Source: Pegea sp. RAD2-039
Taxonomy: Eukaryota; Chordata; Thaliacea; Salpida; Salpidae
Assembly (NCBI GenBank): GCA_034620365.1
Contig: JAQGEQ010000363.1
Coordinates: 682,001 to 746,000 of the forward strand
Direction: 5' to 3'
Length of the DNA: 64,000 nt
The notes beneath the pieces are model-generated. The model searched no databases, was not told where the DNA came from, and saw only the letters and a list, made by a program, of their open reading frames with translations. Of this stretch, positions 1-64,000 are shown piece after piece. The number at the start of each line of letters is the position of its first letter. The stretch's first letter is position 1. The position numbers were made by a program, and so were the translations under genes.

Positions 1-3000
1 CAATTAATGTTTACAAACAAAGAGCTTACAGTAATAGATGCGGAAGGAAATAAGTGAACTTTCTCACCTCAATAATTTCAACTGAATATTGGTTGTTAAC
101 ACCAAATCGAACTGGTGTATCATCGTTGTAATACAATGTCTTTCCATTTCCTTCTAAAACTAGAATAGGTTGATCCACTTGAAATCTTTGATTGCGAATT
201 CTTCTGCTACCAGTACTTCGCATAAATTTGGTTGTAAATGTGACAAGTCCTCCGTAAGAAGAAAGCTAAACGTTTCATGTAAAATCAGGTTTAACTAATG
301 ATTCGGAAAACTTGACAAAAAAAATGATCAAAATTCTTGCTTAAATGTAGAGTTTTGTTGATTAAACGTTTGCTGATGTATCATTCAATTAAACATTTTT
401 AAATTTAGTTATTATCTAGTAATCGATCAATTGAATTACTCACTAAATTTCCTACAAAGTTTTCTCGTAGACTCCAATAATAATACCCGGAATCCCAGGG
501 CTCCAAACTGACTGTGATGCTTGCTTGGCTATTACGAGTTTGTTTTACAGTAACAACGCGACCAGTAAAGTCTTCAATAGTGTCACCGTTTAAATTGACA
601 ATTGCAATAGATTGCGAAGTATAGTACGGTGAAACCTATTAAAGTTTTATGCAATTTAATGCTACTTAAATACATTCTTTTAAAAAATCAAACTTACTTG
701 ACCCCAATGCAAATTAGAACTGTCACAGGATTCAGAAACACCGGAACAGTAACAAGAAATACAGCCTTCTGCATTTTCTTCTGATAAGTAGAAGTAACCT
801 GGTTTACATTCACTACAATCTTCTAATTCACAGCCAGTCTATTGCCAAATATTTAAAGAAGATTTTAATGTTTTTCGTGAAGATGAAGTAAACAATACTT
901 ACTTTGCAGTTACAACTGCCGTTTACGTTCTTGCTTTGTGTTCCAGCTCTATTACAAACTACGGTGGGATACTGAGTACATCCATCATCATACTTAACGA
1001 ATCCTTCTGGACATTGGTCACAGTTTTCACCAATTAAGCCATTTGGACATGGTTCTGATTCAAAATTAGGAACACATGATCCGGATTCGTCGCGAAAATA
1101 ATTAATCGAACATTCCTACAAAAAAATCTCATTTGATTTATCAACTCACTAAAATTGTGAAGATATTTTACAAACCTCACAAGAATCCCCTGAATAAGCT
1201 TCAGGACACTGACAGACTTCGACGTAGCTTGCTTGTCTTCCTGCACTAGCAGCACTTTGACTATTCTCATTGGCAGCTTCCATTCTTATGCCTCCGATTC
1301 TTAAAAAAACAAAAAATAAATATTAGGTCGTTAGATTAAAATTATTTAGAATTTCTAAAACTTTATCATGAAAGGAAAGCTGTTAAATTGCTTACCCAGT
1401 ACTTGACATGTTTTCATCATAAATAGTTCTGATAAAAATGTTGTTTAAACTTCCTAACACTTCTACCATATCCTCTTTAGTGGCCTCTACACCATCCTTA
1501 GTTTTCCAATATTTCTGTTAATGTTCAATGAACAATTCGGTTGGTTTTGTTATGATACAAGTAATGAAATTATATTTACAAGCTACTATTAAAAAAGAAT
1601 CAAATGTTGATACGATAGAGGTTAGATAGGAATTATTTCAGTAATTACACGAAAAAGATATAAGATTTGCTTAGTAATTAAAACAAAAATGTTTGTTGTG
1701 AAAACTAATAAAGTTTAAACAAACCTCATCTAGAACTACTGAAATAGAGTTTTTTTTTCCAGGCTCAGGAAAAGGTCCATCGCTAGAGTAACGAAGTTGC
1801 TTCTTGTTTTTCCCTTCTAATATTACATCAGGTGCAATAATTGGTCTGGTTTCTTCTCGTGTTGTAAGGTTATAGCTGTACGAGTATTTCAATGTACCCC
1901 CGTAGCTTTCAATCTGAACAAATAGTAAAACTGTTATAAAAAAGTATCAAACAACTGAACTTAGCTACGAAGAAAATCTACTTGATTATGAATTACATAA
2001 ATGAAAAATTAGCAAAAACTTGTTAATTAATCAAACTTAGCAGATCTTTCTTCAAAACAAGTAGTTAACTCAGATTTTTATTTCTCAAGAGAGTTACATG
2101 TGAACAATTTTTAAGCTCTTTAAAAGTTTGCTTGTCTTGTTTTGACTATAAAATTACTTATGTTAAATTAGATACTAATAAATGAATAAGAAATCCCATT
2201 GATCCTTAAATCTTACTAAAATAGAAAATAGTTCTTAGAAAATAAACTACAAAACTTAAGACAAAAGTCGCATAAGAAACAGAAACAACAAACCTTGCTA
2301 CCAAGAAATTGTGCTGGTAAGCTCCAATGATGATATGCAGCCAAAAATCTCTTTGATAAATCAATCAACTGGACTTCATTTGAGCCAGGATTGACTACAA
2401 TTTGATTCTTATTTACGGGAGACTTTCTTGACGATTCTCTTTCATAGTTTATGGGCTTCAAAGAGACGTTTTGTTTATCTTCTGGTGAATTGAAATCAGC
2501 AATGATCTACATACAAAGTAGAAAATTACAAGAAACAGCCAATAATATTATTTAATTTTTTAAAAATCTCAAACTTTTGAGTACAGTTAACTAAAAGCTA
2601 TCTTGGAAGACAATCTGCTCTGTATTTATTCTACTGCTGTTGTTGTTTTTCAAATAAAAAGTCTTGTAACTTTGTTATAAACGTCAATAGTAACATGAAA
2701 CTTTTGCATAAGTTATTTGGTGATTACCGTCTCAAAGCTACCTACTTATGAACAATTTTTACTAAACCATATTGTCAAAATGACATGATAGCACGAATAA
2801 AATACAACTAAAGATAGAAATGCCTCAATAAATGCAGCTAAGTAATGTTAAAAGAAATAACTTAAACCTAAAATCGAAGAAAGGTCCCCATTTTTTAGTC
2901 TAAAAAAATAATTAAGTTTTAAAGAAACAAGTGATTTGAAATAGTTGAATATACTTTCATCCAATTAATAATACTTTGAATAGAAAAACCAGCTGACATA

Positions 3001-6000
3001 TAAAAAGATAATTGCCACATACTACGAAAAGCTTAAAGACATTATTACGGCTTACTGGCTTAAACTTTTCATTTAGTTGTCTGTAATGGTGATACCGATC
3101 GACGTTTTATGTAAATTAGTTTAAAGAAGTTTATGGTAAATTTGACAATTTTATTTAATCGTATTTTGAATATTAGCATGAAGCTGTCGTAAATTGCATG
3201 AGAAATATTTTATCTAGCTGATTATTTTCAACTGAATACTTTTTTATAGAACTAAATGAGACAAACTGGGCAAGATTACTGGTTTGATGGTAGATAACTT
3301 CATGTAAAGATAACAAGCTCAGTATTTCAGATTTTAACAAAGTGTAGAACATTAAAGCCATTGTACTTAGAAATTATTATCGATTATAGTACAAGGTATT
3401 AACACATTAAAAAAAGTGGTTGTAACACTTATATAAGACTACCGTTTCTATTATTGTAACATAATTTACGAAAATTTTATGTTTAAGACAATATCACAAA
3501 AATCAGATTTTTGTTAAAGATCGCCACTTTGACTATTGCGAACTTTAGTTATTGTTTATTTAGAGTTGCGGTTCCTTAAAAGTCTGATACCCCTTCTTAC
3601 TTTAGAAATGTGTTTAATCTATGATCAAAATATCTCTAACCGGCCGATACTGTTTGCTTCCAGCTCGACAAACATCGGTTACACCTGAACAATAGCAAGG
3701 TTTACAGATCGGTTGGCCCTCAATGTTTTGTACTGGGTAGCTTCCACTTTCACAGTCATCTAAAAACAGGATTTAATGATTATAAAAAGATGGTTAGAGT
3801 TGGCTTTAGACATCCAAATTTATTTACTTGCAACTATTTTCAAGATTGCGTCAGGAACAGCCAACTTCATCTTCATAATATTCATAGCTTGGCAACTATA
3901 AGCTCCTTGGTCAGTAGTTTGAACATTTCTAATCAACAAAAACATCAACATGACATTTGTAAGAACAAATTACGATATAATTGATTAATTTTTATGTATG
4001 TAAAATATAGACTTAATGTCTGTAATGTACATTCGATACATTTTTCTTTGATAAAATTATTTCTCCACTGAAAGTAAATACAGCTTACAAAAAGTCTAAA
4101 AATAACTTCAGAGGATTATAAGCGAAAATTTTATGAAGTCTGAAGCTTTTTAAATTATTGAAATTCAATAGGTGAAGATTGAAGTAAAAGTATTTTTGAG
4201 AAAATAAGTTCTACAAAAACCTAAATACTCTAGAAATGAAAAATTAATGTTCAATAAGTTTCATTTCACAAAGAGCACAAAACAAAAGGTTAAAAAAAAA
4301 AGATTTCCTCACCGTATTATCAGGGTGCCAAAACCATTTTCTGACGTCATAGTAACGCGAGGGGGTGATGGTACATTGTTCCAATTAACGCGCCAAGTTA
4401 TTACAGGCGTGGGAAAACCATCTGCTCTACACTCCAATCTAACAGTAGAGCCGAGAGTAGCGTTTACAAATCTGTTTGGAGGCTGAATGATTTGAGGCTC
4501 GCCTGAAAATCAATTTAATTATGACCAATTGGTGCTGTTGATAGCTGCTTCGATGCCACAATGGTTTTAATTAAAGATTTCAACTGTGTGATGCTGTTAA
4601 CAAATCACCGGAAGTTTAAAATCTCAATTTAGCATAAACATGTTGCATCTGCACATTGCATCACTAAAACTTTTGAAGGTTTCATTAAATTAAGGTTTTA
4701 TGTTGGTAAATGTCAAATCGATATTTGTTTTGAAATAAAAAGAACAAAGTTATGAGATTGCATCGCGCTATTACACTACAAGTAGAAAAAGGACCTGCTT
4801 ACAGCAAACCAGTATTAATAAAGTGGAAAACTAATATAACAACAGATTTGAAAGAAGGTTTAAAAAGATGATAATCAATAATTTAAAATCATGAGAATTA
4901 TTTTAGAATAGTTAGATAAGATCCTAATTTAAATAATGATTTATCAAGTAACAAGATAAAGTATTGAGTGAAGCAGACCTCAGAGCTAACTGCTAATGCT
5001 TCACTGGCTTTTGATAAAATCAAAAAAGTTTTAATTTCATCAATAAACTTTTTAGTAAAGAGAAAGAAGCTTCAAAAGTTTAATGAATTTCATAAAATAG
5101 CAAAAATCTACTTCATAACTATTTTTCTTTTGAATAATACTAAAAGATATAAAATAAAATCTTTAACTTAGCTGTAAATAAACAAATGCGACTTAAAATA
5201 AAATAAAAATAAAGATATAGATTAAAAATCAATCATTGATTGACCAAAAAGTAAGTTTTCATCAGCATTGTGTGTATGCAATAATATTGTGGATGATATT
5301 TATCCGTAAGACTTATAGTTGGCATAATGCACTTGCTGGTATCAAAGAAAAAATTGTGAGTAACCATAAAATTTCATTGACGCGTGAAAATTTTCACCGT
5401 AGAAGCATACACTTTTGTCTCAGTCAAAAGATGCAATAAAATATATTACAAACGATAAGCTTGGTAATTGTTTGATAATCCTTCCAGCAAAGCTACATTA
5501 GAGTATATCTTACAGTTACTTTGTGTATTTCACGTTATTTATAAATATAATGAGTGTGTTTCTTTGATTATCAGATTCAAGGTGTGAAGTAGTTTTAGTA
5601 ACGCCGTCATCAACCTAATATTAAACTTTATGTAAAGTAATCAAAATAGAGACAAAAAAATGTAGACAATAAGCAATATTCAAACAATCAACAAATTTGT
5701 TAAGTTTGATTCATTAAACTAAGCATTTTGGAGTTCTTATGAGAGTAAAACACATCTTTTATTATATAATAAGCAAAAATAGTTGTAATTGTACAGCTTT
5801 AGATATAATGGATATACAGATGACGTTAAGAAAAAGATATAAAAAATTCTTAGTAAGCGCTGGTTTATTTCTTATAATATTTGTTTTACTCTCAACTAGT
5901 CAATAAGCAACTTTTGTCGTAATTAGGCAACTGCATTACTGTTTTAGATATTACAAAATTGTCTGTATATTTTCAGTAACTATAATAGATCAGTGGTTCT

Positions 6001-9000
6001 TTATAAACATTTGCCAGTTGTAACTTAAATACTAAAACTTGTACAGTTTCAAAAAAGACAATCTTGCTGAAGTCTTAAATGATATAAATCAAACTTACTG
6101 CATCCTTTTTCATCGCTACCATCCGAGCAATCTTCCTCAGAATCACAGAGATAACTCTTTGGGATACAATTTCCATCAGCAACACATTGAAAGTTAGTTG
6201 AAGGACAGATCGATTCTGGATCATTTGGTGCTAAAAAAAGCAAAAATATTTTTGTTACTTTAAAGTAAATGTAATTGTGAAAATATTCTTTTTAAACTCT
6301 CTTAAAATATTGAATACGAGTTCTTAAATAATTTCTAGAATAAATGAAAGCAAGCTTATAGTTTGATTTTTTGTAGTTAACTTGATAGTTCAGTGACATT
6401 AAAAGGCAACAAAAATTTTTACATTTAAATAAAATTCGATTTGTAGATTATTTCCATAATAATAGTAATATATATTCACGATGGAAAATTAAAATTATTT
6501 AAATTATTAATTTTGTATTTGATTTAGGCCTTTGCTATAAGAATCTTTAAATATAATTGACTTAATTTACTAAATAATATTTAGTTTGTGAAAAAACTGA
6601 TTGTTGCCTACGAAATATGTTTCTAAATAAGAAAACATTGTTTTAATTTAAATAAATATTATTTTTAATAAATAAACCTTTTGAAAACGGAATAAATAAG
6701 ATGGTTGTAATTAGTTGACTAATTGAATCGCTTCAATACTTTTTGTAATAATATCTGATGACTTTATAACGTCGTTATAGTGAAGACCACTCTTATACGC
6801 TTACTTTAATAATATCTTTAACAGTAATCTTGTAAAAATACTCTTTAAATCAAACTTTTAGAACTGTAAATTGCTAATTATAAAAAATATATATTCAAAA
6901 CGATTTCTATATTTATATAGTTTTTAATATTTATAAACTCTAGGTATTTTATAAGAAAATCAATTTAAGTCAAAATTGACTGTCGAATAAACAAAGAAAA
7001 ATATTAATTTTTATTTGGATGAATTTATAAATTCGATAAGTAAACAAATTTTAAATTTTTGTTGAAATAGATGGGCAGATAAAAGATTAAAATGCAAAAA
7101 TAAACATAAAGATCTGATTATTATCTGATAAAACTGGTCTTATATTTTAAGTAAAGTTTAATTATCAATACAAGCACAGAATGGAAGATAATTAGAGTCA
7201 TTAAGCGCTCAATAGCTAGAAACTAAACTTTTCACTCAAATTCTTTGTATTTTTTGGCTGATAATTATTACTGAATGCGATTGACCATTAATTATCAATT
7301 AATTTTAAACCACAACGGCTTGTGCCTTCGTTAGAGTAATAAAGCCACTAAAGCATAATCGCTGTGAAATTAAGCTGCCAATCAAGATTCTTACAGCTTC
7401 TTCTATATTTTGTTTAATGATCCTGCTTAAAACCCCATTTTTAACATGTAACATCAGAAGATAAAAAGGGTCAATCTAAGATCTTAAACTATAAAGCCTT
7501 TGCGGTCAATGTAAAATAAACCTTGAACTTTGTGGTCAAAAGTGTTAATAACTCGCTCACACCTTAAGCAATATTGAGCAAATAAAGCCAGAGATCTCAG
7601 ATCACATATTCTGCTTAGCAGTAACTAGCAAGTTAATATAAGTTTATTAAAAGTATCTTTCAAAATGTAAAGGTCAGTAATTGCATCAAAGATCTTTTTG
7701 CTGTAAAAATATAAACATATTTTCTGGAAAAGGGTACACGCTACTAATGAGATATAAGCTTTATTGAGCGCAGTTGTAAAACACCCGCAAGCATCAAGTG
7801 CAAGATTTATCTTTAAGACAATTTTATATTAGTGTTCCTAGCCAAGAGCTTCACAGCTCAAGGTACTGAATTAACTCAGCTAGCTTCTTATGACATTTTC
7901 ATACGTTACTCAGGATTTAAGCCATAGCTGAAGCTAATACAATCAAAGCTTTTGACTTGCTGCAAATACATTAGGATACGTCTAATAAAAAAGAACTTCG
8001 TCAATACTTCTGGTTTTTATCATAAATTATTTGATTTTATCTCAATCAAAAGTAAAAAAAAACACAGCGTCTAATCCACTAAACTTAGTTGCATTTTGAT
8101 CGTTAAGAAGTTAAATAATAATTTACCCTATACTGGGATTGTAGAAAATTTTCCAGCTGTCTCAAGTATATATAATTGCTAAATCATTGGCATGTAAAAA
8201 TAGTTCTTTGAAGTTTTATTTCGTTGGACTTTACCTTAGAAAGAAAATCACAGACAAGAGAAAAATAAGCTTAGCTTAAAAAACCCCTGGGGGTTATATT
8301 AGTAGCAGTCCTGAAGAAAGACTTCAACTCATTTTTTCTCTTATTTACTCATACTAATCTGCCTTTAGGGTCTTGGTACTTGACATGTTAGGCCTGGTCA
8401 TAGCCGTAAAAGTTTACAGAATATAGAATAACTTGCCAGTATTCAAATAATGATAAGTTAGTACATGGCCCAAACTTGGCAAAGCCTAAAAAACTTAAAA
8501 AGTTCGACATTGATTTCTCAGTGTAATCAATTAGTTGTTGTTTGAGTTTACAACACAAGAAATCATTCCTGCCGAAGTTCAAGATTGTGTATCAAATTCG
8601 AGTTAAGTATTTTTAAATGAGAAATTGAAAATTAGATTTTACTGCCTAAGGTGCTTTATCATCTTGACGCCATAAAAATCGACCATAGTTGATTAGTATT
8701 TAGATCATATTTTTAAGATAATAAATTAATGGTTTAAAAGTTTATAATCGATTTAAACTCGGTGTTAATCTTAAACTAATTTCATATCTTTCATAATTTT
8801 GATAAAAACTACAATAATCTAAGTTCATAGAAAATATCTTGAATGGTAGAAGCAGTTATTAAAACATTTTTTTAATTCAGCCAGCTGATGGACCTGAAAA
8901 TAGAAAGGGCTGATTTCAAGCTTTACTTAGAGATGTGAAAAAATATGCAATTGGTATTTAGTAAAAATAAAGCATAAAAGTGGTTGATATTAACAAAACT

Positions 9001-12000
9001 TTCAGATAATGATATTTGAAAAAGTTTCTATATTTAGTATTTAAATCCTAATTACAATCGATAATGTTGGATTTTAAACAATACTTTTCTCATAAATAAT
9101 TCTATTAAGAAATACTACTTTTGATTCTAAAAAAAGTTAGATTAAAACAGTCTTATATTAAGTCACCTAAAAGATTTTAATTAATCCAACATAAAGTCAC
9201 ATGACTGGTGAGGATGGAAAAATTTATTAGATAATAAAATTATTCTCTTAAAATATTTGAGACGTTACCACTGTTTTGAAACTCATTAATTTAGTCTCGT
9301 AGCAGCTGTTTCGTTTTGAAAATTTTCCTAAGTTTAAAAATTTTAGAGATTTTGTAAGTTTGCTTTATTGTATCATAATCTTTGATAGTTCAAAGCTAAG
9401 CAAACAAGATTTTGTAAATTAGTTTTAACTAAATATATTTTCATAAATTCTTTTGTTATCTTGCTTACAAACATCAAAAGCTTTCAAAAAATTTGCCGAT
9501 AAAGAAGTTTTCAGTAAAATCAATTGAAACAAAACAAATCAAAATGTTCTCTTTTAAGTTCTTAACCACTCAAAACATTAATCGAAGAAAGATTAACAGC
9601 TAGATTAGATTTTTAAATACTACAGAAGTATAAATAAAATTTTGATTAAAATAAAAGTTAATGATTAATTTTTGCCAGGATAAAATTCTTTTTGATTTAA
9701 AAAAATGATTTATTTGAGGCATATTTTGTTTGAATTAAAGTTGTATTTAGGATTCAAACCACGATATTTACTGATAAAATTAAGTTTATTCAGATGCTGT
9801 CCAAAAGTGAGGTAGGTTAGTGAGAAAGTACTTTTAGCTGCAATAGCATCGAGTAAAATTTCTGCTTGTTTGCTCAAATACCATCTTGCTTTTTTCAATG
9901 ACCAAACATAGGTAGTTATAAAAAAAAATTCTGACCATTAACTAAATAAAAAACAAACATTTTATCCTAACTTATTAAGTATTCTAAACAATAGTATTAA
10001 TAGAAAAATAATAATTACATATTATTCAAATATATGTAATTAACAACAAACTTGCAAGTGACTTAAGTACAAGGTTAGACAGAAAATATTTGCAACTTAC
10101 GACAATTAAGCTCATCAAAACCGTTTGAGCAATCTTGATCTCCATCACAACGCCAAATTTTCTGTTTGCATTCATTTGTTCCATTGCATAGAAATTCTTC
10201 AGGGGCACAATGTCTTTCTTGATTTGATCCTGTATAGAATTACTTTAGGAGGATCAAATAGTAAATTTTTACCAGATGAATAACGTCAAAGTAAAAGGTT
10301 CATTTTTATTTCATTATATCATAAGTAACTTGATTTTTTTCTCACACCAAGAGGTTTATATCGCGCCTTTATTTTCTTTGGGCAAATTTACTTTTACTTC
10401 AAGAAATATTTTGACTCTTTTCAACACAGAATCATTTATTTCTGTAATCAAGCACACAACCTCGATTCCACTGAGCAAACTATTCAACAGTTTGAACAAA
10501 TTAATCTTTATCAGTTATCAATGTATTAAATTCCAAACTCAAAAATACTCCTTCAACCTCATAATTTTGCTCTTTAATTTGTGGGATAAAACTATAAATT
10601 AATTCAGAATGTTTGCCATACTTGTAACAACTGCTTGAGTTAGATAAAAATATGTTTTGAGTTAATTAATAAAGCCCCTAATTGAATTAGAAAACTTAAA
10701 TATGAATTCAATAATTGAGTCTAAATTTGATGTTTGTGTGCGCTAAGAAAAATTGTTGTTGAGAAAACAAAACATCTCAAGCATTGGACGTACCTTGACA
10801 CACTTCAGTTTCGTCGCTACCATCTGAACAATCAGCATGCCCATCACAAATTAAGTTTCTGTCAATACATTCGAGGTTTCTACACGTAGCCTGGTCGAGC
10901 CGGCAAGCACTAGGATCATTATATTGGGGTGTTGTTGATGTTGGTTTTACTCTAGCCTTCGTTGTTGTTCTACAAATAAAGTTTGTTTATTCTAAAGCGA
11001 GAATTTTACGAAAGTTAAATATTTTTTTAGTAACAAATTTAAATCATAGTTTAGTTCAATTTCTAGATATATTTGAGTTCCTAAAATTAATTTTTATTCA
11101 GATTTATACATTTAAATCGTTCAAGAAGATTAGAAAGCCCGTACAGCGAAAATTCGATCAAAATTTCAATCGATGGAAACTAGACTATAAATAAACATAT
11201 GCAGGCCTCATCAAAAATATATTAACACTGTTGGTTATGTTCACGATAAAAAAGTAAAATTATCGCAAAGGTATTCGACTCGATAAACTCAATTAGCTTT
11301 TAAAGTTTTCAAATTTACAGTTACTTAAAAAGATTGAATGATGAATAGACTCTTCTAAAAATGATTAAAGATTTTAACTGTAAAAGGCATACACAAATAT
11401 AGTTTTTCAATAAGCGCAAATCTTATAACGAAAATTTGATTTTGTGCAAGTCACAAAACTAATAGAACCAAAATGTGATATTTCAATTTGACATTTTAAC
11501 CCTAAGATTAAAAAAAAACTTGAGTTTTAAGAATCATGAAATGCTAGTCAATACTAATACACCAACCTTCGAACAATTGCTAAAATAAAGACTCTGTAGG
11601 TACTAGTCGGTATACCAAAGAGTTTTTAGATCCAAACATTTTAGCGGAGTCACGTATACAGTTTACAAGACTTTCAATTGAATTTAATTCTAAAAGTTTG
11701 GTTTTTTTAATATTAGCAATTGAGTTATCCTGTTCATTTTAATCAAAATGATAAATGAATTTTTATTTAGTTTACTTTGTGTTCAGCATGAGTTTATAAA
11801 AAGAGGTTTATGGGTTTGAAGATTTGTGTGAAATAGTTTCAATAAGTTAAAAAATAAATTTAATGAACTACTGTAGAGATAAAATTTAGAGAAGTTAAAA
11901 GTTTTCAAAAAACTTTGTGTTACAAAATGCTTAAAGACTTCCACTTAAAATGAGATAGCTTAAGAAGTTATTAAAACCAAAACTAAGAAATTTTCAATTA

Positions 12001-15000
12001 AAGTAGTTTCACAAAATCTTCACCTTCATTTTAATAAAATCTTTCAAGCGTGAAACTTTGAGTTTTAAAAAATTATGTCAAAATAAAATGGTAATAATTT
12101 TGTGAAACACCATAATTCTACAATAAAAAGAAATTTGGTAAACAACTTTTATTAGTTATCATAACTTATATACCTAAGATTAAAATACTTAAAGATACAT
12201 AAAAATAAAACTTAGATTCTTAGTAAGTGGTTGCCAAATTTAAATCTAAAATCATATTGAAAAAATTTAGGGACTTTTTGTTTTTCATTTGAAACTTTAA
12301 TTTTTCTAACTTAGATGAATATATAACTTAGTGAACAAAAAAATGAGTACTAAGATAAGTTATTGTAAATCGACCTTTAATTTTCACTTATCATGTTTAC
12401 CACGAAGTACCTTCGCCGTAATTCTTATAGACATTAGTCATAAGTTAAATCAGGATAGTTAAACAAGGATATGAATGTGGAGTTTAATACTACAGCAGAA
12501 GGCTTCTCCAAATATGATCAAAACTTTTAAAAACTATAAAACAGTGTGAATAGTCTTAGAAATAACATTCATCATTTTAAAAACTTTTTTTTTCATTTGA
12601 CTAAAAGATTCAGACAATTTTTTTTCAGAAAATGCGCAGGTAGTATTTTTAGACTATTAATTCAAATATAAACATTTATGGTTTACTTAATACTCAATTT
12701 CTTATAGACTTATTAAATCATTGATTTGATTAACGCCCACAAGAAATATAATAAAATCTAATGAATATAATCTAGTTTAAACTACAAACTTATTCTGAAA
12801 TTTTTTTAGTGGTATTTAATGTTTATATAAAAATGATCACGATTTAGAAAAAATATAGAAACATTTGCTTACTTTGCAGACTTAAAACACAATTTTTAGT
12901 ATTTAGAAACATACTGGAGGGAGTCTAATAAGTATATTTTTTCATTTTAATTACAGTTTAAGTTGTATCATCATTTTTTAGCTTTCCATCAAGAATTATT
13001 ATAAATCAAATATCAATTTAAAAAAAATATAGATAAGATAACTAAAAGAATATTTTCACAGAATGTAGATTAAATAAACGTCTTGGAAGATAAATATAAA
13101 AATAAATAATATATCAGCTATCTGAAATAAGGCCATGAAACTTTATATATGTTTAGATTAACAATAAATAAGCTTTACCTTGTCAACTGTAGCAAGATGT
13201 CCACCTGCAAAATTAAAATATTCAATAAGATATTTGATGAATTGTATCAAATGTAAATGCTAATTTCAACTTGTATTGGTATTGGTAACAAGTTTGATAA
13301 ATTAATCAAAATTAAAATCTGATTTATACAAACGAAATAACAGCAAAAATAAACAATCATTTTATCTAGATTTTAATTTATAGAAAGTGTTTTCTCAAAG
13401 TATGGCTCATAGTAGTAAATCTCATACTAAACCTTAAATTGTAAGACAATCTATAGATGAAAGGCATAAGAATATTGACTACAATTCTTACTTATATCAA
13501 AGACAAGTTAAGAATAAAGAAACTAGTAGAGGAACAAATAGAAAACGTGACTTCGTCATAAGCATGTGTCATCTAGCAAATGAATCAGTCGGCACATTTA
13601 TTATCTCTCTAGCATCATATTAAGTCATTGTATAATAATCGAACAAAAAAACAGTTTGCTATACAGAATTAAAAAGAATTTGAATGCTATAAAGACTACT
13701 TCACCACTAATTAGTAAATTTGGGTTTGTAAATCTTGTATTTGATATAATTATCATCTAATAAATTAAATTTTTTTTCAACCATCACTTACAGTGTTGCT
13801 AGCAGTAGTTGTGGTCGGAAAAAACTCTTTTGGTGTATATGTTGTTCTTGTATCTGAAAAATAACATTTTTATTCAGATGAAAATAAGTAGTTAAAGTAT
13901 TTAAAAGAGTTTTTTTAATTGCTATTTTCTATAATCTTCAAAGTTTTTCTACTTTACACTAAGGCGTATTTTGTTTAATAAATAACCTATGGAACTTACA
14001 ACAATCAGGTCGGTTTCTATCTGGTCCCAGAGTAACTATTCTAAATCCTTTTTCGGAAACTTTAAAATTTCCAAGTTCACCTTTGCGTAACATTGCTAAA
14101 AGAGCAGGTTCAAGTAAGGATTGATCCAAATATCCGCAAATACCAACATCAACAGTAGCTATCACATCGTTATCTTCCAAGCTAAAAATTTAAGGCTTGA
14201 TAAAAAAGAGCAAATTTTCTTTTGATTTAGTTATCCATTAAATTAAAGATTAGAGAAGTTAGATTAAAGATACTAATAATTGGGTAATTAGAAATAATTA
14301 ATTTAATAAAATATTCCTTGCATTTACTTTCTTTGAAAAGGTTTTTTTATTTTCTCTTAGTTTGTGTATTTCATTTAGTCTCAGCTGTAAGTTTGCTCAG
14401 ATGCGTTTTATTAGTTTATCTTTACTACAAGTGATAACGAAATTGCTTTACACTTTCTATAACATGTGGAGCTTAGACTTTGATGACGGCAAACTTACAT
14501 CACAATCATAAACAGTGAATGATTTTATACTATGTGCTTTCTGTGCTACTTTTTATATCATTTTGGATCTGTGGTTTGAGAAGTAGGGCGACTACATCAT
14601 GCATATTACAAATATCTCTTTTTAATGTTATACTGAAGAATTGATTGGTTTTACCTGAACATCAACGGTGTAGCCTCTATATAAGCTTGTAGTTGACGTT
14701 TTAAATAGTTCTCCATCTACGTAAACAAAATGATTAAATAAGTTGAAATGAGTTTACAAGAGTTTAGATATACACTCACAAGTATCATCAGTTTTCCAGA
14801 AAGTTTGTGAGTTAAATCAGACTGATAGTCTTGTAATTCATCTGTATATTGAACTGAGTCTCGTAAGTTTATTTTTGTTCTTCTCCATCCTACAAATAGT
14901 AAAAAATGATAAGAAAATATTCATAATAAGCTTGATTAAGCGTGATTTTCTATATAATGATAAGCTACAGCAATTTTTAATGTCGTGATGACAAATGAAA

Positions 15001-18000
15001 GTATTAGATCATCAGATTTTCGCCCTTTAATGATTAAGATGTGCGTAGTAACTTATGCGACATGTAGAGATGAGAACGGAAACCAAATATTGAGGCTTTT
15101 GAAATAAAGAAAATTGAATACAGCTTCATTCACAAACAACTTTAAGATAATACCTTTATTCTTCCCAGTTTGTATCTTCAATACAGTTTAAACTTACATT
15201 TATCTGCAGTTTTTCAAAACATTCATGAACGAATAGATAATGTAGTATGAAACTACTTCAACTAAACTTAGGGGATTGTAAAATTCAGCAAAGATTTTAA
15301 AATAAGCAAAGTTGTTTGATTCTGCTTCCCCCCTATCTTATTTTTGCATTGGTGACGTAGGAAACCGGTTGACCCTTAGATAAGCGGATGTTTTTATTCT
15401 AAATAATTTGCACATCTCACTGAGATGATAAAACATTTTAATCGAAGCTATATTCTTTATTAAATTTTGGGCTTTATATAAGTAAAAATTTTATACTCCA
15501 CAAGATAATTGATCGATAATTAATTATTTTTTAACTACTATTGATAACAAAAAGGCGATTAGAAGAAATCTTTCATTTCAAACACATTAGTTATTAATTT
15601 TTAATAAAATTTTTAACTAACTTAACAATTGAATTAGAAATTAAGTTACCAGTTACTTCTCTCGTTTAACACTATTCAAATACCTAACCTGATATAAGTA
15701 ACAGATAATTAAAAACAAAGCAAGCTCACCGAAATCATTCGGTCGTAACTCAGGCGTTCCTTCAACTTCTTCATATATGTTTCCACTCGATTCTGTGCTT
15801 GAATTTTCAAGATCTTCATCATCAGATGAAAAATCGATCTGGATTTGCCGCCTAACTCTTGTTTTCATCTCCTGACTCGACAAACTGTTCAGTTGATTGA
15901 GAATTGATCGTCTAATAACCACTCTGTCCTAATATATATATATATACATTTATAAGAAAGTAAAGCGCAAATATGTATAGAGTTTTTGTGTGTATAATTT
16001 GCGTGTTTACTTAGTATTTAAAAGGTGTAAAAACCGAAATAAATAAGTTATTTTAAGAGTAGCAAACAGAACTACACAACTTTACGACATCTTTGTTTGC
16101 AGCTATATTTTGACTTGTAGTTAACATGAACAGAGCAAACGTTTAAAGAGAAAACGCATAAAGTATAAACTCCTTGTAAAACCAGATTTGAATATATAAC
16201 AAATACAATTCTATAACCTGACAAGTATAAAAAACATTATTTCACAAAATTCTTCAGGACTTTTTCATTTTAATAAATGGAATCGATCTTTATAATTTAT
16301 TATTTTGGTTGTTAGGCTATCAAAATTAAAACATCTATTTTATGTTGATCCTAGAATCTACTTTTTCGCTCAAATCTTGCTTTATTTTTTAAATGAACCT
16401 TGAAGTTTAAAGAAAGCTCTTATTTCAATAAAACGAATAATATTGTTGTGCTTTCATGCATGCCAGTCACAAAACAAGGCAAAAATCACAAAAAGTTTAA
16501 ACAGAATTTGACCAAAGCAAAAGCATCCAACCGATGCACAAACTTCTAAATAGTTTAAGAATTTCCATTTAAGTGTGCTTCTAGCAAAGACTACTTTATC
16601 AAAGAATCTGTCGTCGTAGACTGTTAGTATGAAAAACACAATCTAGAAAAGGGCGTAACAGACAAATTTTCTCCATTAAAAGTCATGTTGTTGATGTGGA
16701 TGCAGAATGTGCTTAGACTACCAAAATAAGTAATTACGCAAAATCAGTTTTATTTATATTCAAGAATATTTTTTTCACAAAGAAAAGCTGAACTAAGCTT
16801 TGAAACTATTGACATGTTCGACGTTGACTTTCATTATCTTTATCTACAGCTCACAGCTTTAAGCTTTATTAACTTGTAGAACGTCATCAAAACATGATTT
16901 AAATCAAGATAAAAATAAATGTTACTGTCAATTGCATGTATATTCATTAATACACTAAAATCAAGCCAAAAAACCTGTTGGTATCACTCTATTCAATAAA
17001 GATGTTTGGTTGTCTAGACTAGTAAAGTAGTAAAAGGTGTTACTTAAAAAAAGCAATAATAAATGAAGTTAACGTGATTAAGTATATGTATATATTACAA
17101 TAAAATTTTTGTTAACCACTTAATAAAATATGTTTAAAGTATTCAGCGATGAGTAAAACGAAGTTGTTAAGGCTAGAAAATTGTTTATGAAACATTACAA
17201 GTTACAAAATAATGCTAAATGAATAGAGTTATTCATAAAGTAAACTTTGTATTCGACATAACTATCATATTTATATTGACATAGAATGAAAAAGTTTTAA
17301 TCGATAAAAACAGTTTTAAGATAAAACAAAGTTTCTCAAACCAATTTAAAATTAAAACTTGTATTTAAAACGTTTAAAACTGGATTTTAGACTGGAATGG
17401 TTTCTTGCAATGATACATAGTTTACAGATTTTCTGTTGTTTACTGTAAGCAAACAGACTTAAGTTAAAAGTTAACATTTGAATGCAAAACCATCAACTAA
17501 CCAGAAAATAAATTTTAGTACTATAAAGAAAATATTTAGTAGATTTTTGTTTGCAAACATAAGACAAATATTTTGCAGCTAATTCAAGCAAAATTATATC
17601 AGTACATGTTCATAAAATTGGCCAAATTATTTTCAAAATTAATCTATTAAGATGAAAGATAAGAAGAAATGCAAATCAGGGACTGATTTTCAAAAAAATA
17701 TTGTGATAGAAGCCTCCTAATTCAATTTTCAGCATAATTAGTGTCATGTTGTTATTGAAACAAAACTTTACATGATTTTCAATCATAAATACACCGTTCA
17801 ATGTTGCCACTGCTAGCAACATTCAAATATATTTATCTATAAATACGATAAGGCTTAAAGCAACATGAAAAGAGTTTGCCGCCTTCAAGCCGGTGTAAAC
17901 GCCCATGCCAATGAAAGAACTTCACAATACTTTACAGCATACTTTTAACCACATATTTTCAGACCAACTAATGTTTAGTACATATTTGCATTGACAACAA

Positions 18001-18562
18001 GAGTTTTAATAACAACTTTTCATAGTTTAATAATAGTAAAGAAAATGTTACGACTTCTATTCTCTTCTTATCACCAGAAGTCACCCAGTAAAAATCAGAA
18101 TATTTTCTAAAAATGTTCTATCTGATGATCAGCTTTCTTAAAAGTAGATTGAAAGCTTATAAACAACTGATGTACTCATTTCATTCATAAAATAATTTTA
18201 AAAATTCACTTCTCAAACAACTTAATCAAAAAGCTCAATTTTTCAAGACAATTTTTAAAAATTGAGTTTCAAGTTCTATTAATACTTTTACTTTAAAGTT
18301 AATTACAATAGTATACAAATTAAACAGAAGACTTGCAATTATACTTATAAAAACTTGTTATTATAGCAAAATGTTTTTAAACCAAACTTCAAAGTTTTCT
18401 AAAAGTAAAAGTTAAGTCTGATCATAAAACTGTAGAATCTTTCCAAAGTGGTTTACTTTATAAAATTGATTTATTTAAAAATTTTCTACTTACCAATCCT
18501 TGACAAGTCACCAAGAGTACCATTGCGATGAAAATGATCAAAAGTAGCTTTGTTGTTTCCAT
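1..18562 (-). CDS. HSPG2: Perlecan-like basement membrane proteoglycan, N-terminal half (21 exons, 3' end outside window)
   Basis: Secreted scaffold proteoglycan of basement membranes. Seen: 21 exons on the minus strand (18494-18562, 15730-15928, 14780-14889, 14655-14716, 14000-14181, 13792-13853, 13179-13204, 10794-10969, 10101-10229, 6099-6230, 4313-4502, 3828-3928, 3641-3759, 2294-2506, 1725-1913, 1396-1514, 1176-1299, 903-1115, 698-838, 444-635, 68-265), all GT/AG and phase-compatible, 982 codons. Domain order: signal peptide (1-23), acidic Ser-rich region (about 50-85), SEA (about 90-205), Thr-rich linker, three LDLa (about 250-383), Ig (about 384-479), laminin IV-A 1, laminin-EGF remnants, laminin IV-A 2. 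This matches perlecan domains I, II and III in order, and the Ig exon is strikingly close to vertebrate perlecan. Agrin and laminin alpha chains do not have SEA followed by LDLa, Ig and laminin IV-A. Further domain III units, the Ig array and the LG/EGF C-terminus should lie left of position 1. Confidence 0.95.
68..265 (-). CDS. HSPG2: Perlecan exon 21: laminin IV-A domain 2, middle
   Basis: 198 nt, phase 0-0. Starts [16 protein letters not shown] (SYGG signature) and continues [20 protein letters not shown]; parallel in position to exon 15 of domain 1. Donor GTGAGA. The following exon is beyond position 1, so the gene is cut by the window edge. Confidence 0.93.
444..635 (-). CDS. HSPG2: Perlecan exon 20: laminin IV-A domain 2, start
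   Basis: 192 nt, phase 0-0. Encodes the first strands of the second laminin IV-A domain, ending [20 protein letters not shown], equivalent to YFWSLPSRFLGDK in vertebrates. Donor GTGAGT. Confidence 0.92.
698..838 (-). CDS. HSPG2: Perlecan exon 19: laminin-EGF half before laminin IV-A 2
   Basis: 141 nt, phase 0-0. Reads [19 protein letters not shown] then [15 protein letters not shown], matching CNECADGSFHLSTRNPDGC and LKCFCMGVSRHCTSS of perlecan. Donor GTAAGT. Confidence 0.93.
903..1115 (-). CDS. HSPG2: Perlecan exon 18: laminin-EGF region
   Basis: 213 nt, phase 0-0. Cys-rich: [34 protein letters not shown], and NVNGSCNCK. The last part aligns with the segment just before the second laminin IV-A of vertebrate perlecan (SGEACRCK). 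Two or more laminin-EGF modules that vertebrates carry between the two IV-A domains have no counterpart here. Confidence 0.9.
1176..1299 (-). CDS. HSPG2: Perlecan exon 17: end of laminin IV-A 1 into laminin-EGF
   Basis: 124 nt, phase 2 in, 0 out. Ends [16 protein letters not shown], the same VE.C.CP.GYSG..CE return into the interrupted laminin-EGF module seen in perlecan and laminins. Donor GTTTGT, also used by exons 14 and 15, so this is a recurrent donor form in this gene. Confidence 0.92.
1396..1514 (-). CDS. HSPG2: Perlecan exon 16: laminin IV-A domain 1, late part
   Basis: 119 nt, phase 0 in, 2 out. Encodes [20 protein letters not shown] then [16 protein letters not shown], corresponding to EEHWVHESGRPVQRAELLQV and LIQTVYNTKM in vertebrate perlecan. 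Confidence 0.9.
1725..1913 (-). CDS. HSPG2: Perlecan exon 15: laminin IV-A domain 1, middle
   Basis: 189 nt, phase 0-0. Starts [14 protein letters not shown], the SYGG core signature of laminin IV-A, then [17 protein letters not shown] matching the PDVVLMG strand of perlecan. A run of eight A residues codes for the Lys-Lys-Asn of PGKKNS. Confidence 0.94.
2294..2506 (-). CDS. HSPG2: Perlecan exon 14: laminin IV-A domain 1, start
   Basis: 213 nt, phase 0-0. Encodes [13 protein letters not shown], then [20 protein letters not shown] and AQFLGSK. Aligns with FQLVDLSRRFLVHDSFWALP and EQFLGNK at the start of the first laminin IV-A (domain B) module of perlecan. Confidence 0.93.
2507..3640 (-). other. 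Perlecan intron 13 (1.1 kb)
   Basis: Between the split laminin-EGF half and laminin IV-A 1. No exon or repeat recognised. The 62-codon frame at 3173-3361 lacks domain features and splice context. The same is true of the remaining introns over 300 bp in this gene (4182-bp-scale positions 14182-14654, 13205-13791, 10230-10793, 3929-4312, 1914-2293). Confidence 0.6.
3641..3759 (-). CDS. HSPG2: Perlecan exon 13: partial laminin-EGF before laminin IV-A 1
   Basis: 119 nt, phase 1 in, 0 out. Reads [10 protein letters not shown], then [20 protein letters not shown]; this is the split laminin-EGF half that precedes a laminin IV-A domain, matching CLPCFCFGITSVC of vertebrate perlecan. The inferred donor is CCG|GTTAGA, non-optimal but the only GT giving the right phase, so its 3' edge is less sure than the rest. 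Confidence 0.82.
3828..3928 (-). CDS. HSPG2: Perlecan exon 12: Ig domain, end
   Basis: 101 nt, phase 2 in, 1 out. Carries [20 protein letters not shown], the canonical D.G.Y.C F-strand signature, completing the Ig disulfide with exon 11. Donor GTAAAT; a 68-nt intron follows. Confidence 0.93.
4313..4502 (-). CDS. HSPG2: Perlecan exon 11: Ig domain, first part
   Basis: 190 nt, phase 1 in, 2 out. Contains [16 protein letters not shown] followed by [16 protein letters not shown] and [10 protein letters not shown]: the B-strand Cys, the WR..W of the C strand and the E strand of the Ig domain that follows the LDLa modules. It is almost residue for residue the pattern of vertebrate perlecan Ig1 (GVPTPIINWRLNWGHIPSHP). 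Confidence 0.95.
4503..6098 (-). other. Perlecan intron 10 (1.6 kb)
   Basis: Lies between LDLa module 3 and the Ig domain. No exon recognised; the short open frames at 4968-5171 and 5236-5439 have AT-driven composition. Confidence 0.6.
6099..6230 (-). CDS. HSPG2: Perlecan exon 10: LDLa module 3
   Basis: 132 nt, symmetric phase 1-1. Reads [20 protein letters not shown] then [16 protein letters not shown], a full class A repeat with intact calcium cage. It is followed directly by the Ig exon, so this gene has three LDLa modules where vertebrate perlecan has four. I found no fourth module in the flanking introns by eye. Confidence 0.93.
6231..10100 (-). other. Perlecan intron 9 (3.9 kb), largest intron of this gene
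   Basis: Checked on both strands for an extra LDLa module (CDG...DCSDGSDE); none seen. The patch 7300-8000 is less AT-rich and contains mixed-composition sequence, possibly a regulatory element. A short inverted motif (AAACCCC / GGGGGTT) lies at 8281-8295. Open frames at 8388-8582 and 9710-9898 resemble nothing. Confidence 0.6.
10101..10229 (-). CDS. HSPG2: Perlecan exon 9: LDLa module 2
   Basis: 129 nt, symmetric phase 1-1. Six cysteines; the core reads [16 protein letters not shown]. Compared with the consensus DCSDGSDE the cage has Asn and Phe (SNGFDE); the acidic D..D..DE ligands remain. One LDLa module per exon, as in other perlecan genes. Confidence 0.92.
10794..10969 (-). CDS. HSPG2: Perlecan exon 8: linker end and LDLa module 1
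   Basis: 176 nt, phase 2 in, 1 out. A Thr/Pro linker ([15 protein letters not shown]) precedes a full six-cysteine LDL-receptor class A repeat ending [16 protein letters not shown]. The calcium-cage residues (D..DCSDGSDE) are intact. Confidence 0.92.
10970..13178 (-). other. Perlecan intron 7 (2.2 kb)
   Basis: AT-rich sequence between the micro-exon and the first LDLa exon. I see no exon, repeat family or RNA gene. Confidence 0.65.
13179..13204 (-). CDS. HSPG2: Perlecan exon 7: 26-nt micro-exon in the linker
   Basis: Bounded by ATTTTGCAG and GTAAAG. Enters phase 0 and leaves phase 2, exactly what is needed between exons 6 and 8. If it is skipped, exon 8 would be read into a stop within six codons. 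It encodes VDILLQLT plus a shared Arg. The peptide itself is unremarkable, so support is frame and splice-site logic only. Confidence 0.55.
13792..13853 (-). CDS. HSPG2: Perlecan exon 6: Thr-rich linker
   Basis: 62 nt, phase 1 in, 0 out. Encodes [20 protein letters not shown], a mucin-like Thr-rich linker between SEA and the LDLa modules, a probable O-glycosylation region (inference from composition). The acceptor has TTTTTCAG and the donor is GTAAGT. Confidence 0.72.
14000..14181 (-). CDS. HSPG2: Perlecan exon 5: end of SEA domain
   Basis: 182 nt, phase 2 in, 1 out. Carries [18 protein letters not shown] and [14 protein letters not shown], matching the final SEA strands of perlecan (ELDVGSEGN and SPQGFQFRRLG). 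No GSVVV-type autoproteolysis motif is seen, as in vertebrate perlecan. Ends in RNRPDC with a lone Cys just before the linker. Confidence 0.9.
14655..14716 (-). CDS. HSPG2: Perlecan exon 4: SEA domain, middle
   Basis: 62 nt, phase 0 in, 2 out. Encodes [20 protein letters not shown], the helix and turn of SEA. Only a 63-nt intron separates it from exon 3, one of the shortest introns in the gene. The GTAAAA donor is slightly weak but the phase is forced on both sides. Confidence 0.83.
14780..14889 (-). CDS. HSPG2: Perlecan exon 3: start of SEA domain
   Basis: 110 nt, phase 1 in, 0 out. Reads [20 protein letters not shown] and onward; this aligns with the first strand and helix of the SEA domain of perlecan (vertebrate form has a similar VNFTRSIEYSPQLED pattern). 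Donor is GTGAGT. Confidence 0.87.
14890..15729 (-). other. Perlecan intron 2 (840 bp)
   Basis: No exon seen. A GC-richer patch near 15330-15400 contains a half CRE (GTGACGTAG) and a palindromic ACCGGT, which would fit a small intronic regulatory element; unproven. Confidence 0.5.
15730..15928 (-). CDS. HSPG2: Perlecan exon 2: acidic Ser-rich N-terminal region
   Basis: 199 nt, enters phase 0, leaves phase 1. Encodes a basic stretch (VRRQIQIDF) followed by an acidic cluster ([11 protein letters not shown]) and a single Ser-Gly ([11 protein letters not shown]) flanked by Glu. In vertebrate perlecan the same place, just before SEA, holds an acidic SDDED-like segment and three SGD heparan sulfate attachment sites. 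Here only one Ser-Gly is visible, so the glycosaminoglycan chain number would be lower if this site is used (inference). The 3' splice site upstream lies in a TA repeat rather than a pyrimidine tract. Confidence 0.85.
15929..18493 (-). other. Perlecan intron 1 (2.6 kb)
   Basis: Between the signal peptide exon and exon 2. AT-rich, with no convincing exon on either strand; a 61-codon open frame at 16454-16639 has no recognisable domain. A (TA)7-8 run (15932-15946) directly abuts the 3' splice site. Confidence 0.7.
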
Positions 18563-18709
18563 CTTTGCTCTTTGTTAAAACTTTACTTTGCAAGCAACGA
18601 AAGCTACTGGATATATGAATCAATAAAACGCGATCCAAAAGTTGACTAAACACTATTGTACGATTTCCGAGGCTAGACAATCTTGATAAAAAAGATTTTT
18701 TTCTATTCA
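18494..18709 (-). CDS. HSPG2: Perlecan exon with 5' UTR part and signal peptide
   Basis: Coding part is 18494-18562: ATG at 18562-18560, then 23 codons reading [18 protein letters not shown] followed by TCQGL, a textbook signal peptide ending near a Gln-Gly. The start has A at -3 and G at +4. The donor is a perfect GTAAGT (18493-18488), phase 0, joining cleanly to the next exon. Upstream there is a good acceptor (TTTTCCAG, exon starting 18709), so about 147 nt of 5' UTR without an upstream ATG are probably in this exon. An open frame overlapping it in another phase is a shadow. Confidence 0.82.
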
Positions 18710-19114
18710 CTGGAAAATAAAGCCTACATTTTATAATATTTCAAATTAATAAACGAACTGTGAAATTTGAAAATAATATCAACCACGCACGCTGAGAAAC
18801 ACAAGACTTTTATCATCAACCACTATCTAGCATTTTCACTCAAGCTATGATAAATTACAACAAAGTTGATTTTCTTTCCTCTTTTAAGTTCTTATTTTTT
18901 AAACTAATTTACGAGCCGTCTGAGTAACTGCAAAATATTTTCAAACTGATCGTGAAAAAGTAGAAAGTTGTAAGTGACAGCGTTTCAGCACTAGATAGAG
19001 ATGAAGTAATTTACCGGTGCCTAAATGCTGTCTTCAACAAAACTTTTTTCCTTTCTTGTAGCTTTTTTCTCTCTCTCGCCTATAGCGGTAGGAAGCGTAC
19101 AGAAAAGATATATC
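18710..19114 (-). promoter_or_regulatory. Putative perlecan promoter and first non-coding exon
   Basis: Read on the minus strand: a TATA-like GATATATC at 19114-19107, about 30 bp later a GAGAGAGAGA stretch (about 19068-19077), then a possible untranslated exon ending at 19015 with donor CACCG|GTAAAT, a 304-nt intron, and the good acceptor before 18709. The region is visibly richer in GC than its surroundings. A second possible alternative non-coding exon ends at 19245 (GAA|GTAAGT). These are splice-signal inferences only; TSS mapping is absent. Confidence 0.35.
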
Positions 19115-22100
19115 GCTTACATAAAATCAAGTATGATGTTCAAGGCTCACTATATTATCTAAAATAAATCATATTAAACAGAGATTTGTTTTTATTTTAG
19201 AAGTATTTAAAGGTAACATTCTATAAAGTTATCAATCAACTTACTTCAATTGAAATAAAGCTTTTAATAATCTTCACGCCATGGTTTTCATTTTGTTGCT
19301 TTAAATAGAGAAGGAGTATTTTACTTTTTGTAATTGTATACAAATTAAAATCTTTCAATTCCAATGTGGTTTTCAAAAGATTGTTTTCTAGAAAATATTT
19401 TATGGTGCCAGTAACTTTACCAAGTTGGTTTTGCACTTGAGCAATTTTACAAAGATATAAAATTGAAATAGCAGGTTAAGTTCAAATCAAAATATGCTAT
19501 ACAAAAAGAACTACAAACCATGATAAACTATCTCAACTTTCACTGCTTTTATTTTTATGAACTTTATCTTTGAAAGCATTTTCAAAGAAAATTTCTTTTA
19601 AGCAATTGTTTTACGTATTTATGAGAGATAAATCTAGCTTTCGATAATATAACCGCCTGAAGGTACAACTTCCTCTGCAGACTATGCTTCAGTGAGATTA
19701 CGAAATATAATGAAACCAGAGATTAAAGTATTCATTGATTTTTCAATGATTAAAAATCTATTTTGAGTCATATGTTATTATAAACTATTTTTTACGGTTA
19801 TTGATTATTCAATTTAACCATTTTTAAAGATATTCACCGAGAGTTTGATATTTTATTTCAATGACTTTTGTTAAAAAGCTTTTATAAGATGACATTGCTG
19901 AAACAAAATGCAATTAGAAAATTATTAAGATCTAAATACTAAAAACTACAAAAAGAATAATTTGTTTGCATTCATACTAATTGTGAAAACAATTTTTTTA
20001 AATTTACTTAAAACGAGTTATTATACGATATATTTTGAATGTAAAATGTTTAAATAATTACCTGATTATATTAATTAGTAAAACCGTTATCTTTCAGTTA
20101 ACCTGACTCGATAAAAAACCAAAATTTGTTTTTATATTTGTTTATAAAACAAATGTGAAAACCTTTTTACAAATTTCTTATCTATTATTTGAAATCATGC
20201 TTTTAACAGTCTTTCATTTTTTACCATAAGGCTATGATTACTAATCTATGATTATGAGCTTTTCAATTTCAATTGAATTTTTCAAACTAATAAAATTGTG
20301 TAATAAATTAACTGAAGAATCATTCTTAAGATCTCATAGAGTAATTTAATGTAGATATGCTAATCCGTAACACATTTTGTAAAATGTTCAAAGATTTAGC
20401 TTATAAATGTTTTAAAACGTCTTAAAATATCAAAATTTATAACTTCAAAACTACCTCTTTTAAGATTTACAGCAGAAATTGAGTTACAAGAGTTTGGATC
20501 TCGCTTTTATCGTATCAAAGAAAGTTTTCAAACAAAAAATAATGTTTTGATATAGTTTACTATCATAAGTAATGACATCATTAAAACGAGTTTGAATGTG
20601 AAACGTATAAATGAGTAGTGTTGAAAGTATTGTTAGTGTTATTTTTTTACTATATCAACAACATTTATAGCAGCATTTTCCGATTGCTATAAATCTTATT
20701 AGTTTTGAAGAACAATTTGAAACATTTAAAATATATTTTTGGTGTGATGCTTCTAGCCAAGTAGAGAAATGATTAAAATTTACATACTGGTTTTGAAAAA
20801 GAATGATATCTTATAATAAAATGAAAATATGTTGGCTACAACATTAATATTTTCAAATTGTAGTTTTGTTAAACATAAAATTAAACATTTAGAACACAGA
20901 AATTAAATTACATTTTAAAAAAGCTTTTTACAAGAATATTTTAACTTATTAGTAAACAGTTTGGAATATTCAATTTTATCATGTATTATTTATACCAGAG
21001 TTATAGTTCATTTTAATTTTATTATAAAATTCGAAATTCTTACAACTTGAAAGAGTTATACATCTTACTAAATCGATTTGACCAAAAAAGTAGATTCTCA
21101 ATTATATTGCTAATTAAAAAATTATAAGCAGCAACTAAATTCTGTAAAACATGTAGCTATAATATACAGGTACTTTTTATACATTTTGCAAATTTTTTAT
21201 AGATTTTAGACTTAACTTTAATTTTCCAAATCAATATTTCAAGTAACTGTTTGTTTATAAAAAATAAACTTTAACAAATCGCTGAAAGTTGGGATATTAG
21301 TTACATACAAAGCAGAGCATAGATAGTTAATGAAATTCTTTAAAAATATTTGTGGCTTCAACAACTTTATATCTTCAATTAGTTCATAGGAATACAATTT
21401 GACAAAAACTTAATTTTTTTAAAAAGTACCTTAGTTTAGATATTTTTCTAGTAAAGTAAATACCATTTGCTTCAACAATCTTACAATTATATTCAACTTA
21501 ATAAATTTATCTTAAATCTTTTGACTAACAAACTAAGTGAAAAGTATTTAAACAATTTTTATGGAATGTAACATTAAATGTTTATAGTTTCTTCGATATC
21601 TAATCTTTCAGAAGGTTGATTAACTCTCAGTCTATTCAATCAGCAACATCAAAACATATCTCGATTTAACTATAAATAATTTTCAGATTTTATAAGAAGA
21701 ACTGACTGAACTATTTTGTATTTGGCTTCACATTGATCATCATCTTGATCATTTCAAATCATAATCAGATTATTTCTGAGGATTGTTATGAAAGGATAAA
21801 ATGGTAAAGAAAAGAATGTACAGACATGTGGCTTTCAGACATAAACAACATCATATATTTTTAATTTAATTTTACATCATTCCTTTTTTAGAAAGTTTAG
21901 ATGCCTTGTTTCAATATATGTAAACAACATTATTATTTCCCCTTTACTAAGATTTACATTTTCTAAATTATTAAATGATGAGTTAAAGAGAAATCTAGCA
22001 GTTAAGATTGTAAGTTAGTTAAAACCTTGTATTGATCAAGTTTTTAATTTGTAGAATTTATTAAAACATTATCATCTATTTGAGTGTAAATTTTGAAAAT

Positions 22101-25100
22101 CAACTTGACAAGCTTAAGTGATTTTTTATCTAACTCATATACATATATCTTCTATAAAATATTCAATTATAAATGCTAAGAAATTATAAAATAGATAAGT
22201 TTAACTAATTTAGAAAAGTTTTACACTCTGCTTAGAAATATCATTTTCCTAACCTATATTTTTACAAAGAACCATAAACTTTTGTATGACTTGGTCAAAT
22301 ATTATATTTTGTTGTAAGCACATTTTTATAATGTTCAATATTTTTACTCAATAAGGTTTTGAACAAAATCTGGAATTTTTTCTTTCAAAAAGTGCTAATT
22401 AAAAATAAATTTTTTTTTTACTTTTGGAAACTAAAAAATATGATTTTCAGATCAGAAATTCTTTATATTAAAAACTTACTTTGGTTTTCTAAAATTAAAA
22501 CCAGGCTGTTATTTATAAAATATTAAATATCCAACAATAATTGTATACAATCTAAGCTTTTAAAATTATTCTATTTAATCTTTGCTTACCTAATTTATTT
22601 CATTCGTAATAAATTGAAAAACTCAAACTGTATGAAGTACCAATAAAAGAGTTCTTCAGCTGACTGTTATACTTTTCTAATCGACTAATTTTATACTTTG
22701 AATTAAATTTTAGCATGTTTAAAAGCTGATAAAATCTTTTAGATTAAAAAGTTTATATGAAAACAAATGTTTTAAATTAACAAATATTATTTATTAAACT
22801 TATTATTAGATGGTTCAAAATTAAAATATCAACTAAAAGTTGATTTGGTTTTGGTTGTCGTACAAAAATATGAATGAAACATAAAAGTTAATTTTAATAA
22901 TTCGTAAACAATTTTTGCATAAATAATAAAGTTTTTGTAATAGATAATCATTATTTTCAGGGTTTTGATTTTTCAAGTGATTAGGACTATATAAAGATAA
23001 TCTTTGCTAAAGTTGGAATTATAAAAATACATTTTAATCAAATTTAAATTTTGAACGTGCTCAATTATTTCCAGTGTGACTTGACTTGTTTTAAAACATG
23101 CACTAAAAGATGAAATTTGTAAATATGTAAAAGCGTTCCTTTTAAAAAATATTTTATAAAGCTTGAAATTATTTAAATTTGTTTTTCAACAACCTCTCAA
23201 ATAAATCTCGGTCAGAAGTTTTCTGAAATTAATTCATATGAAAATTATTATAATTTCATTATTCATTAAATAATTATGTTGTAATACTAATATCGCATAA
23301 TAAATAGATTTATTAAATATATGGCATAACTAAATTATGAAAAAAAAATTTAAGTGAATATTAGAAAACATTTGTAAATATTTCAAAAAGTAAAACAGAA
23401 TCAACTTAAGGATTGATCTTGAGAAAGTCTTATCAAAAAGTTTAATTACATGCAAATAACTAACTTGATGTATCTTAATCTGATACTTAAATGAAAGTTA
23501 AGTTTTTAAAACCACAAAATATTTTTCAAGTTGTAAATGTTGATAAGAGATTTATAAATTATTTTGGAACATAATACAACAGCTAAATTTAAGAATTGTA
23601 GATTATACCAGAAATCAATCTAGTTGTAAAGCTAAACCATAAGACTTGAAAAATGAATTTACATAAACAAATAATTGTTTTATGGCAATAAAGAAAACTA
23701 TAACGACAATAATAAAGAAACTCTATAAGTAATGATTAAATTAACTTTTTGCCGCTTTTATTGATTTAAAGTTGTTTTTAATTATACAAAAACAAATTTA
23801 TAAGTAACATCTAGAATAATTGTGATAGCTTAAACTCAATGATTATTTTTCTAATTTTTATCCAACACTAATTCTAAAAGGCAGCAGCTGACAATAAGCA
23901 AAAGCTTATTTGAACTTTTATCCTTTTAAAAAACTTATTAAATGACTAAGATCAAACAAACTTTCCTAAAAGGGTCACCAAAAAGATATAATTGAACTTT
24001 ATCACTCATAATAAATTTGAAGATATTAAATGAGTCTCAGTTATACATTCTAAATAGTCTATATTCTTAATATAGAGCACATAAAACCAATACAATACAC
24101 TTCAATCAAATTTAATATAGATATAAATTTGTTTCCTATCTATTAATTTGTTAAATATCACCTTATTGAATAAGGTTAAAAATAAAAGGTGCTAAAATTT
24201 ATAAATATGAAGTCATTAATTCTAAAAATACATTTATTTTTACAACAGATAGTTTTAATATTACCTACATACAAGTAGTTTATTGGTATTTATAAATTGT
24301 AAAAGTTTTTGCTGAAAACTATTAGTGGTAATTGAATATCGAATTAAAACGACAATTTTAAAAATAAGAGTTATATCATATAAATCATGGAATTTTTTGT
24401 ATTTTATTAATACTAAAATAGAAATATATTCCAATAACAATAGATTTTTAGAAAATTTTGTTATTTTTCTCATGAATCTTAAAAGGCACGTTTAGTCCCC
24501 CTAATATTTATTTCATATAAAGCTAGTTTGAAAATAGCCCAACAAACTTTAATGAAAAACCTAGTTTTATGTGTAAATGCTGAATGATTAATAAACTGCA
24601 TTTTTAAGCCATACAAGACAAGTTATTATTCATCCATCACCTAATAAGTTTTTATTGCGACTATTACAAAAACAAATTGTTTAGGCATAACGTTTAAAAA
24701 ATAAAATACTTAAGTTGTATAACTGTATGTTTAAAAGAGTACAATAGGTGCTAGTTTACAAATAAAATGAATAGCTATTAGTTTGAGCTAGCATTGCAAA
24801 TACTGAAAGATTTTTTTATTTATAAAGTCGGTAAACAATTATCATTCTTAAATAGATTGTGGAATGCTTGTTCGATTTTAAGAATAAGACTATTTACGAA
24901 AGGCCTATTTAATTACAAAACATAAAATATATAAATAATTTCAGATAAAACCAAAGTATAAAAGCAACAAATACTTGTGAAAGAATTCTTAATAAGTTTG
25001 GTTTACAAAACAAACTTATATTGGGGTAAATAAGAATAACAGTTTTATAATAAAACATAGAATGTTGAAAAAAAAAACTGAACAAACATTAAAAAAAAAT

Positions 25101-28100
25101 TTAATTAGTTTTTTTTTACTTTTATATCTTTGAAACATTAAACTATCAGCACTTTTAGAAATGAGTTTTTTGTGTAGCTTCATTTGACTATATTATTAAT
25201 AAGTTTTTTTACTGACCTAACTTGATAGAAAATATGATATTTATAAGATATTTTCGACTTATAAATAAAATTGTAGAGTTTTTGAGATCCTATATCAATG
25301 AACAATTAATTTCTTTATTTCGACTAAGAAAAATAAACTCGAATTTTAGCAATCAATAATAAATTTATTAATAAATAAACGTTTATGATAAATCTAAATG
25401 ATTATTTATGGATAATTTAAAGTTTGTCAAAATAGTTTTATTCAAAACAAACCACTGTAGATACATTTAATTTTTGAATCTCTAAAAATCGTTATCATAC
25501 TCAGAAATAGTTTGAAAATCTTAAGTCAAAAAACTTTTTTTCATTTAAATTACCTATTTCTATAATGATGAATCGAAAAAACGCTGTTATAAAATTATTC
25601 AAATCATTTAACAAAGTTACTCGCTTAAATTTCTCTAAATAGCCAATTAATTTACTATTAAAAGTGATTCAACCTGAATTTAATTTATTATATTTTTAAG
25701 CAGTTTACGAGATTTATCTGAAATAGAATCAAATTCATGACGTCAAAGTTTGATTTAAGTGGTATATTATATAGCTTTCTGAGAATGAACAATTGTGTAA
25801 AACAAAGCTTGGGGAATATTTAATTTTACTTCTTTAATCTTTATTGTTATGGATACCATTTTGATAGAACGAACCTAAAAACATTTTTATTTGCTTACCA
25901 TGATAGAAATTGTTGTATAAAAAGTAAAAATGATATTTTAATGAGTAAATTTCTATATATCTAAGAGATGATCAATATTTTAAGTACTAAAAGAAGCGCT
26001 GCTTGTAATGTATGTAATGTAAATTACTCATAGATCATCAGAAGTAAACTAGACAATATATTACATAATCATTTTCAATTAAGTTTCCACAAACAGCGTC
26101 TTAATAAGTTGTTGTACCTGCCATAAAAGTCAAACTAAAAGTACCTATTATTTTAAGGATTTGTACATGTTGTTTAACAATCAGATTAAATGAATTATCA
26201 GAAAAAATACTTTCAGATTAGAGCTGTTGATGTAGTTACAATAAAATTCTTTATAACAGTAATTACTTAAAATGTACAGAATTTGATTTTTTTTACTTTC
26301 ATCACCACTACTATTAAAAATGCAGTACTATGCATCTTTTTGAAGATAGAAGTCTAAAAAAATATTTTTTGATTAACATTTTCAAGTAGAAATAAGCAAG
26401 ATGTACTTATATAGCACCCATAAAAGAAATAATTGCGGCTTAGAAGATAATCAAGAATGTGGAAAGCTTTGCCCATCGTATTTACTGCTTAATCTCTATA
26501 ACTGAATTCAGACAGTTTGTTGTCGAAATTCTTGCGGACATAATTGAGCTGCACCGACTATATCACATGCTTGGTTTGTTGAACAGCCTTGAATTAAAAT
26601 TAACAATGAAAAATTTTGCGGCTAACTATACCCTGATTTTAAAATTCATCTTTCTAGACACGTTTTAATAATATTTGTCTACATTTGAAAAATATTTTAG
26701 TTTTCAATCTCTAAAATGAGACAGAGTTTTTGTCAAAATTTGATTAGGAATATTTGTAGACGTATTTTTTGCGTAATTACATTTTCTTGCATTCCTAATG
26801 AAAAAGCTTTGAGGTTTTACCCTAGGTTTGTTTAACTTGTTAAAAAGTAAATGAGAAATGGAATTTTAAAGCTTTAAGTAGTTTGTACAGTTGTTTTTCT
26901 GCCTGATCATCTTTTTATTAGGGATCATATTTCGAAGCATAAAATTTAAAGCTATTATATCAATTTTTTAGGGTTATTTACTCAAACCATATATGTCACT
27001 GTAAAGTTTGAAAAATATTTTGCTTGTAGTTCTTATCTAAAAATCAGAACAAGTGCAACAAGTTAGCTGTGCTTATAAGAAAGTTCAATAAATACTTATT
27101 AGAATGAAAAATTAAATATCGAAAAACATTAAAGTTACATTTGTAAAACCACAAAGTTCAATTTCACAAACATATAAATAAAATAATTTTCATGTTTTTA
27201 ACTCCACTTATATCAAACGTAGTTTAACTGGCTTTGAAATTCCAATAGAAAGCCTTTTTTAGAAGTAAGCTTTACTTTTTGTAAAATCATTTTGATATAA
27301 TGACCAAACTTTCAGCCTGCCCTTTTGTAAATATCATTATTATTTTGATAAGAAACCATGATAGAGTATTTCTGAATTATTTATTTACGATAACTAATTA
27401 ATAATATTTTTACATATTTTGAACAACGTTTCAATTATACTTTTTAAACATCTACGCAATTGTATTCTTTTAAATAAGCTAAAAAATTCAAGTCTTTTAA
27501 ATTTAATTTCTGTAAGTAAATAAGCAGCTAGTTTTTATTATTTTCTGGTAGCTATTTGGCATAATCTTAATTTAACTAGATAGTACATTCCATAAAATCA
27601 CTTTTGACCACAAATCTTTTACAACTAATGATTATTTTCAAGAATGAACTTAATCTTGAAATGATTAAATATTTCTAACTGTTCTTCTAAGAAGTTCGAA
27701 TTATAGCAGACATCATGCAGAGGTTTAACGAGATTATTGCAACATAACATTTACTTTCATACCTTTTTATTCACGTAATGTCATATCAGTTTTTGTCTGA
27801 GTTAAATAAGATTAAGAAATTATTTCAATTGAAAAGCGGAAACAGACATTAAGTAAACCGTTTACCTGAAGCAACATTTACAGAGCTTACAGTATAAGTC
27901 TTATGATTGTCTTACGCATTAGTAAATATCATAAGAAAAGACTCTAAAATAGATTATTACTCGTAAACAAAATGACCTCATATTATTTAAGTTAAATTAA
28001 ACCTTTTAAACCAAAATATGGAAAGTTGTGTACCCAATTACATATCTATCTTTTCAAGTAACCTGATATAAATACAAATAAATTAAATTTAAAAAATAGA

Positions 28101-28133
28101 TTGGATAATAATTAGTAGGCAAACACTACCTAC
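19115..28133. other. Intergenic spacer, left part
   Basis: About 9 kb of AT-rich sequence upstream of perlecan. I see no assembled gene, RNA gene, CRISPR-like array or transposon. The only coding-like patch is at about 26459-26668 (listed separately). Possible distal 5' UTR exons or enhancers cannot be excluded. Confidence 0.55.
26459..26668 (+). other. Coding-like island of unknown origin
   Basis: Open frame of about 70 codons in a patch with clearly less skewed composition than its neighbours (reading ..ESFAHRIYCLISITEFRQF..). It begins with a non-ATG codon, so if real it would be an internal exon or a relic. I do not recognise a family. The reverse strand is broken by stops. Confidence 0.15.
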
Positions 28134-28293
28134 TTTTCCCATAAGAAAGATTATTTGTTTTTGATAAAAATCATGCTGAAATTGGCGGCGAATATACCTA
28201 GACGTCTGGACTAAATATTCCCGGTGAAATCTTTCCATAGAAAGCTTCCCAACAAGTTTTATCTCTTCAGGATTATGCAAATGACGTTGTAAT
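28134..28293 (-). other. Possible isolated exon of unknown gene
   Basis: On the minus strand an open stretch reads LQRHLHNPEEIKLVGKLSME and later RRQFQHDFYQKQIIFLMGK, followed by a donor-like GTAGGT (28133-28128) and preceded by a weak acceptor (CATAAG). Composition is clearly less AT-rich than the surroundings. No family recognised; could be an exon of an unassembled gene, a degraded gene copy or a conserved non-coding element. Confidence 0.2.
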
Positions 28294-31200
28294 CTTATGT
28301 TTACTTACCAGTAACTTAAATTACACAGAAATCCATTACAGTGATAACAATTCAATGACAACTTTTCTATCTTAATCTACAAGATGTAGGCAGAACCATT
28401 AACATGGCTATAAGATCACTAATAAAACATCCGTTTTCGATCACCTTGCTTAATCATTGTACTTACAATAAAATATTATTGATTTTATATCATCATTATC
28501 TTTTTACAATTATTGAATTTGTATTGGTTCATTAGTTCCATAAATTATAGAAAGATTTGTTGGAATAAAAGTTTTAAGAAATTCACAAGATTCCTTCTAG
28601 AAGTATTTAAACATTTTTCATTTTTGTCAAAAGTATTTTCTAAAGAAATTACCAACAATGTAATTCTTTGAAAGTTTTATGCAACTTGAAAAATTAGTTT
28701 GTTGAAGGGATTTGGTATTTTAAAACTTCGTACTCAGACTCTCATTCCCTCCTTAAAGTTTTAATAGCTTACCACAATTAGTGAAATGATTGTGTAATAT
28801 TCGTCACATATAAAATACCAATTTGCTTTTAAATGACTTTAATAGCACACGAGTAGGTCTTACATATTGCTTCCATTGCTTCTATTTTTGTTAATATGAT
28901 GAAACTTTCAAATTTCCCTATATAATTTAAATTGTGAAGCTGCTGTAAAAACATTTTTTTGAAATGTAATTTAAGTATTAAAAGCTTAAGGATAATTTCT
29001 GGTTCTGCTTAGTAAATGCTGCAATATTTTCATAACCCAAATCAAGAAACGTTTTTACATTATATTACGATAATGAAGTTGGTTGTTTTTCAGCTGTTTA
29101 ATTTGATACCTTCAGCAAAATATTTTTGCTTTAACGCTAATCTTCTCTATTATTTTTAAATTAAAAAAATATAAAAATATTCGAATAATAAATCTATTAG
29201 TGTTATCATTCACTTATCGCCAACAATTAAAAACAATACGTTCAAAACGACAGATTTTACAAGTTTTCAGAGTATTTTTAGTGTTTAGTTATACTGTTAA
29301 ACATATTGTTCGCACTTTGACTCGTTTAGACAGCTTACTTTGAAGAGATGTTTCTGTTTTTAATGTTTGAAAAATCACTTTTTTGTTTCTTATTTGCTTG
29401 TAGTCATTTATTACAAGTTAGGAATAATAAAACTGTGACCTTTGCATGTAGAAGAAAATCAACTTGGTGAGTTTTAAAAGTGTCATAACAACGTTTTAGA
29501 AGAATATAAAACATTCGTATTAATTTATCTCAATCATTTTTGTTTATCATAGAGCTTTTAAGAGTAAACTACTATTTGTTCAATTACATACCATAGATTA
29601 GGTAATGTAAGCCTGGTTCCAGTAGCTAATGGTACTTTTTTAAAGGTTAACTTTAACATGGCATCTACAGTGAACTTACAACTACAAAAATATACATAAA
29701 ATTCTACAAATATGTTTTTACTTCGAAAATTTTTAAATTAGAGATTATTTATTTTTAGTTTTAAAGATCAGCTGTTTTCTTGAGTTAAAAACAAAAGTTT
29801 GTGAAACCACCAAATAATGTTTTAATGTCAAATTGATGTATCCCTGACTTGATTAACTTTAACTTTCAAAATATTTTTTATGCTAGATTATTATTTAATA
29901 GCTTGCTTTTCAATCTTAATTTCAAACAAATTTCATTGTTTTCAGATTTTCAATAACACACACAGACTTCATCATTACTTCTTGTTAACTTTTATTTTCT
30001 TTCAGTTTATCAAGCATAACAAAAAACTAGTTAAACAAATTTTATCCAATTTTTCAAAACACTTAGTTTTCTTTTATTTTATACTATAGAGTAATGAATT
30101 TAATTACTAATAATTAGCATTTAGTTCACTTTATAAGTATGATTTTTGAAGTTAAATAAAATTGCTCAGACAGCTTTATTCCATAATTAAATTAACAGTG
30201 GTTCAAGGATTAAAAAAAATTATATTATAGTTTAGTTGGTTTTTAACTTAACATTTGCTGGATTAATTAAATCAAGATTCAATTAGAAACCGCAATTATA
30301 AACATTAGAAGATAGATAATATAGAAAACTATTTCCACGGCAAAATGCTTTTCAAAATTTTCTTCAATAGAAATTTAATGTTTACTAAATAGTATTTTAA
30401 GTCAATTATTTTCAGTGTAATCATTTTTTTAACAGAACAAAATAGAACGATTACAGTAATCATCTATCAAATTATAATAATCAACTTTTTATTATATACA
30501 AATTAAAGATTGAGTAAACAAATTATGAACTGGTATTAATTATTATTAATCTTCAATTAATCTGTGTTTTGGTAGGACTTCACATTTTAAAGAAAAATTA
30601 CAAATTTTTCAAAGAATGAAATATTTGTTTTGTAAAGTCGTTTCATCAGTCTAGATTTGGATAATATAAGACGATCATTTAAATCTCTCAAGTGACATCT
30701 ATTTAATTAATCTAAATATGTTACCCCATTAGGTGTAGTAATATTCAATCTAAAAGGTCATAAGTTCGACTCGACTACATGCAAATGAAAATACAGCTCA
30801 TAAAAATTCGCTCAACTTTCAAATAAGTTCTTTTGTTTCATTTGAAGAATAGTTTTTTTTTTCGAAGCAAACTTTTGAAAACTTTACAGTGAGCGTGACA
30901 TATAGTTTGCGGTCAAAATTTATATCTCTATTTGTCAAATTTTTTCATCATGAAACTTTTTATTTGTGCTTCAAATATTCTTTTAAACATTACAGCTTTT
31001 TATAGAACTCTGTTTAAAATCTTGCCATTTTATTGAGCAAATTAAATTTATGATTAATTACAAAAATATAAGTGTTAAAATTGATATTTATTGGATTTGA
31101 TGCAGTTTACCAATTTCTTTTAATAAGATCTGGAAAAATTTGTAGTTTTAATTTTTATCAGCTAGTTTAAGCATTAGAAAATGAAATTATCAAACAAATT

Positions 31201-34200
31201 TGTTTTAAATCTTCATATTCACATATCTATAGGTTTATTCTTTCTCACATTGATGCAATGTTTTAAGTTATTATGTTCTATAAGAATGAAAATTAAATAT
31301 TTTTATGCTTTATGAATTTTCAAACTATTAAAAATATTTTCCAAACTTAGCAAACACTCTTTAATTTGAACAATGATTTTTTTTTTAATTCATCTGCCAA
31401 AAAATTATTTCCTTTGTTATCTTATATCCACATTTTTTGTTTTAAAATTTTCTAATTGATTTTGAAAAGATTTAAATGAAATGATTTATGATTTAAAATG
31501 TAGGTTTTGTGAAATAGTGAAAAAATTAAAAAAATTAAATCTACTTGTTAAAAAAAAACATTTCCTAACTTATAAACTTTTTAATTGAAATGCAGAATTG
31601 AGTTTTAATATCAACCTTTACAAACAGAGAATATTAAAAAGTGTAAATACACTTGCAAATAATTTACAGCCAATTTGTTTGTAGAAGTCGATATTTTTAA
31701 CAACTTATGAAATATTTCATCTTTCTTTAAATCTTTGAATGACTGTCAATAATCGAAATACACTTTGTGATCTTTCGAGTAACGATACATCTTTCTGACA
31801 GTTAAACAAACAAACGGTATCCAAGAATAATTTTTTATTACAATAGAAACTTGAATAATCACTTTTGACTGTTTGTTTTTGCTACGTTGTTATGAAAGAG
31901 TTTAAGGACTTAATCCAATCTATCTTGGAAAAAACTATTGTAGTTGAAAATTTCTTCCTTATTCTTAAAAGATGAAATGCTTTTTTTAATAACTACAAAT
32001 GCTCATTTGAAATAAAAAGTAAACTTTATGATTTCGAAATTTTGCTATACAAAAACAGACTATTTCTGCTACAAGTTTGCTTAAAAAGTTATGTTAACAG
32101 TTTGAAAATAAAACAAATAACTTTATCATAAACCAAATTGAAAACTACTCAAGAACTGAGTGACAAATGATAGTTTCTTTTAGTAGTTCTACTTTTGAAT
32201 CAAATTATATATTATCACAGAAATATTGAAAATTATATTCTCCCGTTTTTATGATTTAATATTACAATAAAAACTTTGATAGAATTAGTTTTGAATATTT
32301 ACAGTTTGTAGGTCAGCTTATAACTGTTTATAGAATACTAAACTTAATTCAATATAACAATAAAATTTTATGTTTGGCCAATTACAAAATCTAAATCATA
32401 CTTAAGTATCTACTTAGTTGTATTATAAACCTTAATAAGTTAATGAAATTAGATAAAATACAACAAACTGTGTTTCTTCACGCTGTATTAAACAATTTTA
32501 CATAACATTAAACTTTTGATAAGTTTTAACTTTTGTAAATGTTAGACTTGTAAAATAAATAAAGCTACTTTTTAATAGCTTGTCAATAATAAGAAACATT
32601 TTAGGATTATAAAAGTAGAGAAAATTTGCAGTATCATCAATTTATTACTTTCATAACTGTTTGACAAGCTTGTTAAAATTATATGATATCTTAAAAATAT
32701 TTTTAAGCTTATCTGACAGATTATGATTTATTAAAAATTTTGAAACTATGGAAGAAAGTTTCATAAGCATTTTAAAAACCTATCCAAATTATTTTATTTA
32801 AAGCTTAAAAAGTTTTACTTTAATAAAAATTTTCACATTCCTTACCATCTGTTTTTTGCGTTACAGCATTTGATATCTAAGTGGTGCCATAGAATTACAA
32901 TTAACTAAAATAATGAATAATAATAATAAATGAATAATCTAAATAGATTTAATTTATATATTGAAATAATACAGTTAGAATTCTAAAACAAACTGTAAGT
33001 CCAATAAAAACTGTTATTTAAACTTTTAATACTGAAGTTAAACGTCTTGTGCTATCAAAAATTTATTAAATTTTGTAATTAGTTGTTTTGATTAAGGTTA
33101 TGGTTTACAAAAATAATAAAGTTTTTAAACTATTATATTTGATTAATAAAAAAGGTATATTTTCGAGAAATAATTAAAATTGCAAGCTTTGAAACAATTG
33201 TTAGTATAAATTTTGTAAACAGAAATTTGTTGTAATTAAATGTTTAAAGAAGTAAATTAAAACTATTTAATAATTAACTTGAATAAATGTTTTTATGGAA
33301 GCCTTGCCGCTGAAACTAGATGTACTTTTATGAAAGAAACAATTTCATTTATAAACATTATTTAAAAGTTATAAAGTTTATAAACAAAATAATTTAGATA
33401 TTCTAAAAGTACTAATTAAGTTGAAAAATAATTGTTTTTTAGTTAGATTTCTTAAACATAATTTGAATCCTTTTTTAGTAAAAAATCTCTCTTTTATAGT
33501 ATTTCCTGCTTTTTTAGGTGCTAGACTGAAAATGTACTTTCTCAACAGTTTTAAATGTTACCAGAAAAGAATTATTTTTGATTGATACTCCTTAAGAAGA
33601 ATTTAATTGCCAAAATTTATTTTTATTTAAAACAGAATGTAAAAATTGACAAAAAAATTAATTTTATTATTTAATGGTTCTATATATAGAAGTATTTCAA
33701 TGAATGGATTAGTTGTGACTTACATTAGTTTTTTTAGTCAATGAAAATTTTTGTAATATAAAATAAAAGCAAAAAGCTGATACTTGCACCTTTAATTGAT
33801 CAAGTGATAAAATAATGTTTTTAAATAGCCTGAACTATAAGGTTTTATGAGTAATTCAGTTTTCATTTATTCTTAATTATAAATTGAATTTAGATCTATT
33901 GCAAGAACAATTTAAAATATACTTAGCAACAAATTCATACTTTTATAGCATGGATTGAAAACACCTGAAAGCAATATTTTGGCAACATTAAGCCTTATGT
34001 TCTTCAAGACAACTCATATGTATAATCAGCAGTAAAATTTAATGTCTTAAGACTAATTTCTAATAACAATAAAGTCTTTGAATATATAAGTGTAATCACC
34101 TTTTCAAAAGCACTAATTTCACCACAAACAAGTATAAGTTTGTTTAGTTTGTTGACAAAATGCCGTTGTAAAGAAAGCTCTTATGATATGAATAGGTGAT

Positions 34201-37200
34201 GTTTACATTTATAAAATTTTTCTTTAACTCTCAGCCATTTTCATTTATTTTGTATTAATGAAACAAATGAAAAATTAGTTTAAAGATTAAAATCACCACG
34301 AAAATACTTTAATACTTTTGTATGTTTGAATCCCTTTTAAACTTAAAAAGGATATAACTATTTTGTAATTAACTTTATCATTTTAATAGTTTTGTTTTAA
34401 AAGATGTTATTTGACTGATAAAATCTACGAATTATTGTTTCTAACTCTTACTAAATGCTCATAACTTTCATTATAAGACCTAAAAAAATGTAAACCAATA
34501 ATTTTCAAACTTAATTTTAATTCAAATTAACTCTTACCTTACCATAGAAAAAATGACTGTTATTTCATATTCCTTGACTATATAGTTTACTTCTAACGTT
34601 TAAATGTGTAAATATAATTGGCTAGTACATTCCCAAACTGAATGTATTTAATCTTTTCAAGTTTTATTTTAAATCTACTTTTTTAATGGAAGTATTTTAG
34701 AAAGTTGTCTTTTTTAAAAACCAATGAAAGCTAGATTGAATGCAGAAAAGTATAAAAATCTTAAATATAGAGCTTTCTAAATTACTTTGTAGAAATACTT
34801 TTTAAAAGAAATCAAATTTTGTAAGTTATAAATAAACTGTATGCCTGATGAATGCACTCATTTTTTTTCATTTTATTTTAAGTTTTTTTTGTTAAAGCAT
34901 TTTATCGCCTTTTATGGCAATACTTGTTGTTTTTATGTTTCAGATATATAAAAGTAGCTTAATCATTGTCTTCAATTTAGTTTTTTTTAATTTTTATTCT
35001 TCATCTTAAAATTCTTAAAAGATTAGTGAAATTTATAAAATAATTTAAAAATATTTTTAAAGTTTGTATTTTGATATTGTTAAGTTTTATTTTATTTAAA
35101 ATAAATGTTTGAAACAAATAAATAATTGATACGTGATTTCAGGCCAGTATAACAAGACTATTATTTTTAGAAACTGTTTTTCATACCTATTCTGTAGCTA
35201 GTCAAGATAAACAGCTATTATAAAATTAATCTTTAGTTTAAAAAACTTTATAAAAATTTAAACAGTAGTATTCATCTAGTGTAGAAAATAGGGCAAATAA
35301 TTAACCTATATACTGTAGTTATTAAGGAAATTTAGAAATTATTTTTTTCTTACTACTTGTATAAAGTCATTAATTTTCATATAAAATTACTCAAAACTTG
35401 TACATCAATTCAAAACTATTTAGGAAATATAATTATGTAAACCAACAAAATTTATATAAAAATATTTGTAGTCCACGTAGTTTTCTAAACAATTAACAAA
35501 CATATTATATCATTAGCAGGTAGTTTCTCGAAAATGCGACATAATGATTTATATTAGTAGACTTTTCTTATAATGAAACTTTAAGATAACGAGCAGTTTA
35601 AACTATTGTAAAAACAATTATTAAAAGTTTAATAAATGACTGATCAATAATATGCCTCTCTACAAAACTCAATGTTTTTGGGGATTACAGCTTTATATTA
35701 CGTTTTTAATACACTAAGTAATTAAATTTTATAATTACCGTCAACTTTCATGTATCAGAAAAGAATTAAAAGTTTATTAAATGGGCGAAACCGTGTGAAA
35801 ATTAAACTTGTTTGAAATAATATATAAAAGTATTTTATTAGACATTTAAATAACAGTTAAACTAGGAAAAAACTAATTAAAGTTTCTTTAAACAATCAAA
35901 CAAACATTAGTGTAGCTGTAGTTTTCCGTAAAAATAATTTGACTTAAAATCTATTTATCATTAAAAATTTGACAGCCGAAAACTTTTCAACATAATCAAA
36001 GTTTGATTTTTTATAAAAGTCTTTAGTCACTTGATCCTTTTTCTCTATAACATAAAAACTTGAACAGAAATTTAAGATTTGTAATAGTTTTTAAGTTACA
36101 AAAAGATTTAAAAAAATAAGCATCTTCAAAAATAAATAACTTTATATAAAACAATTTCTTTTAGAATTTCAAGTACATTTTGAGAGTGACTATTTTTAAA
36201 TGTTTTATTTATTTTTAAAGTAAACTTAAGTTACGTATATATGTATGAATTAATAGCGTTAAGTTAGATTATAGAGCTATTTAATGTAACACGGTTACAA
36301 TAGTTTTTGTTTAAGTTTTTTTAACTTTATTGAAATTTCAGAAGGTACTAAAAACCTTAATTTAATATCAATAGATGTAGTTGATTTGATACTTGTATGT
36401 AAAGTTCATCCTTACTAAAATTTTTGTTTGTTATTGAATACAAAAACGTGATTCGTTTGAAAATTTTTACTTATGAATAGAAACGTGATAATATCCAGTA
36501 AGATTGATAAATTAAAAAATTAATTAGAAAATAAAGCTTGCTATAAACTGTTTCTTAACAAGATTTAATCTTATTTATTAAATAAAATAAACTTTATCTA
36601 GTCTTTAAAAGCTCATTAAAATCAAATCATATATATTTTCATCGTAATAGTAAATATAAATCTTGTATACATTTATTATAATGTTTGAGCTAAAAGTAGG
36701 TCTAAAAAGATGTACAGTGAACTTCCAAATTACTTCATCAGTTTATTTTACATTCTAAATCTTGCATGTTCTTGTATGTTTTAAAACTAGTTTTTGATAG
36801 CTGTAACCTTTGCATAACTTGGCCTAATCTAATTTCCAGTATAACCTCAAACTATTGCTAGTTAATATTATCTCAGGTTTCATAGCTATAGATCGGAATT
36901 TATTTCTTATAAAATCAATTTCATCTCAAGTTTCATTGGAGTTAAATTGGCAAACAGTTAAAGTACTCTGCGAGTCTTCAAAGTAGTTTTGATAGTAGTA
37001 AAGAGAAGGAAGGCAGTTTCTCTTTACTTATAAGATTAATAGTAATAATTGATTCATCTTCTTTTATTCCTTTGAAAATGCTCATCAAAGAAAGTTGTTT
37101 CAATTATATAAAAATTGCAAGCTAACAGCGGTATTGGTCATTTTATTAGTTGATAACTTTATATTGAAAACATATTACTATTTTTGTATGATAAGCTATT

Positions 37201-39813
37201 TAAGAGTGCTTTCAAAGTATTGTGTTATTCAACTTTGGGTCTTTTACATTTTCAAATATAATTTGTAATAACAATAAAACCTTTTTTATATCTAACTTCT
37301 GGTAATTTTATTCTCAAGAAGTCTTTTAAACTTATTTCAAATGGTCTGTGTTAGAGTTGTCTGAAACAAAGGAGTTTAAATGAAATAAAACTTAGATTTT
37401 TCATTGAGAAAATCCGTATGAACTTTTTGAAAAAATTGTTATGTGTGGCTTCAATTTTGATAAAAGTTTACTGGTTTATCAAAAAGTCTTGCAGTTGAGG
37501 TCTGTAAAGCTCTTACAACCAAATAACAATCTTTCATGACACATAAGGTTGTCATCAAAGAAATTTATTTAAACCTAATTGCTATCCTATCATCTGTTAA
37601 CAAAACGATAAACAACTTTTAAACAGGAAATTGGTTTAACTTATCCTCAGTTTTTGAAGCTATTTACTAAGACTTTCTAACCCTATCTTACTTGGTTTTG
37701 GAACATACCATCAAGCTATTTCTATTTGATACTGTAATCATCTTAACATAAAAACACTTATAGCAATCTTAAAAACAAATAAAAATTTGCATTTTTTTAT
37801 ATTTCATTTCATTTTATTCCGCCTTTTACCCTTCATTATGGCACCTTTTGACCTTTTTGAAAATAATTACGTCATTCCTAACTTCCTCTTAGATCCATTC
37901 TTAGTAGTGGTGAGTGATTTAAAGCATCACTAGCAGCTACTTCTAAGTTGTATTTGCAGCTAGTTAAATCCGTTCACATGCTCATATCTTGTGTTTACTT
38001 ATATTCGCTTGTGTCAATATGATATCGGGTAGTTTGTGAAACTATTTTACTAACAAGAGAACATTTAAAATAACTTTAAAATTGAAAATAGTTAAAGCAA
38101 ACTCTGAACATCCCATATAAAAAATATGTTTTTATGTCAAGAGTTTAAAATATAAACGAAGTATATTTGGTAACTTTTAGTGAAAGTTAAGTTTATTCTA
38201 AAAGAAAACAGCTGAATTAATCAAAATGAACATAACACGGCTGTTTCAGAGATGAGCTCAGTAAAGCCAATTCAGATTACAGCTTTAATTAAGTAATAGT
38301 CTAATTAACTTACTTTTGCATTTTCTTACTTTTAACAAAAAATGTTTTTAGGAAATGACTGTAACGACTTTTTTGTTTTTATTATTTATTAAGACAATTT
38401 AGAAAAATAAATTTAAAATACATTTAAGTAAGTAATTTGAAGTAAGTTTTATCATTTGGAATAATTCAATTTACTTGAAGCTGTTTTATATCTTTATTAA
38501 CAATATTAATACTAGATATATCTCGAATATTTAATAAAAGATTGAATTGAAATTCTTATCGTAAACACTTAAAGCTAAAATTGAAAATGTTATATTATGG
38601 TTTCATGTCTGGTTCTTGTATAATTTGTCATTCAACAATTTGTTGACTTTTATTGAATTTCAATTTTTTCTGTAATTAACTTCTAAACCGGGATTTGTAA
38701 AGCAAGAATTCATGTAAAGATAGATTTTATATAAACTTACTGATTGGTATGATTCATATAAAAACATATACTAAAGACTTCCATACAAATTCAACAAAAT
38801 ATATCCAATAAATGAAATGAATAGAAATAAATACATAATCAGAAAACTAAGATCAAATTATAGTTGAAATATTTATAAATAGTTTTATATTTTGTCTAAA
38901 GTAAACAAGTTACATCTGGGAGAAAGTTAAAAGAACTTTCACCATACTCTCCATACAAATCGGACAAGTTGATACGTCAATAAAGCCAGTTGACATTAAA
39001 ATTTATCTTGTTCTATTGTTTTATTTCATCAAAAGTTGTATCCGGTAAAAACTAACATGCTACTTGTAATATCTGAATACCACGTATTACTTCAAATATA
39101 AACAAGCAAAGTTTTTCATAACCAACTATTTACTTAGCTTACCAACTGAATTTTTTTTGCAAAATTTCATCAAATTAATATATTTAATAGAAAATTGAAC
39201 TTGTTTACTTCATATTATATTAAAATGATTACTATTCTTCTGTTATCCTGTTATTATATAATTTATACAATAGTTGGTAGTTAACAGTTTTCAAAATTAG
39301 TTTTCTACTATTGTACAAATAGCCTTGTCATAGGTTTTCACTGATAGGCTTTCACAAAAACTGTATAAACACGCCTCAAAATAAACTCCCAAATACATAT
39401 TTGAAGTAGAACTGAAAGTAAACTCCAATACTTCTATTTTTATCTTTAAATTACAATATAATGAAATTACCTGCAATACCTTTTTAAGATAATTAATATA
39501 TATAGAAGAGTTAATAATCACGACAATAAGAAAGTTTTATTGTTTTTTTATTGTATTGAGCTGCAATTTTGAAATTTAATAAAAAGCAGTAATTTTGTTG
39601 TTTAACTTATTCGTAAAAAGTTTGTGTGTCAATTTAGAGGTTTTCTTCAACCAGTTATTCTATAAGCTTGACAACTCATTGCGTAATTAATTATATTTAA
39701 ACTATCCAAACAATTTCTAAGAGCTCAAAACAGTTAAATTAACGTTGAAGTAATTTCCAATAATCTCTTATATTATATGTAATTAAAAACTGGCGTTTTA
39801 ATCTCTTATATAA
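28294..39813. other. Intergenic spacer, middle part
   Basis: About 11.5 kb, extremely AT-rich, with many short A/T runs and no gene I can support. A GC-richer patch at 37840-37990 contains TTACGTCAT (37868-37876, CRE/ATF-like) and a TGACCT half-site; it may be a regulatory element. Confidence 0.55.
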
Positions 39814-39898
39814 TTGCTAAGGCAGCTAAACGATCTTTTGTTGTTGCCTTATCAGTATAGTTTGAAGAAAATATTAATCTATAAAATCAAAATACCAG

Positions 39899-40100
39899 AG
39901 GATGGAGTAAGAGAGAGAAAAGCTAATAGATTGTGGCAGCACCCACCAACATTCGATCGAGACTGCTTAGCTTTTTTTGTAGAAAAAAGATTTTGTCTAA
40001 ACCTGTCTCGGTATGCTGTTAAAAGGCGAGCTTTTAACGTAGATGCTGAAACAGCTTTCGAGTACCTATACAATAGGTATGGCAAGCACAAACTGTTTTT
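39899..40100. other. Coding-like island open on both strands
   Basis: A patch of distinctly higher GC, open on both strands. Plus strand: acceptor-like CCAG before 39899, frame containing RKANRLWQHPPTFDRDCLAF and AFNVDAETAFEYLYNRYG, donor-like AATAG|GTATGG after 40076. Minus strand: a good acceptor-like TTAAAAACAG before the frame CLPYLLYRYSKAVSASTLKA. Neither starts with ATG nor resembles a family I know. Candidates: orphan exon, degraded mobile element protein, or conserved non-coding element 3.3 kb upstream of the TGF-beta gene. Confidence 0.25.
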
Positions 40101-40131
40101 AAGGGTCACATTGATAGGTGTGTACCTTTGA

Positions 40132-43100
40132 GGTGATAGAAATAAAAATTGTGCAGTTAAAATTTATAGTAGAAGCAAAGAAAGGTGTTTGGTAGTATTT
40201 TAAAGAGTGATTGTAACATTCGCTTGTTAACCTGTTTTACTTTATTGAGAGCTTTGTTTTCATTATTTGCTGTTTAAATTATATGATTATCAATTGATCG
40301 GGTACTTTTTTTATTTCACGGCTTACTATGCATGAAAGCACGGCTAAATTATTTAGTTACTCTGATAAAAATACAGACTAAAGTTTAAATTGAATTTGAT
40401 TTTATTTTATTGAAAATTTTTCGAAGGTAACTTCGTTTTATTTTAAAGCAATCGTACCGTTTTAATAATAAGTCTAAATATGTCATAAGTAGTTAATTAC
40501 AGCCATCATAAATCATTTTTTATAAGGCTGTAAGTTCTGATTATACCGTACTTGAGTTACTTAAGCTGAACTGAGCCAAACTTTTCAGAGTGACTGTAGT
40601 CTTTTTATTTCCACCACATGCATCCTAATTATCATATAATAGATTTTTTACAGCTTCTGTTGACAGATTGCTGCCTTGTCTTCTATTTGATTTCTCATTT
40701 AAATTTCAATAAATTTATTGAGGTGTTTTACTGAGTTTTAGTTTGAGGAAGTAATTGCTTACTTTAAGTATTTTCAACATTTTCTTTGTTATGTTAGCGC
40801 GAAGCAACCAATTGGTTATTTTAATTAATCTGACCTAAGCTCAACAATACTTTCTTTGCATTTAAATTTGACTTTAGTTTTAAAAGGTCTCACATAATTT
40901 TCATTTTTTCTATTTAATGCTTCTCATAATTTTTAATGTTATTTCTAATTAACATTAACCATCTATTGCGTCTCAAATCAAATTTGAAATATTAAATTTT
41001 CTCATGAAACCTAATTCAATTGAAGAAGCAATTTAAATATAAACGGCAAAAGCATGATAAAGTGCAAAATTTATCTTATAAAATTTAGCTTAGCAGCTGA
41101 AACCGGCAAATATAGTATTAAACTAGACTCTTAGATTTCAGAGTCTTGTGTAGGACACTTGAAAAAGCATTAACATCTTGTGTGAATAAGACTGTTAAAA
41201 AGATGTTTTCAATATTGCGGTAAACGCCGCTCAGTCTTTTGTTTGCACAGACTTCACATATTGTTTATTGTCGCTTTATGCAACAAATTCATAACTCATC
41301 TCGAAGCAGCAATTGGTGCAGCTTGAGACCCCCTCTACTTGATGAATGATTTTGTTCTTGAGTCTTAAGCATTTGTGTGGTATTATCTGTTATAAAAAAT
41401 TGAGTTTGTTTAAAGTTTTATTGCGTAACATAAATTTCTTTTATGAAGACTACTGTAAAGCTCATAAACTATTAGCAATTTGCATTTAGATATGCTATTC
41501 ATGTAAATATTTTCTTTGCAAGTTGCTTTGAAAGAGTAATCAAAATGTTGATATCTTAGCAAAGGTAACTTCTTGGTTATAATTGAGTTTAAATTGTTAG
41601 CAACTTATTCACACAACTCATTTAGCCTCATTAGTCAAAAGCAAAAAAATGTAGAAAGTAAGGTTAAATACCAAGTTTGTAACACGAAAGTTTCTAAGAA
41701 AGTTGAATTTGTGTTACTGCGTATTAACACGCTTTACATTGCAAAGTAGTAACCGACTGTAACATCAGTAGGGAAATCCCGCAAAGTGTAACAAGCTCCG
41801 TACGTGCGATTTAACTTGTAGCTTTTTTCGTAGAAAACATTATTTATCTAAAGTCATGTACGTTTTGACAGACTAGTAATGAATTTATCCTTTGATTTAA
41901 CACGATTAGTGTTTGTTGATTTCTTTTTACTTTGGCTAAACAAAAACATTATAATAATTTTAATTGAGCTTACTCTAATTAGTTTTTAATTTACTGTAAA
42001 CGTTTTGTACCAATTAATAAAAAAATCTTCAAAAAGATTTTTGATAATCACATTTTAAATAACTTGAAAACATGTTTTCAGCGACCAAACCAAAAAATCG
42101 CTTTTTTACGGAAAGTTTCATACAAAAAAAACAGATAAAAATTGTCTTGCCTAAATATAGGTATAAAATACAAAGAATCTATTCATGACAACCAGCAAAC
42201 AACAATTCTTGATGATATACGAATGATAGGCTTTTATCACTTCTCTATCAATACAGCCAGCTCATATTTCTGCATTTACAAAAGTATTGGTTCATTTATA
42301 AACTTTTAAATTATGGTCTACTATTAACTAATTACACTTACGGTTAAAAAATGTTATATAAGTAAAATATCTGTACACTCATATTATAAAAAAACAAAAT
42401 TTGAACCTAATGTAAGTTTGTTTTGACATTGAAATAACACAAGTAGAGAATAACTTGCATACTTGCTGTCCATGAGAATCAATTTAAAACACAATACTTT
42501 CATTTTCTTTGTTTGTACTTCATTAAAAGTAATATTGAAAAGTAATCAAGTGATTTATGTATGTTATCTATCAACTTGTTAAAAAAGGTTTGATTACAAA
42601 TATAAGGTGTGGTAATCTATAATAGTAGCATAAAAAAATATTGAAGTTGTTTGAACTTTTAATGAGCTTTTTCATATGTTTCAATTTGAAAAAAGAACTG
42701 TTTGAAGAAAAATGGTTAAATTACAAAAACAATAAAGCTTAAAGTACGTGGGATCGTCATTTGTAAGTATCAAGCTTGTAAATAAACAAGTCATTTGCCT
42801 TTTGATTATTTTGAGCCAAGGATATTGTAGCAATTAGTCAGCAAACAATTGATTATGATTTCAGTTTAGATGGAACTCATAAACAGAAGTTTATTTCTTT
42901 TGACAATCTAAACTTACAATTCTGTTTTTTTTAAAGAGGTGTCTTGAAGATTAGTAATAGAGATACATCGCAAATAGATGATGATAAATCGACATCATCC
43001 TTTCATTAATCACTTTCAAATTTGTTCTTTCTACTTCTTCTACGTCAGACCCAACTTACTCTAGTGTTTAATTGGTAAATAGCAGCCCCTGTATAGAATG

Positions 43101-43414
43101 ACTTTTCCCAAGCGATAAGAAAGCGACAAATAGAATAGAAATATGACCTGTGCCTTATTAGTAACGCAATCCAGATTCTATTCGCTTAAGCATATTAAAA
43201 AAGTTTTATCTGTTTGATAACAATCAAAAATTACTGTTGACGTTTTATAGAAAAACTTATTTTTATCAGATTAATTCGATCATCTGTAAATCTTATTACA
43301 AATTAAATTAAAAATCTAAATTATATTAAAAAGAAATTAAATCTAACTTCAATATGCTGTAGGTTATGTAAAGTAGGTGTCTTAATATTAATTTTTACAA
43401 CAACCTGTGGAGTC
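40132..43414 (+). other. Upstream region of the TGF-beta gene
   Basis: About 3.3 kb before the start codon, with less AT-skewed patches at 41150-41340, 41740-41830 and 43040-43140 that look like proximal regulatory sequence. It includes a perfect kappaB-type palindrome (41771-41780) and ACGTCAGAC (43042-43050: CRE half plus SMAD-like CAGAC). I could not place a TATA box or a TSS with any certainty. Confidence 0.4.
41771..41780. promoter_or_regulatory. kappaB-type motif GGGAAATCCC
   Basis: Perfect match to the Rel/NF-kappaB consensus GGGRNWYYCC, about 1.6 kb upstream of the TGF-beta start codon, inside a GC-richer patch. A 10-mer like this is rare in such AT-rich sequence, but a single site is weak evidence of function. 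Confidence 0.3.
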
Positions 43415-43745
43415 ATGCAAGGAAATGTTCTTTTTATGTCGGTCACTATAATGTTGATTCTTAATGATTGTGTCGTTGGCAACTGCGGATTAACTTTTGA
43501 AAAGATGAAAGACCGACGTTTAAATGCAATAAAAGGTCAGATATTAAGCAAGTTGGGATTCAATAAGCTGCCCAGAAGTGCTCCTCGTGATCCTCCTCGA
43601 GAAGATGAGATTAAGCTGTATAATATCACAAGAGATTTTGTGAATGAACAAGCTCGTAAAAAACAAGGAAATTGTGAAATGTCGGATGATGATTGGTTTG
43701 CTCAAGACATCACCACTGTTTACAGCAACATTCCAGAAGACCATA
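43415..43745 (+). CDS. TGFB: TGF-beta exon 1: signal peptide and latency straitjacket
   Basis: 331 nt, leaves in phase 1 with donor GTAAGT. The ATG at 43415 precedes a hydrophobic run (VLFMSVTIMLIL), a probable signal peptide ending near Gly22. Cys24 sits where vertebrate LAP has the Cys that links to LTBP or GARP. RRLNAIKGQILSKLGF matches KRIEAIRGQILSKLRL of TGFB1; KLYNITRDFV and WFAQDITTVYS follow in the same order. An extra Cys87 is not typical. Antisense and shifted frames over this exon are shadows. Confidence 0.95.
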
Positions 43746-46700
43746 GTAAGTAGTTTATCTATTTCTAAACTCTTATGTTTGAAGTTATTTACATTTTTCA
43801 ACACCCAAATTAAAGATAATTTGTTTTGTATCTTTATAAAAGATCAAGGTCATTGCATGATTAAACAGGTGTTATACTTAACTCCTTAATTTGTGATTAA
43901 TTACATTATAGAATATATTTATTTAACAAAACTAAATCATAAACAATAAGTAATTTCAATCCTAGAGGCTGTTGTCTTTATAATGTTTAAATTTAATTGT
44001 GTAACTGTTGAGGTAATTACATGGTTGTTTTATAATAACGTGTTCTCATTATGTTAATACTGATAGACTGTGAAGTTTCTTAGGAGTTTAGTCATCGTAA
44101 GCTTAAAACATAAGTCTATACTTTTCACAAATTTACCTTTGTGTTTTTTAATTTATGCAACAATTTGGTAACAGAATTATATTATTCAAGTATCAGCAAA
44201 AAGGAAACAAACTATTTTATTTGAAGCTGTTGATTGATAAACAAACTTTTCTTTGTCTAGTAAAGATTTATTAATACTTTTTGCATATCTTCTGAAAGAA
44301 CTCAGAAATGTTACAGTGTTAAGCTAACCCATTAAAATATTTAGTATATTTAAAATCGACTTTAACTCAATTAAACCCGAACAGGATTGAAAATCACCGT
44401 TTTTATATCACTAACTTCCATCTGCAAATTGATTTGAAAATTACTTGAGAGAAAAAAGAAAAAAAAAAGAGAAATTTAACAGTTAGCTAGCAAGTTGCGA
44501 TCGAATTGCTTTTGATAAAGTAGCTATAGCTCCTCACGCTTCGGAGCTTTCGTTTATTTACCAAAGTTACTTTCAAACATATTCACATAGGACAAAATAC
44601 TGATGGTTGCCTAATTACTTGGCGTTTATAATACTGCTGAAGCATGCAATTGAATTGTTACTTCAATTATTTCGAAAGTAGTTCCTCGTAATTGTATAAA
44701 GTTAATTTTAAAGTTAATTAAAAAATACCTTGTGGTTCATACCCTACTTTCTATTCAATTTTTCAAATATAATCAGTATTTTGAATGATCTTTGCTGCTT
44801 ATTGAATGAGGGCTCAGTTTATTGCTCTGTCTCATTTAATTAGTTTTAATTAACCCGAGTAGTGACAGGAACAAACATTATGAACTTTTTTTTCATATTG
44901 AATCTCTATTCTTGACATGTGTCTTATTTTATTGGCTGAAACTATGATAAAAAATTAAAAGAAGTAGAATTAACACGGATGCCTTCATACTTGGCATACG
45001 TTTACCACATTTGTTACTTGGCTAAAATCCAAACTTAGCTACATAAGTCCTCAAAGAAACTTTATAATCATTGGGATAGAATTCAAACAATATGTTCATT
45101 GAATAAATTTTTTTTATTTGATACTAAATTATAACAATCAGCATTTTACATAATCTAAATTAAGCATGGCAATGATACAGAAAAAAATTAGAAGGATTTT
45201 TTTAAGCAAATCTATAAATTATGATTTTTAACATTTTAAACTAATTGTCTTCAATTTTTCATTTCAATTTGTAACCAATATAAATACAGAAGTATGTTTT
45301 TAAATGGATCTTTGCTATTACTTATATACTTTTAATTTCATGGCATCTATCTTCGTTTGTAGGTTTAAAACCTCTTGAGTATTTAACAAATATTTTCTAA
45401 CAAGGCTAAGCTGAACTTTACAATCAACTGTTCAGATCAGCAACTGTTTGTTAGAATAGAAATTCAACTAACCTTACTGGCGTGCTCCAAGCATAATTCA
45501 AGCTGACTTCATAAAACCTTTATACAAGCCGATGTTTGGTTAAATTTCGTTTATTTTTATGTCAACAACAACAAGACTACTAAAATTTAACAAATAGAGT
45601 TTACAAACAGAAAAATTAATTAAACTAAAACGTTATTCTTACAGAATAAATAATATCGATATTATAATTATTATACACAACTATTTTAAGCTCTTCTACT
45701 TGATATTATTTTTTAAACCAGTTTTGTAAAGAACTCATTCAAACTTTACTTGAATCATGGAACATATTTTCAAGAGCAATAAATCATTAATACCAACATC
45801 GAAAGTACTACAAGTGACTTTTCTAGTATTTGCAGGAGCAATACTAAATTATATATAGTTGCTTCTATACAAGATTGATGCTTTTGGAGCAAAGTTAGAA
45901 ATTAAATGACTAATATATAAAAGTGGTCTTAACTTCAAATTCAACTCAGACACACAAAACCACAAATAAGCTAGTCTCGTGACTAATTCAACTTTTTTTC
46001 AAATTTACAACTGACAGCAAAAAGACAATTTTTAGTAAGTTGTCTCTTCGTAAGTTTATATATATGCACACGTATATACTACCATATTATCTTTATAACA
46101 TCAGTAACAAACCCATTTTCCATATAAACCAGTGATTGCTAAAACCTTCTTCTAAAAGCTTCGTACTACAATTTATAAGAAATAGATTTTTCCAACTGTT
46201 TCCTGTATGATTTTGCTGGTTGTTTTACATCTGAGTTGTTCTTGAGAAAAAAAATAAATTTCATACAGACAGAATATTTGATGAAAAGTAAAGATATGAA
46301 AGTTATAAAATCAGATTTTAATCAAAAACTTTGAAATTACTCAACAAATGAATTATTTTATGATTGAGATAAATTGAGTAAGAGAAAAAACTTAACTTAA
46401 AGTATTTTCAACTCAATTTTGATAAACTTTAACAATATTTTTGAGGAAACTTAAGAATATTTAGTCGGCTCATAGAATCATACTAATCTGATATTACGCA
46501 AATATGGAGCACAAAATCGATCGAGCTTTCTTACACCACATGTAGTTAGTGTTACCAGGCTTTTAATAACCACAGCTCTTATAAACCTAGCTTTTTTAGT
46601 TAAAACTTTCAAATATTCCATTAAAACCAAATAAAATAAATTACCTCAAATACTCCGCTATCAAAATATTCCATTTAAAGTTTATTTTGTAAACCCCAAT

Positions 46701-49700
46701 CTAAGTTCAAACTTTAGCTTACTTTTTAATGAGCAAAATAAACAAATTTTTAATCGAAATATTTCATGATAACTTCCCACATGATCTTGTTTCAAATTAA
46801 AAGTTAGAAGTCAGCTGAATTTAATTCGTGTCTGAGAGAGTTTTTGATAAAAATCGTAAATTATTAAATCCGTTTAACCCGTATAAAACAAAATACTTTA
46901 AATATTAGTTTTAGAAATAAGTTAATTTAGTTTTGATAAAATCAAGATAAAATTTTTTAAAGATTAAAAGCAACATTTTATTTTACTATAGAAACTTTGA
47001 AGGAGTTCTCTAGTTAATTTGTTTTTCATTTTACTAATGCTTCTTGCAACAAAGCTTGATGCAAAAAAAGATGCTACTCAAGTTAATAAAAGCTTATGTT
47101 TCAAAGCATATAAAATAAATAACTATAAGAAAAACATTTGATATATAGCTTAGCCGTACAACTAGAAAACAAAACTATTTATTTTAATATTTGTTAAACT
47201 CTTATTAAACTTATTGACCAGATATTGTGTAAGTCTAAAAAAAATTGGCTGAAAGTTGAAAAAATCGTTGATATATTTCTTATAAACTGCATTTTTATGT
47301 TGTTTTAAACTGAAATTACTTTCTATCAACACAAAGTAAATTTTAAACTAAAATTGTATTTTCTTTAAATTATAGAAAAATAAAGCAATTTCATATTTTT
47401 TATTAAATATCTCAAAATCATCAATCAAATACCTTTATAAGAAAATCTATTTTGAGTTTGATGCCTACATATTTTATCTTTGTCAAGTGGAACAGTAGAA
47501 AATAATGGATTATGATAAATTTAAAACCATCTATCAACCACAGAATGATTCTGATGCAGCGGGAAAATTACTTATCAAAATTTTTAACCTAATTTGTATT
47601 AAAAAGAAGTGTACTCATTAAATTTGTGTGGTCGCCTAAACACAAACCTTATTATAGAAAATAGAAGTTTGAAACGCTAGACTAATCACAAATATTGTTG
47701 ATAGATTTTCTAACTTGTTAGAAGTAATTGTACCATAATTCTTTTTAAGCTGAAATATACTTAACAAATGAGTTGATTTTAGTATTATGTTTTAGCACTT
47801 CGAATTTAAGTCAAATATAAGTAACATTACTCAAGTAAACAAGTATCTTATAACAAATTTAAGTATTTCATGTTTCAGGATTCTGTTATAATGAAATTAT
47901 TTTTGTTTAAACAGATGATTACGAAGACGACAACGAAAATCAGGCAGAATACTTTCACTTTGATTTATCTTCGTATGAATTCGAAGCTGAGCAGGTTGTC
48001 AGTGCAACACTGAGACTACATCAAGTTAGAAAAGAAGGAGAAAGCCAAAACACAGAAGTAAGTTATATTATTTCCTCTTTAAATTGTTTTTATTTTTGCT
48101 CTATCAATTAAAAAAATAGAATAATTGAGTTGAATAAGAGTAAGTTGTATTATTTTATTTTTCTTGTAAACGATGTATTTTCATTCCACCTTAAGTACAA
48201 TTTAATGTCAACAAATTTCATGCAAAGCCCACAAATTATTCTAGTACGTCATAAAATAAACCTTCTAAGCTTATAGCTCTGCAAATATATGACTTCCACT
48301 TTTTCCGTCTGTACTTAACGGAACTTTCTTCAACAAATATTTATATAACTTACGTTTGAAGAGATATGCGTGTTATCAGTGTGCTTAAAATAAAAAGTTA
48401 CTTTGTTGTAACCTAACAATTTAAAATTCCCAAAAATCACTGTCAGTACAGTAGCCAATGGTAAATTCAAATCAAATGGCAAATCTTACATCTCAGATCT
48501 GCTAGTAGACGTCTTAGGGCTGTTCTTGCTATATTCTGATTATTTCTAAATATTTAGAGGAAAGAGTTTAAACTAAATAAAATCCTATTTAGTTTGTACA
48601 CAGCAGCATAAAATTTGTTGTCAAATCAAGAACAACTTCATTTGTAATTTTTTCAACAAATAACATAAATAAGAGAAAATCACGTTTGCTTAAAAACAAA
48701 GTAAAAATATAACCAAATTATTTTATAGCTGATAATTATTTTACTTGAAAACTTATTATTCTATAAAGATCATATTATTAATAAGGCTTTCAAAAACTTT
48801 AATTTTCCGATTATAAGATTTTTCACTGTTCGAATTTAAATGTATTTTTTTCACATAGAATGAAATCACCATTTTCAAGTATGCAATTAATTTCTTTAAA
48901 CAATCTTTTCCTTTGAGTATTATTAAAGTTTCAAAATGTTTTTTTCACAAAAAAGATCTTTTTAAATTTATTTTTTCAATGAAAAACATACTTTCAGAAA
49001 ATGCTTTTACAAACATAACTAAATCATCAAATCTATTTCCTCCCATATAAGAAAAATTTAGTATTAAGTTTGCCCTAACCCTAACCACAAAAAGTATAAG
49101 CTACTTACTGAATTTAATTGACAGTTAGACGCAATAATTGAAAATCAAACTTAGGTAAGAGTGATGGTGAATATAAGTTTGTTTGCTGCTGGTAAGCTGC
49201 AGAAAAACATTCAAAACTTTTAAGTATCTGCATACCAGTAAACATGTTGATTAACATCCAAATATCATTTACAGGTTATACTTAATGAAATATTAAGCGC
49301 CAATGAAGAAAACATTCTTGAAAAACGAACTCTGCATGCATTTACTGTCAATTTGCAACGGGAAGGCTGGCTTTCGCTTGATGTCACAGAAACTATAAAA
49401 CGATGGATTCGTTATCCAGGTAAATGCAAATGCTTGTTTTTGACTTCTGCAGTATCTAATTACGTCAGAAAAACTCATTCAAATGACAAAATTCAGGAAG
49501 TTGTTATACAAAGCACTTAATACAGAGTGTCAACATTTTTCTTTACCTTTACTTTAAATTCTTTTTTAATTTTATTTATTCAAACTCATACAATTTAAGC
49601 AGCATAGTTTGATATTGATTTATTTTTAACATTTCTATCTATATAACCTGCAAACATATTTATAAGAAATATGTATAAAATTCTAAACTCACATACACTC

Positions 49701-52700
49701 AAAAAAGTTTATTCAGAACTACTCCAAATAAACGTATTTTTAAGATATGATGTAACAAAATATATTCAACGAAACATTTCCAGAATTGAGAAAATTGAAT
49801 TTTTCAAAATAGTTTATGATATCAAAGACTGGTGTGTTCTTCATATGTTGGTATAAATTATTGTTGTTTCTTTTAAGACTATTCAAGCATAAGACAGTTC
49901 GAAAGTTAAATATGTAAGCTTCAAACTGGGCTCAAGTTTTGTTATAAACTGAACCACTGATAACTATTAAAACACAAAAATCATAGTTAGTGTTTAAGCT
50001 TTGAGTAAAATCTTCTAATCATCGAATAGTTTTTTATTCTAAGAAAAGTTTTATTTAAAATCCAATTTTTGTTTTATAGTAATAAAGATGTTAGCTTTGA
50101 TAACATGGTTCATATTAAATTATAATCAACTTCTTTTTATTTTAACTGCCAAAGAATACACCAAACAAAGGGAAACAGTTTTGAAAAATAACAAGAAAAT
50201 GGATAATAAATAAACATCATAAAATAAGTTGTTAAACTTTATTGAGTTTCTTTTGTTTACAATACTTGATATATATTATTAAAAGTTTGAAGATTTCAAA
50301 TAAGATATAAAAGCTTTTTTAAACTTCAATATCATTATGATAAAATATCGATGTCAAATTAGTTGTCAAAAACGATTAGATAACGTCAGCAATACGCATA
50401 CTATTGAATGATAAATATATAATGTTAATCTGGGCATGGTTGAACAGCTAGAAAGGTCACCAAGCAAATAAAGCTAAATGATGTCAATGTTTAAATACAG
50501 ACAAAAGAAAGTTGAGATGAGATGCTGATAGTTATTGAAATTAGGGTGTTATATTATTGACATTAAACAAGAACATCATTTTCGAAGATTGCTTCATTAA
50601 TTAATGCAGAGGACTTACATGTCCCAAATTGCATTTCAAAAAATGCTGTAAGCTGATTTCATTTGGAAATTATTAACAGTAAAAGAGGATAAAATTTCAA
50701 CTTCTTCAATCGTCAAAGCACTACGCAAACCTATGACGTTTGACCCCCATTCTTAAGTGAGTCACTAAAACCAGCTGTTCACGTTGGTTTGTCGGCGCTT
50801 ACAGACCCTATGAGGTCATTCATTGTGGCTTGATCACGTGACGTAACTTAATTCTCCGGACGCATTTTATTGGATGACGTAAATGAAAAATTATTTCCTT
50901 TGATGTAACAGTTTAGTTTTGAGAGCATTGAAATGAAGAGGGAGTAAGATTGCTGTTTCCTACTGGCTTCCTTACCATTTCTAATCTGGTTAAAATTATT
51001 AGAAAGAGCTTAAACTCCAATAAGTAAAATATGGAGACCCGACTGCATCTGTAAGCACTCAAACTTCATCAAGTTTTTATCCAATATTTACTGCTTTTAT
51101 TGGAAGAACTTTTTCAGATTTTATTTCAACTGTAAACCAATAAGTCAACTTTTTAGTAAACAAATCCTTCAGTTGAGTTTTTAATTTCTTTCAAGAAGTT
51201 TAGAATTATAAAATCTGAATAATAAATAATTTGATCAAGTTACATATGATAAGATCTTTTATTAATACCGATTTCGATAATTTAGTAAAAAAACTTTAAT
51301 TTTCAGCAATTTTAAAGAGTAGTCAAACCAAAGAATAACTAAATTCGATTTTCACTAATTACTGACAAATGATAAAAATATAAAACCGCTAAATACCTTA
51401 ATCAATTCAGTGTTTAGCATACAAGATATTTAGACATTATTGAAGTTGGTTTCTTTTAATGTTAGCGATACAAGTATATTCATGTGTGACAAAAAACAGC
51501 TGGTTGCTCTTGTAGTGTCATAAAGTAGTGTGCTCCCTAGAGATATGATCAGATCAGAACAAGAAAGCAACATTCAATGCAGGTGTCATTGATAAAGTAC
51601 AAAGAAGAGACGTGACACTTCAAATAAGCAAGATGGTGACCTGTCAGTTTCACTGTTACTTGTTTGAAGTCAGTTCCTTATAAAGTATCAGACAGAAACT
51701 TTTGAAGATGGGTGCAAGCAGCTATAAGGGGTTGATTAAGACAGAAGAATTTACTTATTTTCATTTGGTACTAAGATGTGTTAGTAAAGACAGTAGCTTT
51801 TTTATGTAGCCTAAGGCAGTTTTATTATTAAGAATTTTGTATAAGTAAAATTATTTTAAAAGCTAATTTCTAAGTATATTTTTAAGCAGTGTTTTACATA
51901 CACATGTTGCATTATGCTTACTATAACAGCCTAATACCTTTTTCATTTTTACTGCAACACTGTGGAAAACGTTATTTGATCAGATTTCAGTTGCTTTTTA
52001 ACTATCTGTTTTAATTGTAAATAAAAGAAGGTATTAGTTTGTTCCCAGTCATAAATGTATTAGATGTAGTTTGTCAAACATTTGATACTTGCTGTTTACT
52101 ACATGTAATTTTGTGAAATGGAAAAACAATTTTTAATCAAACTTTCTACTGTTAAGTTTCCACCCTGTAATGTAATCATCACAAACAACAATTAAGTTTC
52201 ACAAGTTGAATGAATACAAGATTGTTTAATATGTGTAGGCTTTGTAAAAAAGGTTGTATTGTTTAATTTTCTATAGTATCAAAATGAGGCGTTAATATAT
52301 ATCAAGCAAATCATAATAGTTGTTTTTTGTGAATAAAATCCGCATCACTCATCACTTTGATTAAATAGGTTCTTTATATCTTGTGCTGTGGTATTAGCTT
52401 ATGATTATGATTTCAAATAGCTAAAATTGTTTTAAGGCAAAATATCCAAAAAAAATTAAGTTTCATTGTACTAGTGAGCAAAAATTAGATATCTACTAAT
52501 TTGTTATGCTCTGTAAGCTTGCGTATGTTTAAGTAAATAATCTATTCGTGAAAAAGTTCAACAAATTGTGTATATTAGAAGATAAACTTATCAAATTTGT
52601 AATATCAATTTTTTACTATTTTGCACTTCAATTTTAATATTTATTTTCAGTTATAAAAATGTATTGATGATTTAAAGCACATTAGTCATAGTTTCAATTA

Positions 52701-55700
52701 ATGTATACTCATTTTTGTATTTTTAAATGAAACTATATTGAACACTCTTAGGAAAGTATATAGATTAAAAACAATTCTTAATTACTACATAAGCTGACAT
52801 AGCGTAAAGCAAAGTGAATGTTTATATAAAATGACTCGACCCCAATTTATTTGTAGCTGTAAATACTGACTTCGTTCATATTATTTAATTGTAATAGCTT
52901 AAAATTGTTCAAGTATAAAATAAGATAATTTCTACAAAACTTAAGTTTTTAAATAATGAAGTTACTACAAGCTGGAACATTCGTAAATTAAATGATTTTA
53001 ATTAAACATCATTATACAATTCATTCAAGATGTAATAATAAATCAGCTCTAATCTATAAGAAATATCATAATCTTAACTTATTCAAACAGCTATAAAATA
53101 GATTTGAAAGCTCAGTTAGTTGCTGTTGATCAATCACAATATTCATTCATTTCTCTTAAATTTATACTACACTTTATGCAAGTATTTGAAAAATATATGT
53201 TAAGCTTACAAGATTATAGCAAATTTATCAAATTTTAAACCATACAAAATTATCTTGGCATCTTAAAATAGAATAAGGAATCATGAAATCTTCCACTTGT
53301 TTGTATATTTACAACAAATCTGTTGCCGTTTTCTAAACGCAAGGTGTACTTTAATGCCTAGTGGCAACTACCTTTGTATACAACAGATAGTAGTAGGCGA
53401 GAAAATAATGAATTTTTTTTTACTTTTTCTTGTTTTACCTCCGACGAATGTAGACGTTTAAATAAAAAAACATCAAAAATTACTTTAAATTCTTTTTCGT
53501 AGCATTAAAACATGAAAAAACAATTAATGTCGAACTTAAGAACACTGTTTTGGTTAATATATGAAGACAATCTCACTAATATTAATTTTTCTCACGCTCT
53601 AAAAGGTCCATAGCTCTGTCTCTCTCAATGATGACTTTGTTCTTTTTATTACTTTCGTGTTTGCTGGCGGAAATCAGTTGTTCTATCCCAAGAAATCTCC
53701 TCTTTGCTTGCACAGCGCAGCTTTGTGTAGTCTTACAATGACTACTCATAAGTTTAAACAAGACATCCCTTTCAAATAAAATACTGCTGATTGCTTTACT
53801 CTAGCAATAACAAGTTGATAATAATTTATAATAACAAGTGACCTATATCAAACATATCAATAAGCTTTCTTAGTTTTATGCTTAAAATATGCTTATAAAA
53901 ACTCATTTGTATATTAATTTGCTTATTTTCAAAATCAAATCACCACAAGTCTTCAACATCATCAGAGGTACAACTAAATAAGAGTTATTAGATCTCTTTA
54001 TCAAAAATAATAACAGAGAAAAGAAAAATGGTAAAAGTCTTCTAGGTTCATATTATTTGTGTTTACACTCTTTGTATTAAAGTAAAATTAGCAGAAGTTT
54101 TTTTAGTAGCTTCAAACTAATTATTAGATTTAAAACCGAAATTATTCACTTAGAAAAGAGAATCTCATTTTTCTTTGTATACTCGCTTCCAATTGCCAAC
54201 AAAACTAAACTCATCTTCTAATGTCAATTGTCGACTTGTCAGTTAGAAAAGCTCTATACTTACTGAAATTAATACCTAATTTCTGAAGTTTGTTTATGCT
54301 TGATAAAAGAGCTTGAGCTTTGCAAATATTATTTATTTATTTTACATTTAAATATTATCAAAGATGAAGTTCATTTAAATGAATGAGAATTTCTAGTATA
54401 AATAATTGTTCTTTATTATTTATTCATTAATCATTTTCCTATACTTGAAGTTTCGAGGTCCTACTTGAAATTTTTTTATAAACAAATTTATTTTTTGACA
54501 AGAAAATCATTAATTAGGAGTGGCCTAATTACGAAGAAGATAATATGATTCTTGATAATTATGATAATATGAATAAAATGATGATTTACGGGTATTTTCC
54601 AAACATTTTTGAAATCTAAAACAAAATATATTGTATTATTTACATTTAACGCCATATAAATTCTTATCAGACAATACTGCTATAATTTTTTTTAATTTTA
54701 ACACTTCAAGCTATAAATTAAAATTGTTATGGAATCAATTTTTAATTAAGTGTGCAGATTTTCGTATTATCAAATGAAAAACTTATCTAAGTAGTTTATA
54801 AAACAACTTAACCATTTAATCACAAATTTGTCAACATAATTGGCAGCAGATATCTTAATGTTTGATAAAATAAATGATAATTTAGACCTTCTAAACTATA
54901 CTTGACGATTTACAGTAAGCGTATACCAAAACCGTTTAACTGCATCGTAAGGTTAAATCATTTGCAATAAGAATAACTTTCATAGTTTTTTTATAATTGC
55001 ATTCCTTTCATGTTTTGTACAAGCTGTTTGAACTACCTTTCTGTTTATGCGTTGAAATTAACTTACCCTGGTATCTTATTAGCTATTTCTATGAATTAAT
55101 TAGAAACAAGGTCATGCAAAACTGATTATTACAAACCATAAACCAATTGAAAAGTCATTAAGTATAAAATAAATAAAGATTTTATTAGGTCTTATGTTAT
55201 TACAAACTCTTGTAATATACCTGTTATATTTTATGGTTTTAACTGCGGCAAAAGAGAACTGTAGCAAAAAATTAAAATTTTTAGGCCTTAATTGTTTTGT
55301 TTTGTTTAAGCCATTCTTGGCTTCATTGTGCTTGTAGACCACACTAATGATTTATAACCAAATGATTAATTCAGTACTGTAAGTATTTTTAAGAAATTAT
55401 TTGACTTGATGCATAAGAAATAAAAAAAAGAATAATTTACTTCTAAGAAACAATTTCTTGCAAAGAAAGTAAAATAAATTTAATGAAAAGCTGTTTCAAG
55501 TATGGCATTTGCAATATCTGCGTAACAACTGTAATTCAACACTTGTTTACTCCAAGTGAAATTAAAAAGTAACTTTCACTTCAGCTATAAATTAAAAATT
55601 GAAAAAGAGTTCAGCAATTTGACTATTTTAACTAAAGCCTGAATTTCGTAATTTTAAAATGTATCTGCTTTTTTCTTGTTTAAAATTATTGGAATTTTAG

Positions 55701-58032
55701 TTTGTGCCAATGCGGAATCAGTCATTTATTCTGCATATGGCTAATCGTATATTAACAATTTCATCATGATGTCTATCGTGAAATATAACTGTTATGAAAT
55801 AGAGTTAAACACTTTTTTAAATAGCTCAAGTGAATCTTTTAAGAGTATTTTATTTATTTTCAAATAGTTTTAATTATAAACACAAAACAACCTACAAAAT
55901 ATTTATGCAAATATTAAACTTTAATTATTAATACAAAATATATATAATCCTATAATCACTCAGACACTATTTGATATTATATAAATAATATGTTAAACAC
56001 GGACTTCATCAGTACCCCCTAACAACAGTTTTAAAATTATTTATGTCGTAAAAAGAACTTTCTATGCCCTAATTTTTGTGTGGTCATTTTAAGGGTCGTT
56101 ATTATGATGATTAATGATTTAAATGTTCTCTAAAAGACACTCAATTGTTAGTTTGTCAAGAATAATATTATTTATTTGTTTACAGATCAAAACCAGGGAC
56201 TGGAAATGACTTTACCTTGTATTGATCACTACGGCTTTACAAATACAACTTTAAAAACAAATATTGAAGGTACGTTCATAAGTACTTTTCTTTCGCTTTT
56301 TCGAAATAAAAGTAAATGTGAACATAAAAATGTTTTAAGTAATTATCGACATTTTTATTTTATTCAAATTTTAAAAAGATAAATTCTTCTCGTATTTTGA
56401 AGAAATTAGTCTAAACTATTTCATATAGATAACAGTTTAATTGACAATAATTAACTGGCTCAGTATGTTTGTTACAAGAAATCTATTACTTTAATTTAAT
56501 TCATTATTAATTTTTTATAGAAATATTTTATAAAAAGAAATTATTGTTAACTATAAAAAGCTTTTTTATTCGCAGTTTGAATATTAAAATTTCTTGCTAT
56601 TCTAATAAACTGAAAACAACAATTGTCTTCAACAATTAAATCTCAAATATAATTATCTATTTCTTAAATTGATTGATTCACAAATGATGAAGCTCACAGC
56701 TGTGTAAATAAAACCTAAATATTAAACCCACCCTTAACAACTTTTTAAAGTTGACAATTTTTATTTCGTCCAGATGTTTTTATTTTAACAAATTAAAATA
56801 CTTTTTTGATATTTTTTTCAAAATAAAGAAATATTGTTTATTAAACTTTTAGTATTTTAAACTATTTTCCAAAATGTCTTTTTATATTTTTTATTTGCAT
56901 ACAAGTCGACGATAAATGGTTAGAATTTTTTAATCTTTAATACTTGCTGAGGATGAAGCAAATAGTGTTAAATCTATTGTTTTAAGCCTACTAGTAAATC
57001 GCCAAGTTTTTGTAAGAGCTTGTCGTAGTGTTTCAAACGTTTTGTGCGTTCCACGTTGCTGAACAAGCTTGTACCACATGTAGGTTATGATGTAATTGTT
57101 CGTTTTCGACTTTCCACCGATATCAGCAAAATACATAAACTTTTTTTGCGTAACTAATTCTTTTCATTACTTTCAAACTTTTTTGCTCGGTTGAAATAAG
57201 ATACTAACTGACTAGAGATTTAAATACAAAAACATTTTATCATAACTAAATTGAATAAAGTTGATAAAATCAAATTAGATAGATTAACATTCTTATAACT
57301 ATAAAAATAGTTTGAATGTTTCTAAATTCTACAGAAACTAATTATCAAACTAAGTTAGCGAAATTAAGAACTTAAGTATGTTGTCCATTTCAAAAATGCC
57401 AGCTATGCCCCAGAATTCACATTAAGTAAAGTAGAAACATACGAACTGAGAACGCAAAGAAGTTTATCATGTTTTACTTTTTTTTTAATTATTTAGGGTC
57501 AATCAAGAAATCACCTCGTAGAAAGCGACATCCTTCTCGAGGTGATGTACATGTAAGAAGTGTTCCTGATGAAGAAGATCTGAACGAAAACAAAATGAAT
57601 TTTCCTCATATCATCATTATGACTCGAGCTACCTCTGCTGAAGACAATAAAAATAGTCGTCATAAACGCTCGATCTCAAAACCTCGTCGCCTTGATGCTG
57701 AATACTGTTTCCGGCAATATCCTGACCAGCTCACTTGTTGTCTTCGAGAATTGTTTATTGATTTCAAGAGAGATCTTAATTGGAACTGGGTGGTTTCCCC
57801 AACTGGATACAAAGCTAACTTCTGTGCTGGTACTTGTCCGTATATGTACAGTGGTGATACAATGCACTACAACATCTTGTATATGCATCGAATCAATAAT
57901 CCTAATGCTTCTCCTACTCCTTGCTGCACTCCTAAAGAATATGCTCCTCTCACTTTGATGTATCATAAAGATGGCAAATATCGAATTCGACAACTACCAG
58001 ATTTACTGGTAGTTTCGTGTAGATGTGGTTAA
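43415..58032 (+). CDS. TGFB: TGF-beta (sensu stricto) ligand precursor, five coding exons, complete
   Basis: Secreted latent growth factor that signals through type I/II Ser/Thr kinase receptors and SMAD2/3. Seen: exons 43415-43745, 47915-48057, 49275-49419, 56186-56269, 57497-58032, all GT/AG with matching phases (1,0,1,1), 412 aa plus TAA, close to the length of vertebrate TGFB1-3 (390-414). Domains: signal peptide (1-22), straitjacket helix with Cys24 and AIKGQILSKL (38-47), arm domain, RGD (249-251), RHKR furin site (289-292), mature ligand (about 300-412) with nine cysteines and the FIDFKRDLNW, GYKANFCAGTCPY and PTPCC signatures. These separate it from activin, myostatin, nodal and BMP families; the N-terminal latency segment is specific to TGF-beta proper. 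Receptor-binding details are inference. N-glycosylation sequon N70-I-T aligns with the conserved YNSTRD site. Confidence 0.96.
43746..47914 (+). other. TGF-beta intron 1 (4.2 kb)
   Basis: AT-rich; no nested gene seen. Contains a purine tract at about 44450-44476 and small GC-richer spots (44500-44560, 44960-45020) without recognised features. Confidence 0.65.
47915..48057 (+). CDS. TGFB: TGF-beta exon 2: prodomain
   Basis: 143 nt, phase 1 in, 0 out; too short to stand out as an open frame. After an acidic start (NDYEDDNENQ) it reads EYFHFDLSSYE and VVSATLRLHQVRKEG, aligning with YFRFDVSAMEKN and KAEFRVFRLQ of TGFB2. Acceptor TTTAAACAG, donor GTAAGT. Confidence 0.93.
48058..49274 (+). other. 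TGF-beta intron 2 (1.2 kb)
   Basis: No exon seen. Holds an interstitial CCCTAACCCTAACC (49073-49086), a little over two units of the animal telomere repeat. Confidence 0.6.
49275..49419 (+). CDS. TGFB: TGF-beta exon 3: prodomain
   Basis: 145 nt, phase 0 in, 1 out. Encodes VILNEILSANEEN and REGWLSLDVTETIKRWIRYP; the WLS.DVT.T...W motif is a hallmark of the TGF-beta LAP arm domain. Acceptor ATTTACAG, donor GTAAAT. Confidence 0.94.
49420..56185 (+). other. TGF-beta intron 3 (6.8 kb)
   Basis: Longest intron of this gene. The left third contains a GC-richer block (50690-51060, listed separately) and another at about 51520-51760. The remainder is AT-rich without recognised features; open frames at 49671-49856 and 55112-55342 resemble nothing. 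Confidence 0.6.
50734..50885. promoter_or_regulatory. Intronic cluster of CRE, E-box and CCAAT-like sites
   Basis: Within about 150 bp: TGACGT at 50734, TGAGGTCA at 50811, CACGTGACGTAA at 50835-50846 (E-box overlapping a CRE half), inverted CCAAT (ATTGG) at 50869 and TGACGTAAAT at 50875. The block is much less AT-rich than the intron around it. It looks like an enhancer or a second promoter. About 150 bp downstream lies ATG (51031) followed by a donor-like CT|GTAAGC (51051), which would suit a short alternative first exon. Inference only. Confidence 0.4.
56186..56269 (+). CDS. TGFB: TGF-beta exon 4: prodomain
   Basis: 84 nt, phase 1-1. Encodes DQNQGLEMTLPCIDHYGF and TTLKTNIE, matching NLGFKISLHCPCCTF of vertebrate LAP. 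Only one Cys (218) is present where vertebrates have a CPC pair used for the LAP dimer disulfides. Acceptor TTTGTTTACAG, donor GTACGT. Confidence 0.92.
56270..57496 (+). other. TGF-beta intron 4 (1.2 kb)
   Basis: Mostly AT-rich, but 56930-57136 is a GC-richer patch with a 68-codon frame on the minus strand (listed separately). It ends with a strong pyrimidine tract and TTATTTAG before exon 5. Confidence 0.6.
56930..57136 (-). other. Antisense coding-like island in TGF-beta intron 4
   Basis: Complete frame of 68 codons on the minus strand in a patch of higher GC. The middle, YMWYKLVQQRGTHKTFETLR then QALTK, recalls the last helices of Death domains (pattern W..R.G..AT...L..AL). The rest does not, and no splice partners were found. 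Could be a relic of a Death-fold gene or chance; low certainty. Confidence 0.18.
57497..58032 (+). CDS. TGFB: TGF-beta exon 5: RGD, furin sites and entire mature ligand
   Basis: 536 nt, phase 1 in, ends TAA at 58030-58032. Residues 235-412: RRKR (242-245), RGD (249-251), NFPHIIIMTR (268-277, matches PHLLLML), RHKR (289-292), KPRR (296-299), then the mature domain LDAEYC onward. Nine cysteines: C305, C314-C315, C344, C348, C377-C378, C409, C411. C1-to-C2 spacing is two residues longer than in vertebrate TGFBs, and the protein ends CRCG instead of CKCS. The whole mature domain is in one exon. Long open frames antisense or frame-shifted over this exon are artefacts. Confidence 0.97.
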
Positions 58033-58342
58033 ACTGTTCAAACATCTTGAAAAATACCAGCTGGCTGGTGAGTTTCTTATTTTTGACTGCTGGCTAGTCT
58101 AATCCAAACCTTTCCTTATCGGCACCTTAACCATCGGCAAAATATTTATGCTTTGATATAGTAGTTTTGACTAAATTGCTTAAACCAATCAGACCCAGTT
58201 ACAAACTATCTTCCTTAACTTTGTAACATCTCTGTAAAGTATTTTTACGAACAAAATATATAAGACCCGAATCATTTTGGTGAACATGTTGATAATCACA
58301 AACCTAAAACCGACAATTTTTCAAGATGTTTGGTGGAATAAA
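58033..58342 (+). other. TGF-beta 3' UTR with candidate poly(A) signal
   Basis: After the TAA the sequence is moderately mixed in composition. The first AATAAA is at 58337-58342, another at 58505-58510. Which is used, and whether the UTR extends further, is unknown. Confidence 0.4.
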
Positions 58343-61300
58343 TCTTTTATTAGTTATTATCTCACAATTTTATTGTAACTGTCATAAATGTATCAAACTA
58401 TGAAGTTTTCTGATTACTTAAAACTTCATGAAGTCATCTGTGAACGCTTCACTTTTCTTACTTGTTGAATTATCGTTAGTTGATTAGTACCTTACACTTG
58501 CTTTAATAAACCAATCAAGTATTTTAATTTATCTTCATTGCTTCTGGATCTGTTGGATTTTATGAATACTTTATCTCATGCCTCATAAATGACAGATTTA
58601 GAAAACTTATAAAAATAACATGTCTTTTTCTTTGCCATCTTTTATTTACTCCAACATAAAGCTTTTCTAATAATTGGATAAAATTTCAAGAATTTGTATC
58701 CTTTTTTATAAATAATATAGACTCAAAAAGATGCAAAGAAAATATCAGAAGTTTTCGAATCGATGTAGTTTCAATAAATATTTTATTGTCTAAATCAACA
58801 ATATCTTCCTGTTACACTGATGATAAATTTTTGAAGAATATTTACTAAAAATGTATTTAATTATTAACGTTTTATCTTTTGTCAATTTTTTATGACAGTT
58901 GTTTACAAAATAAAAAGTAAACAATTACAACAAATGTTTGCAATAAATTACAGTTTTTAAATACATTTAAGATTGTATACAATCAGTTTTCATTTAAATT
59001 CTTTTATTTGTTGTCATTCTATTTTTTCACTGCATTTTTTGTCATTCAAATTTTTAATTAGCTGTAAAGTTAGATGTTAGTTTGACGCTTAGATCATATT
59101 TTGCTGCAACATTTATTTTTGATGGGTGGTATGCTTGAGTAAAATCAAATCATACTACTTTTATATAATATTGCAAGGCGTTTTCTACATTATTCAGTCA
59201 ACTTAAGATAATTCATAATCTTTTCAATCTATATAAGTTCTGTACAATGAAGTGACTTTACAGTAAACCATTTTTTTAATCAAATCTGTTTTATTCCAAA
59301 GTGACAACTTTTGTAATTTCCACTAATGTTACGACTGATATCATCACTTTAAGTATTTTCTAAAAATATTTTATTTCTGCTTACGTAGCCATCAACAGTC
59401 TTAAAATACTGAAACTTTAAGGTAAACTTTAAGGTAGCTCACCTTAAATATTATCATCTTCACTATTTGTGTTTTTGTGGCCTCTTTATGCGTTGATTTC
59501 ATTTACAGTTACGGTGTCTTGCCTTCTTCAATTGCTTTACAAGACGTTGAGATGGAAATCTGGTTGAATGCAAATCAAAAAGCTGATTATTTGTTCATTT
59601 TGATATTAATTCAGTAAATTAATATAAATGTGTATGCATGTGTTTAAGCTGGTAGCTAGAAGCTGCTGGAACAGCAAACACTTATTCCCCATTCTCGTCA
59701 TTTCTTTGATTCTGTTCTCTCGCTGGCATTTTCAAATTCATTGTCTTCGTGTAAATTTTAATCATTTTTGGGGCATCTTTGTTCACTCTTCAACTTGTTC
59801 ATGATTTTAAGTGTCTGTTGAAAACTAAACAGAAAATTTGTTACTTGGAACAAATCTGTTTGTATTCAAATAAGCACTACAAAGCCTGCTATTTGAGATC
59901 ATCCAACATTTATTGACTCGGAATCCTTTTACAGTTTTTTTTTTCTTTTTTTTTCTTTTCTTCTATGTCTTTGTTCGTTTATTATCTTCTGAAGTGCTTT
60001 CATGTGTTCAGTATAAAATACAATGAAAAAAGTAACTTGTTTCTAATTAAGATTATTTAACTCACTTTTTCCAAACTTATTCAACTCTTTCATCTTAGTT
60101 TTGATCTTAGAACTAAATTTTTTAAATAAGAAGTTGTTGTACAAACAAAACCTTAGTAACTGTAAAGAATAACCATCTAGTCACCCCATCGAGTACTTTC
60201 ACAACTCAGAAACTTTATTCGGCTTTGTTTTGAACAGTTAAAAACTGTTTGATAAATTAATCAAATAAATATTAAAATATGGTCCATCAGATCTTAGTTC
60301 CTTCGTTTTATATTAAGACTTTTTTCATTTATGTTTCAAAAAATCAAGAATGAGAAATTTTAAAAACAATAAAAATAAGTTTAGTATAGTTTTTTAATTT
60401 TTGTATATTGCGGTTAAAAATATAACACAAAAGTAGTATAGTTTAATTTTTGAGCTTGCTGAATTTAGCAACTATTAAATTGCTTGCAAATTGTAAACAT
60501 TAAACTTAAATATATTTTAAATTTTGGTTACCCATGAAAAATTGACAAGGCTTTTTGTGGGTATCAAAAGCACACAAAAATAAATTACTTAATTTAAAAA
60601 TTCTTCAACTATAACAAAACTATGAAAGGACATAAAAATGTTAACGATTTTTTAATAAGTTATTTGAAAAAATAAATACATCAACTTTTTATAAAGACTT
60701 TTATTTTTATCAAGTTAATCAAAAGTAGTTTATAGTTGACGAAATACAAAGCTACGTCCTCAAATTTTCATCGTAAGAGCTAAGGAACAATCAGTAGAAG
60801 TTGATTATGTAAAAATCTTTTTAGAAGTTATCGATCAAAAAATAATTTTATTATAAAAGTTTAAGTTAAATCTAGATTTAGAATGTTGTTCATAAAGTAA
60901 ATCAACCAATAAAATACTTCACATAAATTCATATAAGATATATGAAAACATTATCTATATAAAATAATTCATATAGCCTAGCAAAGATATATTAAAAATG
61001 AAATTGTATATAGTTTTAAGAGAGGCTCTTAGAAAATAATAAATATTTAACTTCCTAAGTATAAACATCTTCCTTGTTTATAAAATTTCAATCGTATTTT
61101 AAAGTTATAAACAAACAGAATTTATCTATTATAAAAACAATTACAACCACAATTATCTTATTCTGATCAAGCAAATAAAAAGGTTTTGTTTTTCCAAGTT
61201 TACTTTTCCAAGAAAACTTAATTTAATCAACAGTAAACTTTGTCATAACTAATGACATAGATAAAATTTTATTTTCAATTAGTTTAAAAATGTATATTAA

Positions 61301-64000
61301 AAAAATTAATAAAATCGTAGAAAAAATTTTAATATCTAAAGGATACTTAAACTGAAAATGTAGTTGGTTGTTTGTCTAATTGCATCTTAATAAAGTATTT
61401 AATAAAAAAATAGTTTTTAGTTTAAATATTTTATACAACAAATCTATTATTTTAATTAGATGTTATGAAAACAGTCAAAACTGTCAAAATATGTCACCTA
61501 TTTTAAAACTGTGTTAAAAATATGATTGAAGTAATTTTGTTAAAAATTGATTTATGATGCTGTAAGCTTCTTCATTTTCTCCACTAATTTTTATCTATTT
61601 ATTCTTCTGCAGTGTTCCAATCTCTTGTATAGGAACATAATTAAACTGTGATACTCACGACCTTTTCATTATCTTTCTACAGCCACATTGTTTTGTTTTG
61701 CTATTAAAGTTGTATAGTTGGTCACCGCAGATTTCATCGAATAAAAAAAATAAAAATTGTTGAATTAGATCAAAATTAAATACAAATTATCTGTACAACA
61801 TCTGCAAAGTATTCTGATGAAATTACTTCAAATTTTTAAGTTTTTATATCAAACATAGATAAAGTAGATGAAAATGTAAAAACTTTGGAAAGATCAGGTC
61901 AACCTTAGAATTCCCAAATCTTGAATGGAACGTATCTGAGATTATTTCTCTACTTTTCATAGCAATATTCAACTAGAAAAAAGTAAGGTGATATCATTCA
62001 ATAAGTTAGATTTTAATTAGCTTCAGTTGTTTAGACAGAAATCGACTGATGATTTCTACTTTAGCTATGGTATTGTTGCGCAAAGTAATTGTAAGATTTT
62101 AGAACGGAACAAAATATTTTTCCATTATCAATTACAACCAGTTTATTGTTTAACCGCTGATTTTGTGAAATATTTTTATGTTCTATCTGCAATGATCTAT
62201 ATAATTTGTTTTTTATCTCTGCATTTCTAAAAATTTGGAAAAGGAAAAAAATCAGTTTTAAAACTTTGGAGAAGCTAATTTTAGATGGTGACGGTCAGGC
62301 GTGGTAATTGTAACAAGTAATAAAGAGGAGTAGATAGCTTTGATGAGTTATGTAAGCAATTGGTTGATTTATCAGATCAACTGATAAACAAAGGTAAATC
62401 ATTGTTACATATTTATGTATGTGTTTATCTGATATAAAAACTGCATAGTTTAGTTTAAGTCTCTACTACTAGCATCTACGTTTTAAATTTTCATTAAAAA
62501 ATATCTTTCGAAAAATACTACAAATGAAATATTGTTTTGCATTGAGACTTTTTTTCTTGAGTTTTTATGCTTCACCAACAAAGTATTAAAGCTGTAATCA
62601 ACTTTTATTGTTTCTACATGCTAAGCTCTTTTTAGCAGTATGGTATTTTGAGATGGTTTACTTTTATTACATCACCCTGTCACACCCTACTTTAAAGATA
62701 TTTTAGTTAAAAGAATTTTACTTCAATGTCTGACGTTTTTACATGCTGGTTGTGGTTATAAAAGCTTAACGTTCTGATTTCCATGTTCAAGTCAATGAAC
62801 AAAATGTGTTATTAAGCCTAGGGCTGAAATAGTTATAATGAAGAACCAATATTAGGGTATGGCATGATGTTAAGTTTTTTTTAAACATAATTACCAATAT
62901 TAGTGTTGTTTTTAAACAAAATTAATCATATTGACTGTAACTTATTATTTCAATCGACGTTTTGTAACGCAATACAAAGTAATTACTTTACAACTATAAA
63001 ACTATAGTTTTGAAACATGAAGAATATTTTCGTTTATACTTTAAAAACATGTCCTCGGCTTAGAATCAAAATTCAAAACTCTCTTTAATTTAATTTTGTT
63101 TATAATTTTCATTTTTTAGTTTTTTTATGACAAATAATAAACTAAATATAATTGTCTAAGCACGATTTGTTTATTACTAAATTTGGTTTACAATTTGTTA
63201 GGACTGAAAGAAAATTTTGAATTAGTAAACAACAAATGATTATATAAACACACCTGAAACGTTAACTTCAATTTTAAGCTATTCAAATCAAGGCGAACAT
63301 CTATTGAATTTTATATATTTGCAAATAATCTAAATAAGAGCTTATAACAAATCTTCTAAAATCCAACCAAGTGATTCTTATTTGTTTTGACATCTTTTTT
63401 ATTCTTGGCGTATTTAATATTCACTTTATTTTGATGAAATTTTAGCTTCGTATTTATCTAAAGTCACTCAAAAAAGTATTACCAAAGTTTTAGGAGGGTT
63501 TCAACTAAAAGCAAATAATAAAAAGTTATTACTTCGTAAAAATATCATATAAATTTTTATAAATTATGAAATTGCTTAAAAAATTTGCAAAATTGTTTGA
63601 TTAAAATAGATTTGGCACAGAAGACAGCATTTAAACAATATTTTTTTCATTTAGATTTAAGAGGCTGAGTAAGTTATCTATTGAAAAAATCATCTTTAAT
63701 ATGTGGCTTCAATTATTTTAATCTGTTAGTAAATTTTAAATTTAAAAGATAACAATTATTGGTAAAATTATTAACTTTTATTTGAATTTCTGAATAGTCT
63801 ATACTTCTATTGTAAAGCTTTGAAAATGATACTTAAACTATTAATGTCTTTTAAGTTTTCTTTTTATATAGAGTATAATTTTAATCATTACAAGTAACAA
63901 TAGTTAACAATTTAGTTTAAACTATTTTATTATTATAAGCAAACTAATAAACTTTTTAAAGATTTAACAAATTGAAAATCCCTTTAAAGCTTTTGTTCAT
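58343..64000. other. Sequence downstream of TGF-beta
   Basis: 5.7 kb with no gene I can support. A long T-rich pyrimidine tract lies at 59935-59967. The 67-codon frame at 62027-62230 has no recognisable domain. Confidence 0.55.

Follow-up and report, generated by a model that had tools for sequence, protein, structure and literature searches.

The window, that is the whole 64,000-nucleotide stretch of DNA analysed (C21:682001-746000 of a genome of 105.7 Mb, assembled in 387 contigs), contains on its plus strand an intact gene for a 412-residue TGF-beta proprotein, and the host of this gene is a tunicate. We consider it very probable that this tunicate gene is orthologous to vertebrate TGFB1/2/3, with a product which, as homology would predict, is secreted, dimeric, cut by a furin-type protease, held latent and released through its RGD motif.

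The gene model was obtained by reading the open reading frames and splice sites of the window, and its frame is stop-free across five coding exons. The features are the following:

43415..43745, plus strand: coding exon 1, from an open reading frame and a donor site; residue 26 onward aligns to the TGFB2/3 proprotein
within 43415..43745, plus strand: signal peptide in coding exon 1, assigned by eye
43484-43486, plus strand: Cys24, exon 1
43526-43555, plus strand: straitjacket motif AIKGQILSKL, residues 38-47, exon 1
43619-43636, plus strand: YNITRD glycosylation site, residues 69-74, exon 1
exon 1, plus strand: Cys87, read from the sequence
47915..48057, plus strand: coding exon 2, arm domain; GT-AG, phase 1 in and phase 0 out; aligns to TGFB2/3
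49275..49419, plus strand: coding exon 3, arm domain, from the splice-site model; the PF00688 match of the genome search lies here
49368-49394, plus strand: WLSLDVTET, exon 3
56186..56269, plus strand: coding exon 4, end of the arm and bowtie region, from the splice-site model
56218-56220, plus strand: Cys218, the single bowtie cysteine, aligned to a TGFB2 bowtie cysteine at the end of the match
within 56186..56269, plus strand: NTT glycosylation site, exon 4, read from the sequence
57497..58032, plus strand: coding exon 5, holding RRKR, RGD, RHKR, the whole nine-cysteine mature domain and the stop codon
57517-57528, plus strand: RRKR, furin-like, residues 242-245, exon 5
57538-57546, plus strand: RGD, residues 249-251, exon 5
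57658-57669, plus strand: RHKR furin-type cleavage site, residues 289-292, exon 5
57691..58029, plus strand: mature TGF-beta domain, from LDAEYC to RCG; TGFB2 133 versus GDF11 71 bits, tree support 98/94 with TGFB1-3

All the features that an earlier note on this DNA had named (Cys24, AIKGQILSKL, YNITRD, WLSLDVTET, RGD and the nine-cysteine mature domain) are present in the sequence; its start and end, 43415 and 58032, are exact, and so is its length of 412 residues. It had also counted five junctions, but five coding exons leave room for four. The four introns are all GT-AG, with phases 1, 0, 1 and 1, which are the phases of introns 1-4 of human TGFB1 as well. The coding exons of human TGFB1 have sizes of 355, 161, 118 and 78, compared with 331, 143, 145 and 84 in the window gene, and the human gene has two further introns downstream (5 and 6), which are absent here, the mature domain being encoded in one exon. 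The nine cysteines of the mature domain (305, 315, 316, 344, 348, 377, 378, 409 and 411) follow the TGF-beta spacing.

Regarding the domain content, the 412-residue protein matched the Pfam families TGFb_propeptide with 92.8 bits and TGF_beta with 84.4 bits, both above the cut-off. A CBM96 match of 20.9 bits (cut-off 26) was dismissed as chance. When the frame of exon 5 (57430-58032, of which the first few residues come from the intron) was searched, the best matches were TGFB2 with 133 bits (E 6.4e-38), TGFB3 with 131 and TGFB1 with 126, and the best ligands of other types were GDF11 with 71 bits and then activin A with 68. The prodomain searched alone against PDB gave TGFB2 with 72 bits (E 5.4e-19), TGFB3 with 65 and TGFB1 with 38 to 50 depending on the chain; GDF8 reached 22 to 26 bits. 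These two TGFB2 E-values, together with both Pfam domains above the cut-off, exclude a chance resemblance.

The sequence comparisons support the assignment of the gene to TGF-beta sensu stricto, and neither to the activins nor to the myostatins, as the earlier note had proposed. A maximum-likelihood tree was built from 18 mature domains, namely nine human ones, that of the window gene and eight others from the same genome. In this tree the window mature domain joins human TGFB1-3 (support 98/94, and 97% of 200 bootstrap trees), apart from GDF8/11, activin and BMP. Its identity is 51% to TGFB2, 47% to TGFB3 and 44% to TGFB1. Furthermore, a genome-wide search with PF00019 gave 27 matches and no second gene of the TGF-beta sensu stricto type, the other 26 matches having been read as translations (8 of them in the tree); a gene whose domain is interrupted by introns could escape this search.

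An activin- or myostatin-type ligand that came to look like TGF-beta by convergence would also have nine cysteines, as both of those groups do, and myostatin/GDF11 likewise has a latent prodomain, the weak GDF8 similarity of up to 26 bits being in line with this. Nevertheless, myostatin/GDF11 is clearly a weaker match than TGFB1-3 in both domains: activin and myostatin ligands score around 60 bits below TGFB2 in the mature domain, and the GDF8 prodomain lies 39 to 46 bits below TGFB3 and TGFB2. The tree excludes a placement with either group and a separate GDF8/11-like family is present in the same genome, which leaves convergence extremely improbable. The same low standing must be given to the possibility that a TGF-beta gene copy has decayed here or become a pseudogene. 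The large, AT-rich introns and the absence of human introns 5 and 6 would agree with decay, but the frame has neither stop nor frameshift, every splice site is canonical, the mature domain keeps nine of nine cysteines, and none of the 27 PF00019 matches is a second copy of this type. The gene is not a processed copy either, since it is multi-exon.

The third alternative is a true TGF-beta gene in a protostome or another non-deuterostome host, which would widen the subfamily beyond the deuterostomes. The GC content of the window, 26%, fits many groups, tunicates among them according to excerpts of PMC8704543. Passages of PMC8931421 restrict the TGF-beta subfamily to deuterostomes, and in an excerpt of PMC3169577 the membership of ctenophore ligands is doubted. 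By contrast, one survey (PMC9857879) reports TGF-beta homologues from sponges and cnidarians onward, placing the first TGF-beta1 in sponges and the first TGF-beta2 in Cnidaria, apparently by a method that admits looser homologues. What decides the matter is a gene elsewhere in this genome. The genome search for GH6, taken as a tunicate marker, gave a match at C14:74494-74718 (27.5 bits, cut-off 27), and the surrounding 8.5 kb (C14:69501-78000), read exon by exon from the genome, hold on one strand a predicted fusion gene with introns. It begins with frames for cellulose synthase (62.6 bits to PF13632, 31.2 bits to PF03552), continues with a frame that has hydrophobic stretches and no Pfam match, and is followed by two frames matching GH6, one with 34.8 bits and one with 22.0, the latter below the cut-off. 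According to PMC7464555, a cellulose synthase gene occurs in no animals other than tunicates, in which it includes a GH6 domain, and GH6 elsewhere in Metazoa is rated doubtful or contamination. Therefore, since cellulose synthase and GH6 lie on one strand and tunicates are the only animals from which such a fusion is reported, we place the host among the tunicates, and the suspicion of the earlier note that the genome is non-vertebrate was right. Protostome hosts were considered and set aside, and a non-deuterostome host is, on this basis, very unlikely. Xenoturbella bocki was also dropped, because its genome has a GC content of 43% (an excerpt of PMC11521371) against 26% in the window. The mitochondrial COX1 gene, sought for the genetic code, gave no match in the genome search.

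Regarding the latency features, the tunicate TGF-beta has the same domain order as the vertebrate TGFB1, TGFB2 and TGFB3 proproteins (PDB 8fxs, 8vs6 and 8rex), and it shares with them the single N-terminal cysteine, the straitjacket, the YNxTRD site, the furin site and the nine-cysteine mature domain. The RGD is at the same place as in TGFB1/3, and Cys87 aligns with the extra cysteine of TGFB2 and TGFB3. Cys24 sits 13 residues ahead of AIKGQ and was assigned as the carrier cysteine by position, given that the PDB alignment begins downstream of it. There are also differences. The vertebrate pattern is RGDLxx(L/I), and the LxxL/I downstream of RGD is the motif for the integrins alpha-v-beta-6 and -8, whereas the window protein reads RGDVHVRS, with VHVR after the RGD and no LxxL/I motif. 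Unlike vertebrate TGFB1-3, it has an additional RRKR three residues ahead of the RGD. The bowtie contains one cysteine, Cys218, instead of the pair of TGFB1-3, which links the two prodomains (the pair is described in an excerpt of PMC7017013).

By analogy with the family, the protein would be secreted as a disulphide-linked proprotein dimer and cut at RHKR by a furin-type protease, and the prodomain straitjacket would then wrap and hide the mature dimer, leaving it inactive. A disulphide through Cys24 would anchor the complex to a carrier protein or to a protein of the matrix, and the ligand would be released when an integrin binds the RGD and opens the prodomain by pulling on it. A cut at RRKR, if it occurs, would part the RGD from the arm.

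As for the carrier, all nine matches of the genome search with PF00683 (TB) fall in one fibrillin-type gene, C21:1046657-1055725. This gene is on the same contig as the TGF-beta gene, around 307 kb away. In number and order the nine matches resemble the domains of a fibrillin, seven TB and two hybrid. Seven matches have 2 residues between Cys6 and Cys7, one has 3, in a frame that may overrun the exon end (L035), and the remaining one has 10. This last match, the second in order, was tried as an LTBP-like insert and rejected, because it occupies the position expected of fibrillin TB1 and human fibrillin TB1 has a similarly long gap. The LTBP-type TB domain, with a two-residue insert and thus a spacing of 4, was found in none of the nine PF00683 matches, in an exon-by-exon search that can miss split domains. 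Passages of PMC3306419 give seven as the TB count of fibrillin and describe the two-residue insert as critical for binding of the latency-associated protein and as absent from fibrillins. Since the insert was not seen in any PF00683 match, the genome may lack LTBP. A literature search on LTBP with tunicates gave nothing on LTBP in tunicates among the matches listed. The search with PF08917 (TGFBR2 ectodomain) gave no match in the genome and none in the controls either, and is therefore uninformative.

The claim of a full vertebrate-style latency design goes too far, given one bowtie cysteine instead of a pair, the missing LxxL/I, and an exon-by-exon genome search in which no LTBP-type TB domain was found. 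It could be supposed that the carrier-binding cysteine, straitjacket and RGD are kept in a genome without LTBP and with a single fibrillin-type gene, that some other partner, for example fibrillin itself or a membrane protein, then serves for the large latent complex, and that the one-cysteine bowtie and RRKR reflect a separate mode of keeping and freeing the ligand; we put this forward tentatively, as a rather unlikely reading.

Among the 27 PF00019 matches, 22 belong to one nine-cysteine family that appears more unusual than the TGF-beta gene itself (loci L009-L030, on contigs C10, C23, C31, C36, C44, C59, C78, C128, C166, C238, C271 and C374). Nineteen copies are the C10 copy itself or 64 to 67% identical to it, the other three have 37 to 40% identity to it, and four 26-residue fragments match too. 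We read the family as GDF8/11-like because of three results: the C166 mature domain matched GDF11 (62.8 bits) and GDF8 (62.3) first in PDB, narrowly, ahead of GDF5 (60.5) and TGFB2 (58.9), and the C10 copy has two prodomain frames, each of which had GDF8 on top with E about 0.01 in a search of its own. The seven of 22 copies included in the tree form a single clade (98/97), with no supported join to human GDF8/11.

Most copies lie in recent segmental duplications. There are two main sets, with about 88% identity between them, whereas inside a set the stretches common to copies extend to 8 kb with about 94-97% identity; the two C59 copies are 99.9% identical across 4.1 kb. Over 420 bp, dN/dS was 0.16 within a group of ten copies, 0.64 within another group of six, and 1.01 when the ten were compared with the six. 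A motif search, for which 6 to 10 kb were read per copy, located the first prodomain exon in 14 of 19 copies and the second in 13. No upstream prodomain exons were found in this way for L016 and L020 on C128, and fragments of the mature domain may therefore be among the copies. Haplotypes in the assembly may have raised the copy count, yet five copies share one contig (C128:1-133774, 134 kb).

Elsewhere in the window there is a perlecan-like gene at 831-10986 on the minus strand, with laminin IV (Laminin_B), Ig and LDL-receptor class A exons and a laminin EGF match just below the cut-off, and a 105-residue open frame without a Pfam match at 39814-40131 on the plus strand. The window was also scanned for Rfam families and tRNA genes, with no match. 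Scans for relatives of the TGF-beta gene, which reach close relatives only, gave 37 pattern-matching stretches in genome_contigs and 6 in viral_contigs, none of them confirmed.

The TGF-beta gene is what one would expect in a tunicate from PMC8931421. Its passages report a single TGF-beta homologue in sea squirts, and an RGD in the TGF-beta prodomain of tunicates, hemichordates and sea urchins; compared by description, sea squirt, amphioxus, acorn worm and sea urchin have one TGF-beta gene per genome, and one was found in the genome analysed here. The earlier note had expected the gene to bear on the age of latent TGF-beta, and this expectation must be given up: since the host is a tunicate and a single RGD-bearing tunicate TGF-beta is already reported in those passages, latent TGF-beta is not extended outside the deuterostomes. 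Tunicates are close invertebrate relatives of vertebrates and such a gene was known there, so this is an ordinary find, which adds one tunicate sequence and little beyond. It does provide a clean intron-exon and motif record for a chordate TGF-beta gene outside vertebrates, in which the one-cysteine bowtie, the second furin-like site RRKR, the missing LxxL/I and the lack of any LTBP-type TB match may be new points. With Cys24 kept and no LTBP visible, it also becomes testable which protein was the original carrier.
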